From Lachnospiraceae bacterium (GTDB lineage Bacteria > Bacillota > Clostridia > Lachnospirales > Lachnospiraceae), in NCBI GenBank assembly GCA_017437065.1, contig JAFSBX010000029.1:1-64000 (forward strand): a stretch of 64,000 nucleotides of DNA, written 5' to 3'. Positions 1 through 64,000 of this stretch are shown piece by piece. The notes beneath the pieces are model-generated. The model was not told where the DNA came from and made no database searches. It saw only the letters and a program-made list of their open reading frames with translations. Every line of letters starts with the position of its first letter. Positions within the stretch are counted from its first letter, which is position 1. Made by a program: the position numbers and the translations under genes.

Positions 1-62
1 AGCGAACGAAGATATTCAAAATCTCCTTCGTGGAGCTGTAATTTGTCTGTTTTTCTTGGCAT
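1..62 (-). CDS. Start of an unidentified gene running off the left edge, possibly an insertion-sequence transposase
   Basis: Only the first 20 codons are visible (MPRKTDKLQLHEGDFEYLRS). The ATG is preceded by a good ribosome binding site (GGAGG) and by a near-consensus promoter. The charged N-terminus followed by a leucine/glutamate helix is reminiscent of transposases of the IS630 type, but 20 residues cannot establish this. The context supports a mobile element, because the neighbouring symporter gene is cut off about 60 bases upstream of this start. Confidence 0.35.
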   Translation of the reverse strand, partial: MPRKTDKLQLHEGDFEYLRS

Positions 63-93
63 AATGGAGTCCTCCGATATATGTGTTGGTTCC

Positions 94-122
94 ATTATAC
101 ACCAAACCAGTATTTGTGTCAG
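94..122 (-). promoter_or_regulatory. Sigma-A-type promoter reading off the left edge
   Basis: On the minus strand CTGACA (-35, 117-122) and TATAAT (-10, 94-99) are separated by 17 bases, with a TG just before the -10 box. It would drive the partial gene at the left edge. It begins almost exactly where the symporter reading frame is lost, so it probably belongs to the inserted element. Confidence 0.6.
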
Positions 123-126
123 TTAT

Positions 127-546
127 TTATTTTATATTATAATAGTATGACGGACCACCTCGAAACTGGCCATCCTTACGTACTTTATAAACCTGTGCCA
201 ACGTACTCTCTATAAATGCTGATGCTCCTCCGATCAGTGCCATCAGCCACATCCAGAAAACGGCACCGGAACCACCTGCCGCAATCGCCGTTGCAATCCC
301 TGCAATATTACCGGTTCCTACTCGTGACGCTGTTGAAATCATTAATGCCTGAAAAGAAGATACCTTTTTTTCACCATCGTTTTTGTCCGATTTTTCCAGC
401 ATGGACTTGATTCCATCTTTGAATAAGCGAAACTGTACTCCCTTCGTGCGAATAGTAAAGTATAACCCCACACCTGCCAGCATAATAATCAATACATAAG
501 TATACATAAAATTATTTATATTCGTTAAAATATCATTGAATGTCAT
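127..546 (-). pseudogene. Truncated sodium:alanine symporter (AGCS family), N-terminal 139 residues
   Basis: The protein begins like an amino-acid carrier of the AGCS family, which imports alanine or glycine with Na+. The family signature around SRVGTGNIAGIATA and the following GGPSYYY stretch are present. The family is normally about 440-480 residues with 10-11 membrane segments; here the frame stops after 139 residues, just inside the GGP-YY motif. Immediately downstream are a promoter and start of another gene, so an insertion is the likely cause. A complete AGCS paralogue lies at 26473-27792. A true short protein is unlikely because most of the transport core is missing. Confidence 0.8.
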
Positions 547-597
547 TCAAATCTGTTCCTTTTCTTTCATATTTTCTCTATTACAGTTACTACTGTT

Positions 598-2262
598 TTA
601 TACAGACTCCGTCTTTCCTGAAATTTTCTTTATCACCATAATTGTAACAACCATAAGTATAAGTGTTACAGGAAGTGCAATCAGTGCAGTTGAGTCACCT
701 ACATTATATCCTATTACACCTGCAATAATATATCCAATAAATGACACTACCGCTGCTGTCATGGCATATGGAAGCTGTGTAGATACATGATTTACATGAT
801 CCGAATGAGCTCCTGCAGATGCCATAATCGTGGTATCCGATATTGGCGAACAATGGTCGCCACAAACTGCACCGGAAAGACATGCCGCTATTGAAATTAC
901 AAGCATTTCCTGCGTTGTGCCATTTCCAAAAACATCACATACAATCGGTATAAGGATGGCAAATGTTCCCCAACTTGTCCCGGTAGAAAAAGCAAGGAAC
1001 AGTGCAACAGCAAACACAATACATGGAAGGAACATTTTCAGTACTCCTGCGGAACCTGAAACTGTTTCAGCTACAAATACATTTGCACCAAGCAGTCCTG
1101 TCATCCCGGACAGTGTCCATGCCATCGTTAAAATCAGAATCGGAGCAACCATTGCCTTAAATCCTTCCGGAATACAATCTGTAAATTCTTTAAATGTCAT
1201 TACCCCGCGAATCATATAAAAGCAAAATGTAATAATAAGCGTAACCATACTTCCTAAAACAAGTCCCATGGATGCATCTGCATTAGAAAATGCATTAATA
1301 AACGTTTCTCCCTGAAAGAAACCGCCCGTATATATCATTCCAATGATACAGCATACAATCAGTATAAATACCGGAAATACCAAATCTATTACCTTTCCCT
1401 GAAAATCTGCTGCCTCTTCTTTTACATCACCATAAGGTCTTGCTTCTGTTGTAAAAAGGTCATTTTTTTCAATCGCATTCCTCTCATGCTTCTTCATGGG
1501 ACCAAAGTCCGCCTTCAACACGATTACTAAAACAATCATTAGTAATGTAGATAACGCATAGAAATTATATGGTATTGTCTTTAAAAACATGGAAAAACCA
1601 TTAATATCGGAACCTTCCGGTACTGACGATGTCACTGCCGCAGCCCAGCTTGAAACCGGTGCGATAATACATATCGGTGCTGCTGTCGCATCAATAAGAT
1701 ATGCCAGCTTTGCTCTGGAAACCTTATGTCTGTCAGTAACCGGCCGCATCACCGAACCAACTGTAAGACAATTAAAATAATCATCCACGAAAATAAGTAC
1801 ACCAAGTACCATAGTAGCTAACTGCGCCCCTACCCGGCTTTTAATGTGTGTAGACGCCCATTGTCCAAAAGCTGCAGAACCTCCTACTTTATTCATCAGT
1901 GCCACCATAATACCAAGTACTACCAAAAACACTAAGATACCTACATTCCAGCTGTCTGCCAGTTTGTAAATCATGCCTCCGTCACCATTATAAAGCATGG
2001 TATTCAACATAAGCTCCAGATTGCCATTGGCATAAAGCAAGGCACCTGTAACAATTCCTACAAAAAGCGAAGAATACACCTCTTTTGTAATAAGTGCCAA
2101 AACAATGGCAATTATCGGCGGAAGCAATGCTCCGATTGTTGCATACACTCCCGGTAAATAGTTTTCTGTATTAATTGTTCCCGGATTACTTAATGTAAAA
2201 TACATAAGTACAGCAACAATTATTAACATTGAACCTAGGAAAACAATACTTTTTTTCTTCAA
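598..2262 (-). CDS. Na+/H+ antiporter, NhaC family
   Basis: A 554-residue polytopic membrane protein that by family exchanges cytoplasmic Na+ for external H+. It starts with one N-terminal membrane segment, followed by a long hydrophobic protein with about a dozen segments. NhaC-type features include the DDYFNCLTVG stretch, the conserved polar run DATAAPICIIAPVSSWAA, and the CSPISDTTIMASAGA motif near the C-terminus. The length fits the longer NhaC branch. It stands alone between the truncated symporter (52 bases away) and a divergent dus gene. Substrate specificity, Na+ versus another cation or coupled organic acid, cannot be read from sequence. Confidence 0.85.
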   Translation of the reverse strand: MKKKSIVFLGSMLIIVAVLMYFTLSNPGTINTENYLPGVYATIGALLPPIIAIVLALITKEVYSSLFVGIVTGALLYANGNLELMLNTMLYNGDGGMIYKLADSWNVGILVFLVVLGIMVALMNKVGGSAAFGQWASTHIKSRVGAQLATMVLGVLIFVDDYFNCLTVGSVMRPVTDRHKVSRAKLAYLIDATAAPICIIAPVSSWAAAVTSSVPEGSDINGFSMFLKTIPYNFYALSTLLMIVLVIVLKADFGPMKKHERNAIEKNDLFTTEARPYGDVKEEAADFQGKVIDLVFPVFILIVCCIIGMIYTGGFFQGETFINAFSNADASMGLVLGSMVTLIITFCFYMIRGVMTFKEFTDCIPEGFKAMVAPILILTMAWTLSGMTGLLGANVFVAETVSGSAGVLKMFLPCIVFAVALFLAFSTGTSWGTFAILIPIVCDVFGNGTTQEMLVISIAACLSGAVCGDHCSPISDTTIMASAGAHSDHVNHVSTQLPYAMTAAVVSFIGYIIAGVIGYNVGDSTALIALPVTLILMVVTIMVIKKISGKTESV

Positions 2263-2384
2263 AACCCGTCTCCTTATCTTAACAAAATCTTTATATTTTT
2301 TTTATAATTATAGTCTATCCCCTGTCTTTCGACAAGAACATTCCTAAAAAGATTAAGGTATTATAAAGGTCTTAAAAATGGAAT

Positions 2385-2414
2385 TTTACATAAGCAGAAA
2401 AATAATGTTATAAT
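2385..2414 (+). promoter_or_regulatory. Promoter of the dihydrouridine synthase gene
   Basis: TTTACA (2385-2390) and TATAAT (2409-2414) are 18 bases apart, 26 bases upstream of the ATG at 2440. A ribosome binding site (AGGAGA) follows at about 2427. This is a near-consensus vegetative promoter. Confidence 0.7.
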
Positions 2415-2439
2415 CTAAAAAAATTCAGGAGACAGTCAT

Positions 2440-3375
2440 ATGAACTACTATTTTGCCCCATTACATGGTATTACGGATTACATATACAGAAATATTGTCT
2501 GGAAACACTTTCCCTGTTGGGATAAATTATATGCCCCTTTTATCCAGCCGAATGAACGACCGACCATTGTTCCGAAAGAATATCAGGATATCTGTCCCGA
2601 AAACAATTCCGGTATTCCTACGGTTCCTCAAATACTTACCTGCGATGCTCAGGGCTTTATCCGTGTAGCCAAAATATTAGAAGATATCGGTTATAAAGAA
2701 ATAAATCTGAATCTTGGCTGTCCTGCCAATACTGTTGTTTCTAAAGGAAAAGGCTCTGCCATGCTGAAAGATACGAATGCTTTGAACCACTTTTTCGATA
2801 CCATATTTCAATGTGAATGGAACAGTAAAATTACAGTAAAAACCCGTCTCGGTTTTACTGATGATGATGATTTTGAGGACTTATTGAAAGTATACTGTAG
2901 ATATCCTATTGAAGAATTAATCATTCACCCAAGATTTCGTTCTGACTGGTATAACGGAAATCCAAGGCTGGATGAATTTTGTAAAACATTTTCCTTGGAT
3001 GTGCTTCCATTTAAAGTCTGCTATAATGGAAATATTTATACTACGAGTGATGTTAGTAATATTTTAGATAAGTTTCCATTTCTAAAAAGCATTATGTGCG
3101 GCAGAGGTGCTTTGTCTAACCCTTCCCTGATTCGCGAACTTAAGGGTGGGAATGCCATGACTTTAGAGGAATTTATAGCTTTTCATGATGATATTTTCAA
3201 CACTTATATGTCTGTAATGCCACGTGAAAGAAACTTGATTAATAAAATGATGCAGATGTGGACTTATTGGTCTACTTATTGGAAACCGGACAAAGAACTG
3301 CTGAACGAATTAAGAAGATGTGTTAGTGTTAAGGAATATACTTCTGTTATATGGCATATTTATGAAAGTCTTTGA
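2440..3375 (+). CDS. tRNA-dihydrouridine synthase
   Basis: A 311-residue FMN-dependent enzyme that reduces uridine to dihydrouridine in the tRNA D-loop. It shows the Dus TIM-barrel pattern: N-terminal APLHGITD, the catalytic cysteine C94 in NLGCPAN, the KTRLGF strand, the HPRFRSDWYNG segment, and the phosphate-binding end CGRGALSNP. Length is normal for bacterial Dus proteins. It is a single-gene unit with its own promoter upstream and a strong hairpin terminator downstream. The subfamily (and so which tRNA position) is not assigned; it looks closer to a divergent clostridial group than to classical DusB next to a ribosomal operon. Confidence 0.88.
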   Translation: MNYYFAPLHGITDYIYRNIVWKHFPCWDKLYAPFIQPNERPTIVPKEYQDICPENNSGIPTVPQILTCDAQGFIRVAKILEDIGYKEINLNLGCPANTVVSKGKGSAMLKDTNALNHFFDTIFQCEWNSKITVKTRLGFTDDDDFEDLLKVYCRYPIEELIIHPRFRSDWYNGNPRLDEFCKTFSLDVLPFKVCYNGNIYTTSDVSNILDKFPFLKSIMCGRGALSNPSLIRELKGGNAMTLEEFIAFHDDIFNTYMSVMPRERNLINKMMQMWTYWSTYWKPDKELLNELRRCVSVKEYTSVIWHIYESL

Positions 3376-3386
3376 TGAAAAATATA

Positions 3387-3420
3387 GAGTCAGGAAAACA
3401 TAACCGAAACTTCCTGACTC
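3387..3420. terminator. Bidirectional terminator between dus and the histidine kinase
   Basis: GAGTCAGGAA and TTCCTGACTC form a perfect 10-bp stem, with A-rich sequence on the left and TTATATATTA on the right. It lies between two convergent genes and can serve both. Confidence 0.8.
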
Positions 3421-3427
3421 TTATATA

Positions 3428-5671
3428 TTATTCATACTCAATTATATCATCCGGCAGATACTTCTCCACCATCTTCTCCAGCAGTTCTCCATCCACCGGT
3501 TTCGACATATAATCGTCAAAACCTTTTCTCAAAAACATCTCTTTCGAACCTACAATGGCATTTGCAGTAAGTACAATAATTGTTGCATTTTCGGAGGCAT
3601 TAATTGTTTCCGCCCGCAGTTTTTCCAACGTTTCGATACCATCCATTTCCGGCATCATGTGATCCAGAAAAATAATGTGATATGGAGTTCTTGTTGCTTT
3701 TGCAATACACTCCTTACCGCTTGTTGCCGTATCTACTTTCACTTTAATTCGCTTCAACAATGCCTTAACTACTGTAATATTAATCGCAGTGTCATCTACT
3801 ACAAGAATTCTTGCACGTTCCGCCGTAAATTGTTCTTTCACTATTGCTTTTGTGGCATGACCTGCCTCCCATTTAGCAAGCGCATCCTGTCCTTCAACTA
3901 CCTTATCTGACATAACTTTTTGTTCTACATTTGCTTCAAACATCGAGCCTTTTCCAAATTCACTTTCTACCCGTGTTTCCCCATGCATCATCTCTGCTAA
4001 TTGACGGACAATTGACAGACCAAGTCCTGTACCTTCAATATTATGATTCTTCTCTTCGTTGACTCTGTTAAATGCTTTAAACAGTCTTTCCTTATCTTCT
4101 TCTTTAATGCCGATTCCTGTATCCTGCACCTGTATAATCAGTTGCATTTTATCGTTCGCTTTAATATCCGCTTTCAAATGCAGGCAAACCATACCCTCTT
4201 CTGTGTATTTAATGGCATTATTAATCAGATTCGTAATAATCTGCTTAATTCGAATTTCATCTCCGTATAATTCATACGGAAGACCTTCCTCCAATTTAAT
4301 TTTAAATGTCAATCCTTTATTTTCTGCTTTTGGCATTAAAACATTTCGTATATCTCTTACTACCTGCAACAAATTATACTCTTTTTCTACAATCTCCATT
4401 TTACCGGATTCGATTTTAGAAAAATCCAATATTTCATTGATAAGATTTAATAATGTTTTACCCGCACCGCTAATATCCTCGGCATAACGTCTGATTTCAG
4501 GAGACATACTCTCTCTTAAAATCATTTCATCCATACCTAGTACTGCATTTATAGGCGTTCTTATTTCATGACTTATTTGTGCTAAAAGCCGACTTTTCGC
4601 TTCATTCGCCGCATCTGCACGTTTCCGCTCCTGCTCTAACGCACGAATCATCTGCATCTTTTCACTTAGATTATTTACCAAAACAAGATACCCTATTGTC
4701 TCCTTATATTCATCAAAAATCGGAACTGTACTAAAACTGCAATACACATTATTATTGCGGCATACAGCATCTTTTTCTATTTTTTTATCTGCTGAGTAAA
4801 ATTCGTTATCTACCGAAATAAACAACTTTTCCAATGACATATCTTCATACTGTTCCGGCAAGCAAAAAAAATTTTTACTCGTTTCATTTACAATACACAG
4901 CTTTTTATCATTGTCATAAACAAGCAAAGGTTCCTTCACAGAAGAATATATAAATTCAGACATATTTTCAATCGTCAACTGAGACGTATTATAAAAACGA
5001 ACTGTATTATACAATAAAATCGCCCCAAAAAACTGCCCCAATGTACTTCCCGGAAATGCAAAATAACCAAATTGAGGCATAATCGTATCAAAAATCATAC
5101 CTATCACTGTTATGTTCGCACACCAAAAAAGTTTCTTTCCCATAGCACGCTCTTTTTTGCGTTTCCCTTGTCTTATCATGCACCAAATTAATATATATAA
5201 AAAAATACATATAAGAACACAATATCCTGTATATAAATTATTCCAGAATCCGGATACAAGCTGATAATATATACCGTCATCTTTTCTAAAAAAAGTAGCA
5301 CACTGACTTGTTCCTGTAACTATCGCTAAAGGTAGTGCTAAACTGATAGAAAAAATATACATAATTTTCTTGAGCAGGCCGGATATATTGGTCCACTGGG
5401 ATGCTAACACAATTACCAACACCAAAAATGCAAAAACCCCATATTGTCCTATGCTTCTCCACCGTCTTGCACATTCCAGCTCTTCCTGTATGAAAATCAT
5501 GGAATAACAGAAACTCCAAAGACTACTTGAAAAGAGAACTGCTGCAATACATCGATTCACCCACAGCTTTCTGTTTTCTTTTTTTACCATCTGAATACAT
5601 AAATAACCGGTAATAAATGACATTCCAAATAAAATATATGAAGTTATCATACCATACATCGCCATCACCAA
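3428..5671 (-). CDS. Membrane hybrid sensor histidine kinase/response regulator
   Basis: A 747-residue sensor protein. The first ~235 residues contain about seven hydrophobic segments and resemble the 7TM sensor regions of clostridial hybrid kinases. A PAS-like region (about 240-340) is followed by a short coiled linker and the dimerisation/phosphoacceptor domain with H368 in SHEIRTPINAV. The ATPase domain has NLINNAIKYT, DTGIGI and GTGLGLSIV. The C-terminal receiver domain starts at ILVVDD with phosphoacceptor D670 in FLDHMMPEMDG and the usual K in MSKPVDG. No output domain or partner regulator is adjacent, so the target is unknown. The start is uncertain: TTG, GTG and several ATG codons lie within eight codons and no clear ribosome binding site decides between them. 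Confidence 0.9.
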   Translation of the reverse strand: MVMAMYGMITSYILFGMSFITGYLCIQMVKKENRKLWVNRCIAAVLFSSSLWSFCYSMIFIQEELECARRWRSIGQYGVFAFLVLVIVLASQWTNISGLLKKIMYIFSISLALPLAIVTGTSQCATFFRKDDGIYYQLVSGFWNNLYTGYCVLICIFLYILIWCMIRQGKRKKERAMGKKLFWCANITVIGMIFDTIMPQFGYFAFPGSTLGQFFGAILLYNTVRFYNTSQLTIENMSEFIYSSVKEPLLVYDNDKKLCIVNETSKNFFCLPEQYEDMSLEKLFISVDNEFYSADKKIEKDAVCRNNNVYCSFSTVPIFDEYKETIGYLVLVNNLSEKMQMIRALEQERKRADAANEAKSRLLAQISHEIRTPINAVLGMDEMILRESMSPEIRRYAEDISGAGKTLLNLINEILDFSKIESGKMEIVEKEYNLLQVVRDIRNVLMPKAENKGLTFKIKLEEGLPYELYGDEIRIKQIITNLINNAIKYTEEGMVCLHLKADIKANDKMQLIIQVQDTGIGIKEEDKERLFKAFNRVNEEKNHNIEGTGLGLSIVRQLAEMMHGETRVESEFGKGSMFEANVEQKVMSDKVVEGQDALAKWEAGHATKAIVKEQFTAERARILVVDDTAINITVVKALLKRIKVKVDTATSGKECIAKATRTPYHIIFLDHMMPEMDGIETLEKLRAETINASENATIIVLTANAIVGSKEMFLRKGFDDYMSKPVDGELLEKMVEKYLPDDIIEYE

Positions 5672-5800
5672 TTTTCAATTAATTATTATTCTTTTCTATT
5701 ATCATACACTATTTAAAATTGTCATACAATATTTTTTCAAAATATACTCGTATTTGCTTCTAAACACCTCCCACCACTTGGCTCGTTCAATTTCCTATTA

Positions 5801-5832
5801 CACAAAAAAACACACCCTTTATCAGGATGTGC
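5801..5832 (-). terminator. Terminator of the GH3 glycosidase gene
   Basis: On the minus strand CACATCC pairs with GGGTGTG around a short loop and is followed by a run of seven Ts. It lies about 60 bases after the stop of the beta-glucosidase gene. Confidence 0.75.
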
Positions 5833-5890
5833 TTTCTACCATATTATGTATTAATGATTGTAATAATTCCAATCGCCTTTAATAAAATAA

Positions 5891-8431
5891 TTAATCCAGA
5901 TACTCAAATTTAATGTTATCCAGTCTGAAATCTGCACCATCAGTAGTATCTGTCATAAATTTAAACTGATAATTTCCTTTTTCCAATGTTACATCCAATG
6001 TAAAATCCTGAAAATCATCCATATTTTCTGTTGCTGTCATTGGCACAACTGTACGATTTGCATTACCATCATCTTCGATGACAGGAGTCTGATAATAGAT
6101 AGCTACCGTTTCACTATCTTTTGCAGCTGCAATATTGAAATGCAGACGATAATTACCTTCTTCCGGTACATATACTTCCCATTTCGCATTTGCCCATTCC
6201 GTTCCCCAGTTATCTACATAACTGATGTTATTGGAATTGCCTGTTTTTACAAGATAAGAATCACTTGTAAAATTCTCTGCTTCAAGAACATACCCTGAAG
6301 ATGCAAGATCAATTCCTACCGCTGATTGTGCTTCCTTCTCTTCCTCACTTTGTGAAGGTGCTGCTCCGATTTCTACTGTACCATCTGCGTTGATACTGCT
6401 TCCGTCTTTTCTTAAACCACTTCCATTTTTAAAGAGAATATTTTTCTCATTTTCCGCTTCTAATTTTCCTACAATATCAGATGCATACCACGGCCATGTA
6501 TAAGTCAATGTTCCTGTAAACTCGTTATCCCCCAGCAATACATCTGCCACTCCTGCACCTTCTGTTCCGGGCAGCCATGCCATGACAAGTGCATCAAAAT
6601 CTGCAATCTGATCTGCAATTGTAAGTGGTCTTCCGGCAACCATAACTACAATCACCGGTATATCCTCTTTCCCAACCGCTGCTGCTGTTTCCTTTACATT
6701 TTCTATTACTTTACGATCTGAACCCGGCAATATAAGACTTGATACACTTCTGTCACCACTGGTTTCTGCATATGGATTTTCTCCAACTACCAAAACTACT
6801 GCCTCATGATTGGCACCTACTTCTCCCTCTGCACTGTAATCAATTGTCACACCATCTCCGGCAACTTCCTGTAAACCTTCTAATATAGTAGTACCCTCCG
6901 TAATGTTTCCTGCTGAACCCTGCCAGCTGATTGTCCATCCACCACACTGGTACCCTATATTATCTGCCTTTGCACCTGCTACCAGAATATTTTTACATTC
7001 TGCCAGATTTTCTAATGCCGTTTTTCCGTTTATAGTATCATTTTTTAACAACACCATGGATTTTGACACCGCTTCTCTTGCGATTGCACGGTGTTCATCA
7101 CTTCCAAAATCCGCCATCAATGCTTCCTCTGCACCGATTTCTTCTTCAAATAATCCTGCTTCAAATTTTACCCTAAGAATTCTGCTAACTGCATCATCAA
7201 TTCTCTCAATGCTGACTAATCCTTCTTCTACTGCTGCCTTCAGCTCTGTCATACATTCTTTCCATGAATTTGGCTCCATCAAAAGATCCACACCTGCATT
7301 AACACTGTTTGCAATCTGTTCTTTATAATTTTTACCACTTACCTGCTGCACACCATTGTAATCGCTGATTACAAGTCCGGTAAATCCTAATTCTCCCTTT
7401 AAAATATCCATGATAAGATGTTTATTTTCGTGACATTTTAAACCATTTACACTGTTAAAGGAAACCATTACAGTTCTTGCACCTGCTTCAATTGCTGCTT
7501 TATAAGGCGCTAACAGTTCCTCATGAAGAAGCCTGTCAAATTCTTCTTCTGACATTTGAACATCGCCCTGATTTATTCCGTTATATGTATACCCTTCACC
7601 GATATAATGCTTTGCTGTTGCAAGTATACGAGAATCATCTAAATATGCATCCGTTCCGATTTCACCCTGTAATCCGGTCACAAATGCTGCTCCCAATCTT
7701 GTAACCAATTCAACATCCTCTCCGAATCCTTCATAGGTTCTTCCCCACAATTCATTCTGTGGGTTGGCAAGAGTCGGCGCAAATGTCCACTGAATTCCTG
7801 TTGCCCTAACTTCCTTCGCTACCGCCTCACCCATTCTTTTCATCAACTCTTCATCATTTGCTGAGCCAAGCCCAATATTATGCGGATATACAGTAGCTCC
7901 ATACACATTATTATGTCCATGTACAGCATCTACACCATACAACACCGGTATTCCCAAACGACTCTCTAATGCCGCCTGCTTTATATTATTAATGTGTATC
8001 TGCCAGTCTTCAGCTGTATTTCCACTTGCCGGCGCGGAACCACCACCGCTTAATACAGAGCCAATACCATATTGTTTAATATCTGCATAACTGACTGCTG
8101 CCTGCTCCGGCTGAAGCATTTGAGCTATCTTTTCCTCAAGTGTCATCTGTGAAAGAAGCTCTGTCACACGTTCTTCCACATCTTTGCTTGCGTCCATATA
8201 TGCACTCTTATCCAAAGGCTTTGGCTCGGTTGGCTCATATTTTACTATCTGTTCCGTTGTTTCTTGTTCCGTTTCTTCCTGTTCTGCAGTTGTCTGCTGT
8301 GTAACTGCCTGTCCATTCTCTGCCTGTGAATCGGTTTCTTTACTTGTTCCACATCCCCAAAGACTGAGACACATACTCAATACAAGTAAAAAAGCCCACG
8401 TTTTCTGCCATTTTCTTTGTTTGTTTTTCAT
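5891..8431 (-). CDS. Secreted glycoside hydrolase family 3 beta-glucosidase-like lipoprotein with a C-terminal carbohydrate-binding-like domain
   Basis: An 846-residue exported enzyme. Residues 1-27 form a lipoprotein signal ending in LWGC, so the mature protein should be anchored through C27, followed by a Gln/Glu/Thr-rich linker. The GH3 N-terminal barrel covers roughly 75-400, with the conserved VDAVHGHNN, KHYIGEG, and nucleophile D357 in ISDYNG. The GH3 C-terminal sandwich follows at about 440-640. The last ~130 residues (from VLEAENF) look like a CBM6/CBM35-type beta-sandwich. By family it releases terminal glucose or a related sugar from beta-linked oligosaccharides or glycoconjugates. 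It is monocistronic with its own terminator; no transporter is nearby to hint at the substrate. Confidence 0.9.
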   Translation of the reverse strand: MKNKQRKWQKTWAFLLVLSMCLSLWGCGTSKETDSQAENGQAVTQQTTAEQEETEQETTEQIVKYEPTEPKPLDKSAYMDASKDVEERVTELLSQMTLEEKIAQMLQPEQAAVSYADIKQYGIGSVLSGGGSAPASGNTAEDWQIHINNIKQAALESRLGIPVLYGVDAVHGHNNVYGATVYPHNIGLGSANDEELMKRMGEAVAKEVRATGIQWTFAPTLANPQNELWGRTYEGFGEDVELVTRLGAAFVTGLQGEIGTDAYLDDSRILATAKHYIGEGYTYNGINQGDVQMSEEEFDRLLHEELLAPYKAAIEAGARTVMVSFNSVNGLKCHENKHLIMDILKGELGFTGLVISDYNGVQQVSGKNYKEQIANSVNAGVDLLMEPNSWKECMTELKAAVEEGLVSIERIDDAVSRILRVKFEAGLFEEEIGAEEALMADFGSDEHRAIAREAVSKSMVLLKNDTINGKTALENLAECKNILVAGAKADNIGYQCGGWTISWQGSAGNITEGTTILEGLQEVAGDGVTIDYSAEGEVGANHEAVVLVVGENPYAETSGDRSVSSLILPGSDRKVIENVKETAAAVGKEDIPVIVVMVAGRPLTIADQIADFDALVMAWLPGTEGAGVADVLLGDNEFTGTLTYTWPWYASDIVGKLEAENEKNILFKNGSGLRKDGSSINADGTVEIGAAPSQSEEEKEAQSAVGIDLASSGYVLEAENFTSDSYLVKTGNSNNISYVDNWGTEWANAKWEVYVPEEGNYRLHFNIAAAKDSETVAIYYQTPVIEDDGNANRTVVPMTATENMDDFQDFTLDVTLEKGNYQFKFMTDTTDGADFRLDNIKFEYLD

Positions 8432-8547
8432 ACCTTCTTCTTTCTTCCTTTCCTTTGAGCTATTATATTTTAACTCTATAGTTTATTATAACCGATAGGT
8501 GTATTTTTTTCTATAGAAAAATAAAAACGTTTTTATCTTTTTATGTT

Positions 8548-8585
8548 AAAAAAAGCACTGATTCATTTTTTGAACCAATGCTTTC
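8548..8585 (-). terminator. Terminator after metA
   Basis: On the minus strand AAAGCA-TG and CA-TGCTTT pair across a short loop, followed by a T run (TTTTTTT). It lies about 55 bases downstream of the metA stop codon. Confidence 0.75.
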
Positions 8586-8637
8586 TCTAACTCAAAGTGG
8601 CCTTTCCCTTAAAATCGCCCTTTTTCAAAGGATTTTC

Positions 8638-9543
8638 TTACAATTCATACGGGGTGACTTGGTATACATAATAATTCAACCAGTTACTATACAAATTATT
8701 ACTATGTGCTCTCCACTGCAACAACGGCCTCTGTCCCGGATCATCTTTCGGATAATAATTCTTCGGCACTGCTATCGTCAGGCCCTTTCCGATATCTCTT
8801 TTATACTCATTATCCAGTGTCATGCGGTCATACTCCGGATGCCCCATTACAAAAATCTGTCTGCCTTCATCTGCAATCGTAAGAAGCACTCCCACATCTT
8901 CCGATTCCGCCAAAATTTTCAATGACGGGCATTTCTCAATATCTTCTTTCGCCACTGTAGTATAACGGCTGTTCGGAGCAAGAAATATATCGTCGAATCC
9001 ACGCACAAGCGGTACCTTTCTATTCAGTACACGGAACGGATAAATACCAAACATCTTCTCCGGCAGAAGTTTTTTATCAATTCCATAATGATAATACATA
9101 CCTGCCTGTGCTCCCCAACAAATATGAAGCGTAGACGTTACATTCGCTTTCGTCCACTCCATAATCATACAAAGCTCTTCCCAATAATCCACCTGCTCAA
9201 AAGGCATCTGTTCTACCGGTGCACCGGTAATAATCATTCCGTCAAATTTTAAATCTTTGATTTCTTCAAAGGTAGTATAAAACTTATTCAAATGATTCGC
9301 TGATGTATTTTGGGAAATATGACTGCTCACATTCAAAAAAGTTACATCAATCTGCAACGGGGTATTGGATAGCGCACGCAAAAGCTGTAATTCCGTATCC
9401 TGTTTTATCGGCATTAAATTCAATATACATACCTTCAACGGACGAATATCCTGATGAAGTGCACGATTTTCATCCATCACAAATATATTTTCATTTTCTA
9501 AGATCTCCAATGCCGGTAAATCGCTCTGTGTCTTAATTGGCAT
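8638..9543 (-). CDS. metA: Homoserine O-acyltransferase MetA, predicted acetyl-CoA type
   Basis: A 301-residue enzyme that activates homoserine in methionine biosynthesis. The nucleophile C142 (HICWGAQAG) and the H235/E237 pair (GHPEYD) are in their usual positions. Residue 111 is glutamate (TGAPVE). In this family a glutamate at 111 is associated with acetyl-CoA use and a glycine with succinyl-CoA, so O-acetylhomoserine is the expected product although many annotations of such proteins say succinyltransferase. The gene follows ligA by 15 bases on the same strand, so they are probably co-transcribed. I looked for a SAM riboswitch or T-box upstream and see none. Confidence 0.93.
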
Positions 9544-9558
9544 AATTCTTCCTCCAAT

Positions 9559-11517
9559 TTACTCTAAATATTTTTTCATAAACTCCTCTTCCGAAACAAT
9601 CGGAACATTCAATTCTTTCGCCTTTTTATTTTTCCCGGATGTAGAAGTAATGTTATTATTTATGAGACAATCTGTTTTTCCGGTCACACTTCCGGTTACC
9701 TTTCCTCCTCTTTTTTCAATTTCTTCCTTCATCGCATCCCTGTTTGGAAAATGGTTTAAACTTCCCGTAATTACAAACACTTTACCTGCAAGTGTCTGCT
9801 CACCTTCTTCTACAGCTTCTTCAATCTGCAATTCTTTTAACAGCAAATCTAATTGTACATTGTTTTCCGCATCCTGAAAATAATCATGAAAAGCTGTTGC
9901 AATAATTTCGCCTACACCATCTATCTGCCCCAGTTCCTCCACATCCGCATTCCGCATTTTTTCTAAATCAAATCTGAAATACTTGCAAAGCATTTTAGCA
10001 TTAGCCACACCGATATTTGCAATTCCAAGCCCATAAAGAAGCCTCGGTAATGTGGTAAGTCTTGCTTTTTCTATGCTATCATAAAGGTTTTTATAGGATT
10101 TCTCTCCAAACCCTTCCATCTGCACAATTTCGTCCTTATATCGTTCCAACCGGAACAAATCTGCATATTGATGAATATATCCTTTCGCAACAAATTTTTC
10201 AAGCGTTGCCTCCGAAAGTCCATCCATATTCAAAGCGTCCCTGCTCGCAAACAAGGTAAATGCCTTAATTTTCTTCACTTCACATTTTGGATTCACACAA
10301 TAAAGCATCTGTGCATCGCCAATTTGCTTTATTTGTGTTTGTCCTGCACAAACCGGACAGTATTCGGGAATTTCCACTGTATCACTTCCGGTGAGATTTT
10401 CGGCAATCTGCGGAATAATCATATTCGCCTTATAAACCGTAATTTTGTCACCGATTCCCAACTTCAAACCTCGCAGAATACTGATATTGTGCACGCTGGC
10501 ACGGCTTACCGTAGTTCCTTCCAGTTCCACCGGTTCAAAAATAGCAACCGGATTAATTAATCCGGTTCTGCTGGGACTCCACTCAATTTCCTTTAATGTG
10601 GTTTCTCTTATTTCATCCGCCCATTTAAATGCAATCGAATGACGTGGGAATTTCGCTGTTCTTCCCAGACTTTGTCCATATGCAATATCTTCATAAGTTA
10701 AAACCAGCCCGTCCGATGGAACATCATAATTTTCAATGGATTTTGCAAAATATTCTATGGCATCCAAAATGGTATCTCTATCCACTTCCTTGTATTCCAC
10801 CACATCAAAACCCATTTTTTCCAAAAATTCCGCCTGTTTTTTTCTTGAATTTTCAAAATCTGCTCCCAAAGCAGACACCAGCTGAAATGCATAAAATCTC
10901 ACATTACGCTTTGCTGTAATTTCACTGTTTAACTGTCTTACTGAACCACTGCATAAATTTCTTGGATTCTTATATTTTGCTTCTTCCTCTGCAATTTCCG
11001 CATTGATTCTTTCAAAATCGGAATAGGTAATTACTGCTTCTCCACGTAAAACCAAGTCTCCCTCAAACGGAATAGACAACGGAATATTTTTAAAGACTTT
11101 CGCATTATTTGTAATCACTTCACCTACTTCGCCGTTCCCTCTGGTAACTGCTTTAACAAGTTTTCCGCCCTGATAGGAAAGTACAATCGTCAATCCGTCC
11201 AGTTTCCAGCTAAGCAGTGCCGATTTATCCTGCAACCATTCTCTTAATTCTTCCCTGTCCTTTGTTTTTCCCAAAGACAGCATCGGCTGCTCGTGACGCT
11301 CCTTCGGAAGTTCATCCACTGCCTCATAACCGACCTTTACCGTAGGACTGTTCGCCAGAACAACTCCTGTTTCTTTCTCTAACTGTTCTAATTCATCATA
11401 CAGTTTATCATATTCCAAATTGCTCATAATTTCCGTGTCCTTCGCATAATAGCTTTCCGAAGCACGGTTTAAGAGCTCAACAAGTTCTTTCATTCTGCCA
11501 GCACTATTCTGTTCCAC
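9559..11517 (-). CDS. ligA: NAD+-dependent DNA ligase
   Basis: An enzyme of about 652 residues that seals nicks in DNA using NAD+. The order is: N-terminal Ia helix pair (SNLEYDKLYDEL), adenylation domain with active-site lysine near residue 105 (WKLDG), OB fold, a four-cysteine zinc finger (CPVC...CVNPKC), the helix-hairpin-helix region, and a C-terminal BRCT domain. The frame extends three codons farther upstream, but a GTG at 11517 is the best start because GGAG sits 8 bases before it. It is followed closely by metA. Confidence 0.95.
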   Translation of the reverse strand: MEQNSAGRMKELVELLNRASESYYAKDTEIMSNLEYDKLYDELEQLEKETGVVLANSPTVKVGYEAVDELPKERHEQPMLSLGKTKDREELREWLQDKSALLSWKLDGLTIVLSYQGGKLVKAVTRGNGEVGEVITNNAKVFKNIPLSIPFEGDLVLRGEAVITYSDFERINAEIAEEEAKYKNPRNLCSGSVRQLNSEITAKRNVRFYAFQLVSALGADFENSRKKQAEFLEKMGFDVVEYKEVDRDTILDAIEYFAKSIENYDVPSDGLVLTYEDIAYGQSLGRTAKFPRHSIAFKWADEIRETTLKEIEWSPSRTGLINPVAIFEPVELEGTTVSRASVHNISILRGLKLGIGDKITVYKANMIIPQIAENLTGSDTVEIPEYCPVCAGQTQIKQIGDAQMLYCVNPKCEVKKIKAFTLFASRDALNMDGLSEATLEKFVAKGYIHQYADLFRLERYKDEIVQMEGFGEKSYKNLYDSIEKARLTTLPRLLYGLGIANIGVANAKMLCKYFRFDLEKMRNADVEELGQIDGVGEIIATAFHDYFQDAENNVQLDLLLKELQIEEAVEEGEQTLAGKVFVITGSLNHFPNRDAMKEEIEKRGGKVTGSVTGKTDCLINNNITSTSGKNKKAKELNVPIVSEEEFMKKYLE

Positions 11518-11558
11518 TCTGCACACTCCGTTATCGTTTTCTATCTTTGAACTATACG

Positions 11559-12323
11559 TTAATCCGTTTCCATTCCAACACTTCTATACAAAATCTCTAA
11601 TTCCTCTGCTGTTACTTCCCGATATTGTCCCGGTTTCAAATCATTTAAACAGACATTCATTACCCGAATCCGCTTCAAGCTCTGCACTTCATATCCAAAC
11701 GCCTGACACATCCGCCGTATTTGTCTGTTTAATCCTTGCGTCAGTATAATACGAAAAGTATATTTTCCAAGCTTCTCTATTTCGCAAGGGCGGGTTTTCT
11801 TCTCCAGTTCTTTCAGCCAGACCCCCTTTGCCATATCCTCTAAAAACTCGACCGTGATTTCCTTATTCACTTTAACAACATATTCTTTTTCATGTCGGTT
11901 CGCTCCCCGCATCATGCGGTCAATCAGTTCCCCGTCATTAGTCATAATCATAAGTCCTTCTGAATCTTTGTCCAACCTTCCCGCATAGGTTACACGCACG
12001 GGGTATTTTAAAGCATCTGAAATAGTCTTTTTGGCATACTTGTCTTTTTCCGTACAAGTTACGCCTACCGGCTTATAATAGGCAAGCACTTTTTTATCAT
12101 TGGGCGATTGTATTATTTTTCCATTGACAGCAATTTTCTCTTTACCGGTTACTCTGACTCCCATAGACGCCTTCTGCCCATTCACGGTAACTCTGCCTTC
12201 CTCAATAAGTTTATCGGCATCTCTTCTGGAACAGATACCGCACTCTGCCAAATATTTATTTAAGCGTATTCCTTCTGCTGCCATATCTCCTATTACAACC
12301 TTCCTTTTATCAACTTCTGTCAT
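11559..12323 (-). CDS. Ribosomal large-subunit pseudouridine synthase, RluF/RsuA family
   Basis: A 254-residue RNA-modifying enzyme. An S4 RNA-binding domain (about 17-65, RLNKYLAECGICSRRDAD) precedes the RsuA/RluB/RluE/RluF catalytic domain with the catalytic aspartate in AGRLDKDSEGLM and the RQIRRM motif. The S4-plus-short-catalytic layout resembles RluF (23S U2604), but RluB-type specificity cannot be excluded. It overlaps the end of the epimerase gene by 14 bases and lies about 40 bases upstream of ligA, so the three form a likely operon. Confidence 0.88.
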   Translation of the reverse strand: MTEVDKRKVVIGDMAAEGIRLNKYLAECGICSRRDADKLIEEGRVTVNGQKASMGVRVTGKEKIAVNGKIIQSPNDKKVLAYYKPVGVTCTEKDKYAKKTISDALKYPVRVTYAGRLDKDSEGLMIMTNDGELIDRMMRGANRHEKEYVVKVNKEITVEFLEDMAKGVWLKELEKKTRPCEIEKLGKYTFRIILTQGLNRQIRRMCQAFGYEVQSLKRIRVMNVCLNDLKPGQYREVTAEELEILYRSVGMETD

Positions 12324-13194
12324 TTATTTCAATGATATAAGAAGCTTCAAAGCTTTCCTGTCCCTTTAAAGTATTGCCCCATTCTCTCTCAGACAATTCT
12401 CCCAAAAATCCGATTTTGTCTGCTCTTCCATACCAAGGTTCAATACAAATAAATGGTGCATTTTTCTTTACGGGTGACCACACACCGACAAGAGGAGCAT
12501 CAAATTTCACAGTTAAATACGGCGTCTTGTCCGGCAGACACAGCGCAACCGTATGTACCTGTTCATTCTCCATAATAAGTGCATCTCCGTCAAATAAGTC
12601 TTCCGTTATTTTCAAATATCCGTCTTCTAACTGATATTCTCTCGTTCCTTCTGCTACCAATCCATCTGCAAAAACATCACTCTGTAATGTTTTATCTGTA
12701 TCAAAATAAATAAAACAATCGGTCTGTTTCATAGTTTCTGTAATCGGACACATAAAAGCAGGATGTCCACCAATGGAAAAATGCATATCTTCATTTCCTT
12801 TATTTACAACCTTCCACAATACACGCACAGACATTTCTTCCAATTGATATCCAAGTTTCAATGAAAAATCAAAAGGATATTTATTTCTCGTTTCTTCATC
12901 TGCTTCCAGACCAAACCAGATGGTATTCTCCGTCTGCTCTTCCATTGTAAATTCCATGTCTCTGGCAAAGCCATGCTGCCCCATTTCATACTCCTTACCG
13001 TTCCATCTGTATTTCTGTTCATTCAAACCTCCTACAATTGGAAACAATACCGGTGCTGTTCTCCCCCAGAATTGTTTATCTGCACACCACATATATTCTC
13101 TGGAATCACTTTTTCTCTGCAAAGATTTAATTTCTGCTCCGGCAGATTCCACTTCCAACTTTATCCATTTATTTTCTAAAACATATCTGCTCAT
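12310..13194 (-). CDS. Aldose 1-epimerase family protein (LacX-like)
   Basis: A 294-residue protein of the galactose-mutarotase fold. It has the LacX-type start (LKVESAGAEI-like, residues 10-22), the GQHGFARD motif with its conserved histidine, FSIGGHPAF, and the late glutamate region CIEPWYG. By family it interconverts alpha and beta sugar anomers, but LacX-type members lack an assigned sugar. The ATG is preceded by AAAAGGAG. It is the first gene of the unit continuing into the pseudouridine synthase, with a 14-base overlap. Confidence 0.85.
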   Translation of the reverse strand: MSRYVLENKWIKLEVESAGAEIKSLQRKSDSREYMWCADKQFWGRTAPVLFPIVGGLNEQKYRWNGKEYEMGQHGFARDMEFTMEEQTENTIWFGLEADEETRNKYPFDFSLKLGYQLEEMSVRVLWKVVNKGNEDMHFSIGGHPAFMCPITETMKQTDCFIYFDTDKTLQSDVFADGLVAEGTREYQLEDGYLKITEDLFDGDALIMENEQVHTVALCLPDKTPYLTVKFDAPLVGVWSPVKKNAPFICIEPWYGRADKIGFLGELSEREWGNTLKGQESFEASYIIEINDRS

Positions 13195-13385
13195 TTTTTC
13201 TCCTTCTGCCTTTAAAACGGCTTTTCACTTTTTCGACTATATCCACTAAGCGAATATATCTTATAAATAATAGCACATTTCCATATTTTTTTCTATGAAG
13301 TTAATCGTTTCTTTCCATTTTCTTTCCAATCTTTATAAATCCCTAATATTTCCTTGACAATTTGAACACATTTTCCTTTTATACT

Positions 13386-13540
13386 TGTATTATCAAAAGA
13401 AGTTAGCTTAAGTGTGAGCCTACCGCCGCATTTGGGTTCGCTTCGCCAACCAACCCTCATCAGAAATACATTCTGATGTTTACATATATTAGATCTATCT
13501 CTCCTCCGAAGAACCTGCCATCACAGGTTCTTCTTTTTCT
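13386..13540 (+). ncRNA. Candidate stand-alone structured small RNA
   Basis: No protein gene fits this 410-base gap, but a transcription unit does. TTGACA (13354-13359) and an AT-rich -10 region (about 13378-13385) lie upstream. The transcript would fold into GGGTT/AACCC (13432-13455 area), a perfect 8-bp CATCAGAA/TTCTGATG hairpin (13468-13488), and a strong Rho-independent terminator GAAGAACCTG/CAGGTTCTTC plus TTTTTCTT (13508-13540). The expected RNA is about 150 bases. I could not match it to 6S, SRP or another known RNA by eye; a short 6S-like RNA is one possibility. The flanking genes are on the opposite strand, so it is not a leader of either. Confidence 0.55.
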
Positions 13541-13605
13541 TATAGATTCTTATAGAATTAATCCTATTTAACACATGCCACACTCCCATAATGCCTCCCG
13601 TTTTA

Positions 13606-14739
13606 TTACTCCTGCCCTGTTTTGTAGTAACATCCTCCTGTTTGTACCGCTTTTCCCTTCAGGCACAATTCCAAAAGCCTGTACATCAATTGTTGCATAC
13701 TAATTTGTTCCCTTCCGTACTCCTGCCATATTTGTTCCAAATTTTTCGGCATAAAATCAAGAATATCATAAATTCTTTTCTCCTCTTCCGTAAACAATCC
13801 TGCTTCCTGCACCACATATTGTTTTCCCCTGCTGTCACCTTCCACTATTTTCTTTGTTGTACCTAACACCTGAAATATATCCTCTACAGATACTAAAATT
13901 CCCGCTCCCTGTTTAATCAGACGGTTACATCCATAACTTAAAGCATCCGTAATACGTCCCGGTAGTACTAAAACCTCTTTTCCCTGTTCTAATGCCATGT
14001 CTACTGTAATAGTTGTTCCACTCTTTTCCTTTGCTTCTACCACTACAAGCAAATCACTCAGTCCGCTTATAATGCGGTTTCTTGGTGGAAATAATGATCC
14101 AATGGGCTGAGTTCCGGGAGGATATTCTGACAATATTCCTCCCCTTTGTTCCAGCATTTCATATAATCTTCGATTTTCTCTCGGATAACATATATCCACA
14201 CCGCACCCCAACACTGCAAGACTACTGCCACCTGACTCTAATGCTGCTATTTGGCTGATCCCATCAATTCCTCTTGCCATACCGCTAACAGCCACAATTC
14301 CGTTTTCTCCAAGACTTTTCCCAATTTTAGCAGCTGCCATTCTTCCATATTCCGAGCACTGCCTTGCTCCTACTACTGCAACCGAAATACTATTCTTCGG
14401 TACTCTTCCCTTTAAATATACCGCCCACGGGGCATCCGGTATATTTCTCAATTTTTCCGGATAATCCGGATGAAAAAAAGGCAAAAACTGAATAGACTGT
14501 TTTTCCAATTGTTCCCATCTTCTTTGTAAATCCCATGTGCTTTTACTGTTTCTTAATTTTTCAATCTGTTTCTCGTTTAAAATACTTTTCATTCTGTCAT
14601 TTTCACACTCATATATCTTTTCCGGCATTCCGATCTTTTCTGTTATCTCCCACAATTTTCTGTTCGTCATTGCCCACGCAGCATGCAGCCAGTAAGCATA
14701 CATAAGCTGCCCTATAAGCTGTTCCTGTTCCACAAGCAT
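13606..14739 (-). CDS. dprA: DNA-processing protein DprA
   Basis: A protein of 377 residues that in transformable bacteria loads RecA onto incoming single-stranded DNA. It shows the DprA Rossmann-like core: VAVVGARQCSEYG, SGMARGIDGISQIAAL, the GCGVDICYPREN stretch, and SEYPPGTQP-PPRNRIISGLSD. A C-terminal winged-helix-like segment follows. The frame opens 13 codons earlier, inside comM, but the ATG at 14739 has a GGGGG-type site and sits 5 bases after the comM stop. The comM-dprA pairing is common in Firmicutes. Confidence 0.93.
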   Translation of the reverse strand: MLVEQEQLIGQLMYAYWLHAAWAMTNRKLWEITEKIGMPEKIYECENDRMKSILNEKQIEKLRNSKSTWDLQRRWEQLEKQSIQFLPFFHPDYPEKLRNIPDAPWAVYLKGRVPKNSISVAVVGARQCSEYGRMAAAKIGKSLGENGIVAVSGMARGIDGISQIAALESGGSSLAVLGCGVDICYPRENRRLYEMLEQRGGILSEYPPGTQPIGSLFPPRNRIISGLSDLLVVVEAKEKSGTTITVDMALEQGKEVLVLPGRITDALSYGCNRLIKQGAGILVSVEDIFQVLGTTKKIVEGDSRGKQYVVQEAGLFTEEEKRIYDILDFMPKNLEQIWQEYGREQISMQQLMYRLLELCLKGKAVQTGGCYYKTGQE

Positions 14740-14743
14740 TTCT

Positions 14744-16294
14744 TTACCCCCTTCTCCCAAAATATTTACTTTCTGCACTGCGATAGCATACTGCCTCTGT
14801 AAGATGAATTTCCCCTATTTCTTCTTTTCCATCCAAATCAGCAATAGTTCTTGCTACCTTCAAAATCCGGTGATACGCTCTTGCACTCAGTTTCATATTA
14901 TCAAAAATTCTTTCCATAAATCGTTGTTCCTGCCTTCCCAGGTTACAAAAACGTCGTATATCTCCTGCAGTCAAATCCGAATTAAACCGAATTCCTGTAT
15001 TTTGATATCTTTTTTCCTGCAATTTTCTGGCAGCCATTACCCGTTCCCTGATATCGGCACTTCTTTCCCTCTTTCCTGCGGAATATACCAACTCCTGATA
15101 TGTTGGCTTGGGTGTCTCCACACAAATATCAATTCTATCTATAATTGGTCCCGATATGTGTCCCAAATATCGTTGTACTTCAAAAGGCGTACAGTTACAT
15201 CTGTTCAAATCCGGATAATTCCCACATGGGCAGGGATTCATGGCTCCCACGAACATACAGTCCGCAGGATAAATAAAATTCCCACTACTTCTCGCTATAT
15301 GAATCTGTTTTTCCTCCAGCGGCTGCCTTAAAATATCAATGGTTTGCCTTGAGAACTCCGGCAGTTCATCCAAAAATAATACACCTCTGTGTGCCAGACT
15401 AATCATTCCAGGCTTCGGTATTCTGCCTCCCCCTGCCAATGCCTGCACCGAAATCGTATGATGCGGATTTAAAAACGGACGTTTTACAATAAGTGGCCTG
15501 TCCTCTCCTAACATCCCGGCTATACTGTATATGGTCGACACCTCCATACTTTCTGCTTCTGTAAGAGGCGGCAAAATTGTAGGAATCCTTTTTGCAATCA
15601 TAGTTTTTCCTGCCCCTGGAGGGCCGATTAACAACAAATGATGAAAACCGGCTGCTGCCACTTCCACGGCACGTTTTACCATCTCCTGTCCGTTAATATC
15701 TGCAAAATCCTCCCGATAATCCGACTGTTTAAGCTCCTCGAACAGAATCTTTTTCCCGCACACCGGAGTTATATCAGCATGCTCCCTATCTTTCAAAAAT
15801 TCAAGTACATCTGCTATATGCTCTGCTCCAATAACAACTATACCGGATATCACCGCTGCCTCTTCCTCGTTTTCTTTTGGAACAATACAAATATTAATTC
15901 CTTCTTCCTTGGCTTTTCTAACAATCGGAAGTATTCCCCTTACTCTTTTAATTTCTCCCGATAACCCTACTTCTCCGATAATTAAAGTATTTTCCGTACT
16001 GCCTTCTGTCAGAACCCCTAAAGACTTCATAATCCCTACCGCAATAGGCAAATCAAATGCTGTTCCTTCTTTTCGCATATCCGCCGGTGCAAGATTTACT
16101 GTAATATGTAACGGCGGCAGTCTGACTCCGGCATTCCTTAACGCAACACTTACTCTCTCTTTTGCTTCTTTTACCTCGCTCCCAAGATAACCTACCATCT
16201 GAAAACACGGCAGTCCCTGTGCCGTATCCACTTCTACCTGAACCAAAAAGCTGTGAATACCACAAATCATTCCTGTAATAACTGTACTAAACAA
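14744..16294 (-). CDS. comM: ComM/YifB-family Mg-chelatase-like AAA+ ATPase
   Basis: A protein of 516 residues. It has an N-terminal Lon-protease-like S16 domain, the AAA+ core with Walker A in LIGPPGAGKTM and Walker B VLFLDELPEF, and a C-terminal Mg-chelatase-type helical domain. In Vibrio, ComM is a hexameric helicase promoting branch migration during transformation; YifB orthologues in Firmicutes are presumed similar. The TTG at 16294 is chosen as start because AAAGGAG precedes it by five bases and the family begins at this point (LFSTV). The longer frame would add 12 residues without a good binding site. Confidence 0.9.
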   Translation of the reverse strand: MFSTVITGMICGIHSFLVQVEVDTAQGLPCFQMVGYLGSEVKEAKERVSVALRNAGVRLPPLHITVNLAPADMRKEGTAFDLPIAVGIMKSLGVLTEGSTENTLIIGEVGLSGEIKRVRGILPIVRKAKEEGINICIVPKENEEEAAVISGIVVIGAEHIADVLEFLKDREHADITPVCGKKILFEELKQSDYREDFADINGQEMVKRAVEVAAAGFHHLLLIGPPGAGKTMIAKRIPTILPPLTEAESMEVSTIYSIAGMLGEDRPLIVKRPFLNPHHTISVQALAGGGRIPKPGMISLAHRGVLFLDELPEFSRQTIDILRQPLEEKQIHIARSSGNFIYPADCMFVGAMNPCPCGNYPDLNRCNCTPFEVQRYLGHISGPIIDRIDICVETPKPTYQELVYSAGKRERSADIRERVMAARKLQEKRYQNTGIRFNSDLTAGDIRRFCNLGRQEQRFMERIFDNMKLSARAYHRILKVARTIADLDGKEEIGEIHLTEAVCYRSAESKYFGRRG

Positions 16295-16488
16295 ACTATC
16301 TCCTTTCCGCCATAACGGCATAAACTTCATTGGGATTTTTAACTGAAATATTCCAGCTATAGAAGAACACTATAGCTTCCTCCTATGAACGGAGTGAACA
16401 TGATTAGTGTACCATAAACTATTCCAATATTACAATACACAAAACAAATAGTTTTACACAAAAATTCGCAAAAATGTGCATACAAAAA

Positions 16489-16529
16489 GTATTGCACCAA
16501 AGTACTTTTCATACTTACCTTAATGCAAT
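16489..16529 (-). terminator. Terminator after pilT
   Basis: GTATTGCA and TGCAATAC are a perfect 8-bp inverted repeat with an inner AGTA/TACT stem. On the minus strand a TTTTT run follows. It lies 35 bases downstream of the pilT stop. Confidence 0.65.
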
Positions 16530-16563
16530 ACTCTCATTCTTAATTCCTAATATTATTCATTTC

Positions 16564-17619
16564 CTATATAAGTCTTGTTTCCATACCATCCGGATCCTGT
16601 GCGAATTGAACTGCCATCTGTCTGCTGATTTTACCATCCATATACAACTGTCTGATAGCTTCATCCATTGTAATCATACCCATTTTACGGTTTGTCTGCA
16701 TTACTGATGCAATCTGATGTGATTTACCTTCACGAATCAGATTACGGATTGCATGATTTGAATGAAGTACTTCAAATGCGGCAACTCGCCCGTTACCATC
16801 CGCTGTCGGAATCAGTTGCTGTGAAATAACCGCTTCCAGTACATTTGCAAGCTGTACTCTGATCTGTTGCTGCTGATGTGGCGGGAATACGTCAATCACA
16901 CGGTCTACCGTACTGACTGCACCTATTGTATGTAAAGTAGATAACACCAAATGTCCTGTTTCCGCCGCCGTAATTGCTACACTAATGGTCTCAAAGTCAC
17001 GCATCTCACCTACCAGAATAACATCCGGATCTTCTCGCAACGCTGCACGAAGTGCATTCGCATAACTTCCTGAATCCAATCCGATTTCCCTCTGATTTAC
17101 CATAGATAATTTATGCTGATGCAGATACTCAATCGGATCCTCCAATGTAATTACATGTGCATCACGATTGTTGTTAATTTTATCGATAATAGAAGCCAGT
17201 GTTGTTGACTTACCACTTCCTGTAGGTCCCGTAACAAGAATAAGACCTCTTTTTCTCTGATATAAATCAATCACAGAATCAGGTACGCCAAGCTCTTTTG
17301 GACTTTTTACCGTTGTTTCCACAAGACGAAGTGCCAACGCTACCGAACCTCTCTGTTTATAAGCATTCACACGGTAACGTCCCATATCTGCAATAGAAAA
17401 AGATAAGTCATATTCACCTTTTTCTTCAAATTTCTCTCTTTGAGATTCTGTCATAATATTTAAGAGTACTTCTAACGTATCTGCCGGCAGCAAACGCGGA
17501 TAATCCATCGTAATCAGATTTCCGTTTACTCGCATTTTAGGTGGAATACCAACCGTAAGATGTACATCGGATGCTCCTGCTTCTTTGGCTGTTTTTAATA
17601 TTTCTTCAATTGCTGGCAT
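16564..17619 (-). CDS. pilT: Type IV pilus retraction ATPase PilT
   Basis: A 351-residue hexameric secretion ATPase that powers pilus retraction. It has the N-terminal PAS-like domain (DVHLTVG), Walker A VTGPTGSGKSTT, the Asp box LEDPIEYLH, Walker B region ILVGEMRD, the His box LSTLHT, and the PilT-specific AIRNLIREGK region. No pilin, PilB or PilC gene is adjacent, as is common for clostridial pilT copies that sit apart from the main pilus cluster. The next gene upstream (sigK) ends 49 bases away. Confidence 0.93.
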   Translation of the reverse strand: MPAIEEILKTAKEAGASDVHLTVGIPPKMRVNGNLITMDYPRLLPADTLEVLLNIMTESQREKFEEKGEYDLSFSIADMGRYRVNAYKQRGSVALALRLVETTVKSPKELGVPDSVIDLYQRKRGLILVTGPTGSGKSTTLASIIDKINNNRDAHVITLEDPIEYLHQHKLSMVNQREIGLDSGSYANALRAALREDPDVILVGEMRDFETISVAITAAETGHLVLSTLHTIGAVSTVDRVIDVFPPHQQQQIRVQLANVLEAVISQQLIPTADGNGRVAAFEVLHSNHAIRNLIREGKSHQIASVMQTNRKMGMITMDEAIRQLYMDGKISRQMAVQFAQDPDGMETRLI

Positions 17620-17668
17620 TTTTCTTCCCTCTTCCTATATATTTATCTTTTTGCAACCTATGGACTGC

Positions 17669-18301
17669 TTACCGAAATCCTTCCCTTAATTTCAGCAGCG
17701 CACGTTTTTCAATTCTCGAAACATAGCTTCTTGATATTCCCAGCATCTGCCCTATTTCCCTTTGTGTAATTTCCTCTCCTGTCAACAATCCATAACGCAT
17801 TTTTATAATTTCTTTTTCTCTTTCATCTAAAAGTTTTTCTACAACTTCTGCTATTTTTTTGATATTATCACTAAGTTCAATTCTATCAACTACTTCTTCC
17901 TGCTCCTGTACAATAATATCGAGCAGATTTATTTCATTCCCTTCTTTATCCGTCCCTATCGGTTCATATAAAGAAACTTCCCTTGAAGTCTTTTTCTTAC
18001 TTCTAAGCAACATCAGCAATTCATTATCAATACATCTTGCTGCATATGTAGCAAGCCTGCTGCCCTTACTTGCGTCAAAAGAACCAACCGCCTTGATCAG
18101 TCCAATGGTTCCTATGGATATTAAATCTTCCATATCTTCATCCACATTCTGATACTTTTTGGCTATGTGGGCCACCAACCGGAGATTCCGTTCAATCAGA
18201 ATCTCTTTTGCTTCTGATACTGCTTCGCCTTCTCCCTCCTTAAGCACCTGAATATAACTTGCTTCCTCCTCCGAGGATAATGGTCTTTGAAAGGTTTTCA
18301 C
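17669..18301 (-). CDS. sigK: RNA polymerase sporulation sigma factor, sigma-K type
   Basis: A 210-residue sigma-70 family protein. Region 2 has [16 protein letters not shown] and the [14 protein letters not shown] core-binding segment; region 4 has the helix-turn-helix [25 protein letters not shown]. The N-terminal [10 protein letters not shown] stretch and short linker match sigma-K, the late mother-cell factor, better than sigma-E. It starts with MKTFQRPLS; the long inhibitory pro-sequence known from Bacillus is not seen. The gene is intact and not split by a skin element. Confusion with sigma-E or a stress-type sigma is possible but less likely. Confidence 0.85.
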
Positions 18302-18473
18302 GTTCTCACAGCCCCCAAAGTCAATTTATTATATTCTATGTGCCAAAAGAAGTATAAGTGCCTTTCCTACACTTCCTTATGGTTGTATTATTTTTTCTAA
18401 CAGTACAGAACATAAATATTATACAAAATATAACATAAAATGGCAATGTTTCTTCCCGCATTTACTCCCAAAT

Positions 18474-19682
18474 TTAACCCACAGCTATTTCACCATCCAA
18501 CAAAAATTGGGCCATTACATAATTGCTTATATCCAGTCCCTTCCCAGTCAAACAAACTCTTTCGTTTCCGTTTACCAAAAGTCCCTGTTTCTCCATTTTG
18601 TTTAATACATCATCATAAACCTGCTCCATCGGTATTCCAAACTGCATCAAGAACTGCTCTTTGGATACACCGCACATCAGCCGAAGTCCCAAAAACATAA
18701 ACTCTTCCATCGATTCTTTTTCTGTCAGGGTATCGACTTCTTCTTTTTCGAAGTCTCCTGACAGATATCCTTTTATATCCCTCTTATTCTGAAAACGCAC
18801 ATTCTGAACAAGCGATGCTGCTCCAATACCAAATCCCACATAATCCTGTCTTTCCCAATATGCCTTATTATGCCTGCATTCATAATTTTCTTTTGCATAA
18901 TTAGAAATTTCGTATCTGTGGTATCCATAATTCTCCAACAGTTCTCCTGTCAGCATATACATTTCCCGTTCTTCCTCTTCATCCGGCAGATGTAACATTT
19001 CGCTACCTTGCTTTCCATTCTCTTCTATGCAGCTTTTTCCACTTTTTTTTCTGAGTTCATCCTCTTCTCCATAACGGCTATAAAAAGGAGTTCCTTCTTC
19101 AATTATCAGACTGTATGCCGAAATATGCTCCGGCTGCAATTTAAGTACCCTCTCCACGGTTTTACGATAACTTTCCGGTGTCTGCCCCGGCAACGCTGAC
19201 ATGATATCTATATTTATATTTTGGAATCCTGCTTTTCTGGCGGCTTTATACACCTCAAGAAAGTCACTGTAATTATGAACTCTTCCCAGTGTTTTTAATT
19301 CTTTATCATCCGCAGACTGTAAACCGATACTGAGTCTGTTAATTCCCATTTCTCTGTAGGCTTTTAATTTATTATCATCCGCTGTTTTCGGATTCACTTC
19401 GCTTGTAATTTCTGCCGTTTCCGCAATTTTATAATGCTCTCTTAAAGCCGACATAATGCGTGCCGTATCTTCTTTTTTTAAAACAGAAGGCGTCCCACCT
19501 CCGAAAAAGACGGAAACCACCATGTAATCCCGGTAGTTTTCCGCCTCTTTTTCTATCTCTTCAAGGAGCCTGTCCACATATTCTGTTTTTGTATTTTCAT
19601 CTGCCGGAGCCGATAAAAAATCACAGTAATCACATTTTTTCACGCAAAACGGTATATGAACATACACACTTAATTTTTTCAT
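18474..19682 (-). CDS. hemW: HemW-type radical SAM heme chaperone
   Basis: A 402-residue radical SAM protein with the iron-sulfur motif CVKKCDYC near the N-terminus. FFGGGTPSVL, the SIGLQSADDKEL motif, and the C-terminal HemN domain follow. It lacks the second N-terminal cysteine pattern of true oxygen-independent coproporphyrinogen oxidase HemN, so a heme-binding chaperone role (HemW) is more likely than an oxidase one. Its start codon overlaps the lepA stop, matching the conserved lepA-hemW order of Firmicutes. A charged insertion around residues 190-220 (EEDELRKKSGKSC) is unusual compared with short family members. Confidence 0.88.
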   Translation of the reverse strand: MKKLSVYVHIPFCVKKCDYCDFLSAPADENTKTEYVDRLLEEIEKEAENYRDYMVVSVFFGGGTPSVLKKEDTARIMSALREHYKIAETAEITSEVNPKTADDNKLKAYREMGINRLSIGLQSADDKELKTLGRVHNYSDFLEVYKAARKAGFQNINIDIMSALPGQTPESYRKTVERVLKLQPEHISAYSLIIEEGTPFYSRYGEEDELRKKSGKSCIEENGKQGSEMLHLPDEEEEREMYMLTGELLENYGYHRYEISNYAKENYECRHNKAYWERQDYVGFGIGAASLVQNVRFQNKRDIKGYLSGDFEKEEVDTLTEKESMEEFMFLGLRLMCGVSKEQFLMQFGIPMEQVYDDVLNKMEKQGLLVNGNERVCLTGKGLDISNYVMAQFLLDGEIAVG

Positions 19683-21499
19683 TATTTTCCATCATCCAAT
19701 TTCAATACACTCATAAATGCCTTCTGCGGAATTTCTACGTTTCCGACCTGACGCATACGTTTCTTACCTTCCTTCTGTTTCTCAAGAAGCTTCTTCTTAC
19801 GGGTAATATCACCACCGTAACATTTCGCAAGAACGTCCTTACGCATAGCTCTTACCGTTTCTCTCGCAATGACTTTTCCTCCTACTGCTGCCTGAATCGG
19901 AATTTCAAATAAATGTCTTGGAATTTCATCCTTTAACTTCTCACACATCTTTCTTCCGCGCTCATATGCACTGTCGGCATGCACGATAAAGGAAAGGGCA
20001 TCCACTTCTTCTTTATTAATCAGAATGTCAAGTTTCACCAATTTGGACTGCTCATATCCCTTCAACTCATAATCAAAGGACGCGTAACCTCTGGAACGGG
20101 ATTTCAGTGCATCAAAGAAGTCATAAATAATTTCATTTAGTGGCAGCTCATATTTTAATACGGCTCTTGTACCCTCGATATATTCCATTCCCAGATATTT
20201 ACCACGTCTCTCCTGGCAAAGCTCCATAATGGAACCGATAAACTCTGTAGTCACCATAATCTCCGCACTTACAATCGGCTCTTCCATATACTCAATTTCA
20301 GAAGGATCCGGTAAGTTGGACGGATTTGTCAATTCAATCACATCACCGTTTGTCTTATATACTTTATAAATAACCCCCGGTGCGGTTGTTACCAAATCTA
20401 AATTGTATTCCCTCTCCAGACGCTCCTGAATAATTTCCAAATGAAGCAGACCTAAAAAACCACATCGGAAACCAAATCCCAATGCAATAGATGTTTCCGG
20501 CTCATAATTCAGCGAAGCATCATTTAACTGCAATTTTTCCAATGCATCTCTTAAATCAGGATACTTGGCACCATCTGCCGGATAAAGACCACAATATACC
20601 ATGGAATTTACTTTTTTATATCCCGGAAGCGGCTCGCTGCACGGTCTGTTTGCATCTGTTACCGTATCACCTACGGCTGTATCTTTTACATTTTTAATGG
20701 AAGCAGTGATATAACCTACCATACCGGCAGTCAGTTCTTCACATGGAATAAACTGTCCTGCTCCAAAATAGCCAACCTCTACAACTTCTTCACTTGCACC
20801 GGTTGCCATCATTTTGATTTTTGTTCCCTTCTTTACCGTTCCCTCCACAATACGGCAGAAAATAATAACGCCCTTGTAAGGATCATAAAGAGAGTCAAAA
20901 ATAAGTGCCTGAAGCGGATTTTCTGCCTCTCCGCCCGGTGCAGGAATCTTTTTCACAATCTGTTCCAGAACTTCTTCGATTCCAATACCGTTTTTCGCAG
21001 AAATAAGCGGTGCATCCTGTGCTTCAATACCAATAACATCCTCTATTTCATCTTTTACCCTGTCCGGTTCTGCACTTGGCAGGTCAATTTTATTAATTAC
21101 CGGAAAAACATCCAAATCGTGGTCTAATGCAAGATATACATTCGCCAACGTCTGTGCTTCAATTCCCTGTGCTGCATCTACTACAAGAATTGCTCCGTCA
21201 CAAGCCGCAAGACTACGGCTTACCTCATAGTTAAAGTCCACATGACCGGGGGTATCAATTAAATTAAAAATATATTCTTCCCCATCCTGTGCCTTATAAA
21301 CTGTACGGACAGTCTGTGCCTTAATCGTAATGCCACGTTCTCTTTCCAGTTCCACATTGTCAAGCACCTGCGCCTGCATTTCACGACTGGTTAAAAGTCC
21401 TGTTTTCTCTATAATTCTATCTGCCAGTGTGGACTTACCGTGATCAATATGCGCCACAATGCAGAAATTTCTAATTTTACTCTGATCCATTTTTGACAT
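19682..21499 (-). CDS. lepA: Elongation factor 4 (LepA)
   Basis: A 605-residue translational GTPase that back-translocates or remodels ribosomes. The G motifs [17 protein letters not shown] and NKIDLP are intact. The LepA-specific C-terminal domain ends with the [25 protein letters not shown] stretch typical of the family (given here as landmark AKCYGGDI). It belongs to the gpr-spoIIP-lepA-hemW block, with only 30 bases to spoIIP. Confidence 0.96.
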
Positions 21500-21529
21500 G
21501 TGTTTCCTCCAGATTTTGTCATTTGATGA

Positions 21530-22897
21530 TTAGTATACCACACCGGACAGCACCATATCAAGCGTTTGTGCCAGTGGATCGCAAGCATTCATAATTTCCT
21601 CCACTGTATTTGTCTGTGCTCCCATTTCTACTAAAAGATATTTATCTTTCAAATGCATGTTGTATCGATACCCTTTTAAATAAATCTTTCTGGTAAGCCC
21701 CGGAAAGTATTCATTGCAGGCTGCCTGCATCTGAAACGAAAATGCAAGATTCGTACTTAAGTTAGGATTTTCCAGATAACCGATTGCACCGGTCTGGTTC
21801 GTATAGCTTAAGCCGTTAAAAAACATGAATTTTGCGGTTGGCCTTCCCTGTATTTCCGTCACAAGTTTTGTTCCTTCCGCCACCGCATCCCTATGTAAAT
21901 CAATGACTACCTGTATTTCCGGATGTTCCTGTAAAACCTGTTCAATTGCCGGAAGTGCTTTGGAATACGCATCATCCCGATATCCTACATCATATTCCCC
22001 TTTATGATGCAGCACTTTATAACCATATTCATTTGTCAGTATTTCTGTCAATCTGTCTCCGGCACCTACAATGGTTGTCGATTCATCTCCCGGTACGGAA
22101 TCTGCAAACGCCTCCTGAGAATGTGTATGGAAAATCAAAATCTGATACCCTTCTGCATTTTTATCAATGGTCAAATCCTTATTTAAAAATTCCTGTATAT
22201 TAATATTGGCTGCCGATGCGGAAGTTGTACTGTCAATTGTATAAAATTCTTTTATTATGCTCTCTGTATCCGGAAAACTACTCCAATCATACTGATGCTG
22301 CTTCTCCTGAACTTTTTGAAAATCTCCTTCGGCAATCTGTTGCATATTAACTGCATTTTCAGTTTCTTCTCCGGCTGTTTCCTGTGCCTCCGTCTCATTC
22401 TCAGCCAACTCACTGTCGTTCCCCGATACATCTTCCCCTTGTGCCATAACCTCTTTTGCCGCTAAATTTTCGGCTTCCATAGCTGCCAGCAGGTTACCCG
22501 CTTCCTCATCCTCTATGTTCTTTACTTTTTCAATACCGTTTCCTTTTTCCTGCTCTTTTAAAAGAAGTTCATAAAAATACTTCTCTTCTACAATTTCTTC
22601 CATGTTTTCATGCGACGTGGCGTACAAAAGAAAAGGCGTCTGCTGCAAAATCATTTCTTCAAACAAATTTTCCTGCCTGTTCCTTTTTTCCTCCGTTTGA
22701 AAAGACGCAAACGGAAGAATTGTTTCCATAACCTTTTTCTCCATTCCGACAAACACATATTCCTTTAAAGAAAAGCCTTTTACACCCTCACTTTTCCTGT
22801 CTGCCGTTGCCACGTTCCACACCAAAACAACTAAGAATAACACGAAAATACATTTTCTTATATTTTTTTTCCGGTTAAATTCAATCTTCCTTTTCAT
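21530..22897 (-). CDS. spoIIP: Stage II sporulation protein P
   Basis: A 455-residue peptidoglycan amidase/endopeptidase of the DMP complex that drives engulfment during sporulation. An N-terminal membrane anchor (about residues 12-33) is followed by a long, poorly conserved Glu-rich region. The catalytic domain carries the zinc-ligand motifs IFHTHSQEAF and VIDLHRDAV, with the C-terminal LLVEMGAQTNT. Order gpr-spoIIP, 30 bases apart, matches Bacillus. The acidic linker (about 120-200) is longer than in Bacillus SpoIIP. Confidence 0.93.
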   Translation of the reverse strand: MKRKIEFNRKKNIRKCIFVLFLVVLVWNVATADRKSEGVKGFSLKEYVFVGMEKKVMETILPFASFQTEEKRNRQENLFEEMILQQTPFLLYATSHENMEEIVEEKYFYELLLKEQEKGNGIEKVKNIEDEEAGNLLAAMEAENLAAKEVMAQGEDVSGNDSELAENETEAQETAGEETENAVNMQQIAEGDFQKVQEKQHQYDWSSFPDTESIIKEFYTIDSTTSASAANINIQEFLNKDLTIDKNAEGYQILIFHTHSQEAFADSVPGDESTTIVGAGDRLTEILTNEYGYKVLHHKGEYDVGYRDDAYSKALPAIEQVLQEHPEIQVVIDLHRDAVAEGTKLVTEIQGRPTAKFMFFNGLSYTNQTGAIGYLENPNLSTNLAFSFQMQAACNEYFPGLTRKIYLKGYRYNMHLKDKYLLVEMGAQTNTVEEIMNACDPLAQTLDMVLSGVVY

Positions 22898-22927
22898 ACA
22901 GACAAGTATATGAATTATTTTTAACCG

Positions 22928-23842
22928 TTATTCCTCTTCCACAAATTCTCCATCCAAAGTAATATTAATCGCCTCAGAAATCATAAAACTCAATCGTTTT
23001 ATTGTAGCATCGATATCTTTACTTGTTACATACATATTGTTCAGTTCTGCAAAAACCTTGGGTTTTCCACTGGAATAAGCTGCTTTTTCCAAAGCATCAT
23101 TTACAATGGTTGCCGCATCCACAACAGTAGGAACACCAATTGCAATCACCGGCACACCAAGACTTTCTTTCGTCAGAGCACTCCTGTGATTTCCAACTCC
23201 TGATCCCGGATGAATGCCTGTGTTAGTTATCTGCACCGTACGATTCAACCTTTTTGTACTTCGCGCCGCTAATGCATCTATAACAATAACCACATCCGGC
23301 TTCGTCTGCTCTACAACCCCCTTTACAATTTCTGCTGTTTCCATACCTGTTGCTGCCATTACACCGGGCACAATACTACTCACAAGATTCATTTTCGTCC
23401 GATTATATGCTGCTTTCCCATATTCCAGTATGACATGCCTTGTTACAAAAAGGTTATCAACTACATTGGGACCTAATGCATCTGCCGTTACTTCTCTGTT
23501 TCCCAGACCTACGACAAGTACAGACTGTTCTGCCTCACTATTCGGAATTACCTGCTTTAACTGTCCTGCCAATACCTCCGAAATTTCTCTATGATAATCC
23601 TCATCCGCCTCCAACATGGCAGGTGCTTCCAACGTAATATAAGTCCCTACCGGTTTTCCCAAATCTCTCGCTGCATTTTTTGTCTGTATCATTACTTTCG
23701 TTACTTTTACTTCCGTTTCTTCATTATAACTTTCCTCTACCTCCACACCTCTTATTTCCCTCTGTGTCTCTCCAACACTTTCTCTTGCTTCTAATGCTAA
23801 ATCCGTCCGTATTTTAAATCCGTTTTCCATATTCGTTTTCAT
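22928..23842 (-). CDS. gpr: Germination protease GPR
   Basis: A 304-residue aspartic-type endopeptidase made as an inactive tetramer in the forespore that degrades small acid-soluble proteins on germination. Residues 1-15 (ending at IRTDLALEA) carry the region where the propeptide is normally removed. The core shows VVGLGNREVTADALGP, PGVMAATGMET, and PDVVIVIDALAARS. A second ATG five codons in (23830) is an alternative start; neither has an ideally spaced ribosome binding site. A sigma-G-like promoter lies just upstream. Confidence 0.93.
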   Translation of the reverse strand: MKTNMENGFKIRTDLALEARESVGETQREIRGVEVEESYNEETEVKVTKVMIQTKNAARDLGKPVGTYITLEAPAMLEADEDYHREISEVLAGQLKQVIPNSEAEQSVLVVGLGNREVTADALGPNVVDNLFVTRHVILEYGKAAYNRTKMNLVSSIVPGVMAATGMETAEIVKGVVEQTKPDVVIVIDALAARSTKRLNRTVQITNTGIHPGSGVGNHRSALTKESLGVPVIAIGVPTVVDAATIVNDALEKAAYSSGKPKVFAELNNMYVTSKDIDATIKRLSFMISEAINITLDGEFVEEE

Positions 23843-23886
23843 TCCCTCTTTCAGATTTTAATATCTATTTTTTACAAAAAAGTGGG

Positions 23887-23916
23887 AATTATGTATTGAC
23901 AATCTAAAACTCATAC
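23887..23916 (-). promoter_or_regulatory. Putative sigma-F/G promoter of gpr
   Basis: On the minus strand GTATG (23912-23916) and CATAATT (23887-23893) are 18 bases apart, close to the sigma-G consensus GHATR-N17/18-CATWHTA. gpr is a known forespore gene, which supports the reading. It overlaps the rpsT promoter on the other strand. Confidence 0.45.
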
Positions 23917-23924
23917 ACTACAAT
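23896..23924 (+). promoter_or_regulatory. Vegetative promoter of rpsT
   Basis: TTGACA (23896-23901) and TACAAT (23919-23924) are exactly 17 bases apart, a near-consensus sigma-A promoter. It drives the ribosomal protein S20 gene through an untranslated leader of about 85 bases. Confidence 0.85.
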
Positions 23925-23930
23925 AAATGA

Positions 23931-24016
23931 GTGTGTTTTAGCGAAACGTCCGTGTCCGGATTCGATAAAACAATTCCTGATAATAATTAGAGATTACTGT
24001 ATAGGAGGTGTAAGTC
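23931..24016 (+). promoter_or_regulatory. Structured 5' leader of rpsT
   Basis: The leader can form a hairpin with GTTTTA/TAAAAC at the base and TCCG/CGGA near the tip (about 23935-23978). Ribosomal protein genes in this phylum often carry autoregulatory leaders. I do not recognise this as a named family. The TTG start codon is preceded by AGGAGGTG. Confidence 0.4.
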
Positions 24017-24280
24017 TTGGCTAACATCAAATCTGCAAAAAAGAGAATTTTAGTTAATCAGACAAAAGCTGATAGAAATAAAGCTATCAAATCTGGTGTA
24101 AAAACAGCTATTAAAAAAGTAAATGTTGCTATCGAAGCTGGCGATAAAGTTGCCGCAAACGAAGCATTATTAGCTGCTACTGCTGCAATTGACAAAGCTA
24201 CTTCTAAAGGAGTATATCACAAAAATACTTCTTCCAGAAAAGTTTCCCGTCTTGCTAAAGCGGTTAATCAGATGGCTTAA
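24017..24280 (+). CDS. rpsT: 30S ribosomal protein S20
   Basis: An 87-residue, lysine-rich helical protein of the small ribosomal subunit. It begins ANIKSAKKRI and ends SRLAKAVNQMA, the typical S20 ends. Translation starts at a TTG eight bases after AGGAGG, a start seen in other Firmicutes S20 genes and consistent with limited or regulated translation. Promoter and terminator flank it closely; it diverges from gpr as in Bacillus. Confidence 0.97.
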   Translation: MANIKSAKKRILVNQTKADRNKAIKSGVKTAIKKVNVAIEAGDKVAANEALLAATAAIDKATSKGVYHKNTSSRKVSRLAKAVNQMA

Positions 24281-24304
24281 TTGTCATAACTTAAGAATAA
24301 AAGC

Positions 24305-24341
24305 AAAAGAACCTGTTACCGTCATGACAGGTTCTTTTTTT
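24305..24341 (+). terminator. Terminator of rpsT
   Basis: AAGAACCTG pairs with CAGGTTCTT around an 11-base loop and is followed by eight Ts, 25 bases after the rpsT stop. Confidence 0.9.
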
Positions 24342-24370
24342 TGTTTCTCTCCTTAATCCAAGAAATAAAG

Positions 24371-24396
24371 AAAGAGTCCCGCACCCGAAACTCTTT
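24371..24396 (-). terminator. Terminator of the zinc-ribbon/TPM operon
   Basis: AAAGAGT and ACTCTTT form a 7-bp stem with a GC-rich loop. On the minus strand a TTTCTTTATTT tail follows. It lies 28 bases after the stop of the TPM-domain gene. Confidence 0.7.
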
Positions 24397-24423
24397 TCTC
24401 ATACTTATATATTCAAATAATAT

Positions 24424-25305
24424 TTATCGACTGTGACCACCGCCACCATGAGATGCACCACTACTGGATGTATGGTGACCACCGCCACCTCCTCCGCCGC
24501 TGCCACCGCTACTTGTCTCAATTGTTCTGCTCGTAACACTCTTTCTGATAAATGCATCTTCTTTTCTTCGTATTCTTGGCTGTCCGCCATTTACATAACT
24601 TCTCTGATTGGTTGTCCTTCTTCCTTTACGATTTGCTAAATTAACAATAATAAACACAATTGTAGCAATAAACGCCAATGCAATCGGCATATACCAAGGC
24701 ATAACAACTGCATTACCATCCATTCTCATATCCGCATAAACCTGATCCACGAAATTTTTATATGCCCGATACGGATCTGTATCCACATATTCATAAAATA
24801 CATCCAATGCATGATCAATCATCGCTGAACTGTATACTATTTCAGCTTTTCCGGTTGTACACATCCATGTATATACTTTTCCATCATCTTCTCTGTAAAT
24901 GTTATCAAGAAGTAATACGCCATCGCCAATCGGTTTATTATATCCAAACTTATGTTCATCATAAAAATTATCTGCATAAATCATTACAAATTTATCATAT
25001 GACACATTTGAATCATACCCTCTTGCATACTCCTTCAGCGACTCATTCAAAGTTACAAGTACAATATCGATACCCGCCTGTTTTTCTCTTTCTGCAATTT
25101 GTTCTCTCAGTTTATTTTCTTCCTCGTCAGTCAGAACATTACCATAATCAAATACGCGTTCTTCTGTTGTACATTCAGTATTTGTTCTCTCTATCCCCTG
25201 ATTTCCTCCAGACAGCATTTTTCCACCGACACAAAAAATCCAGATAACAAATACAGCAGCAAATGCGATAAATAAAAATCGAAAATATCTGAAATATTCT
25301 TTCAT
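24424..25305 (-). CDS. TPM-domain membrane protein with a Gly/Ser/His-rich tail
   Basis: A 293-residue protein. An N-terminal hydrophobic segment (about 9-29) is followed by an extracytoplasmic TPM domain (about 45-195, starting near VFDYGNVLTDEEENKL), then a second membrane segment (about 205-225). The basic C-terminal tail ends in a Gly/Ser/His-rich stretch (GGGGGGGHH). TPM domains occur in proteins linked to photosystem repair and in bacterial envelope proteins of unknown role. The low-complexity tail may bind metal or be disordered. Its ATG lies two bases after the stop of the zinc-ribbon gene, so the two are co-transcribed and may act together. Confidence 0.75.
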   Translation of the reverse strand: MKEYFRYFRFLFIAFAAVFVIWIFCVGGKMLSGGNQGIERTNTECTTEERVFDYGNVLTDEEENKLREQIAEREKQAGIDIVLVTLNESLKEYARGYDSNVSYDKFVMIYADNFYDEHKFGYNKPIGDGVLLLDNIYREDDGKVYTWMCTTGKAEIVYSSAMIDHALDVFYEYVDTDPYRAYKNFVDQVYADMRMDGNAVVMPWYMPIALAFIATIVFIIVNLANRKGRRTTNQRSYVNGGQPRIRRKEDAFIRKSVTSRTIETSSGGSGGGGGGGHHTSSSGASHGGGGHSR

Positions 25306-25306
25306 C

Positions 25307-26290
25307 TTACACTACCTCCATAATCATTTTTATAAAAGTTGCCATAAGAAATGTGAAACCAAAGACGGTTGCTGCATATCCTGCCAACTTCTGCATAGAC
25401 ATCGGAGTTTTACCAATTACCTTTCCGGTCTGTCCGTTAATATAGAACGGATACTTTTCATTTCGGTAATTATATGTATATACCCACACCGGAAACAGTG
25501 CATAATATAAACCATTTTTATTTAAATGAAGATTTCTGTGATGGGTTCTCATGGAATCATAACCGCTTAAGGTTTCATTCAAAAGTGCATCTGCATCTCT
25601 CTTCGCCTTTTCCTTTGCACGCGGTTCCAACTTGCCTGAAGGCTCATTAAACACTTCCCCCAGAAAACCTGACATATATTTTTCCTGAAAATCTTCCAGT
25701 ACTTTATAATCATATGGTTCCATCAGATCCATAACACTATCATCCATTGCATTGGAAGCATCTACCGGAATCTTGTCAAAATCAATATCCAGTTCTCTCT
25801 CTACATGATAATAGCTTGTTTCTGTATATTCTTTATTACCACTGCGCCATCTGCGCACTTTTGTACCTTCTCCGCTAAAATTAAAATCTGCCTGATAATC
25901 ATAAAGCCAGAACGGCACATAACTTCCTTCCATTTTATCCAATGTTGCCTCTGAAAGAAAACTTGCCGGTGTAAATGCCTTTTTCTTAAATTCTTTTTTT
26001 AAAATTTCTTTTGCCTTCTCTTTTCCAACTTTGAAAGGCAGAATCAAATTAGGCTTATATATACCCTCCACTTTTTTATCAAAAATAATATAATTACCAC
26101 AATATTCGCATTTAGAAGCCGAAGTAAATTCATCCAACTGCAATGTTGCTCCACAGTTTACACATACTTCCTCCGAATTTCCTTCCATCTTCTGCTGACT
26201 TTCAATTCCCTCACAATGCGGACAATACATAGCTGCCTTATCCGGACTATAAACTACATTTCCACCACAATTCTGGCACTTAAAAATCAT
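25307..26290 (-). CDS. Zinc-ribbon membrane protein of unknown function
   Basis: A 327-residue protein beginning with two CxxC-type zinc ribbons (CQNCGG...CPHC and CVNCGA...CEYC). A large soluble region with YVPFWLYDYQADF and several aromatic strands (VWVYTYNYR) follows. The C-terminus has a hydrophobic stretch (about 297-322). This arrangement is common in Clostridia (often called TFIIB-type zinc ribbon-containing protein) but its role is unknown. The tight pairing with the TPM-domain gene suggests a shared envelope or membrane-quality function. Confidence 0.75.
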   Translation of the reverse strand: MIFKCQNCGGNVVYSPDKAAMYCPHCEGIESQQKMEGNSEEVCVNCGATLQLDEFTSASKCEYCGNYIIFDKKVEGIYKPNLILPFKVGKEKAKEILKKEFKKKAFTPASFLSEATLDKMEGSYVPFWLYDYQADFNFSGEGTKVRRWRSGNKEYTETSYYHVERELDIDFDKIPVDASNAMDDSVMDLMEPYDYKVLEDFQEKYMSGFLGEVFNEPSGKLEPRAKEKAKRDADALLNETLSGYDSMRTHHRNLHLNKNGLYYALFPVWVYTYNYRNEKYPFYINGQTGKVIGKTPMSMQKLAGYAATVFGFTFLMATFIKMIMEVV

Positions 26291-26472
26291 TTGTCTCTTC
26301 TCCTTTTACTTTTCTATTCTGATTATCATATAATTCCGATAACCAGCCCATCTTCCGACGCAAATATGTTAAATTATACTATATTTTAACAACAGTTACA
26401 ATAAATCTCCAATTTTTTTACTACATTTTGAACTACATTTTTACATTCGAACACAACAGATTTGTTCTGTTT

Positions 26473-27792
26473 TTAATTTGTTTTTTTTAATGTTTCCCCT
26501 ATGATTATTTTTCGTAGCAGAAACAAACTTAAAATATTCGGAATTGCCATAAACGAATTAAACAGATCCGCAAGCCCCCATACCATTTCTAACGACATTA
26601 TCGCCCCTAAATATATGGTCACAATAAAAAGAAGCTGATAAATGCCTATCCCACGTTCACCAAATAAATACCCCGCAGCACATTCTCCATAATAACTCCA
26701 GCCAATAATCGTAGCAAAAGCAAACAACACAAGTGACACTGTTAAAATCCACTCTCCTGCAGGCATAAATGAAAATGCCGCAAAACATAATCTGTCACTT
26801 TCTATATTTTGAAAAAATGCCGGATTTTTGAGCATACAGCTTACAATTGTAATTCCCGTAATGGCGCACATCACTACCGTATCCCAAAAAACACCCGTCA
26901 TGGATATAATCCCCTGCTTTACAGCTGACGTTGTTTTGGCATCCGCCGCCGACATGGCAATGGAGCCCATTCCCGCTTCATTGGTAAACAAGCCTTTTGA
27001 AATTCCGACCCGAATCCCTGTCATAACTGCAGTTCCCGCTATTCCTCCTGCTACCGACTCTGATGTAAATGCTGCATTTACTATAACCATAACTGTTTTG
27101 GGAATTATTCCTGCATTTTTTATTATTAGAAAAAAGCACCCTCCTAAATAAAGGAAACTCATGATTGGCACTAAATACGTGCATACTTTCGCTATACTTT
27201 TTCCTCCTCCCAAAAGAATACTTGCCGCAAGCATGGCAACTCCAATTCCCGCCATATGAGGAGATATCGACAGTTTTTCCGTAATGGCAGCGCTTATGGC
27301 ATGAGACTGCACACTGCTTCCGATTCCAAACGATGCTGCTACAGCAAAAAACGCAAAGAAGAGTGCTGCTTTCTTTTTATGCAACACTCTCTCCAATACA
27401 TACATAGCTCCTCCCGCATAATCTCCGTTCTCTTTTTTTATACGATATTTCACTGACAAAAAGCATTCTGCATAACAGGTTGCCATACCAAAAATTCCGG
27501 TTATCCAACACCAGAATACCGCTCCCGGTCCACCAATGGCAATTGCCGTGGAAATTCCAATAATATTTCCGGTTCCGATAGTTGCCGCCAGAGCGGTCGC
27601 CAAAGATGCATATGGCGAAATTCCGCCCTGCCCTGATGTATCCTTTGAAAAACTTAAAATAATTCCTTCCGGTACTTTCTTTTGTATGAATTTAAGTTTG
27701 ACAGTAAAATAAATATGCGTTCCCAGCAAAATAAGAAGCAACAAAAGATTCCACACAGAATTTTGGAATGCATTGATAAACCCATTTATCAC
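26473..27792 (-). CDS. Sodium:alanine symporter, AGCS family
   Basis: A 439-residue secondary transporter with about 11 membrane segments, importing alanine or glycine with Na+. It has the family motifs ATIGTGNIIGISTAIAIGGPGAVFW, here read as its core GTGNI and GGPGAVFWCW, plus YAGGAMYVLE and NEAGMGS. Start is a GTG at 27792 with GAGGTG upstream. Unlike the truncated copy at the left edge it is complete. Monocistronic; no riboswitch was seen in the 85 bases upstream. Confidence 0.92.
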   Translation of the reverse strand: MINGFINAFQNSVWNLLLLLILLGTHIYFTVKLKFIQKKVPEGIILSFSKDTSGQGGISPYASLATALAATIGTGNIIGISTAIAIGGPGAVFWCWITGIFGMATCYAECFLSVKYRIKKENGDYAGGAMYVLERVLHKKKAALFFAFFAVAASFGIGSSVQSHAISAAITEKLSISPHMAGIGVAMLAASILLGGGKSIAKVCTYLVPIMSFLYLGGCFFLIIKNAGIIPKTVMVIVNAAFTSESVAGGIAGTAVMTGIRVGISKGLFTNEAGMGSIAMSAADAKTTSAVKQGIISMTGVFWDTVVMCAITGITIVSCMLKNPAFFQNIESDRLCFAAFSFMPAGEWILTVSLVLFAFATIIGWSYYGECAAGYLFGERGIGIYQLLFIVTIYLGAIMSLEMVWGLADLFNSFMAIPNILSLFLLRKIIIGETLKKTN

Positions 27793-27876
27793 TACTACAC
27801 CTCACATAAGATTCCGATTGTTATGAAATTATTTTATCTTATGTTAAAATGCCCTCTCTTATGAAACCAACTTTTA

Positions 27877-29220
27877 CTACGGACAGCAATAATCGCACGG
27901 ATTATGATATCCTGCTGCAATTGCATCATCTCTATTATTAAAAATCACTTGATTCTTTTCTTTTGGCAGACGACTACAAGTAGGTCTATGAAAAGCCTTT
28001 GTATTCTTGTTTCCAATTACATATTCGTTTTGTGCCGGTTGTTCTGCAACAGTTTCTTCCACAACCTCATCTACTATAGGTTCCGATGCCGGTATCTGTT
28101 CCGGTGCCGGTTCAGGAGTCAGTTCCGGTGCAGGAAACGGCTCCGGTGCCGGAGTCGTTTCAGGAGCAGCGGTCGATTCGGGTGTAGCAGTTTTTGCCGA
28201 CTCTGTACTTTCTCCCGCTTTCCAACTTTCTGTAGGCGCACAATTCCATGTAATCTCTGTTCCGTCAGATATTGCGACAATGGAACCTTGTTCATCCGTT
28301 CTAAATAATTTCATCCCCATACTACGAAAATTATTCATAGGTTCTGCCTGCGGATGTCCATAGGAATTATCTTCTGCACAACTGACTACAACAAAGGCCG
28401 GTGTTATTGTCTCTAATAATTCTTTTGTATTCGACGTATTACTGCCATGATGACCTGCTTTATAAACATCGCAATCTATAGCAATTCCATTTGCCAAAAT
28501 GTCTTCTTCCGCTTCTTCTTCTGCATCGCCGGTAAATAGAAATTTGTTATCGCCATTCTGTAATAAAAGACCTATAGATGCATTGTTTGGATCTGAATAT
28601 TGTTTATTTGGTGCAATTATTGTAAACGTTGCACTACCTAATTCGTATGTACTTCCTACTTCCGGTGTAGACCATTTATAACTTTTATCGTCTAATGCCT
28701 GTATCAACTCATTGTATGTCTGATTGTCCTTGGTATAATCTGACATGAATATATTTTCAATGTTAAACTTTGTTACAATTACGTCGGCAGCACCAATATG
28801 ATCTGCATCAGGGTGCGTAAGAACTAAATATTTTAAATCCTCAACCCCCTGTTTTAGCATATAGGATTGAATTGTTGTACCTTTGGTATTGTTTCCGGCA
28901 TCAATAAGCATTGCTTCATCATCACATATAATCAATGTAGCATCTCCTTGACCTACATCAATAAAGTGTACCTGCATCTCGGCAATTTCGTTTGTTGCCT
29001 CTTCCATGGATTCTTCTATAGATTCAAATACGGTTTCCTCCTCAGAAGTAATTATCTCTGTAGCTTCTTCGGTTGCTGTACTTTCTACTGCAACAGTTTC
29101 TTCCATATTTGCAGACTCTGTTCCCGTAGCTCCGCACCCTGCTAAAAGTGCAACACCTATAAAAAGTGCCGACATCTTAGATATCAAGTTACTTTTTAAT
29201 CTCTTCTTTTTGTCTCTCAT
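27877..29220 (-). CDS. ComEC-like metallo-beta-lactamase-fold lipoprotein with a C-terminal Ada-type metal-binding domain
   Basis: A protein of 447 residues. The lipoprotein signal ends in LLAGC (C29). After a Glu/Thr-rich linker, the hydrolase domain shows FIDVGQGDATL, THPDADHIG (the HxDxDH metal site), FTGDAEEE and KAGHHGSNTS, as in the C-terminal part of competence protein ComEC. A Pro/Glu/Ala repeat linker (about 345-385) then leads to a domain resembling Ada zinc-binding modules (AFHRPTCSRL...NPCDYCCP). It should be a surface-attached hydrolase, perhaps a nuclease or phosphodiesterase. The ATG at 29220 follows GAGGGAG; a longer frame of 10 codons lacks a better site. Confidence 0.85.
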   Translation of the reverse strand: MRDKKKRLKSNLISKMSALFIGVALLAGCGATGTESANMEETVAVESTATEEATEIITSEEETVFESIEESMEEATNEIAEMQVHFIDVGQGDATLIICDDEAMLIDAGNNTKGTTIQSYMLKQGVEDLKYLVLTHPDADHIGAADVIVTKFNIENIFMSDYTKDNQTYNELIQALDDKSYKWSTPEVGSTYELGSATFTIIAPNKQYSDPNNASIGLLLQNGDNKFLFTGDAEEEAEEDILANGIAIDCDVYKAGHHGSNTSNTKELLETITPAFVVVSCAEDNSYGHPQAEPMNNFRSMGMKLFRTDEQGSIVAISDGTEITWNCAPTESWKAGESTESAKTATPESTAAPETTPAPEPFPAPELTPEPAPEQIPASEPIVDEVVEETVAEQPAQNEYVIGNKNTKAFHRPTCSRLPKEKNQVIFNNRDDAIAAGYHNPCDYCCP

Positions 29221-29405
29221 AATATATCTCCCTCTTTTGAATTTGTACAAAGTAATTTGTTTTTCATTTTACCACCATTGACAGATGAATACCTCTAGTG
29301 ATATTGTTAAATTACTTTCAGACTTTTTTTGATTTTAAACGTTTTAGATTGCTTTTTTATTTAATCCCAAAAACGTTGTATTGAATTTAAGAACGGAGAA
29401 TACTT

Positions 29406-29519
29406 ATGATTAAAATATTATTTACAATTATGTTTTTACCTTTTATTTTAATTTGGAAAATAGTTATCGGAACTTTAAAACTAATTGGATTTATAGATTT
29501 TTTCAACGACAGGCATTAA
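29406..29519 (+). CDS. Small hydrophobic protein, 37 residues
   Basis: The open frame starts with ATG at 29406 after an ACGGAG ribosome binding site and ends two bases before a terminator hairpin. It encodes one membrane-spanning helix (LFTIMFLPFILIWKIVIGTL) and an aromatic tail (GFIDFFNDRH). The site, terminator and amphipathic pattern argue for a real gene. The function is unknown; small inner-membrane regulators and type I toxin-like peptides look similar. Confidence 0.55.
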   Translation: MIKILFTIMFLPFILIWKIVIGTLKLIGFIDFFNDRH

Positions 29520-29536
29520 TCCCTGTCATTTTTCAT
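29508..29536 (+). terminator. Terminator after the small membrane protein gene
   Basis: GACAGG (29508-29513) pairs with CCTGTC (29522-29527) and is followed by ATTTTTCATT. The stem overlaps the last codons of the 37-residue gene. Confidence 0.65.
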
Positions 29537-29614
29537 TGAAATTTGAGTACCTCATTATTTTTCAGTCAGATTTTAGAAAAAATATTTTCAAAAAAAATGC
29601 TGTAAACCATACAC

Positions 29615-29757
29615 TTAAAGGTTTTCAGCACTTCTTCGGGTTGGGCTATTCTAAAAATAGTCAACAGCTCGTAGGGGAATCGAACCCCATGAAAAATCCC
29701 ATTTTTCTAGTGTTTATGCACATTTTCAAGCACTCTCTACTGTTACCCACTGTTACC
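29615..29757. other. Putative integration (att) region of the mobile element
   Basis: The stretch beside the integrase gene contains a tRNA T-arm-like sequence on the minus strand (29671-29688, GGGG-TTCGATT-CCCC followed by TACGAGC), but no complete tRNA can be folded. This is what remains at the end of an element that integrated into a tRNA 3' end; the intact tRNA would then be beyond the right edge. Two direct ACTGTTACC repeats (29739-29747, 29749-29757) just after the integrase stop resemble arm-type integrase sites. A 22-base stretch at 29615-29636 recurs with a one-base gap at 60277-60299. The exact core is not defined. Confidence 0.5.
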
Positions 29758-29763
29758 TTCCAT

Positions 29764-30945
29764 TTACAACACAGCAGCTTGATTTAACATATCTTTCTTC
29801 TCATTATTGCTCATACGATTGTAATAATAGTGCTTTTTCAAACAGGTAATATCAGTATGTCCCATCTGCTCTATCATAAAAGATTCTGTAATTGTATCAG
29901 CATCATACAACTTTGAGCCATATGTTTTTCGTACTTTATGTGGTGATTTGACAACAATTTGTAACTTTTTACAGTTAGAATACAACCTTGTTCTAAACAC
30001 ATAACTTCTTATTCTTTCACCATCCTGCATAAACACATACTGCCCAAACGGACACAACTTTCTTATCTTATCAAGAATCCACACACAATTATCAGGAACT
30101 ATTACATCTCGAATACCAGCTTCTGTTTTGGGTACATTTTTTATATCATAATGTGTTACTCCATTTTCATCTTGATAAATCGTCTCTGTTTTCGTTATAT
30201 GAATTATATTCCCACAAATATCTTCCTTATTAAGAGCAACTAACTCTCCAATTCTTAATCCTGTTTTAAACAAAAGCAACAAGCCCATATTTAGCAAGTC
30301 TTCATTTTCTCGAAGATAATCAACCATTTTCCCCTCTTCTCCAACCATAAATACTTGTTCATTATCTTCATGATGAATTTTCTTGAATTCATTCTTTGAA
30401 AACTCAATATCGCTTACTGCTTCCTTAATGGAGAACTTAACTAACCCTTTTTTCTTCGCATAGCGGAAAATGCCATAAATCAACGTTCTCATATTACTGA
30501 AGGCTTTTCTTGTCAATTCCAACTCTTGAATCTGTCTTTTCATAAAATCTTCTATTTCAAGTTCTGTAAATGATTGAATTTTATGTGCCTTTATTTTGCC
30601 AAAATACCGCTTGAAATCTCGCAAATATCTACTATATGTAGCGTTAGAAATTTCTCCACGTTCTAATCGTAGCTTTATCCATTCCAAGAAAACAGATTCT
30701 ATTGTAGGATATTCCACCTTATCCTTCATATAATCTATAATAACATCTTCCAAAGCCTGCAAGGTTTTTCTATGCTTTAATTTTCTATTACCTGCTTCAT
30801 CATAAAAACTTGTGTACCACTCCCCATCCTTTCCTTGCCATATCTTATATGGATGCATGTCTAATAATTCTTTTTTCTTCATTTGCTCCATGTGCTTCCG
30901 CACATCATCAAGATTAATTATGCCATTACTTATCGCATATTGCAA
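29764..30945 (-). CDS. Tyrosine recombinase (phage/ICE-type integrase)
   Basis: A site-specific recombinase of 393 residues that integrates and excises the element. An N-terminal AP2-like arm-binding region (WQGKDGEWYTSFYDEAGN) precedes the core-binding domain (about 80-170) and the catalytic domain. The catalytic arginine lies in TGLRIGELVAL, the HKVRKTYGSKLYD box holds the second conserved His/Arg pair, and the nucleophile tyrosine lies in CLKKHYYYN. The start is uncertain: the frame is open for nine codons upstream (FSDNDALQ), no ATG is present, and TTG at 30945 is the only usual start. It is the outermost gene of the element, facing the att region. Confidence 0.92.
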   Translation of the reverse strand: MQYAISNGIINLDDVRKHMEQMKKKELLDMHPYKIWQGKDGEWYTSFYDEAGNRKLKHRKTLQALEDVIIDYMKDKVEYPTIESVFLEWIKLRLERGEISNATYSRYLRDFKRYFGKIKAHKIQSFTELEIEDFMKRQIQELELTRKAFSNMRTLIYGIFRYAKKKGLVKFSIKEAVSDIEFSKNEFKKIHHEDNEQVFMVGEEGKMVDYLRENEDLLNMGLLLLFKTGLRIGELVALNKEDICGNIIHITKTETIYQDENGVTHYDIKNVPKTEAGIRDVIVPDNCVWILDKIRKLCPFGQYVFMQDGERIRSYVFRTRLYSNCKKLQIVVKSPHKVRKTYGSKLYDADTITESFMIEQMGHTDITCLKKHYYYNRMSNNEKKDMLNQAAVL

Positions 30946-31093
30946 TGCATCATTGTCACTAAAATTTCCTATATTAAATCACACTCCAATTCTCAAAAAT
31001 CTTTAATTATATAAAAAGGTGCTACAAATCAAATGTAACACTACAATATTCGATTTTTAAAATCATAAGCTATAAATCCACCCACAACAAAAA

Positions 31094-31224
31094 GAAGCCT
31101 ACGCTCCAACGCATAGACTTCCTAATTGTTTACATAGAAAAAGAGCAGGAGATGGTTACTCTTGCTCTTTTGATGATTACCGTTTAATTATAAAAGGACT
31201 CTTCCGTATGTCGAAGAAGTCCTT
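31094..31224. terminator. Three consecutive stem-loops between the integrase and the MazF-like gene
   Basis: This 390-base gap has no gene. GAAG...CTTC with inner CTA/TAG (31094-31121), AAAGAGCA/TGCTCTTT with inner GAG/CTC (31140-31172, followed by TTTTGATG), and AAGGACTTCTTC-type arms (31194-31224) follow one another. They probably insulate the integrase promoter from the long upstream transcript; the middle one is the best terminator. Confidence 0.55.
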
Positions 31225-31342
31225 GCGAACCGAAGTTCATAAACATTGTTTAAGTTGCAAGGTAGTTATTCAAAAGGAATAAGTCTTGCTATTCAGCATA
31301 CAAAAATAAAAAATATATTTTGTATGTAGTATTATAATACCA

Positions 31343-32122
31343 TCATGTAATATTTTTGTCAATCTTTGCTTTTAATTCAATTATTTCTTTTTGTAATTTT
31401 TTATTCTCATTTCTATATTTATCAGCTCTGGATTGATTACTTTTCCTTTGAATTGATAAGTATTCAATCCTTCTTTGATATTCATTGCTTTCTTCTAATA
31501 GTTTATTATATTCATTAGGGAAATATGTGTTAAGCATTGTATGTTTAATTTCTTCTAATAACTCGCATATTCCTAATTCATTAACATTCAATTTTCCCAT
31601 TCTATATAGGATTCTTGTCTGACTAATTACTTTTGCTTGATTGATATGAATGGCACAACGTTTACTAAAACCATCCTCTATATCCACAATTCTATAGTAT
31701 TTACTTCCATCTGGACTATCAATAGGATGATAACCTATTTCAAGATATTGTTTTTGTCCTGACACTGGCAATACAAATAAGAAATCTTCTATTTTTTCAA
31801 CTACAACACAAGGATGTTCGTAAGAAAGTTCTGGAGCATAAGATAGATTCCAATCAACCATAAAAATTTCTCCAATGTTAATTTCTCCGATTTTCCCATC
31901 TAAAGGTTGATGAAATTTATCATATCTATCTAACCAATCATTCATGCTTTTTATAAACAATCCAGTTTGATAAGATTTTGTTTTTTCAAATTTATTTATC
32001 AACTTAGAAAATAATCCAAATATAGACTTGGAAACAGTTTTATTGTCATAAGATAAAGTGTTTTTACATGTATCTACATTGTTTTTTAATTCATCTTTCA
32101 ATTCACGAATTGGTATCTGCAT
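31343..32122 (-). CDS. PemK/MazF-like protein with a C-terminal coiled coil
   Basis: A protein of about 259 residues. The middle (about 90-190) looks like the PemK/MazF fold: GEIFMVDWNLSYAPELSYEHPCVVVE, a strand ending in VLPVSG, and RCAIHINQAKVIS. By family MazF toxins cleave RNA. The N-terminal ~85 residues are helical and the last ~60 form a charged coiled coil (RADKYRNENKKLQKE), which plain MazF lacks. No antitoxin-like small gene is next to it. This longer form is frequent on Firmicutes mobile elements and may be a regulator rather than a free toxin. The ATG at 32122 follows GGAGAA. Confidence 0.7.
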   Translation of the reverse strand: MQIPIRELKDELKNNVDTCKNTLSYDNKTVSKSIFGLFSKLINKFEKTKSYQTGLFIKSMNDWLDRYDKFHQPLDGKIGEINIGEIFMVDWNLSYAPELSYEHPCVVVEKIEDFLFVLPVSGQKQYLEIGYHPIDSPDGSKYYRIVDIEDGFSKRCAIHINQAKVISQTRILYRMGKLNVNELGICELLEEIKHTMLNTYFPNEYNKLLEESNEYQRRIEYLSIQRKSNQSRADKYRNENKKLQKEIIELKAKIDKNIT

Positions 32123-32245
32123 AAAGTATTCTCCAATCAACGATAATATATACAATTATACACTAATAATTGACAGAATACCACAATTTTCCAATCCAAC
32201 CGCACCCATATCTCAGAGTGCGGTTTCCTTTCTTCAAAATTTTTA

Positions 32246-35200
32246 CTACCTTGTTATACTAGACTTCTGATAAGCATAATTGCTCATACCAAACACAGCC
32301 TTCTCAAGCTCAGTGCTTACTTTCATAGCAATTTCTTTGCTGTTAACATTTGGGCAATTTACAGTTATACCACCAACATTTACAGTCGGTTTGTTAACAG
32401 TATTAGTATTCACATTACTAATATTCTTCGTCAACATCTCCATATTTCTCTCAATTGCAGTCACAGGTGGTATAATCTGACTAGCAAGTTTATCTTGATA
32501 TGCTAAAAATTTCTGTGTCAACTCATAACCTTTATCACCTTCTTGCAACGGTCTGAGATAGGACGGAATTTCAACTTTTTTGAGAACTACATTACCATCA
32601 GCATACGCATTACCAAGAACAGTGCCTTTATTATTCATGATTCGCTTAGTTTGTTCTTCATTGAAGATTATTGTGTTGCGTGGCAAATCAGACATTGTAG
32701 GTGTATCAGTATATTCAACATCACCATTTGGATATACCGTTAACTCAGGTTGTCCATACTCAGAACGCAATGCATTTTTCTCATCATGAGGAAGTCCATT
32801 ATAGCCACCAGTACCATTAGCAAATGCTTTACCAACTGTACCTTCTGCATAACCTCTTGAATGTCCACCTCCACCATAAGACGAACCACTATTAGAAGAG
32901 TGACTTCCGCCACCTCCACCATTAGGTAAAGTAGGCATTCCGCCCAATTCAGCAATAGAATTAAAGGCAGATACCATTTTATTTAAAGATACGACACACT
33001 TATCAATAGTAGTAAGTAATTCTTCAAATAAAAGTTTCTCCAATGGTAATATTTCAGTTGCCCTATCATACTGTAACTGAATAGCACTGATAAGATTTTC
33101 AGCACCTTCGGCAGAACCAGATGTATTTGCCTCAGTTCCAATCAAATCAATTACATTCTGAACAGCAGTTTTTAACGCATTGAACTTACCAATTGTTCCT
33201 TCTTCTGAATCTTCTCCACCGTTACCAAGTGATTCTTCTGCTTTCTGTGCCATTTCTTCAATTGCACCAGTTAAGCTATTGGCAGAACCACTTTCAGCAT
33301 TAGCATTTAATCCAGCTTGTGCAACACCACTTGCTGCATTGTTATTGCCTTTGCTTGAAGCAGAAGATGAGCCACCACCAGAAATAGCATTTGTTACTTC
33401 ATCTACTTTGGCTTTAAGATTTCCAAACTGTGCAATAATTCCCAGTTCTTTATCTGCATCGCCTAGAGATAACTCACTGATTTCAGTTAAGGCTTGAACA
33501 AGTCCACTGACGGATTCATCTGTGCCAATGCCAAGAGCGTCTGCTACATTTTTAATCTCAGTTGCAAGGTCTTTAAATGCTGTAGCAAGGTTTGAAACCT
33601 TAGTCGATTCTGGCATTGTGTTTAAGGAATCTGAAATACCTGAGAGGTTTTCATCAACTCCTTCTGTGTTTGTGTTGAGGGTTTCTGCGGAAGAGGCTGT
33701 GTTGCTAAGACCAGTGCTTACACTACTCAAATCTGTTTTACCAAGGTTGTCAATGTTTTCCTTTGTTGTCTGTAATGATTTATCCAATGGAGCAAAGTCA
33801 GCACTGTCAGCAACTTCTTTCAGAGCAGTAACCATTTCATCACTACCAGAATGAATTTCTGTTAATAATGCAAGATAATGTTCTTTGAATGCTTGAAATG
33901 CAGAATCAGACATATTAAGAACTTCTTCTGTTGAGATTCCTAATTTATTGAAGATAACTTCCATTTCAGCTCTTTCTTCAATTTCTTTCAATTCATCCCA
34001 ACGAGATTTATAATCTTCAAGACCTTTAATCACTCCATCCCAATATTTCTCTGTTGATTCAATGAGGGAATCGTAATATTTATTTGAATTTTCTATCTTT
34101 TCATCCAAAGAATCAATAACATCTTCAAGACCTTTAATTTCAGTTTCCAAGGTAGAAATTTCTTTTTCAATACCTGCAATTTTGATACTTTCTTTGGCTT
34201 GTGTAACCGATTCACGGGCATCTCTTATACCAAATAAATCAGTATCATATTGCATCTGACCATCTTTATATAAAAGAACAGTCTTTTGATTCTGCTGACG
34301 AAGTAAGTCGAATTGAGCTTTTTGGAGTTCAATTTCTCGTTTTCTTTCTTCGCTGGCTTCATTAATGGCATCAATTTCTTTCTGTTTGGCATCAATTTTA
34401 GCCTGAATAGCATCAATCTGTGCCTGAACCAAGTCTTTTTCTGCTTCAAGAGCTTCTTCAGCAGCCTTTTTCTGTGCTTCTAAAGCATCAACGGCAGCGT
34501 CCTTCTGTTCATTAAATAAATCAATCTGGTCTCCAATAATATCTCCTATATGCCCGATTACGTTGCCCAAGTCTGAGAGTTCTTTTTCTAGTGCTTTTTT
34601 GTATTCTTCCACGGCATCTTTACCTGCTTTACCAGATGCTTTTGTAATAGGTGTGAAATCTACTTTAACATTATTGACTGCATTATTAATATCCGTTTGT
34701 AAAGCATTCAACTCTTTTTCATAATCAATAGGAATATGACCATCTGCACTGGCTTTTTCAAGATTTGCTATTCTTGCAGCTATAGCCGTTTGACCATAAG
34801 CCGTAGCAAGTTCCTTAAGTTCAGCAATCTTTTCGGCTGTGTTTAAATCTTGATTATTAAAGATTTGTTCAGCAGAGACTAACTGGAACAAATACATTCT
34901 TGCCGTTTCAGTAGCACCAGCTTGATTTAAGAATCCTGCTACAATATCATTTGATGCATTGGCAAGCTCGATGCCATGTTGTGTTGCAAATTGTTCTTGC
35001 AGTGCTAACGCTTCTGTTTGGGCATTTAACTTAGCAAATACAATTTCTTGGGCATTAGATACACCAATGCTTTCTAATAATGTGGCTACCATCTGAGCTG
35101 TACTGCTATCTAATTCCTTTGTAGAACTGACACCATTCAAAATAGCTGTGGCAAATTCATCCATGCTATTTTCAACATCTGTGGCGGTTGATTCTGTATT

Positions 35201-38146
35201 GGTTAATACTTTTGCTAAATTTTCAAAAGAAGAATAATCAATACTAATTCCTTCCATTTCGTTCAAGTCATCTACTGTGGATTTGATAGAGTCCAACATA
35301 GAAACGTCTACATTCTCTAATGTAAATCCATCCTCTGTGAAAATATCATTCCATGCATCTGATAATGAATCCATAGCAGGTTTAAGTTTTGTGTTGATTT
35401 CACTTACCATTTCTGAAATACCTAAATCGGTTATTTCAGGAGTAGCATCTTCCTCAATATCACGCTTCTGCTCTGCAAGATATTTTTTCAATTCTTCCAG
35501 CGATGCATTATCCAATTCGCATGAAAGCATGATTTTCTTATCTTCTTCTGATAACGTGTTAATCCAAGAAGATATTTGCTTATCCATATCCGATGAAGTG
35601 CTATATGTAGAACCATCAGACATATCTGTACCATGGGCAAATTTATCTTGCAAACGCTCCGATAATGTAATTGCAGTCCCGTCCGTATAATTCATCAGCA
35701 TATCATATTTAGCATATATGTCATCTAACATTGCTAATATATTATCTGTTTCTTCCGATATACCTGCAACAAGATTATCATCATCCGTTTGAAATTCACC
35801 TATGTATGTGTCTAATGCTTTCTGTACGGCAACAAGTACTTTCGTTTTGGAATTAATTTTATTTTGAATTAAATTAAAATCTGTAGAATCAACCGCATAT
35901 TTATCCTGCTCTTTCTGTAATGAATCAATCTCTTTATTTAATTCTACAATCTGATTCATGTAATCAAGAGAGGCTTGCATTCTGTCTCTATCCACATCCT
36001 GATACTTTCCTACTCCTCCAGCACCACGAGTTTCTTCATAGAATACTGTCGTACCTCTTGTTTTCCATACACCATTATCAGGAACAGATGTAAATACTTC
36101 TGTAGCAGCATCACTGGCATCTTTCTTAGCCTGTTTTTCCAAAGCTTCTTTAATGCGGAGTTCTCTTTCCAGTTCATCGTTTTGCTCTCGCAACTTCTTT
36201 AATGCTTCTTCATCGGTCGGGTCAATTTTATCTTTGGCAAGAATTTCATCTATCTTTTGCCCTGTAGTTTCCAACTCTGAATTAATTGTTGCGATTTCAG
36301 ATTGTAAGTCCGAAAGCTCTTGTGCGGATTTTTCTGCTTTCTCTCTTGCTTCTTCTGTAGAAATGGTAAGGGCATCATATGCCTTTGCCAACCCCGTAAT
36401 TGCAACTGCTGTAATTGTCACTATACCAGCTGGTGTACTTGCCCACGCCAAGGCTTGTTGTGCCAAATGGCTAGTTACTAATTGAATAGCCGTTCCTAAA
36501 CTCCTCTCAGCTACTCCCATTGCTAATATATCCGCAACAATGCTTCTTGCTCTAACCGCTCCCCATAATCTACCTGATACGGCAAGGGCTGCGTTTACCA
36601 TAACAATTTGTGTAGCCAATCTTCCTATTGGTGTATCTAAAGCAGAAATCACACCATACAATGCATCTAAAGAATATTTAATCAGAGAAGTATTGGCAAT
36701 ATTTGAAACATACTCTGTCCACCTTGCACTTACTCGTGCTGATTTTGCCTCCCATGAATCGAGATATAATTGATTTTCTTTGATTGCTGAATTTGCCGAA
36801 TCAAAGTATTCCGTTTGCATTTTCTTTACCATATCCCAATTCGACAGAATACCTGCAAGTACATTGGCTTGTCTCTTATCCGCAATACCTTCCAATAACA
36901 CACTTTGAGCCTCAGTATTTAAACTTGCCCATTTTTCGGATAATTCATCCAGTATATCCATTGGGTCGCGTAACTCTCTCGTTCCGTTAACAATTTCTTT
37001 TGTGGCTATCCCAACACCATTTAATGCTTTTTCTGCTTTCGCTATAGATTCATCATCTATGATTGTTCCATCGTCCAGTTCACCCTTAACCTCTCTAATA
37101 TTCATTAGCACTGTACGAATAGCACGAGATATTTCTGCACCTTCTCTTTGGGTTACTGCTGTACCAGTTCCGATGAGAGCCACCAAATCTGATATTTCAA
37201 GACCAGCTACTTGTGCCATAGACGCTGAAACTTGCAAACCGTCTGCCATTTTCTGCATAGACGTAGGATTAAGGTTCGCAATATTATTTAAACCATTTAC
37301 CACATCCGTAAGACTTTCAACATTGCCCTTTAGCTGATAAGCACTATCAACAGCAAGTAACATTTTATTTGCCGAAGAAGAACTCACATCACCTACGTTC
37401 TGTGTCAATAATGATACTTTACCAAGCTCTGTACTAAGCTCTTTATATCCACCTCTTGCAAACTCTGATACTGATTCCAGATATTCACTTGCAACCCTAC
37501 CATATTCCGTTGCAACACCGTAAGATGCTTTGCGGATTTTTTCAATCTCTTCTTCTGACATTCCTGTTGTTTTCCGCACATTTACCAATGCAGTATCAAC
37601 GTCTTTCATTTCTTTAAAAGATTTGCTAATTTCGTTTATAATACTAAACAGTGAACGATATACAATTAAATACCTAACTCCGTTAGATAAATATGTCACA
37701 AAATCGTTGGCATTTTCACCTGCTATTTGCATATGATTTCCAACATTCTGAACACCTTGTTCAACTTGATGCGTTACTCTATTATTAATGTTAAGAGTAC
37801 GATTCTGTTGAGCCAATGCCGTCAATGCTTGATTCTCTGTTTGTAAAGTTCTCTGACGAGAGATTTCCAATTGCTGTGATACCCTTAATCTCTCTGTCTC
37901 CAATCTATACTGTTGTTGTGCTTGCGTGAGATTTGCATTGATATTAACAGGTGTATTGTTTATCGTCCCCATTGTACGATATATCACATTTAATCTGTTA
38001 ATTATATTATCAAGATTTGTTCCATTGATATTCAGACTAATAGCTTGGTTATTGAGACGAGAAACGATATTTCTCACCCTATTTTCAACCGCTTGAACAG
38101 TGCTTTCATTTAAGGTTAGATTTAAACGTATTACATCATCAGCCAT
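32246..38146 (-). CDS. Phage tail tape measure protein
   Basis: A 1966-residue protein that sets tail length in siphophage-type tails. The TP901-type core lies at about 165-430 (DVDTALVNVRKTTGMSEEEI, IANLNPTSMQKMADGLQ). Hydrophobic segments near 530-590 are followed by long coiled-coil regions rich in Glu/Lys/Ala. The C-terminus has a Gly/Ser/His stretch and phage-type NGDVEYTDTPTMSDLP. At the usual rough scaling of 0.15 nm per residue it would specify a tail near 300 nm. ATG at 38146 with AAAGGAGG five bases away is preferred to a GTG two codons earlier. It is the last gene of a three-gene tail block; no baseplate genes follow. Confidence 0.92.
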   Translation of the reverse strand: MADDVIRLNLTLNESTVQAVENRVRNIVSRLNNQAISLNINGTNLDNIINRLNVIYRTMGTINNTPVNINANLTQAQQQYRLETERLRVSQQLEISRQRTLQTENQALTALAQQNRTLNINNRVTHQVEQGVQNVGNHMQIAGENANDFVTYLSNGVRYLIVYRSLFSIINEISKSFKEMKDVDTALVNVRKTTGMSEEEIEKIRKASYGVATEYGRVASEYLESVSEFARGGYKELSTELGKVSLLTQNVGDVSSSSANKMLLAVDSAYQLKGNVESLTDVVNGLNNIANLNPTSMQKMADGLQVSASMAQVAGLEISDLVALIGTGTAVTQREGAEISRAIRTVLMNIREVKGELDDGTIIDDESIAKAEKALNGVGIATKEIVNGTRELRDPMDILDELSEKWASLNTEAQSVLLEGIADKRQANVLAGILSNWDMVKKMQTEYFDSANSAIKENQLYLDSWEAKSARVSARWTEYVSNIANTSLIKYSLDALYGVISALDTPIGRLATQIVMVNAALAVSGRLWGAVRARSIVADILAMGVAERSLGTAIQLVTSHLAQQALAWASTPAGIVTITAVAITGLAKAYDALTISTEEAREKAEKSAQELSDLQSEIATINSELETTGQKIDEILAKDKIDPTDEEALKKLREQNDELERELRIKEALEKQAKKDASDAATEVFTSVPDNGVWKTRGTTVFYEETRGAGGVGKYQDVDRDRMQASLDYMNQIVELNKEIDSLQKEQDKYAVDSTDFNLIQNKINSKTKVLVAVQKALDTYIGEFQTDDDNLVAGISEETDNILAMLDDIYAKYDMLMNYTDGTAITLSERLQDKFAHGTDMSDGSTYSTSSDMDKQISSWINTLSEEDKKIMLSCELDNASLEELKKYLAEQKRDIEEDATPEITDLGISEMVSEINTKLKPAMDSLSDAWNDIFTEDGFTLENVDVSMLDSIKSTVDDLNEMEGISIDYSSFENLAKVLTNTESTATDVENSMDEFATAILNGVSSTKELDSSTAQMVATLLESIGVSNAQEIVFAKLNAQTEALALQEQFATQHGIELANASNDIVAGFLNQAGATETARMYLFQLVSAEQIFNNQDLNTAEKIAELKELATAYGQTAIAARIANLEKASADGHIPIDYEKELNALQTDINNAVNNVKVDFTPITKASGKAGKDAVEEYKKALEKELSDLGNVIGHIGDIIGDQIDLFNEQKDAAVDALEAQKKAAEEALEAEKDLVQAQIDAIQAKIDAKQKEIDAINEASEERKREIELQKAQFDLLRQQNQKTVLLYKDGQMQYDTDLFGIRDARESVTQAKESIKIAGIEKEISTLETEIKGLEDVIDSLDEKIENSNKYYDSLIESTEKYWDGVIKGLEDYKSRWDELKEIEERAEMEVIFNKLGISTEEVLNMSDSAFQAFKEHYLALLTEIHSGSDEMVTALKEVADSADFAPLDKSLQTTKENIDNLGKTDLSSVSTGLSNTASSAETLNTNTEGVDENLSGISDSLNTMPESTKVSNLATAFKDLATEIKNVADALGIGTDESVSGLVQALTEISELSLGDADKELGIIAQFGNLKAKVDEVTNAISGGGSSSASSKGNNNAASGVAQAGLNANAESGSANSLTGAIEEMAQKAEESLGNGGEDSEEGTIGKFNALKTAVQNVIDLIGTEANTSGSAEGAENLISAIQLQYDRATEILPLEKLLFEELLTTIDKCVVSLNKMVSAFNSIAELGGMPTLPNGGGGGSHSSNSGSSYGGGGHSRGYAEGTVGKAFANGTGGYNGLPHDEKNALRSEYGQPELTVYPNGDVEYTDTPTMSDLPRNTIIFNEEQTKRIMNNKGTVLGNAYADGNVVLKKVEIPSYLRPLQEGDKGYELTQKFLAYQDKLASQIIPPVTAIERNMEMLTKNISNVNTNTVNKPTVNVGGITVNCPNVNSKEIAMKVSTELEKAVFGMSNYAYQKSSITR

Positions 38147-38157
38147 AAGCACCTCCT

Positions 38158-38604
38158 TTAGTTCTTAGCTTTCTGAATCTGTGCGAACAATTCATCTTGT
38201 TGCTTTTTCAAATTTTCCAGTTTATCCGGTGTAAATTCTATAGCCAATGTTTCATTAAATCGCTGTATTGCATCATTACGATTGAAAACAATATTATTAA
38301 TCTCATTTTCAAGCATATCAACAAACACCGCGTAATCTAACCGCAATCTTTTGACACCTCTGCCCTTAAAATCTTCCGCTGAAAAATTATATTTATTATA
38401 CTGTTCAATACTCATAACTCTATCTTCCTGAAGTTCAAAAACCGATAAAAACCTTGAAAGTAATACTGTTTTTATGTACAGATGTTTCTTCAAAGAATCC
38501 ACTACTGTCACACCATTTTCATTTTTCTCCGTCACAAAATCAGCACCAACTAATGCCAATTTATAAATTTCTTCTAAGTCTGTTCCTTTATAATTGATTT
38601 CCAT
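38158..38604 (-). CDS. Unknown protein between tail genes, possible tail assembly protein
   Basis: A 148-residue protein with no motif I recognise. It is mostly helical, with a charged C-terminal helix pair (FTPDKLENLKKQQDELFAQIQKAKN as its last part, landmark QQDELFAQI). It starts with ATG after AGGAGG and lies 11 bases upstream of the tape measure gene. In tailed phages this position is normally held by tail assembly chaperones, which is the basis for the tentative call; there is no sign of the usual slippage between two chaperone frames. Confidence 0.55.
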   Translation of the reverse strand: MEINYKGTDLEEIYKLALVGADFVTEKNENGVTVVDSLKKHLYIKTVLLSRFLSVFELQEDRVMSIEQYNKYNFSAEDFKGRGVKRLRLDYAVFVDMLENEINNIVFNRNDAIQRFNETLAIEFTPDKLENLKKQQDELFAQIQKAKN

Positions 38605-38625
38605 AATATTTTGTCCTCCTGTATC

Positions 38626-39078
38626 TTATATGTATTTTTTAATTATGCCATTTGCATATTTGGTTGCTTCCTGTTGCACTACCTCAATAACATTTGTAGC
38701 TTCGCCTTTTCTTGGGTTATTGTTTGAACCTTTTATCCCATGGATAATACTTTCAATAAGTCCCTTTCTGAAATCCCCTTTGTCGAATCCTGAGTGAGTA
38801 CCCCACCCGTATAAACTTGGATTCACAGACATAAGTGCATCATCAAAGTAGACTTCAATACAATAGTTTCCCTGACCATTCTTTATTACTTTTCCTTCAA
38901 CCGCAGCTATCAATTCATATGTTCGCGAATAATCTGTGGGAGAGTATGATTTATACCATAATTCATCAACAGCTTCTCTCAACATATTTTTTGTTTCCAA
39001 CATAACCTGCTCGGCAACAAGATTTAGTTTAGTATCATATTTTTTCGTAATTTGTTGTAATTGTGCCTTAATACTCAC
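38626..39078 (-). CDS. HK97 gp10-like / tail-completion-type protein
   Basis: A 150-residue protein with an N-terminal amphipathic helix (QLQQITKKYDTKLNLVAEQV) followed by a beta-rich middle (NYCIEVYFDDALM) and the segment WGTHSGFDKGDFRKGLIESI. Size and layout fit the HK97-gp10/tail-component family involved in head-tail or tail-terminator functions. It begins at a GTG with AAGGAG upstream. It is the first gene of the three-gene tail block. Assignment rests on pattern and position, not on a catalytic motif. Confidence 0.55.
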   Translation of the reverse strand: MSIKAQLQQITKKYDTKLNLVAEQVMLETKNMLREAVDELWYKSYSPTDYSRTYELIAAVEGKVIKNGQGNYCIEVYFDDALMSVNPSLYGWGTHSGFDKGDFRKGLIESIIHGIKGSNNNPRKGEATNVIEVVQQEATKYANGIIKKYI

Positions 39079-39195
39079 TTTGTCTCCTTATGTATTTTTC
39101 TATTGACAATCCTTGTATGGTTATATATAATTGACAACATATTATATATTTGTGTGTAGTTTAACCATTTTTCAGCTTTAAAAAAATAAAATATA

Positions 39196-39381
39196 TTAAT
39201 GACTATCGAGATAATCGTTCAATTTGATTAAAGAACTTTCCCACAATTCTCTCTTCCCTGTCTTGAAATTGCTGAGTATCTGCTTTGGAATACCCACTTG
39301 TTTAGCAATATACTGTTGCTGACCTTCAATCATTTTTTGAATTAATTTTGCTCTTACAGTGTCCTGACTAATTTCTGTCAT
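39196..39381 (-). CDS. Small helix-turn-helix protein
   Basis: A 61-residue DNA-binding protein (MTEISQDTVRAKLIQKMI, then QQYIAKQVGIPKQILSNFKTGKREL) with a Cro/Xre-type helix-turn-helix. The ATG at 39381 has an excellent AAGGAGG; an upstream ATG at 39453 would add 24 residues with poor fold. It lies between a hairpin-rich gap and the tail block, so it may control those genes. It resembles the other small HTH gene at 39939-40154. Confidence 0.7.
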   Translation of the reverse strand: MTEISQDTVRAKLIQKMIEGQQQYIAKQVGIPKQILSNFKTGKRELWESSLIKLNDYLDSH

Positions 39382-39453
39382 AAATGGTTTACCTCCTTCT
39401 TTTTGTGTTTCACATATGAAATTTAATTCATAATAAAATATAGAAGCATACAT

Positions 39454-39938
39454 TTCTGTATACTCCCACTAGAAAAAGCCTTTTATAGCCAAATGCTCTT
39501 ACGAGCTTGATAATTCGTACTACTACCCAGCAGAGGTTGTGGAGTCCTCTGCTGGGCAACCTATAAGCATTGTGGATATGCCATAGGATTTTACATCGTT
39601 ATAATTGTTTTGATTTTGTGAGCCTAGTGGAGTAAGCCCACGATAGACCGATATACTTTTGACGGTATACCAGCCTTTGCACAAAAGATTTTACACTGAC
39701 ACCTTTTCCACAACGCATCAGCAACTCAATTGTGTCCACAACATGATATTTAAAACATCACATATTTTATAATAACACCTTACGGTGAAATTACCGTGTG
39801 AGGGATTAGCACCCTCATATTACATACATATACACGCATCTAATTTAGATAATATGTACGGCAGAAAGTATACACTTCCTAAAACAATATTATTCATAAA
39901 CTTGCGAACATATAAAATCATATGGCAAGCAAATATCA
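39454..39938. other. Hairpin-rich non-coding region between two HTH genes
   Basis: No gene fits these 485 bases. Several unrelated inverted repeats are packed into the central part: GCTC/GAGC (39495-39506), a perfect 11-bp CCCAGCAGAGG/CCTCTGCTGGG (39526-39556), GTGG/CCAC (39627-39641), TATAC/GTATA (39652-39669), ACGGT/ACCGT (39782-39797) and TGAGGG/CCCTCA (39799-39817). None has the T tract of a terminator on either strand. A structured RNA, or a control region for the tail block, would fit. Confidence 0.5.
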
Positions 39939-40154
39939 TTACAACACAAGTCCATTGATTTGTAAAAAATCATCGACTCTTTTTAATGTATCTACATATT
40001 GACCAATCATTTTCATGTGATAATCCGGCAAAACCAGCTTACCATTTGTCCAAGCCGATAACTGTTGAATTGAAATGCCAAGCGTCTTAGCCATATGGGA
40101 CTTGGAAATTCCATACTGACTAAGGTAGTCCTTTACTTCATTCTGTAATCCCAT
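39939..40154 (-). CDS. Xre-family helix-turn-helix protein
   Basis: A 71-residue protein that is essentially one HTH domain: KDYLSQYGISKSHMAKTLGISIQQLSAWTNGK, followed by a helix for dimer contact. ATG after AAGGAGGTCTT. It lies about 100 bases after the RNA polymerase gene on the same strand. By family it would be a Cro-like repressor; its operators are not identified, but the hairpin-rich region immediately downstream is a candidate. Confidence 0.75.
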   Translation of the reverse strand: MGLQNEVKDYLSQYGISKSHMAKTLGISIQQLSAWTNGKLVLPDYHMKMIGQYVDTLKRVDDFLQINGLVL

Positions 40155-40258
40155 AAGACCTCCTTATAATCTTTCATTAAAATTTTTCCTAAATTATTTC
40201 TTTCTCTATATAGCGTTGGCACTTTTTATTCACTTTAGCCAATTTACCCTTGTGTTTC

Positions 40259-43200
40259 CTAGGATATTTTTGTTATATTTTCACGAAGTTCATTTTCTAA
40301 ATCTAAAATGGCAGAGGTTCCTTTGTCATACCTAAAATAATCCCTTATCATCGTACCTGCTTTATTATAATCTTCAGTCTCAATCCAAGTTTCTCCTTCA
40401 TGATACGGAAATAGTACTCTTATCTTTGTACCACCACGATAAATAACACTTTCTACTATCCCCCTCTTCTCAAATAATGCAATTGCTGAATCCATGTATT
40501 TATGACTTACGTCCGTCAATCGTTCCAATGTTATATCAGTAAGTTCATTCGGCACATTATTCAGCTTTTTCATCCATTGTGGAACCCCATTTTCATCTTC
40601 GTATTTACGACTGAGATATACCAACATGGTCAAAATACGTTTCAATTTAGCGACATTATCTTTACGCTTAATTGTTTTTTCTTCATATGCTTTATTTATT
40701 AAATTATTGATACATTTTCTATCTTCTTTTGTAAGCAAAACACTTTTGTCCTTGTATTGAGTACTTCCCTGTATCGAGTTGATAATTACCTTTTTTCTAT
40801 TAGCATTCTTGTTCTTTTGCTTTTTTGCAAATTCAACATTTCTCTTATGATTCTCTTCCAATTTAGAGAAATCAATATTTGCCATAATAGTTTCGCCAGA
40901 ACTCCTTACAATCATCTCATCTGGAAAAGCATTCCATAAAATATCCTTTTCCAAATCCAAGAATTTTGCACCATTCTTCTTATCACCATAGTAAATTATC
41001 ACAAGCATATCAATGAGCTTATTAATGTCTGGTTCTAAAATCAATAATTCTGTTCTGCATTTTTCATAAAACCATCTATACTTGTTTGCAGCCGACCTCT
41101 GATGTGATTTTGACTTTAAGGCTTCTTCGTTATACCACTTTGCAATTTCCCTATATTCTCTCTGTAATACTTGCACCATACGATATACTTTGCGGTTAAT
41201 AGATGGCTGACTACGGAGAAAACATTTTCGATAATCAAAATCATATTCGCTTGTCTTCAAATCAATATGTGCAATTTCCGTTTCTGCATAATGACACAAC
41301 CGATTCATATTGCAATCATAATCCTTGAATTTTCGTATCTTCTCAATCTCCTGCTCCGACTTTCCTGCGTTCCTTGCTTTTTTTAGTGCCTTTTCTTCCG
41401 CTAATGCCTCTGCACTATTTTTAGCGAGATACCGCATCCAATATCCACGTTTACAAGACTTAAAAAAGTTCTTTATTTCTTTCGGAAAAAAAGCATTCTC
41501 TCCCGTTTTTGCAAAATCAATTGTTTCTCCACCAACAATTACACCTATCTTAATGTAATCTCTGACTTTTTGCTCGTCTACATGAACACAAGACCATAAA
41601 TCAGTTACTCTATCAATGACAGAACCTATTGAATTCTTAAAAGACATCTGGTTCACCTTCATCAAGGCAGCTCTATCCGCAACGCAAATCTCTTTTTTAG
41701 TTTTCTCTTTCTTATTAGGTTCAACTTTTACAACTAATCTTCCATTTCCGGCTTTAAATTCCCTTTGAACCGCATCAATAAAAGGCTTACTATCAAAAAC
41801 TGCGACAGAATCGCCATCAAAATCTGCGTTCCCGATTACTAATGCTAATGCGTCATACATTCCCGTAACAATTCCTGTACTCTGAAACTTATACCACTTT
41901 TTAAGTTCTTTATTATTTCTTAAATGACAAATTCTATGTTCCATTCCGACATGCGGATTCCTTATCATATCTACATCAAATGCCCCTCTGTCATTCCACC
42001 AATCTGAATAAATATGATATGGCTCTTTTAGTAACCCTTGTGGTTCACGTCCTAATTCATCATGAAAAGCCCATTCTGCTAATCCATATAAATCCGGCAT
42101 AAAGACTTGATAATTACCATGTACAAATAATTTTCCTGCTAAGAGATTGTTTCTTAATTTTTCAATATCAGATTCTATCTTGCCATGCACATATTTGTCA
42201 TGAAACAATTCTTTATTACGACTTAGTGCTACATAATACGGTGGTGTATATTTATCAATATTTTCTACTTCCTCACCATCATCAGATATGTCAATTAATG
42301 CCCTATACTTCAGAAATTCGTCAACATTTGATACTATCTTACGATAAATATCAATTCCTGTCTTACTTACTACTGGTATTTCTTCATCCGTAAAATTAAT
42401 AGTCTGTTCAGGTTGGTAACTTAACATTGTTTTACTTGCCAAATCAGAAGGATGTACGCCATAGGAAACAATATTGAATGTTCTATTATAACCATGGCAT
42501 TTCTTATCAAATTCATTTCTCCACAGTGTATAGTCAAAATTACCATCCTTATCAAGATACTGTTTCCAGAACTTAAACTGGGATTTTGTAAGAATCACAT
42601 CTATCTCGTCTTTAAAAATATCCCATTCTCTTCCACCCAAATCAATAATCTTTGATACATGCATTTCTTTCGCAAAACGCTTCAAATCAAAGACCATAAC
42701 CTCACCTTTTATGCCCGGAATAGCACGAAACTGAAAACATGATGGCAAATAGAATTTTCCTTTACGAGATTTACAATCAAGTTCTTTCGCCCATTTCAAT
42801 GCACATTCCGGCGTAACTAATCCTGCACCATCAAAAGGAAGTATTTCTAATAACTCTCTACACCTTTTTCTTCCTTTATGCCCAATGGGTTTATACTTCT
42901 TATTATCGCCTGTTCCAGATACCTCTACTATATCCACTTTCTCTTTAATTGACTTCTTATAATCATCAATAACAACAATTTTAGGTGCATTTGACAATGC
43001 TGTACTATCTGTTGTTACCATCGCATAATAAGCATTCCATTTTGACGGTGTATCATGCATAAGATTTTTGGGCATTCCACAAAGAAGAATATCATTAAGT
43101 TTATCTACAACCTCCATATCTACAAACAAGTTCTTTTGTGTTCTAGAATGACCTGCTCCACAAAATGTAGATGCATATTGCTTGGTATCTTTCTTTTTCG

Positions 43201-43573
43201 TAACATAATGATTATCCTTGTCCAAAATCTTATTACCTTCTTCATCCAGTACATATTCCATATTAGTAATTTTCAATATACCTTTGTCCTTAATTAATTT
43301 ATCATATCTTGCAATATTCTTACCCACATCCAATGTAAAGAATGAAGGAACTATGTCGTATCCACTTGTATTCTTTTCTGGCTTATCATCCTCAGATTTT
43401 TTATTTAGATGCATCAAAATCCTGTGCATTTCACTTTCACTTGCAAGATTCTTTGAATTTTCCTGCTTATATGGCGATAAAACAATTTCATTCTCAAAAG
43501 TTCCATCATCGTTTTTTACTAAATCATTAATATTAATATTCTGAATTTCAACCATTTTACTTATAACAATCAC
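40259..43573 (-). CDS. Single-chain double-psi beta-barrel RNA polymerase, YonO-like
   Basis: An 1104-residue protein. The motif NADFDGDSVAVF (D584, D586, D588) is the Mg2+-binding catalytic loop of multisubunit RNA polymerase beta' and of its single-chain relatives. Upstream, DGAGLVTPE (from D248) and FQFRAIPGIKGEVMVFD (280-296) match the first-barrel region shared by SPbeta YonO and eukaryotic RNA-dependent RNA polymerases. YonO is a sigma-independent DNA-dependent RNA polymerase for SPbeta late genes; this protein is about 200 residues longer. It is far too small and divergent to be host RpoC. The last ~250 residues are helical and charged. GTG at 43573 or ATG at 43555 could be the start; GGAG lies awkwardly for both. 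The tail block lies downstream. DNA versus RNA template is inferred from YonO. Confidence 0.85.
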   Translation of the reverse strand: MIVISKMVEIQNININDLVKNDDGTFENEIVLSPYKQENSKNLASESEMHRILMHLNKKSEDDKPEKNTSGYDIVPSFFTLDVGKNIARYDKLIKDKGILKITNMEYVLDEEGNKILDKDNHYVTKKKDTKQYASTFCGAGHSRTQKNLFVDMEVVDKLNDILLCGMPKNLMHDTPSKWNAYYAMVTTDSTALSNAPKIVVIDDYKKSIKEKVDIVEVSGTGDNKKYKPIGHKGRKRCRELLEILPFDGAGLVTPECALKWAKELDCKSRKGKFYLPSCFQFRAIPGIKGEVMVFDLKRFAKEMHVSKIIDLGGREWDIFKDEIDVILTKSQFKFWKQYLDKDGNFDYTLWRNEFDKKCHGYNRTFNIVSYGVHPSDLASKTMLSYQPEQTINFTDEEIPVVSKTGIDIYRKIVSNVDEFLKYRALIDISDDGEEVENIDKYTPPYYVALSRNKELFHDKYVHGKIESDIEKLRNNLLAGKLFVHGNYQVFMPDLYGLAEWAFHDELGREPQGLLKEPYHIYSDWWNDRGAFDVDMIRNPHVGMEHRICHLRNNKELKKWYKFQSTGIVTGMYDALALVIGNADFDGDSVAVFDSKPFIDAVQREFKAGNGRLVVKVEPNKKEKTKKEICVADRAALMKVNQMSFKNSIGSVIDRVTDLWSCVHVDEQKVRDYIKIGVIVGGETIDFAKTGENAFFPKEIKNFFKSCKRGYWMRYLAKNSAEALAEEKALKKARNAGKSEQEIEKIRKFKDYDCNMNRLCHYAETEIAHIDLKTSEYDFDYRKCFLRSQPSINRKVYRMVQVLQREYREIAKWYNEEALKSKSHQRSAANKYRWFYEKCRTELLILEPDINKLIDMLVIIYYGDKKNGAKFLDLEKDILWNAFPDEMIVRSSGETIMANIDFSKLEENHKRNVEFAKKQKNKNANRKKVIINSIQGSTQYKDKSVLLTKEDRKCINNLINKAYEEKTIKRKDNVAKLKRILTMLVYLSRKYEDENGVPQWMKKLNNVPNELTDITLERLTDVSHKYMDSAIALFEKRGIVESVIYRGGTKIRVLFPYHEGETWIETEDYNKAGTMIRDYFRYDKGTSAILDLENELRENITKIS

Positions 43574-43655
43574 TCTCCACTTCTAAACTAATCCACATTA
43601 ACAAATGTTTCCAAACAATTACTTCTTCATATACCATAATGAGAACAAACTTCTT

Positions 43656-43871
43656 TTATCTCATCACAAATGATTCTTCTACACCATGTCCACAACAAGC
43701 TGATTTAGCACCATTAATATATCCTAAACAAGCATCATAGCCTTCTTTTGTCGGCATACGTCCACATCTTTTACATGGTCTTGAATCATCTACTATCTGG
43801 CGATTATCAGAATATCTCCAATCCTTACCGTCATAATAGATTTTCCATCCTCTTGAATACGATGTTATCAC
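43656..43871 (-). CDS. Small cysteine-rich phage-type protein
   Basis: A 71-residue protein with CKRCGRMPTKEGYDACLGY followed by GAKSACCGHG. The paired cysteines and the CCGHG end suggest one zinc site. Small proteins with this pattern are frequent in Firmicutes phages; their role is unknown. It starts at GTG seven bases after AGGAGG and lies 80 bases upstream of the RNA polymerase gene. Confidence 0.65.
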   Translation of the reverse strand: MITSYSRGWKIYYDGKDWRYSDNRQIVDDSRPCKRCGRMPTKEGYDACLGYINGAKSACCGHGVEESFVMR

Positions 43872-44125
43872 TGAAATCCTCCTATATCATTAGCCAATTA
43901 GTTACGCCAATCCTTAACTCAAATCCCTAAAAAAACCACTCTATTTCCTCTCGAACCACTCTCATTGACCAAATTTACCACCACAAATAATCAGTCCAAA
44001 AACAACCCCATTTTCGTTAATTTAAGCCTTTACATAGACCAATTTTAAGACCTATTAGAATGGTGATTTCATGGCTAAAATCACAAAAAACCTCCTGTTT
44101 TTCCCCTACATTCCCGACCCTATGA

Positions 44126-44157
44126 TTGCATTTTTCTCTAACTATGTTAAAATATAA
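44126..44157 (+). promoter_or_regulatory. Probable promoter of the plus-strand membrane protein gene
   Basis: TTGCAT (44126-44131) and an A/T-rich -10 region within TTAAAATATA (about 44147-44156) precede the ATG at 44192. The -10 hexamer is ambiguous. A weak GAGGG site lies before the start codon. Confidence 0.4.
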
Positions 44158-44191
44158 AAAAAATTTACAGATGATACGAGGGATACATTCA

Positions 44192-44812
44192 ATGAAAAAC
44201 AAAATCAAAAGTGTTATAAAATTTTTTTTCGGAACACAGGATAATATTTCATCAAAATTAAGTTTTTCACTTTTTATTACCGGCATAATGTTTTTCCTCT
44301 TTGCATTAATGCATCAGAATAGTAGCAACATACAAGCCTTTAACGCCTTTACATATATCTCTGCACTATTGCTTGGCATGTGGTTAGCTTTATCTTCCAT
44401 ACAAGGTAATAACTCTCCATTGGAATTCTTCATAGAAATTTTTCGCCTATTCATATTCTTTATTATCCTTGTATTTTCCTTAAATTTTTGCATAAATTCT
44501 AGCGTCACTTTACAAGGTAAAAAACTAATAATTTATTCTATATTGTCGTGTATTGGACTACTCGTTTGTTCATTTTACTTAGTTTCAAAATTTATAGACA
44601 TATTCAGGTTTGTAAAAAATATATTTAAACAAATTAAAAGCAAACTCTTCAATACCATTCAAAGTGAAAAAACTGAACAAAACACCAGCAAGTTAAAATC
44701 CTTCATCGAAAATATAACTACATTCCTTGTCTCCATTGCCGGACTTGGTGTTGCAATTAAAGCAATAGTAGAACCTTTAATAAACCTCATTCAACCATTA
44801 CTTGCACCTTAA
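44192..44812 (+). CDS. Membrane protein of unknown function
   Basis: A 206-residue protein with four hydrophobic segments (about 30-48, 54-75, 88-107, 118-138). A basic, Lys-rich region follows, and a final hydrophobic stretch lies at the C-terminus (FLVSIAGLGVAIKAIVEPLI). The frame opens 22 codons earlier, but those codons overlap the promoter, so MKNKIKSV is preferred. It is one of few plus-strand genes in the element and has its own promoter and terminator. Such isolated units in prophages are often expressed in the lysogen and may serve superinfection exclusion or defence; that is inference. Confidence 0.65.
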   Translation: MKNKIKSVIKFFFGTQDNISSKLSFSLFITGIMFFLFALMHQNSSNIQAFNAFTYISALLLGMWLALSSIQGNNSPLEFFIEIFRLFIFFIILVFSLNFCINSSVTLQGKKLIIYSILSCIGLLVCSFYLVSKFIDIFRFVKNIFKQIKSKLFNTIQSEKTEQNTSKLKSFIENITTFLVSIAGLGVAIKAIVEPLINLIQPLLAP

Positions 44813-44826
44813 TATGTACATCTTTT

Positions 44827-44866
44827 GTGTCTTTAGTTATAATTTCCTTAACTAAAGGCACTTTTT
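44827..44866. terminator. Bidirectional terminator between convergent genes
   Basis: GTG-CTTTAGTTA and TAACTAAAG-CAC form a 12-bp stem with one internal mismatch, followed by TTTTTATTT on the plus strand. It sits between the stops of the membrane protein gene and the gene at 44865-45110. Confidence 0.75.
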
Positions 44867-45110
44867 ATTTATCTACCGTCCTTTCACATTTTTTGCAATA
44901 TTTCACAAAATTAATCAGTTTCCCACTCCAATTAGACAGCTTAATCCGAAAATCCCTCAACTCAGTAATATCAAATACCTCTTCTTGTGGCACATCAACA
45001 AGAGTCAAATCTGTGTGATGTGCTTCTACACTAAAATTGAAGAAAGATATCTTATCTACTGCATAAATAGAATCACATATCCTTATAAACTTAATCTTTG
45101 TTCCGTTAAT
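44865..45110 (-). CDS. Unknown protein of about 81 residues
   Basis: No recognised motif. The middle reads FFNFSVEAHHTDLTLVDVPQEE and the end has a CKKCERT cysteine pair. The start is unclear: the frame begins at a TTG (45128) that itself overlaps the AGGAGG site, so an ATT at 45110, nine bases after the site, may be used. It overlaps the end of the 333-residue gene, which suggests translational coupling. Confidence 0.45.
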   Translation of the reverse strand: MNGTKIKFIRICDSIYAVDKISFFNFSVEAHHTDLTLVDVPQEEVFDITELRDFRIKLSNWSGKLINFVKYCKKCERTVDK

Positions 45111-46107
45111 TTTTGTAATCCTCCTCAAATACTCTCTCTGAATTAAAATCTGTTATAGTCCTAAATGTTTCCACATCAATAAGTTTATCCGTATAAATCG
45201 TACTTACAGCATTTGGCTTTATCAGTTTAACCAGCAATTCAATCGGCATTGCAAAGTCAATAGTATTCGTATGACAACCAAATACTTCATACTCATAGTC
45301 TTCTATCGCCGTTATATCTACACCCAGATTATCAATGCACCAAATCATATTTTCGATTGCATTATACTGTCTGAAATCTCTATCAATCCTATTCTCCGAA
45401 AGATTAATAAGCATTTCTTCATTTTTGATGTAATCGCACCAAGGCAAAATCAAATTACCATCATCATCTTTGTACAAATCATGCCATTGTTCATAATCTC
45501 CTAAATCAGAAAAACTATGAAATACACCTTGTCCAACAATATATGCGTCCAATCCAACATTTCCAGTACAATCAATTGATGTAAGATACTGCACATCTAA
45601 TCCGAAATTCCTAATCTTATCAATATCGAATCTTTCCTTATCATGGATAAACTCAATCATGCTCCTATAATTAGAATTAGATTTACCATCCTGCATCAGT
45701 TCCTGTAATGCTTTCTGCTTTTCTTGTGGAATCTCATGTGTTAAAACGTACTGCTCAACACTTTTACAACCTGTCCTAGCTGCCATCATCTGAAGATAAT
45801 CTCTTGCAAGTGCAAATTTTAGTCCTTGAAAGCTCATAACAGAATCTATCTTGCTTCGTAGTGTTTCAATCCGAGTAATCTCTATCTGTCCCTGTTTGTG
45901 TAATGCTGATTCATTCTCCGCAAGCAGATTGTTATAATCTGTTTCTCTAATACACTGAACACCACTTATTTTCTCAATAAGTTGGGAATGCTCATTTATG
46001 AAATCTGCACGCTTGTATCCTAACGCTTTTACTACGTCTGATAGTGGTAAATATACTTTGTTGTCTTGAATTAATTTTATATTGAATTTTACTGTTTTGT
46101 TCTTCAT
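45106..46107 (-). CDS. Unknown protein, N-terminus weakly like phage antirepressor/BRO domains
   Basis: A 333-residue protein. Residues 15-50 (KVYLPLSDVVKALGYKRADF) recall the BRO-N/antirepressor entry strand and helix, but the match is weak. A helical region (about 80-150) and an acidic C-terminal half rich in Asp/Tyr follow. ATG is preceded by GAAGGAG. It lies 5 bases after the metalloprotease-like gene and belongs to the same transcript. A late phage regulatory role is possible but unsupported. Confidence 0.5.
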   Translation of the reverse strand: MKNKTVKFNIKLIQDNKVYLPLSDVVKALGYKRADFINEHSQLIEKISGVQCIRETDYNNLLAENESALHKQGQIEITRIETLRSKIDSVMSFQGLKFALARDYLQMMAARTGCKSVEQYVLTHEIPQEKQKALQELMQDGKSNSNYRSMIEFIHDKERFDIDKIRNFGLDVQYLTSIDCTGNVGLDAYIVGQGVFHSFSDLGDYEQWHDLYKDDDGNLILPWCDYIKNEEMLINLSENRIDRDFRQYNAIENMIWCIDNLGVDITAIEDYEYEVFGCHTNTIDFAMPIELLVKLIKPNAVSTIYTDKLIDVETFRTITDFNSERVFEEDYKN

Positions 46108-46112
46108 ATAGT

Positions 46113-46985
46113 TTATTTCTCCTTCTCTGCATATCCTAAACTAATCTTCCTCTTGATATTCTCCAACGCTTTACATACTTCTTCATTCGTTGCCTTTAGC
46201 ATAGCATCATATAATTCCTGCTCCTTTTCAGGCATTTCCTTATAAGCATGAGCATCATATCTATTACAGAAATAATGGAATATTCCACCATCATCTGAAT
46301 TATTTACCCCTATTCTAAATAACACATAATGAAGTATTTCATGCCTTACTGTTGTTTTTAGCGACTCAATATCTCGCCAACAATCAAAAATATGTATGAT
46401 AAGCTGCACATCATTTACAATTTCAAAATTACCGCCTGTATCATATACATACTTACCGCTCTCGTCCTTGTCGAATTCTGCAAATACAATAGGTAATTCT
46501 GCCTTTATATCCGCAAATACAGGATAATCTGCTTGTAACTGCGTCAGGAACTCTTCTCCATACTCCCTTAATTCAATAATCTTTTCTGCATATTCAGCAT
46601 AAGCATTTCTTGATTCATCAGCCCTTTTCTTTATTTCACACATGAAATCAAAAAGTTGTTTCCGATTGTTGATATAACGGATAGTATTTTTATACTGCTC
46701 TTTAACAGGCTTTTGATTGAAATTTATGTAAATACTTCCACCATCTTCATCACCAGCCCAATGAGGAATAAATACTGATAAATCTACTTTTACAAGCTCC
46801 TTATTGCAGCTATCTTTCATAGGACATTCTTCATAGCAATCAAATATTAGAGTATCTACATCCTTATAATTCTCTTTTGGACACAGGAATACAGATGATG
46901 GTTCTTCTATCTGATAATCTTCACAATCTGGCGAAGTACTTAAAATCAATTTGAACATATCTATACATTCTTGTTTTAGTGACAT
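46113..46985 (-). CDS. SprT-like metalloprotease-family protein
   Basis: A 290-residue protein with the zinc-protease motif HEILH (H215-H219) in VRHEILHYVLFRIG, followed by a glycine/aspartate stretch and HYFCNRYDAHAYKE, which could supply the third ligand. The N-terminal part has a cysteine cluster (C50, C54, C60). SprT-type proteins cleave DNA-crosslinked or other proteins, but no activity can be claimed. ATG after GAAGGAG; 20 bases from the ADP-ribosyltransferase-like gene upstream and part of the same run of genes. Confidence 0.6.
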   Translation of the reverse strand: MSLKQECIDMFKLILSTSPDCEDYQIEEPSSVFLCPKENYKDVDTLIFDCYEECPMKDSCNKELVKVDLSVFIPHWAGDEDGGSIYINFNQKPVKEQYKNTIRYINNRKQLFDFMCEIKKRADESRNAYAEYAEKIIELREYGEEFLTQLQADYPVFADIKAELPIVFAEFDKDESGKYVYDTGGNFEIVNDVQLIIHIFDCWRDIESLKTTVRHEILHYVLFRIGVNNSDDGGIFHYFCNRYDAHAYKEMPEKEQELYDAMLKATNEEVCKALENIKRKISLGYAEKEK

Positions 46986-47004
46986 ATAATTTATTTCTCC
47001 TTCT

Positions 47005-47664
47005 TCATCCCCATATTATTGACTCTTCTACATACTTATTGAATTGGCTCTTAGGGCTATCACAGACAATAATTTCTTCACATTGCATATCCTTAACTTT
47101 CCGATAATCACAAACAACTTCCTGTTCATTTCTGCTATTAAAAAGAACGATAATATCCTTTTTATGTACTCTGCCAGTAAATACATAACCTTTATCACCA
47201 TCAGTTTTAAATCGCTTTGCGAACCATTCCGCTACACCCTTATCCGTTGTCCATGACAATCCTTTATGGCTATTAACACCTACACCACGATAAATAGTAA
47301 CCATATCATCAGGAGACAAATCATCAATATCTGACTGTAACAATGGTGACTTTGTAGCCAATTTCATAAATTTAATTAATTTGGTTTTACACATACCACA
47401 ATCATGAAATCTCTCTTGCATAGTCCAAATATCATAGACCATATCAGCACACTCTTGGTCTGTTATTGCTCCTAACTTATACAGATAATCCAAATAAGCA
47501 AATCTATTACCTTTATTAATGGCACTTACACAATGAGATAATTTTTCTGCTTTTGAAAGTCGTTCAAATCGTCTTTGCCTATCTTCTTCATCGTACAGAA
47601 AATTGTCACATGGTAAGTATGATAAATACATTTTGGTATATTCTTTTATAGTGTCCATATTCAT
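47005..47664 (-). CDS. ADP-ribosyltransferase-fold protein (R-S-E type)
   Basis: A 219-residue protein whose second half carries the three signature elements of R-S-E ADP-ribosyltransferases. These are an arginine in IYRGVG (R126), the STT-like turn LSWTT (S137), and the ExE loop EQE (E180, E182). The N-terminal 110 residues are helical and unmatched. Such enzymes move ADP-ribose from NAD+ onto proteins, RNA or DNA; phage members (Alt, ModA) modify host RNA polymerase or ribosomal proteins. The ATG at 47664 with AGGAG eight bases upstream is preferred to one nine codons earlier. It is divergent from a second transferase-like gene 95 bases away. Confidence 0.72.
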   Translation of the reverse strand: MNMDTIKEYTKMYLSYLPCDNFLYDEEDRQRRFERLSKAEKLSHCVSAINKGNRFAYLDYLYKLGAITDQECADMVYDIWTMQERFHDCGMCKTKLIKFMKLATKSPLLQSDIDDLSPDDMVTIYRGVGVNSHKGLSWTTDKGVAEWFAKRFKTDGDKGYVFTGRVHKKDIIVLFNSRNEQEVVCDYRKVKDMQCEEIIVCDSPKSQFNKYVEESIIWG

Positions 47665-47759
47665 ATATAAATTCTCCTCATAATTTTTCATTATTAATTA
47701 AATGTGATACAATATCCTCATAACACCAACACAAATACATTTTTATGAATGGAGTACAT

Positions 47760-48338
47760 ATGAGAACAAAATATAAAAACTTTTTTCGTGAAACAGATGC
47801 CGATAACTGGGTTAATACATATAAAAAATACTTCCCTTCAAATGAGGATGAAGACAAAGATTTCTTATCGGCAATCCATTATTACACTGGTTCAGCAAAT
47901 ACCCTAATTAATAATGCTTTACGTTATGACAAAAACATACTGGATAATGATTTTATGCAACCTATCTTCCAACGTTTGATTGAAAAAGTACCCACTTATC
48001 AGATTCCAGATAATATTGTCGTGTATCGCTACATTTCAAAAGGTCTTCTCAAAGAAATGTGTCCCTCATACCCACCAAGAAAAAGTATGATTATCTGCGA
48101 CAAAGGTTTTATGAGTACAACTCTTATTAGGACAAGTATTAACGACTATAGACGTTCAAATCCACATCAAAATATTTTATTAGAAATATCTGTTCCTGCT
48201 GGTACAAAAGGAATATATGTAGGACATTTAGAAAACACTCTTTCTGAATATGAAGCTATCCTTGCTCCTAATACAAAACTACGCATTGAATATAGCTCTT
48301 TATTCTCTAAATATTTTCGATGTACTGTGGTATCTTAG
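47760..48338 (+). CDS. ADP-ribosyltransferase-fold protein (ADPrib_exo_Tox-like)
   Basis: A 192-residue protein with VVYRYIS (R90), GFMSTT (S119 of the STT turn), and SEYEAIL (E163, E165 of the ExE loop), the full R-S-E triad of arginine- or asparagine-modifying toxins such as C3-type and related phage enzymes. No secretion signal is visible, so it should act inside the producing cell. The ATG at 47760 follows TGGAG; an ATG 15 bases earlier lacks a site. It is one of few plus-strand genes in the element, divergent from the other transferase gene; sequence similarity between the two is limited to the motifs. Confidence 0.75.
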   Translation: MRTKYKNFFRETDADNWVNTYKKYFPSNEDEDKDFLSAIHYYTGSANTLINNALRYDKNILDNDFMQPIFQRLIEKVPTYQIPDNIVVYRYISKGLLKEMCPSYPPRKSMIICDKGFMSTTLIRTSINDYRRSNPHQNILLEISVPAGTKGIYVGHLENTLSEYEAILAPNTKLRIEYSSLFSKYFRCTVVS

Positions 48339-48565
48339 TTCTATGATAAGTTAAAATCCCATTTTCACTAGGAACTGCAATGGGTTCGACCCATTTTGAT
48401 TTTAAGCATTTTCTCCCAATATATATTTATTATTAGGGAGACTTTGCTTAAACTTTTTTATCAAAGCTGAATTGTATCTTCTCCTTTGTCCCATGTAGTT
48501 ATGGCAGAGATAAGCATTTGCTTGTAATTCCCTTTACTTGCTTAACTAGCAAACCATATATATAT
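48339..48565. other. Gap with a terminator-like hairpin
   Basis: No gene is visible in these 227 bases. AATGGG/CCCATT with a five-base loop (48379-48395) followed by TTGATTTT is a weak terminator for the plus-strand transferase gene. The rest shows nothing I recognise. Confidence 0.45.
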
Positions 48566-48910
48566 TTATTCTCTACTTTGATGTAAAAACTTTTCACCTA
48601 TTTCTACTGGTATTTTGATATAATCATCTAATCCGTTTTCTTTTACCATTAGTTCATTACTTATTTCCTTGATAATTTCCAGCATTCTATCATCAGACAC
48701 TCCAAACGCTCTTGCCATTTGACGTGCTGTACACAAAAAATATTTCAATTCAAGACAATCTGCTAAAGCTAATTGTAAATTAAAATAAATCAACTCATAC
48801 GAAAGTCCATCTTTTTCACTTTCATTAATAAGTGGTTCAATATCTTCTTTTGTGATGCCATATTGACCATAATTTTGTATGACGTTCTGTATTAGTGTCT
48901 CTCTGTTCAT
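48566..48910 (-). CDS. Unknown 114-residue protein next to the replication initiator
   Basis: An all-helical protein with no recognised domain. A possible helix-turn-helix lies in ARQMARAFGVSDDRMLEIIKEI (about 66-88, ends given as landmarks). It starts after AGAAGGAG and follows the replication-initiator-like gene by 24 bases, so the two are co-transcribed. A regulator or replication accessory protein would fit. Confidence 0.5.
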   Translation of the reverse strand: MNRETLIQNVIQNYGQYGITKEDIEPLINESEKDGLSYELIYFNLQLALADCLELKYFLCTARQMARAFGVSDDRMLEIIKEISNELMVKENGLDDYIKIPVEIGEKFLHQSRE

Positions 48911-48934
48911 AAATATACTTCTCCTTCTGCATCA

Positions 48935-49864
48935 TTAATACAATTCCATTAAACTTTCATCTGTTTCATATAAATTATCTATATCAAGCAAATCAGCATC
49001 AATATCTTCCGATTGAACTTCATCTAATGTAGGGATTTCAAGCATTTCTTCTTCACTGAAATCATGCATTGCATCAGGTTCTCCCCATTGGTCAGAATCA
49101 ACTCCAAATATTTTATCTTTATTCTTTGAGACACCTGACAGATTATTAGTTGGTGGATAGAACCCATCAATAAAACCATAATATATTTGTAATTCCTTTA
49201 TAAAAGCTTCCTTCGTAGATTTGTTAATATACTTTTCTTCTAATGCATAGACATTATTAGAATTCACAGTAATTTCCTTACCTTTTCTCATCCTCAAATA
49301 TGAACCATAATTTACAACATATAACATTTTCAATCCACAAAGTATTTCTGTATTCTTTTTTACTGTGCCTACACTACACCCACATTCTTTTGCCAATGTT
49401 TCTTCGCTTGGAAAAGTAAACGGTCTTGCAGAACCAGCATCTACATCAGCAGATATATTCTTTTTAATATTCATATACAAATACAAAACTTTATCCATAT
49501 TTTTTGTGTTACTGCTTCGCAAAGTATCAATCTCAGAATACAGAAGTTTGGTAAATTGACCTAGCGGATTCCATTTATCATCAAGATTTATCAATTGCAC
49601 TGTAAACATCATATTGCAATCAACATCATCTAACAAAGTAAGCCCACCGTTGGAGTAACAACCAATGTATTCAATAAAACCTTTATCAATCATTAATTGT
49701 AACGTACTGTAAACCTTGTCATTAATACGCCCTTTATTCCTGTTTGGTATAAAATTATGATAAAGAATAAAATCCTTTATGGTAAGATTCACATATCCTT
49801 CAATACTCTTATGCCGATGCAGATATGCATACATAAGCATAAATAATTCATCATACTGTTCCAA
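48935..49864 (-). CDS. Winged-helix replication initiator-like protein
   Basis: A protein of at least 309 residues. Two winged-helix-like segments can be seen: one near the N-terminus (VYSTLQLMIDKGFIEYIG) and one at about 140-190 (PSEETLAKECGCSVGTVKKN). The C-terminal ~80 residues are strongly acidic. This two-winged layout fits plasmid RepA-type or phage replisome-organiser proteins. Five tandem iterons lie 85-160 bases upstream, which strongly favours replication initiation. The visible TTG start lacks a site; the frame continues upstream through 17 codons (NDYFTKYDNSYL) to the AAGGATGG region, so a non-standard start (ATT) or a start error is likely. Confidence 0.65.
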   Translation of the reverse strand: MEQYDELFMLMYAYLHRHKSIEGYVNLTIKDFILYHNFIPNRNKGRINDKVYSTLQLMIDKGFIEYIGCYSNGGLTLLDDVDCNMMFTVQLINLDDKWNPLGQFTKLLYSEIDTLRSSNTKNMDKVLYLYMNIKKNISADVDAGSARPFTFPSEETLAKECGCSVGTVKKNTEILCGLKMLYVVNYGSYLRMRKGKEITVNSNNVYALEEKYINKSTKEAFIKELQIYYGFIDGFYPPTNNLSGVSKNKDKIFGVDSDQWGEPDAMHDFSEEEMLEIPTLDEVQSEDIDADLLDIDNLYETDESLMELY

Positions 49865-49949
49865 ATACGAATTATCATATTTGGTAAAATAATCATTTTT
49901 TAAAATAAAAACACCATCCTTTCAAAAAACTTTCAAAAAATGAAATTTC

Positions 49950-50021
49950 AACTCTAATCTTTTTAACTCTATTCTTAATAACTCTACTCTTATAACTCTA
50001 TTCTTTTAACTCTATTCTTTA
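49950..50021. repeat. Five tandem iteron-like repeats upstream of the initiator gene
   Basis: AACTCTATTCTT recurs five times with spacing of 15, 15, 14 and 14 bases (starts at 49950, 49965, 49980, 49994, 50008); copies 1 and 3 carry one base change each. Tandem repeats directly before an initiator gene are the hallmark of iteron origins, where Rep binds. The surrounding sequence is AT-rich, as expected for unwinding. Confidence 0.7.
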
Positions 50022-50102
50022 ATATCAGTCAAAATCGTGACGTGTTCAGATACAGGGGGGTTTAAATATTGATACGCTTTATGTACCCAACATCATAGTA
50101 CT

Positions 50103-50175
50103 GTATGCGAATTTGTAATTTCTTTTTAATTTTATGTATACACTCCGCATACATATTTCAAAAATTATGTATGCG
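50103..50175. repeat. Second repeat cluster near the putative origin
   Basis: GTATGCG occurs at 50103-50109, inverted at 50146-50152, and again at 50169-50175. The overlapping TATGTAT/ATACATA motif forms an inverted repeat (50133-50139 / 50149-50155) with a third copy at 50166-50172. These may be additional protein-binding sites of the origin or of a promoter. Confidence 0.4.
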
Positions 50176-50255
50176 TAAGTGTAACTTCGACTTTCCCCTA
50201 TTTCAAGCCCATAATTCTTATCTCCTTTCTCACTTACATTTACATACTTCTCCAT

Positions 50256-50723
50256 TTACTCTCCCAACAACTCAGCAATTCTACCCTTCATGGCTTGCTG
50301 CAATTCAAAAATCTGTTCATGTGATATGGTTTCTTCCGACAAAACATTTGTAAGCAACTGCTTATCTACATTGTCAGTATTGAGAATTTCTTTAAAAATC
50401 TCCCAATAACTACGACACAGATTTTCCCAGTGGTACGATGTCATATCGAGATTGTTCAGAAATTCCTCTGATGTTATCTTGGTATCATCTGCACCTTCCA
50501 TAGAGTAATACTTGATATTGCCATCGGATGTCTCTGTAAATGTACCTAATAACTCTTGCTCCTCTTTCCATGCTTCACAAAACTGTTCTGCATTGAACTC
50601 TGAATCCGTCAAATTATTTGCTTTCAGATAATCAAGATATTCCAGCTTAATTACTTGGAAATCTGATTCTGATATGAATACACCTGTTACTACTCTTAAT
50701 CTGTCTAAGTTTAAATTTGTCAT
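50256..50723 (-). CDS. Unknown acidic protein, 155 residues
   Basis: No motif recognised. A helical, acidic protein (MTNLNLDRLRVVTGVF at the start, a C-terminal helix ending MKGRIAELLGE). ATG at 50723 follows GGAGAA; a longer frame adds ten basic residues without a better site. It is the last of a run of closely spaced minus-strand genes from tubR leftward. Confidence 0.5.
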   Translation of the reverse strand: MTNLNLDRLRVVTGVFISESDFQVIKLEYLDYLKANNLTDSEFNAEQFCEAWKEEQELLGTFTETSDGNIKYYSMEGADDTKITSEEFLNNLDMTSYHWENLCRSYWEIFKEILNTDNVDKQLLTNVLSEETISHEQIFELQQAMKGRIAELLGE

Positions 50724-50725
50724 AA

Positions 50726-51109
50726 TCACTTGTTCTCCTTTTCTTCTGTCCAATAATAAATCACAATAAATTTAGTGTTCTTTAACCAAATACTTATTGC
50801 TTTACACGGTGTCCTTAAAAATCCAAAGGTACTTTCTTTTTCCATATCCTGAATATCTGCATAATCAAAATCAGTCATTTCGATTACAAAATTGCTCTCG
50901 CCACTGTCAAAAACATTAATATTTCCATCATCCCTAACCGCAATAGATATTGGCGCATCTGAAAGCGTCATATTGATTAAATCAGCATCCAAAATACCTT
51001 CTTTTTCTCTAGTCGAAACTCTGATAAATGCACTCTTAATTGAGTTATCAAGATTTTTCATTATCTCCTTGAATTTTTCCTTGTCACGTACAATATTCTC
51101 TTTACTCAT
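50726..51109 (-). CDS. Unknown protein, 127 residues
   Basis: No recognised domain. Central strands (APISIAVRDDGNINVFDSGE) suggest a small beta-rich core after an N-terminal helix. ATG at 51109 is preferred to a GTG two codons upstream. The stop lies 2 bases before the start of the next gene. Confidence 0.5.
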   Translation of the reverse strand: MSKENIVRDKEKFKEIMKNLDNSIKSAFIRVSTREKEGILDADLINMTLSDAPISIAVRDDGNINVFDSGESNFVIEMTDFDYADIQDMEKESTFGFLRTPCKAISIWLKNTKFIVIYYWTEEKENK

Positions 51110-51127
51110 TTGCACCTATCCTTTCCA

Positions 51128-51544
51128 TTATTCCATGAGACCTACTGTGATTACGTTCCGACAACCATTCATATTTTCATTTTCAGGAAACATATAAATA
51201 TTGATTACCTTTTCAGATGGGAAATTGAACCAGTCCTCAAAGTCCTTTACATCTTCAATAGCCTCAATCTTGCTAATATCAATGAACATCTGACTGTTAA
51301 TCTCCATAGGATAAAGATTTGTTCCATCTTCCTTTTGAGATATTGGCTTTCTGTTTGAATTCCCAAAACACAATAATGTTGTATTTCTCAATGTGCTACA
51401 TTCTGTAAAATACAAATCACTAAATTCTACACCTGTGTTTTTGTTACTTTTGTTCTCCAAATTCCCACTGTTCAACTGAATCTGATATCCTTTGTTGGTT
51501 GCGTTGTGTGATACTAATAATCCTAAAAATTCTGTTAATTCCAT
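51128..51544 (-). CDS. Unknown protein, 138 residues
   Basis: No recognised domain. It starts MELTEFLGLLVSHNATNKG and has a C-terminal half with alternating strands ending NVITVGLME. ATG follows GAGGAGAAG. Spacing to both neighbours (18 and 16 bases) supports one transcript. Confidence 0.5.
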   Translation of the reverse strand: MELTEFLGLLVSHNATNKGYQIQLNSGNLENKSNKNTGVEFSDLYFTECSTLRNTTLLCFGNSNRKPISQKEDGTNLYPMEINSQMFIDISKIEAIEDVKDFEDWFNFPSEKVINIYMFPENENMNGCRNVITVGLME

Positions 51545-51560
51545 ATTGTATTCTTCTCCT

Positions 51561-51959
51561 CTACTCTAATCCTTCTACATCAATACCAGCATAAGCAGCC
51601 ACTTCTAACAGAGACATTCCTTGCTCACTCGACTGTAAATTACTGTTTAAATCCACAACATAATATTTCAGAACACCGTATGTATCTTTTTTAGTTCGTA
51701 CTCTTAATACTTTTTCACTGTCTGCATTTAAAGCACCTTCTACACTATTTAAGGAAATAATTGGTGTCACATTTACTGCTTGTTCTCTGTCGTTGTTACC
51801 TGCACCAACTTCATAATCAACCAAATCTCCTTCATCCAAGAAGCGATAGCCTGACATCTGAATACTGGTTTGATGAAAGAATATCTCCCTATCATTCTCT
51901 GAATCTGTAATAAATCCCCATCCTTTTGCTCTGTTGAAAAATTTAACTGTTCCTTTCAT
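51561..51959 (-). CDS. Cold-shock domain protein with a C-terminal extension
   Basis: A 132-residue protein. The first ~65 residues are a cold-shock domain: MKGTVKFFNRAKGWGFI (the RNP1-like KGWGFI) and EIFFHQTSI (RNP2-like FFH), which bind single-stranded RNA or DNA. The remaining half, unlike ordinary 66-residue Csp proteins, forms a second small domain of unknown type. The internal ATG at 51959 is chosen because GGAGG precedes it and the family starts there. In this element it could serve as an RNA chaperone or antiterminator. Confidence 0.82.
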   Translation of the reverse strand: MKGTVKFFNRAKGWGFITDSENDREIFFHQTSIQMSGYRFLDEGDLVDYEVGAGNNDREQAVNVTPIISLNSVEGALNADSEKVLRVRTKKDTYGVLKYYVVDLNSNLQSSEQGMSLLEVAAYAGIDVEGLE

Positions 51960-52055
51960 TTTCTTGAAATCCTCCATTTTCTTTGTAATAATTTATCTGT
52001 ATAAGCAAAATCCGAAACTTTCGGATAATGCCTATATACATACTTCTCCATTTGG

Positions 52056-52349
52056 TTATGCTACAACTTCAATATCTACATCAGATAATCCGTTATTGAA
52101 TGATAGTATGTAGATGTTATTTTCCTTCGTAATCTCGTCCACGATTTCAAAGTCAATATCCACTTCCATATCTGTATGTGGCTTAAAGAAAGTAATCTCA
52201 CCCTCTACACCTTCTTCTAATTTTGCTTCAATCAGACATCCACGCAGATAAAAGGTAACATTGCCAATATCAGAACTTGATACATTAAATGTTGTTCCTT
52301 CCTTTAATCCCTTGATTTCCTCAATAAACTGTTCTCTTGTTAATTCCAT
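52056..52349 (-). CDS. Unknown acidic protein, 97 residues
   Basis: Strongly acidic and beta-rich (FNVSSSDIGNVTFYLRGC, DMEVDIDFEIV). ATG follows AAAGGAG. No family recognised; size and charge recall phage-encoded DNA mimics, but that is only a guess from composition. Confidence 0.5.
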   Translation of the reverse strand: MELTREQFIEEIKGLKEGTTFNVSSSDIGNVTFYLRGCLIEAKLEEGVEGEITFFKPHTDMEVDIDFEIVDEITKENNIYILSFNNGLSDVDIEVVA

Positions 52350-52429
52350 AATTGTTTTCTCCTTTACTTTGTGTAATATTTTTTATTTCAGTGGGAAGTT
52401 AGCACCTCCCACATTATTTACTTCTACAT

Positions 52430-53023
52430 TTACTCATGAATAAATCTGTCAACATCAGCTCCCGTCATTGTAAAATTCTCACCAGCATAGACAGAATTAT
52501 TGTCTGCTTTCAGAATTATGTACATATTCACACCATTTACATCCTTATGACGTTTCAATACAAATCCCATTTTCTTTAGTTCTGCTCTCATTGCTGATTC
52601 TGTCATTTGTTTATGGAATGTGATTTTGAAATTTCCAAATTCATCATCTCTACATTCTCTAATAGAAACTCTGCTATATCCTTCTGGTTGATACTTCTTA
52701 GCCAGTTCATAAAGACTGTCTTTTGACAATTCGGACTCACCGACAATGCACCAACTATCAATGATGTTCTGAAAATCTCCTTGATAAAATTCTTCACATC
52801 TGTACGCATAAGCAGTCTTATGTGTCAAATCAATCACATCACTACTTATATTGATAGATTCTCCTTCCGTTTCATCTGCGATTGGTATTAACCAACTGTC
52901 AAGTCCTTCTCCTATCGCAATCACCTTAAATAAGCCATCATATTCTTTTAATTCCTCAATATGTCCACATTGTTCACCACAATATTCATGGATTAATCCA
53001 TCTTTTTCTAATACTTTAATCAT
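52430..53023 (-). CDS. Unknown protein, 197 residues
   Basis: The ATG at 53023 (MIKVLEKDGLIHEYCGEQCG) has CGGAGA five to nine bases upstream; an earlier ATG at 53101 would put a hairpin inside the coding region and has no site. The protein has a CGEQCG pair and a C-terminal half (SAMRAELKKMGFVLKRH) that resembles small phage proteins of unknown role. It lies downstream of tubZ in the same direction. Confidence 0.55.
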   Translation of the reverse strand: MIKVLEKDGLIHEYCGEQCGHIEELKEYDGLFKVIAIGEGLDSWLIPIADETEGESINISSDVIDLTHKTAYAYRCEEFYQGDFQNIIDSWCIVGESELSKDSLYELAKKYQPEGYSRVSIRECRDDEFGNFKITFHKQMTESAMRAELKKMGFVLKRHKDVNGVNMYIILKADNNSVYAGENFTMTGADVDRFIHE

Positions 53024-53041
53024 TTTGGTCTCCGTTTCTTC

Positions 53042-53074
53042 TATAGTGAGTAGGTTTACACCCCACCCACTATA
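53042..53074 (-). promoter_or_regulatory. Hairpin in the leader between tubZ and the next gene
   Basis: TATAGTG (53042-53048) and CACTATA (53068-53074) form a 7-bp inverted repeat with a pyrimidine/purine-rich loop. No T tract follows. It lies 19 bases upstream of the chosen start and might control translation or bind a protein. Confidence 0.35.
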
Positions 53075-53150
53075 CTCTTCTCCATTACTTAGCAGTTTCA
53101 TATTAGATAATTTGCAGTATAATATTTGCTCTTTATCTGTTCATATGTGT

Positions 53151-54203
53151 TTAATCAAGTTCACGCAATAAATCTAAACTTACTTGTCTACGTTTACTAT
53201 TCTCTTTCTGCACAACGACAACAGGCTCTTCATCCACCTCCTCCAAATCATCCAAAATAGTAAATGCTTTTCTTTTCTGAATACGTTCTTTCTGTTCTTC
53301 CATAGCCTTCTTACCCAAACTTGAAATATATTCAACTGGGAATCCTAATCCAGATGCACATGCAATATTTACAGTTCCATTGTTTCCAATAAAGATATTT
53401 TCAGGATTTCCAATTGCCTTAACAATCTCATGCTCGTTTATACGATTATCCTTTTGATTGATAATTCCGATATTTGCAACAATCCCATCATTATTAATAG
53501 GAAGAAAAATGTTTTTTGCCGTCAATGCATTAATTACATCCTGTGTGCTTACCTTATTATTCTCTGACTTGTTATCAGATAACATTGATATTACAAATGC
53601 TCCATGGTCAGATAACATTTTCATCTTTTCTGAATCATCAAAATTAGAACCACTTGAAGTTGAATCATCTGAAAAGAATGCATCCAACATATTCACCAAT
53701 GTTTGATTGATTTTCTTCAAATCAGTATAGGATTCATTGTTAACAAAAATGATTGCTCCCATTTCTGGTATTGACATCAACTCTTTCGCCACATTATATG
53801 CATTAATCCGTTTCTGAATCGGTTCATCTCTTCTCGGCATTAACAGAGCTGCACAAACAATCTTACTTGGGTCAGTACATTCTATTTCACAAACGGGAAC
53901 TATACTTCCTGAACCTGTTGTTCCACCGCCGGTTGCAATATTCAAAATAATCTTTTGTTCAATTGCTCGTATTTTTCTTAGAATCTCTTTGTTGTTTTTT
54001 AACGCTTCATAAGCAAGTGACCTGTCACCGGCAAGCCCATCATATCCTTCTAGTACCATGAGATTTTTCGCACCTGCTACCGATTTATTGTCTTGTACAG
54101 AACCATTAATAAGCATTGAATAGTAATTCCTTTGTTGAAATTCATATCCACATGATTCACCACCTAATCCTAATCCTACAACTGCCACATTATTCTTTAT
54201 CAT
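53151..54203 (-). CDS. tubZ: TubZ-type tubulin/FtsZ-family GTPase
   Basis: A 350-residue cytomotive GTPase that forms filaments to move plasmid or phage DNA. The N-terminal nucleotide-binding strand VVGLGLGGESCG (8-19) is followed by the tubulin signature GGGTTGSGS (92-100). The C-terminal ~50 residues are charged and end with a basic/hydrophobic tail (RRQVSLDLLREL), as in TubZ, where the tail contacts TubR. It is clearly not host FtsZ, which would lie in a division cluster. ATG overlaps the tubR stop by 14 bases and follows GAGGAGG. This matches the tubR-tubZ order of Bacillus plasmids and clostridial phage c-st. Confidence 0.82.
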   Translation of the reverse strand: MIKNNVAVVGLGLGGESCGYEFQQRNYYSMLINGSVQDNKSVAGAKNLMVLEGYDGLAGDRSLAYEALKNNKEILRKIRAIEQKIILNIATGGGTTGSGSIVPVCEIECTDPSKIVCAALLMPRRDEPIQKRINAYNVAKELMSIPEMGAIIFVNNESYTDLKKINQTLVNMLDAFFSDDSTSSGSNFDDSEKMKMLSDHGAFVISMLSDNKSENNKVSTQDVINALTAKNIFLPINNDGIVANIGIINQKDNRINEHEIVKAIGNPENIFIGNNGTVNIACASGLGFPVEYISSLGKKAMEEQKERIQKRKAFTILDDLEEVDEEPVVVVQKENSKRRQVSLDLLRELD

Positions 54204-54456
54204 CTTGTAATCCTCCTCGCATCTCTACAATATCAATTCCTTTTTGTTGCAAATAGAAAGTATCTGCATTTGTCGATTTACAACCTCTTTTTACATAACC
54301 AAGTTTTTCCAAATTTATCATTTTTCGATATGTAGTTGGTCTTGAAGTCTTTGTGAAACTCATTATTTCTTGCAACGTTGCGCTTTCAAAATGACTTATG
54401 CAGTTTTTCTTTTTCAACAGCTTTAGAATCACATAATCTAATCTGTTTAATTCCAT
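54190..54456 (-). CDS. tubR: TubR-like winged-helix DNA-binding protein
   Basis: An 88-residue protein that is a single winged helix: LDYVILKLLKKKNCISHFES, then LQEIMSFTKTSRPTTYRKMINLEKLGYVKRG with the wing following. TubR binds a centromere (tubC) and hands it to TubZ filaments. The size, position immediately upstream of tubZ and overlap with it fit. ATG is preceded by GGAAGGAG. An ordinary MarR/ArsR-like regulator would be the alternative without the tubZ context. Confidence 0.7.
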   Translation of the reverse strand: MELNRLDYVILKLLKKKNCISHFESATLQEIMSFTKTSRPTTYRKMINLEKLGYVKRGCKSTNADTFYLQQKGIDIVEMRGGLQDDKE

Positions 54457-54497
54457 AATCTGCTCCTTCCTGTATTTTTCTTGTAACTTAATAGTAT

Positions 54498-54716
54498 TTA
54501 TCTGTAATCAATTAGTCCTACCTTGTTACATATCTGCTCATTCAAAATTAAAAATATATAGGCTACTAAAGCCCAATATCCTTCTTTACCATGAGATTTT
54601 TGATTCCCCCGTTTTGGTGAATCAAGTTTATAATCTTCATTTTCAATAAAATCATATTTAGAAATTCTTCCTTTAATCCAAGTGGTAAAATCTTTCCCAA
54701 CTCCCAGTCTCCATAT
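54498..54716 (-). pseudogene. Remnant of a phage antirepressor (AntA/AntB domain)
   Basis: One reading frame without a start encodes LGVGKDFTTWIKGRISKY, DFIENEDYKLDSPKRG and NQKSHG, closely resembling the AntA/AntB antirepressor domain. After SHG the similarity ends and the frame runs into unrelated sequence before a stop at 54498. No start codon or upstream half is present, so this is a decayed fragment. It lies between tubR and a dyad-rich region. Confidence 0.6.
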
Positions 54717-54883
54717 TCAATTTGACTTTCTTCCTTATATAAAGGTGCAAAAAATAAACTTCCTGCTTATATGCTGGAATATATAAAATGTGTTTTTAGT
54801 TTTTGAATAAGTATGTTCCTCCTTTGCTCCTCGTTGCTGTGTTAATAGTTACCATAATGTTAAATGTAATAATTGGAAACTTC

Positions 54884-54944
54884 GCTGAAACGCTTGAAAA
54901 TTCTAATAGAATATGTAATAATACGAATTACATAGCGTTTCAGC
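54884..54944. repeat. Nested dyad symmetry, possible three-way junction
   Basis: GCTGAAACGC (54884-54893) and GCGTTTCAGC (54935-54944) are a perfect 10-bp inverted repeat. Inside them are two further inverted repeats: ATTCT/AGAAT (54900-54912) and ATGTAAT/ATTACAT (54913-54933). Folded, this is a closed three-way junction. It lies about 430 bases upstream of tubR, where a tubC centromere or an RNA could be expected. Confidence 0.55.
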
Positions 54945-55007
54945 TGTGTCACAGATTCTTAGGTCATTCGACTTTCTGAATCTTGTGTTTTATGTTTGTT
55001 TTGAAAG

Positions 55008-55056
55008 GAGTCCTAACACATTATGGTGCGCCAACACCGTGTTAGGCTCTTTTCTT
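55008..55056 (+). terminator. Strong extended terminator-like hairpin
   Basis: CCTAACAC (55012-55019) pairs with GTGTTAGG (55039-55046); inside, GGTG (55025-55028) pairs with CACC (55035-55038), and GAG/CTC extends the base. TTTTCTTTTT follows on the plus strand. It lies 65 bases after the three-way-junction-like dyad; no plus-strand protein gene ends here, so a small plus-strand RNA may be terminated. Confidence 0.6.
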
Positions 55057-55144
55057 TTTAACCTTAATTTATCTGCTATTAGGTTTTCTTATTATCGAAT
55101 AGAACATTTGTTCTTTTTAATAATACCTCTTTCTTTTTTTATCG

Positions 55145-55669
55145 TCAAGACTTTTCTTCCATATTTAGAACTTTATTAAATGCCTCTTTGGGATTAGCAA
55201 TAAAAGCGTTTGAATGATATGCATGTACAATGGCACTATCCCAGTTTATCTGTTTTTTCATATCTGCAACATATCCATCGACCAATGCTTTTTCTTCTTC
55301 ATCAAGCAAAACATCTATTTCTAGTTGTGGCACCGGGTGATTAATATATCCTGCTCCTAATACGTACCTATTATTTCCTGATGGATTTTCAAATATTGTA
55401 ATTCCCATTGTAATCATAGTATCTTCTGCAATTCTCATGTCAAGAAGCATTTCATCTTCATTAAAAATTGCTTTTGTATATATTAACAATATTTTATACA
55501 GAAAGTTATTACGCATACCGATACTTTCTATATTGAATGGTAAGCCATATTGCACCTCACCAGTTTGTCTATCTCTCGCTATCTGCCCATGACCATTAAA
55601 ATCATCCTTCGTCAATTTACCTTTTACATTAATTCGAAACGGATTATTTATCAGTGGATTGTTTATCAT
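55145..55669 (-). CDS. Unknown protein, 174 residues, coupled to an Xre regulator
   Basis: No motif recognised. It begins MINNPLINNPFRINVKGKL and contains a mixed alpha/beta region (RYVLGAGYINHPVPQLEIDVLL). The ATG follows AAGGAGAG and overlaps the end of the Xre regulator gene by 26 bases, so translation is likely coupled. Regulator-partner pairs of this sort can be toxin-antitoxin-like, but nothing in the sequence identifies a toxin. Confidence 0.55.
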   Translation of the reverse strand: MINNPLINNPFRINVKGKLTKDDFNGHGQIARDRQTGEVQYGLPFNIESIGMRNNFLYKILLIYTKAIFNEDEMLLDMRIAEDTMITMGITIFENPSGNNRYVLGAGYINHPVPQLEIDVLLDEEEKALVDGYVADMKKQINWDSAIVHAYHSNAFIANPKEAFNKVLNMEEKS

Positions 55670-56252
55670 CTACACTCTCCTTCGTAAGTTCATTCAGAAC
55701 ATTTGCAATTACTTTTATTTTTTGTGGTTCTTTCATTATTATTTCTGTCAAGTCAGAATAAAGCAAACTATAATAATACAATTTTTTTATATCATCGTAA
55801 CTATTACTGTTCCGTGCAATATTCTCACACTTTGAAACATCCATAACCAATTTTCTTTGTGCGACTGTTATTTTTTCTTTACAATAATCAATAAGTGCTA
55901 TGTATGCTTCTTTATCTTCATTAAAGATTTTTTCAATTCCAACAACATCGTCATCTTGAATTGCTTCAAAAAGTAATTCAGATGAATCATCATATATGTC
56001 AGAAATTAATTCACTGCCTGTTTCTCTGTTTATCAATGATGTAATATTGATTTTGTCTGCAAAATCTAACTCTTTAGAAAAGTATTTTTCAGGAATACCA
56101 CAAATTTCAGATAATTCTTGCAATCGCTTATCTGGAATTTTCTTTTCGCCCTTTTCCCACTTAGAAACAATTTGTCGTGATACAGAAAGTAATTTTGCCA
56201 AATCAGTAATACTCATCTCTAACTGGGTACGAATATATTCTATCCCTAACAT
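55644..56252 (-). CDS. Xre-family transcriptional regulator with a long C-terminal domain
   Basis: A 202-residue protein. Residues 5-60 are a Cro/CI-type helix-turn-helix (LEMSITDLAKLLSVSRQIVSKWEKGEKKIP); the rest is a helical, acidic domain without a peptidase motif, so it is not a LexA/CI-type self-cleaving repressor. ATG follows AAGGAGG. Two copies of a 17-bp palindrome flank its promoter, the usual layout of an autoregulated repressor. With the downstream 174-residue gene it forms a two-gene operon. Confidence 0.8.
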   Translation of the reverse strand: MLGIEYIRTQLEMSITDLAKLLSVSRQIVSKWEKGEKKIPDKRLQELSEICGIPEKYFSKELDFADKINITSLINRETGSELISDIYDDSSELLFEAIQDDDVVGIEKIFNEDKEAYIALIDYCKEKITVAQRKLVMDVSKCENIARNSNSYDDIKKLYYYSLLYSDLTEIIMKEPQKIKVIANVLNELTKESVDDKQSTDK

Positions 56253-56271
56253 ATAACCTCCTTGTCTTCAA

Positions 56272-56327
56272 GGTTGCGTTTGTCAACCTTGATACAATAC
56301 TATCATTTGTGGTTGCGTTTGTCAACC
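56272..56327 (-). promoter_or_regulatory. Promoter with twin operators of the Xre regulator
   Basis: The 17-bp sequence GGTTGCGTTTGTCAACC occurs at 56272-56288 and identically at 56311-56327; its arms GGTTG/CAACC are palindromic. On the minus strand the upstream copy contains the -35 box TTGACA (56320-56325), and TAGTAT (56297-56302) is the -10 at 17-base spacing. The second copy covers the transcript start. Binding of the regulator should block the promoter. Confidence 0.75.
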
Positions 56328-56386
56328 TCTTTTTTTAATGTATTTTCCCGATAAAATGCATATTCTAATACCCTGCTAAAAAGGGT

Positions 56387-56487
56387 TATAATTGCTCTAT
56401 TTTAGCGGAAATATGGGGGAGATTTGAGTGTGTTTCTTCTATAATTAAAGTAACAAGACCACCGGCACAAACCGATGGTCTTTCTTC
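56387..56487 (+). ncRNA. Possible small plus-strand transcript
   Basis: TATAAT (56387-56392) lies about 60 bases before a strong terminator hairpin AAGACCA/TGGTCTT with an inner CCGG/CCG stem (56455-56487). A GGGGGAG site is followed by TTG/GTG codons that read only LSVFLL before a stop. A small RNA, or the decayed end of a type I toxin gene, would fit; no clear -35 box is visible. Confidence 0.35.
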
Positions 56488-56524
56488 ATATTCTTTCATC
56501 TGTGAAGAGATTGTCAAAAACATT

Positions 56525-57246
56525 TCAATTCAGCTTATCATGTGGTTGAGAAGTGTTTTCTTCTGCCGTATTATCTATAGAAGTTTTTTCTTCTGTCAAA
56601 CTAATATATTGTCTAATAATTGTTCTTACTCGCATTTTAGCATACCTATACGCTCTCCCAGTTAGTATTAAAAGTGAAACAACCGTATATATTAAAAATG
56701 CGATTTCTATCGAGTTTATTGCTCTCTTGCATATACAATTTATTCCTAAATATAAACCAATAATCAAATTACATACAAATAAATCGCGGCTCATTGCAAA
56801 CATAGCATCCAATTCATTTGCCTTTCCCATCTTCTCGTGATTTTCCAAATATGTCTTGAGTTCAAAAAAGGTGTCTCGACAATTACCCCTTGTAATATTG
56901 TTTATATCACCATTCGCTTTCAGCTGAACTATTTGTTTTGCTTTCTCTAATACTTCACCAGACAAATGACCTTCTTTTGTGTCAGTTAGATAATTGCTTT
57001 CAGCTTTTTCTCGCAAATTTATCAGTTTCTTTTCCAAATAAGACGCTGACTCCTGTATGAGCGTTCCTATTATGTAACTGAAAATAACGAACATAACTAC
57101 CATAATTGCTTCATTTGTTGGATACTGAATATTAATTAGTTGCGGAATTCCCAATAAATCTAAAACAAGTAAGAAATACATTCCCGGCAAAAGAAGTCCA
57201 AAAAATCATATAATCCAAACTTTTCAAGTATATTATCCATTATCAT
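56525..57246 (-). pseudogene. Membrane protein of unknown function, frameshifted near its N-terminus
   Basis: From an ATG at 57246 (AAGGAG upstream) the frame reads MIMDNILEKFGLYDFLDF and then stops. One base out of frame, at about 57190-57205, the protein continues LLPGMYFLLVLDLLGI for 220 more residues to 56525. A single lost base in a T-rich stretch (TTTTTTGGACTTCTTTTG) explains this. The protein has one or two N-terminal membrane segments, a charged coiled central region (about 60-125) and two C-terminal segments. The function is unknown; the segment LLPGMYF recalls small prophage membrane proteins. A sequencing error would make it a normal gene of about 239 residues. Confidence 0.6.
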
Positions 57247-57332
57247 TCATCTCCTTATTCACATGTTCTATATTGTAGAATAATATTGCAGAAGTTTCAA
57301 TAGTACATTTAGAATGAGTATAGAATCTGGTG

Positions 57333-57669
57333 AGTGGGTTTCCACTTTCGGAATTATGGATGCCGAATAAATCGGTAAGCTAAAGGACGAATTCCGTCCA
57401 TCTGACAAACCAACATTACTTGTGTTCTGATTCCACACATCTGTGGAAGCGATTGGTTTAAACCAACTGCAATTTATTTTCCCCTACAAGTTGGGGAACT
57501 TTCGACCATAAGTGCTCGAAAAATTTCTCAAGGGTTCTCCATGAGAAACTGGCTTCGACATGTCTGTCGAATCAAGCAACTCCCATATTGGAGACTCTAT
57601 ATTTTGATAATAGCAGCAGGATTCCAATTATAAAAGAGTTCTACAAAAATTACAGAATCCTCTATTATT
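57333..57669. other. Dense array of different hairpins in a 520-base gap
   Basis: No gene fits. At least ten short inverted repeats follow one another: AGTGG/CCACT (57333-57346), CCGA/TCGG (57363), GGACG/CGTCC (57385), TTCCACA/TGTGGAA (57431), palindrome TTGGTTTAAACCAA (57453), TTCCCC/GGGGAA (57479), TTTCGA/TCGAAA (57500), TTTCTCA/TGAGAAA (57523), TTCGACA/TGTCGAA (57554), CTCC/GGAG (57580). A long two-part stem (57607-57624 with 57655-57668) closes the set. The arms differ, so it is not a direct-repeat array. A large structured RNA or a single-strand origin are the main candidates. Confidence 0.6.
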
Positions 57670-57765
57670 GTATTTGTCTTTCATTTCTCAGGTTCTCGTT
57701 TTCTTTTCACCCCATTCAAAATGATTACAACATCTCCAATACTTAATTCTCCCCATATTCCTGTA

Positions 57766-58281
57766 TTAATAATAGTTTGTATTTTCAAATACATTATCAT
57801 AATTTATTTCTAAATATTCCATAAAACAATCTTTATTTAGAACACCTTCAAAATCTTCTAAAATTCCATTACATTTTTGTTCTTTAGGATGCATCAATTC
57901 ATATACTAAATACATATATGTTTCTTCTGGCGAAAAAACAACTTGTTCTTTAGAAACTATTTGTCTAAATTTCTCAACAGAAACTTCGCTTCTTTCTATA
58001 TGTTTTATATTGTCATTTGTATATTGCAAATTTGTGAAATCAATAATAAACTCTTCTTTTCCATCATTATAATATGTCCAAGCATGATTGTATGCTCTTT
58101 CTCTTGTTGTACACATATACTTGAAATTATTACTGCAAACCATTTTAAAAAAAGACGTTATTAAATCTGCCGATAATTTACAACAATATGGGAAATTAAT
58201 GCTTTCTCCTTTATTATATAAATACATAAAATATTCTTCCTTTATATCATTACAAAATTTTTCAATTTTTTCTCTCATCAT
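57766..58281 (-). CDS. Possible transglutaminase/papain-fold protein
   Basis: A 171-residue protein. Cysteines C33/C34 open a helix (FPYCCKLSADL), H66 lies in YNHAWTYY and D81 in FIIDFTNLQ. This order and spacing match the Cys-His-Asp catalytic triad of transglutaminase-like and related peptidases or deamidases. Similar short proteins occur in bacterial effectors and mobile elements. No export signal is visible. The call is motif-based only. ATG after AAGGAAG. Confidence 0.5.
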   Translation of the reverse strand: MMREKIEKFCNDIKEEYFMYLYNKGESINFPYCCKLSADLITSFFKMVCSNNFKYMCTTRERAYNHAWTYYNDGKEEFIIDFTNLQYTNDNIKHIERSEVSVEKFRQIVSKEQVVFSPEETYMYLVYELMHPKEQKCNGILEDFEGVLNKDCFMEYLEINYDNVFENTNYY

Positions 58282-58389
58282 AGTCCAACTTCCTTTATTA
58301 TAAAGTTCCCTCTTATCCTTTCGTTTTTCCTATTACAATCTTATTAATAATAATTTCCCGCAACTCGCCAATCGTTTTTTATGTATTAT

Positions 58390-58572
58390 TTAATTAGAAG
58401 AAAATGCATTTAATGAAATCCCCCAATCATCACATCCATTTGGAAACATCTTTTTTGCTTCTTCAATCGGCATTCCATACGTATCATTTCCATTGTCTAT
58501 ACGTTTTCCAAATCCCATGCAAACTGTTCCTGCGTTAAATTCGCAATTATCACATTCTTTTTTAGCATTCAT
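58390..58572 (-). CDS. Small cysteine-containing protein, 60 residues
   Basis: Begins MNAKKECDNCEFNAGTVCMGFGKRI and ends with a second GCDDWG motif; four cysteines could bind one metal ion. ATG at 58572 has AAAGGAG upstream; an upstream ATG in the frame overlaps the KAP gene. It lies immediately after the KAP ATPase gene on the same strand. Function unknown. Confidence 0.55.
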   Translation of the reverse strand: MNAKKECDNCEFNAGTVCMGFGKRIDNGNDTYGMPIEEAKKMFPNGCDDWGISLNAFSSN

Positions 58573-58592
58573 CGTAAGTTCTCCTTTTAATT

Positions 58593-59917
58593 TTAAATTA
58601 AATTCATTATCTTTATGCATTGACTCTTAAAATCTGAATATATTATCAATGCACCTTCGTACCACTTTGTATGCGTTTTCTGTTCAAATGCATACTTATA
58701 TATCTTTTCTATTTCTTCCATTGCTGCTTTCTCATTTTCTTCTGTTTTTTCTCTTTGCCCAAGTAAGTTAAGAATAAATCTTTTCATGTTTTCACTATGC
58801 ATAATAATATCTTTAATATCGTCAAATCCTTCTCCTTCAAGTATCTGTTTCTTTTTCGCTATATCTTTCAAATCAAAAACACAAATTATAGGTATTAACA
58901 AATGCATTATTGCCCAACTATCCCCATCTACTTTACCATGATACTTTTCGAGAATTAAATTAATTTTTTGAAAATATTGGTTCGTATCTCTTAAAGAAAG
59001 GTTATATCGTTTCTGTAATTCACTAGCAAATTTACTCATCCAAAAATGATTACTACAATCTATCTTCAAATCGACAAAGTATTGAGAAGTATTAGCTTCT
59101 GGTAATTGAATATTGACATCGAAAAACTTGTTCAAATAATTGTATGAATCAAATCCTGTTCCATAATTTTTTGATATTGTATGTATCAACTGTGATTTAT
59201 TCACTGACATTACAAATATAATTCTATCATCATCAAAATAATGTTTTACACTTTCTAAAATATCTACAGCGAAAGTTGGTCTACAACGGTCAAGCTCATC
59301 AATGAATATCACCAACTTATCCCCACACTCAACAATAACATCATCGAAAATACGTTTTATCATCATTCGTACTTCTTCCAGTAAACATGCTTCTGATAAT
59401 ATATCATTTCCTTTAAAACTTTCTCTGAGATTTTTCCAATTACTACTTTTCCAAAACTGTATGCTATCAAAAATTGTTGCCAGTTTGTCTCCATATTCAT
59501 TTCTGATTGTGGTATCAATCTCTTTATTTTTATTACATTGTTTTATCATTACAAATAATAATGCCATAAGTGCATCAAAGTGATTATCGTACAGCCATGC
59601 ATTAAAATATATTGGCAAATAAGTACTATTCAACTGTAGTTCACCTAATGTTTTATTCGCTTTGAACGCAATTTCCTCTTTTTCTGTTATCTCTTTATTA
59701 AATATTTTATTGTTATAATACTTTAAAGTCATTTCGATTTGACGTACAAAAATGTTTTTCCTTCACCCCACTGTGCATCCAAAGCAATAAATGCATTATA
59801 GTCTATTGTCTCCAGCATATTAATAAAATCACATACATCTTGTGTACGTTGTAATTTATCATTTGCTATTGAATTTAAAATATTTTCATCTGTCGCTTCT
59901 ATATTAAGTTTCTTCAT
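58593..59917 (-). pseudogene. KAP-family P-loop NTPase, frameshifted after the Walker A motif
   Basis: The N-terminal piece (59729-59917) ends in AQWGEGKTFLYVKSK, a Walker A motif (GEGKT) followed by a false end. One base out of frame the protein continues as FFVRQIEMTLKYYNNK and runs to 58593 with Walker B FIDELDRC and the KAP C-terminal helical part. The slip is at a five-base T tract on the minus strand (59748-59752) that should hold six. KAP NTPases are membrane-linked or phage-defence-associated ATPases. No KAP transmembrane segment is clear here. If the missing base is a sequencing error, the protein is about 441 residues and functional. Confidence 0.75.
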
Positions 59918-60695
59918 TTGCTATTCCCCACTTTTCTTTATTTATATTCATGAAAGGCATTGTTATATTGTGTATCATCATAATTATAATATTTATCAAC
60001 AAATAACGCTATAGATATATGTTCCACCACCGTCTCTTTAATATAGTACTTTCGAACTGCATCCTCTAAACACCATCCCAAACAAAAAGTCCAAAAATCC
60101 CACATTTATCAAGGATTTTCAGACCTTTAGTTAAAACTCCACATAATTCAATTATTTGCTTAATATATCAGATATTACTTGATTTTACTGTTTCCTCTCG
60201 AAAATATTAGTTTACATAATATTATAGTTATGTAAACCATTTTAATTTACTGAATAAACCCTGAATATCCTTGAATTTAAAGGACTTTCAGCACTTCTTT
60301 AATAGCATAACCGAAGCTGGCTTACTAAAACCACCCTGCTTACTTCCTCTTCCCATTCATAATCAAGAAATCTTTTATTTCCTACTATCCTACTAGGAAT
60401 TATATTGTAATCCGCTATTTACACCAACTTCTCAAAACATTCCACCGAAGTTCAAACCGAACTCCTTAAGTTTCCTTTTCATACTTAATTACTAGGAATA
60501 ATATAATATACATAAACTACTTCATAATATTTTCATTATGTCTATCTCAATTATATTTTATTTTACAGAAAAAGACCACACATTGTGCAGCCTTTCTCAA
60601 CAACAAAACAAATCAAATAATAGGTAATCAACCTACAATCAAATTATAACATTAACATTTCAATCTTTCCACTATATTTTCAAAACATTCCCATC
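59918..60695. other. AT-rich gap with a palindrome, no gene
   Basis: No reading frame of credible quality is present. GTTTACATAA (60210-60219) and TTATGTAAAC (60228-60237) are a perfect 10-bp inverted repeat that could be an operator. The stretch at 60277-60299 repeats the one beside the integrase (29615-29636) with a one-base gap, and a related CAAGGATTTTCAG lies at 60111-60123. ACTAGGAAT recurs at about 60391 and 60491. I see nothing else. Confidence 0.5.
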
Positions 60696-60724
60696 TTTAC
60701 AAACATTTGTTCTATATGTATAAT
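60696..60724 (+). promoter_or_regulatory. Promoter of the plus-strand 87-residue gene
   Basis: TTTACA (60696-60701) and TATAAT (60719-60724) are separated by 17 bases, about 30 bases before the ATG at 60755. Confidence 0.75.
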
Positions 60725-60754
60725 ATTCTCATATTTCATTAGGAGGTAGCCATA

Positions 60755-61018
60755 ATGTCCGCAACTGTATCATATACAAACTTCGATTATAAGCCCGTTG
60801 ATATTGTTCCAGTAATTGCTTCGTTTAGTTCAGAAGGTCGCATTGCCCCTCTCTATGTGAGAATAAAGGGAGAATCTTATAAAATAGCTTCTTATTGGGT
60901 AAGTTCCAATTTTAATAATACTGTAGATTTTAATTGTAAGGTAATAGATGGCGATTGTTTGAAACCGCTACTGCTTACTTTTTATCGTGCTGAAGGTATG
61001 TGGACTATGCCAAGATAA
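60755..61018 (+). CDS. Unknown protein, 87 residues
   Basis: A small beta-rich protein (VDIVPVIASFSSEGRIAPLYVRI) with no motif I recognise. It has a near-consensus promoter, an AGGAGG site and ATG start, so it is a real gene. It is convergent with the gene at 61039 and stands alone on the plus strand. Isolated, well-expressed genes of this kind in elements often act in the resident state. Confidence 0.65.
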   Translation: MSATVSYTNFDYKPVDIVPVIASFSSEGRIAPLYVRIKGESYKIASYWVSSNFNNTVDFNCKVIDGDCLKPLLLTFYRAEGMWTMPR

Positions 61019-61038
61019 CCCACTATCATACCGATATA

Positions 61039-61497
61039 TCATCCTTTTTCTGCATACTCCGCAATAGCCATAGCAATAGCTTTAGACACACCTTTTCTTT
61101 TTAATACCTTATACAATGATTCCTCATTCCAGAATACATCCTTGAAATCAAAAGATAATTCACACCCAATACCCCAATTTGGAATACTGCAAAATCCACC
61201 ATTCATATACTTACCGAATATCACACTATAATAATTGCCATCGTGAGATAATCCGATATGATGAACACTTTCTATTTCAGCATCGCCAACTACATTGATT
61301 TCATATTTAGGTTTCTGTACTGCTGCCATAGTAGGTTTTCTCCTTCCTCTTAACTTAGAAACACGCTGAATATAATCGTCTGTCCATTCCTTAGTTTTGT
61401 TTTGATGGACTGCTCTGCCACCATATTTAGCATCATATAATGTATATTTTCCATCGGTTTCTATGATTGTTAATCTGTAATCTTTGTAATATATCAT
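61039..61497 (-). CDS. Unknown protein, 152 residues
   Basis: No recognised domain. The N-terminus is a beta hairpin (YKDYRLTIIETDGKYTLYDA) and the C-terminus is helical (KRKGVSKAIAMAIAEYAEKG). ATG follows TTAGGAG. It is the last of a run of unknown genes (61039-62937) that read leftward together. Confidence 0.55.
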   Translation of the reverse strand: MIYYKDYRLTIIETDGKYTLYDAKYGGRAVHQNKTKEWTDDYIQRVSKLRGRRKPTMAAVQKPKYEINVVGDAEIESVHHIGLSHDGNYYSVIFGKYMNGGFCSIPNWGIGCELSFDFKDVFWNEESLYKVLKRKGVSKAIAMAIAEYAEKG

Positions 61498-61515
61498 AGG
61501 CTTACACTCCTAATG

Positions 61516-61986
61516 TTAATCTTCCAACAACTCATATTCCTGCATGAACTCTTCTGAAGCTGTGAAATATCTTCCATCTATGAGATTTTTGATAATCCAA
61601 CAGTTTTCTTCTGTAACTTCTGCAAAATCATATTCGTCTTCGTTATCATCATAAAATGGATTAAATGGCAATAGGTCTGCATCTGACAATTCCTTATATT
61701 CTTCATCCGTATACTTATGAGTTATCATAATAGGTACTGGCTTATCATAAATAACTGGAATATGTTGATTTTCTGCACCTAAACATATCTTTTCTCTTGT
61801 AGGCTTTTTAGATTCCTCTTCGGCTTGCTCTAATGATGTACAAATAATTGCACCAGATAATATTGTGCAATTTCCTTTATAGAATCTAAGGATATATCCG
61901 TCCTCCATACCTTTCTGATATTTTGCAGATTTTATCTTTTCTCTTGACCTATAAGTTAATGCTTCTTTATCAAATAATTCTGACAT
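61516..61986 (-). CDS. Unknown acidic protein, 156 residues
   Basis: No recognised motif. An N-terminal SRLE-like basic part gives way to an acidic segment (FYDDNEDEYDFAEVTEENC). ATG follows AGGAGG, 3 bases before the start of the stop of the upstream gene, indicating one transcript. Confidence 0.55.
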   Translation of the reverse strand: MSELFDKEALTYRSREKIKSAKYQKGMEDGYILRFYKGNCTILSGAIICTSLEQAEEESKKPTREKICLGAENQHIPVIYDKPVPIMITHKYTDEEYKELSDADLLPFNPFYDDNEDEYDFAEVTEENCWIIKNLIDGRYFTASEEFMQEYELLED

Positions 61987-61988
61987 TG

Positions 61989-62417
61989 TTATTCCTCCTG
62001 ACTTTTCAATAATTGCTTACCCCATTCATCATAGGCATTAAACATATTCAAATCGTCACACGCTTTCACAGCTTCTTCTCTTATGGCAAAAATTTCTTCT
62101 TCTGTAACACTCTTTTCTTTTCCATAGCCTTGTTTTATTTTGTACTTTAGAAACTCACCATCCTTACAAACTGTGTAACGATAACTAACAATACGATATG
62201 GTTCATCTTCCACAGAATGTATAATTGTCGGTTTAGAACCCAATACAATCTCTCTTCTTCCATGACATTTAGGACAATTCATTTCATATCCCTTGTATGT
62301 AACTGTACCAACTCCCAGACACACATCACAAGTGCGTTTATCCTCAATTCTTACTCTTCTTTCTGTAATCAAAAATACATCCTGACCAATTTCAAATTTA
62401 TTGTTTACTGTATGCAT
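61989..62417 (-). CDS. DnaJ-type zinc-finger protein
   Basis: A 142-residue protein with CDVCLGVGTV (30-39) and CPKCHGRREI (about 49-58), the two CxxCxGxG-type half-sites that in DnaJ build one zinc centre. No J-domain is present. The rest is alpha/beta with an acidic C-terminal helix. ATG follows GGAGGG. The role is unknown; an accessory folding or nucleic-acid-binding role would fit the family. Confidence 0.65.
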   Translation of the reverse strand: MHTVNNKFEIGQDVFLITERRVRIEDKRTCDVCLGVGTVTYKGYEMNCPKCHGRREIVLGSKPTIIHSVEDEPYRIVSYRYTVCKDGEFLKYKIKQGYGKEKSVTEEEIFAIREEAVKACDDLNMFNAYDEWGKQLLKSQEE

Positions 62418-62436
62418 ATACTTTTACCCTCCGTTT

Positions 62437-62850
62437 CTACGCCACACAACCTTGAATGCGTCTTACCTGCTCAAATATGTAGTTGCTCAACTCACTAAAG
62501 AAATACTTCTTCATAATAGAATAATCTTCATCAGCAGCAGTCATAACCTCTTTACCAACAATGCACTCTTCTTCCGATGAATAACCCACATAAGCATTTA
62601 AAGATAATGTATGCTCCTGCGTATCAATATCCATAAACATTCCTAAATCTACCTTATCCATAGGAACTGTTGTATTATGTTCCTTCTCATGGTCTTCAAT
62701 CATTTTGTTAACCAAAGTTTCCAATCTCTGAACAATAATAATCGGTAGTTCCTTCACATTACTTAAATCAATAGACACGATTCTCTCATTTATATCTGTA
62801 TCAATTCCTGCATCAATTCTGAAATCTGATATTTTATAATTATGGCTCAT
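62437..62850 (-). CDS. Unknown protein, 137 residues
   Basis: ATG at 62850 (MSHNYKISDF) has GGAGGA nine bases upstream and lies 5 bases after the LexA-like gene; the longer frame would overlap that gene by 83 bases. The protein is alpha/beta with no recognised motif, ending in a helix (NYIFEQVRRIQGCVA). Confidence 0.55.
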   Translation of the reverse strand: MSHNYKISDFRIDAGIDTDINERIVSIDLSNVKELPIIIVQRLETLVNKMIEDHEKEHNTTVPMDKVDLGMFMDIDTQEHTLSLNAYVGYSSEEECIVGKEVMTAADEDYSIMKKYFFSELSNYIFEQVRRIQGCVA

Positions 62851-62854
62851 AGTT

Positions 62855-63103
62855 TTATTCCTCCACTTTCTTGTATTCCCAGCCGACAACACTAATTGCT
62901 CTCGGACTATATGGTTTTGTTTTAATCCGTCCTTCAATCTCCAACTGTGTCAGGTGAGTATATACGCTTGAGGAAGATTTCAACCCCACTGCATTTCCAA
63001 GCTCTCTTATCGTTGGAGAATATCCATTCTTTGAAATGTAGTCAATTATAAACTGATACATTTGTTCTCTTAATTTAATTCCATGCTCTTTTCTATTTTC
63101 CAT
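62855..63103 (-). CDS. LexA-type DNA-binding domain protein
   Basis: An 82-residue protein matching only the N-terminal winged helix of LexA: LREQMYQFIIDYISKNGYSPTIRELGNAVGLKSSSSVYTHLTQLEIEG. The self-cleavage domain is absent, so it cannot respond to RecA by autoproteolysis. It may compete for LexA-like sites or be a stand-alone regulator. ATG follows AAGGAG. Confidence 0.78.
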   Translation of the reverse strand: MENRKEHGIKLREQMYQFIIDYISKNGYSPTIRELGNAVGLKSSSSVYTHLTQLEIEGRIKTKPYSPRAISVVGWEYKKVEE

Positions 63104-63112
63104 AATGCTCCT

Positions 63113-63325
63113 TTAATCCTTATTGTTTTCCAATTCTGCAAAGATACTATGAAGATGTTCTATATCACTCTGAATAAAAACCACAGTTCCGTCCGATAAC
63201 TCAATCGGATTTCCCTTCTGACTTGCTGATATAATTCTTTTCTCTAGTACCTTAGTGCCATGTTTGAATCCTCTACGATATTCATTTTCTAACAACTGCT
63301 TCAATACTTTTTCTTCTATAATCAA
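63113..63325 (-). CDS. Unknown protein, 70 residues
   Basis: A small helical protein with a strand pair (PIELSDGTVVFIQSD). It starts with a TTG nine bases after GGGAGG and overlaps the end of the upstream gene by 44 bases. No domain recognised. Confidence 0.5.
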   Translation of the reverse strand: MIIEEKVLKQLLENEYRRGFKHGTKVLEKRIISASQKGNPIELSDGTVVFIQSDIEHLHSIFAELENNKD

Positions 63326-63500
63326 CTGCTCTTCCCTCCCGACTTTGATTTAATAATATTGTTGTGTTTGCGATTTCTTGAATGGCGCTGTTCTTCCGGC
63401 AATTGCCATAATAAAGAACACGTTTTCCTTCTGTAACTTCATAGAAACAATCTCTAATTATTATTTTGTAGCCTTGCCTATATCCTATTTGCTTTTTCAT
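63282..63500 (-). CDS. Unknown basic protein, 72 residues
   Basis: A small basic protein (MKKQIGYRQGYKIIIRDCFYEVTEGKRVLYYG), ATG after GGGAG. It lies 45 bases downstream of the recombinase gene and overlaps the next gene, which suggests co-transcription. No domain recognised. Confidence 0.5.
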   Translation of the reverse strand: MKKQIGYRQGYKIIIRDCFYEVTEGKRVLYYGNCRKNSAIQEIANTTILLNQSREGRAVDYRRKSIEAVVRK

Positions 63501-63545
63501 GTACTCCCTTCTTTCGTATGAGTTTCTTCTATATATAATGTACTT

Positions 63546-64000
63546 TTACTTTGACTCCACGATTTTCAAGTATTTATATATTGATGGTCTGCTTATTCCA
63601 GATAATCTTGAGAACTCTGACAGGTTTATACTTCCATTTTGGAACATAGGATAATATTTCAAAAAGTTATATGGTAATGTATCAATGGTTGTTTCAGGTC
63701 TTCCGAGCCGTACACCTTTCGCTTTCGCGTTTAGCATTCCTGATTTTATTCTTGCAGTTATAATATCTCTTTCCAGTTCTGCAAATACTCCCCACATCAA
63801 CATCATACCTTTACTGATTGCATCCAATTCTTTGCCCGGAGAACAATCAATAGTAATACTTCCAGCAATCACTAATTTAATTTGCTTCTCTTGTACCTCT
63901 TTAATAATCTCACAGAGTTTTTGTGTACTTCGTGTCAATCTGCTAACTTCTAAAGATGTTATAGAATCCCCAGCTTGTACAATCTGCATTAGTCGATTCA
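63546..64000 (-). CDS. Serine recombinase (resolvase/invertase family), N-terminus outside the window
   Basis: The visible ~151 residues include the recombinase middle part (SLEVSRLTRSTQKLCEII, a late strand VIAGS, and the helix E region ELERDIITARIKSGM) and a C-terminal helix-turn-helix (LSEFSRLSGISRPSIYKYLK). The catalytic serine would be in the missing N-terminal part. The frame stays open at the right edge (NRL before MQIVQAG), so the protein is partial. The size suggests a small resolvase or invertase rather than a large phage integrase. In a plasmid-like element it could resolve multimers. Confidence 0.85.
   Translation of the reverse strand, partial: NRLMQIVQAGDSITSLEVSRLTRSTQKLCEIIKEVQEKQIKLVIAGSITIDCSPGKELDAISKGMMLMWGVFAELERDIITARIKSGMLNAKAKGVRLGRPETTIDTLPYNFLKYYPMFQNGSINLSEFSRLSGISRPSIYKYLKIVESK

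Follow-up and report, generated by a model that had tools for sequence, protein, structure and literature searches.

YonO, the RNA polymerase of the Bacillus subtilis phage SPbeta, is expressed upon induction, makes late transcripts and strongly prefers DNA templates (PMC5467207). Both its promoter and its need for extra factors are left open in the passages of Forrest et al. (2017) relied upon here (PMC5467207). The protein has 839 residues, ends in a zinc ribbon and is encoded upstream of late genes running in the same direction. Other single-chain polymerases of the two-barrel type include gp96 and gp64 of Thermus phage P23-45 and the crAss-like gp66, gp96 being fused to a tape-measure protein according to the portions of PMC10770324 cited here. 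The window analyzed (positions 1 to 64,000 of contig JAFSBX010000029.1 from a Lachnospiraceae bacterium; 64,000 nucleotides) carries a gene for a relative of these enzymes:

40259..43573, minus strand: YonO-family single-chain RNA polymerase, 1104 residues, by homology to YonO
41810..41824, minus strand: DFDGD catalytic loop (D584/D586/D588), the second-barrel signature, aligned with YonO and relatives
40262..40879, minus strand: C-terminal extension, residues about 899-1104 (~205 residues), with profile homology to a separate partner protein

The 1104-residue open reading frame proposed by a sequence-only reading of this DNA is present on the minus strand, running from a GTG start at 43573 to 40259; when read on the plus strand, the same interval contains 48 stops. 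Residues 5-919 of the product match phrog_8308 (7.9e-81, 273.7 bits), the PHROG family of SPbeta YonO itself (1220 bits), and a tblastn comparison with YonO gives 6e-26, bearing out the kinship to YonO that had been claimed. The two proteins, about 24-25% identical, have in common a homologous catalytic core, the Asp triad and the single chain. Both barrel signatures, DGxG...R...KG and DxDGD, lie on one chain, in the motifs DGAGLV (D248-G251), FQFRAIPGIKG (R283, K289, G290) and NADFDGD (D584/D586/D588). In an alignment of 46 sequences, which counts in the window protein and has fragments for some of its rows, D248, G249, G251, R283, K289, G290 and D584 are invariant while D586 and D588 are at least 90% conserved; the catalytic and first-barrel motifs singled out by the earlier reading are thus in place. 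By homology, the protein is a YonO-family, single-chain polymerase of the two-barrel type, and it would be expected to catalyze DNA-dependent RNA synthesis. Identity with the host beta' subunit was dropped in view of the best relatives, which are YonO-type proteins; the gene is the sole match of its kind in the host assembly (E 0.001).

A profile built from the 46 sequences also matches eukaryotic RDR-type polymerases (9e-8 to 1e-6), with QDE-1 at 0.059, and the barrel signatures pair with those of RDR-type chains. Neither gp96 and gp64 of P23-45 nor the crAss-like gp66 is among the nine PDB sequences listed for this profile. The similarity to RDR-type enzymes and QDE-1 would fit an RNA-templated activity, as the records of some relatives state (e.g., Psychrobacillus phage Perkons); the template preference of the characterized YonO, in the cited part of PMC5467207, speaks against it, and we regard this as extremely improbable.

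YonO terminates in a zinc ribbon; the window protein, in its extension of ~205 residues, which resembles a winged helix by eye. A separate small partner protein is encoded directly behind many other YonO-type polymerases: among 94 full-length YonO-type loci (rule, E below 1e-3), its reading frame abuts or overlaps the polymerase stop in 36, one of them doubtful. A profile of the partner matches the C-termini of polymerases L034 (1.5e-18) and L025 (2.4e-11) and, once enlarged, that of the window polymerase at 2.8e-5, the best of 2000 decoys scoring 0.033; the C-termini of L002 and L106 are not among the matches listed for the enlarged profile. When searched alone against partners only, the window C-terminus gave a nonsignificant E of 0.59. 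From these comparisons the partner appears to be fused to the polymerase in the window. Polymerases of the partner type, such as that of Bacillus phage BUCT082, have the same core as the window protein and a partner homologous to its C-terminus; they differ in that the partner is a separate ORF, whereas in the window protein it appears as a fusion and no zinc ribbon is found. The fused domain may serve to recognize promoters. That YonO can dispense with sigma factors, as the sequence-only reading has it, is not an established fact: the cited passages of PMC5467207 leave open whether it needs anything further, and the window protein seemingly carries a fused accessory domain.

Behind the polymerase gene, the following features succeed one another in the direction of transcription:

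40200..40224, minus strand: candidate promoter AAGTGCCAACGCTATATAGAGAAAG, recurring in relatives
39939..40154, minus strand: small HTH protein, first gene past the candidate promoter
39196..39453, minus strand: second small HTH protein, with a homologue in G226 (3.6e-16)
38626..39078, minus strand: virion-structural-protein-like, 150 residues (phrog_7299, 2.8e-6)
38158..38604, minus strand: 148-residue protein directly ahead of the tape-measure gene (by position)
32246..38152, minus strand: tape-measure-like protein, 1968 residues (phrog_4211, 1.5e-67; PhageMin_Tail, 3.2e-17)
31343..32155, minus strand: PemK/MazF-like domain protein (weak family match)

The polymerase gene had been placed upstream of a tail gene block on the same strand. 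Position and strand are as claimed; the "block" is essentially one tape-measure gene preceded by two small ORFs. The 150-residue product, which we take to be gp10-like, is weakly similar to ORFs of G102 (16.4 bits) and G103 (11.6 bits) in a comparison of 11 sequences. The 148-residue protein has no family match; tail-assembly chaperones are usually encoded just ahead of the tape-measure gene. In six of the seven other assemblies compared, the polymerase gene has a tape-measure homologue downstream of it on the same strand, and a small ORF of 58-78 residues, HTH-like by eye, follows the polymerase gene in G102, G226, G169, G399, G103 and phage G105. We consider it probable that a YonO-family DNA-dependent polymerase, carried by an integrated, phage-derived element without recognizable major capsid, portal or terminase genes, transcribes the tape-measure region from a site behind its own gene. 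Following induction or excision of the element, the polymerase would start at the AT-rich site at 40200-40224, the fused counterpart of the partner protein helping it to recognize this site, and would proceed through the two HTH genes, the gp10-like gene and the gene for the 148-residue protein into the tape-measure gene, to 32246. The proximity of the two large genes, together with the precedent of gp96 (cited part of PMC10770324), could also mean that the polymerase is a virion protein that travels in the tail together with the tape-measure protein and enters the cell by injection. This seems very unlikely: unlike gp96, the window polymerase and the tape-measure protein are encoded by two distinct ORFs, between which small HTH genes intervene, no head genes are recognized, and YonO itself is a product of induction that makes late transcripts (cited part of PMC5467207).

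The site at which the polymerase would act in the preferred reading starts 34 nt past the polymerase stop, and about 52 nt separate the end of its TATATAG core from the next start codon. The sites were first picked by eye. In leave-one-out scoring the site ranked first in five of nine loci and second and third in two more; it was weak in the remaining two (rank 79 in Robinsoniella, 317 in G103). Leaving out whole groups lowered the window site to rank 65 of 96150, with ranks of 1797 for Robinsoniella and 883 for G103. No second copy with five or fewer mismatches was found in the seven elements scanned. Among 39 other YonO-type loci, the motif occurred in six at p 0.05 (binomial p 0.012), which is not convincing, and several of the matches resemble ribosome-binding sites. 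A crude core pattern was present in 33 of 98 loci as compared to an average of 15.9 and a maximum of 27 in shuffled sequences, many of the matches being near-identical SPbeta-type sites or ribosome-binding sites. A Gibbs search run on seven loci, from which the two closest relatives were left out, returned another pattern (19.2 bits vs 18.1 for the largest null). The candidate is overlapped by a 9/12 sigma-70-like match at 40222-40193; such matches are no commoner in this region than in shuffled sequence (33 found, 31.4 expected). Repeats around the polymerase gene showed nothing distinctive, Rfam families gave no match between 29000 and 64000, and no coordinate key was found that would place the start site reported for YonO (168 position 2225998) on the phage record. 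The gene layout and one recurrent candidate site downstream of the polymerase gene would fit a late-gene promoter, which the polymerase would use. With a partner that appears fused here and is separate elsewhere, and a site that recurs at a constant position, the promoter and factor question of YonO becomes open to direct experiments; a polymerase kept just upstream of one giant tail gene offers a means of testing how such enzymes find promoters.

The mobile-element setting claimed for the polymerase is supported by its location within a 48.1-kb insertion at tRNA-Glu, with an integrase and a 57-bp att repeat:

29632..29688, no strand: attL, 57-bp perfect repeat, whose partner copy, attR, lies at 77675-77731 of contig C7
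29764..30945, minus strand: tyrosine integrase (phrog_1, 4.3e-32; "tyrosine" by eye)
48935..49864, minus strand: DnaD/replication-initiation-like protein (phrog_186, 3.3e-4)
53151..54203, minus strand: TubZ-like tubulin homologue (TubZ_C_3, 0.0017, below its cut-off)
54190..54456, minus strand: TubR-like winged-helix protein, overlapping tubZ (weak wHTH matches)

The attR copy, beyond the window, overlaps the 3' end of tRNA-Glu(CTC). No empty insertion site was seen, the same-genus genome G002 not being syntenic at this locus. Related elements occur in six other genomes or records. Integrase and repeat indicate site-specific integration, and the element presumably moves. No terminase large subunit, portal or major head protein, the genes that a complete tailed prophage has of its own, was recognized in scans of every element ORF of at least 100 residues against PHROGs or Pfam (in one scan, 25 of 26 families were listed). 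At E 0.001 the host assembly contains no match to PF03354, PF04466 or PF03237; phrog_2 gives two weak matches in it, both outside the element.

That no terminase, portal or major head gene is recognized in the element, along with one KAP NTPase gene that looks split, might be taken to mean that the element is a decaying remnant, an SPbeta-like phage minus its head genes, and the polymerase a functionless relic. We find this unlikely, for the polymerase reading frame is unbroken and its amino-acid sequence is strongly constrained in a comparison of four genomes (pN 0.169 vs a saturated pS of 0.751 between window and Parablautia), and the layout of a tape-measure gene behind the polymerase gene, with no packaging genes seen, is met again in elements whose integrases differ. 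Alternatively, the element could be a complete phage, its head and packaging genes having diverged beyond recognition. Many ORFs have no known function and could hide a capsid protein of 250-350 residues, and a 2471-residue protein of the Robinsoniella element matches the "minor head protein" family phrog_1775 (3.8e-32) as well as tail families. Against this, no element ORF of at least 400 residues is unassigned, and therefore none is of the usual terminase or portal size. Furthermore, the closest genuine phage identified, G105, whose polymerase falls into the clade of the window polymerase, yields matches for a terminase (5.1e-90), for a portal (4.6e-80) and for a major head protein (4.3e-104), so that the lineage is detectable; a complete phage thus appears quite improbable.

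Phage satellites lack packaging and capsid genes of their own, capsid-forming PICIs being different in this respect, and such genes are likewise absent from what is recognized in the element. A polymerase on elements without recognizable head genes suggests service to satellite-like elements, which would widen the known satellite cargo. Quite tentatively, one may imagine a class of capsid-less, satellite-like Lachnospiraceae elements in which a polymerase with a built-in promoter-recognition domain expresses a private tape-measure protein that would remodel the tail of a helper phage. We know of no earlier satellite type that brings along an RNA polymerase; if the satellite reading were true, this would be the first. 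PLE11 of Vibrio cholerae, whose particles use helper capsid proteins (PMC12987554), and putative cf-PICIs are also integrative and have a tape-measure gene; the present element differs from them in its 48-kb size, its tubulin-like partition pair and its own RNA polymerase.

Since the genes of the element include one for an ECF-like sigma factor, the transcription system of its own envisaged in the sequence-only reading need not be a fully separate one. The TubZ-like protein had no PDB match, no tblastn match among phages or plasmids and no match to strict tubulin-signature patterns. TGSG and other residues are invariant across four aligned sequences, and the tubZ/tubR-like pair is kept in three of seven other assemblies (G102, G103 and G399). 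Apart from these element genes, polC is intact, with 1515 residues.

The polymerase gene of the window is the sole match of its kind at E 0.001 in its assembly (3.9 Mb, 156 contigs):
43573 down to 40259, minus strand: YonO-family polymerase ORF, GTG start, 1104 residues

A Pfam scan of the protein returned no family above cut-offs. In PHROGs, residues 5-919 match phrog_8308 (7.9e-81), with phrog_25339 as a second family (1.3e-27). Because SPbeta YonO also falls in phrog_8308 (1220 bits, residues 8-827), one profile ties the two proteins together. A tblastn search with the window polymerase matched 35 phage records, none reaching 80% coverage of the query; the SPbeta match (6e-26) has 25% identity across 52% of the protein. 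The kinship with SPbeta YonO proposed in the sequence-only reading is thus borne out by common family membership and by tblastn, and at the sequence level assignment to the YonO family is firm. Between the window and Parablautia polymerases pN is 0.169 and pS 0.751, the latter saturated; selection is retaining the gene.

The same reading had singled out a catalytic Asp motif and residues of a first barrel. These hold up in an alignment of 46 sequences that includes the window protein, where R144, K178, Y182, D248, G249, G251, R283, K289, G290 and D584 are invariant and D586 and D588 are conserved in at least 90%. Nine PDB sequences were listed for the alignment profile, with RNA-dependent RNA polymerases at the top: 7w82 (9.1e-8) was the best match, 7w84 scored 9.9e-7, the RNA-dependent RNA polymerase 2 chains 7eu0 and 7roz about 1e-6, and QDE-1 (2j7n) 0.059. 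The DGxG...R...KG and DxDGD stretches pair up in the listed alignments with 7w82, 7eu0 and 7w84. The window sequence alone gave no meaningful match to PDB sequences. The profile matches fit a two-barrel-type polymerase, which would form two double-psi barrels.

YonO is 839 residues long and ends in a zinc ribbon, which the window polymerase lacks. Many relatives have a second ORF that abuts or overlaps the polymerase stop codon and encodes a small protein, here called the partner. An ORF of this sort that matches a partner profile at <1e-3 is present in 36 of 94 distinct full-length loci, a set that includes near-copies. For 31 partners the match is built in, since they were used to make the profiles, and one ORF counted among the 36 (L067, 4.9e-6) resembles a homing-endonuclease ORF. 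Partners range from 172 to 314 residues, and we read their layout as a helical part plus a winged-helix-like part, often with a zinc ribbon. A profile of 27 partners matches the C-termini of the polymerases of loci L034 (1.5e-18, zinc ribbon included) and L025 (2.4e-11), neither of which is followed by a partner-sized ORF; C-terminal matches were also obtained in assemblies G103 (5.6e-10), G169 (1.0e-7) and G399 (7.0e-9). Zinc-ribbon-ending polymerases such as YonO (7.6e-7) match in the same test, in our reading through the ribbon alone. Since the ribbon is absent from the G169, G399, L025 and window polymerases, their partner match must come from elsewhere. The window C-terminus matches the partner-only profile weakly (E 0.59); adding five fused relatives to the profile brings its match to 2.8e-5, against 0.033 for the best among 2000 shuffled decoys. 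With this enlarged profile the Parablautia C-terminus scores 0.0049; the matches listed include neither the L002 nor the L106 C-terminus. In profile-profile comparison with the partners, the window and L002 C-termini score 40.7 and four window-type C-termini 45.6, against largest nulls of 21.2 and 19.1, respectively (100 column shuffles each). We take these scores to point to a fused accessory subunit, whose role would most simply be promoter recognition.

The polymerase is carried by an integrated element with the following features (C7 is the contig that the window begins, L015 a piece of it):
29632-29688 and C7:77675-77731: perfect 57-bp att repeat, overlapping the 3' end of tRNA-Glu(CTC)
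32246-38152: tape-measure protein, virion-like gene
38626-39078: virion-structural-protein-like protein (phrog_7299, filed under head and packaging)
C7 64710-65276 (L015): YoeB/YefM-type toxin-antitoxin pair
C7 67630-68238 (L015:7630-8238), outside the window: ECF-like sigma factor (PF07638, 6.8e-7)

The element measures 48.1 kb from repeat to repeat, with an integrase gene adjoining attL and an intact polC beside attR; its G+C content is 33.1%, versus 38.6% and 37.8% in the flanks. It encodes a TubZ/TubR-like pair, a DnaD-like protein, two cold-shock-type proteins, an HU-type protein and a J-domain protein. Since it also encodes an ECF-like sigma factor, it may redirect the host RNA polymerase as well. 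A KAP-family NTPase ORF (window 58593-59917) appears split in two, its Robinsoniella homologue being a single 452-aa ORF. An ADP-ribosyltransferase-like ORF (phrog_3895, 1e-8) is divergent from a phrog_4776 ORF (window 47745-48338 and 47005-47691).

The tape-measure and virion-structural-protein-like genes are the only virion-like genes of the element. No terminase, portal or major head protein was found among its ORFs of at least 100 aa, all scanned with PHROGs or Pfam (one scan listing 25 of 26 matched families). None of the unassigned ORFs reaches 400 aa, and a capsid protein smaller than this is possible. Of the 46 families matched by 25 ORFs of the Robinsoniella element, the 25 listed likewise include none for a terminase, portal or head protein; the 2471-aa protein of that element does match a "minor head protein" family, together with tail families. 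By contrast, genes for terminase, portal, major head and tape-measure proteins are all present in phage G105, whose polymerase belongs to the same clade as the window's; they lie downstream of its polymerase gene and a small HTH-like one. A passage of the 2026 PLE11 paper (PMC12987554) states that no other satellites have been reported to encode a tape-measure protein, and an extended-data figure legend there covers putative tape-measure-encoding satellites. YonO-like enzymes are named in two jumbo phages in a review (PMC7824862). Open-licence papers, searched at listing level, yielded nothing on a YonO partner protein or on an element like this one. What is new here is a fused domain resembling the partner, a setting in which no head genes are recognisable, and a candidate promoter; the functional reading of all three is putative.

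Some YonO-type match occurs in 41 of 397 Lachnospiraceae genomes, the source genome included. Polymerase matches in a genome scan came from Parablautia intestinalis (71%), C. citroniae (56%) and Robinsoniella peoriensis (53%), the first and last also Lachnospiraceae. Seven other assemblies were compared (G311, G226, G102, G169, G399, G103 and G105). In six of them, G105 being the exception, a protein homologous to the window's tape-measure protein is encoded downstream of the polymerase, on its strand; the contigs of G311, G169 and G103 cover just part of their elements, and the att-end test covered the window's element alone. TubZ/TubR homologues are present in G102, G103 and G399, and in G169 and G399 an integrase gene comes almost immediately after the tape-measure gene. 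The tubulin-polymerase neighbourhood recurs in a further viral contig, L029, where a PhuZ/TubZ-like gene (3603-5050; phrog_4733, 8.5e-12) and a small ORF lie beside a YonO-type polymerase and an HU-like gene. In a 62-row tree built by a quick method, the window polymerase groups with those of Parablautia, C. citroniae, Robinsoniella, L025, G169 and G399 (SH-aLRT 100); those of L034 and G103, the latter a long branch, pair (97) beside the YonO branch (99). The G103 element (L140-L141) is 64% identical to the window's in TubZ but 25% in the polymerase, which comes from another branch, so a polymerase swap on a shared backbone is a possible explanation.

Forrest et al. 2017 (PMC5467207) showed YonO to be a DNA-dependent polymerase producing the late transcripts of SPbeta, which begin at a single start; they left its promoter sequence and its need for other factors to be determined. 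Between polymerase and tape-measure genes, the only same-strand DNA match better than E 0.01 between window and Parablautia is a 53-nt block (79%, E 4e-6) containing AAGTGCCAACGCTATATAGAGAAAG. In the window this site starts 34 nt past the polymerase stop codon; about 52 nt lie between the end of its TATATAG core and the next start codon. Eight further loci have similar sites, chosen by us, at the corresponding position. A Gibbs search placed seven of the nine rows on the candidate promoter and gave 17.8 bits, versus a mean of 15.5 and a maximum of 16.9 in 30 shuffles, which received fewer restarts, a bias toward the real data. When single loci were left out, the site ranked first of all positions in the window, Parablautia, citroniae, G169 and L025, second in L034, third in G399, and low in Robinsoniella (79th) and G103 (317th). 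With whole groups left out, L025 being kept apart from G169/G399, the ranks were 65 (window), 6 (Parablautia), 108 (citroniae), 1797 (Robinsoniella), 1 (G169), 30 (G399), 3 (L025), 2 (L034) and 883 (G103). Stable hairpins (-17 to -24 kcal/mol) lie upstream of the site in G169, G399, G103 and L025; none was found there in the window or Parablautia. A 9/12 sigma-70-like match overlaps the window site, such matches occurring at chance frequency in the region. A 12/12 sigma-70-type match lies on the plus strand at 39103-39131, between the virion-structural-protein-like (gp10-like) gene and an HTH gene, opposing the tail unit. In SPbeta, a single GAGATAATCGTCATAAGGGAGA site between yonO and yonN (L007, the SPbeta record, 14222-14243), with near-identical copies in SPbeta-like phages, is a candidate for the YonO start region.
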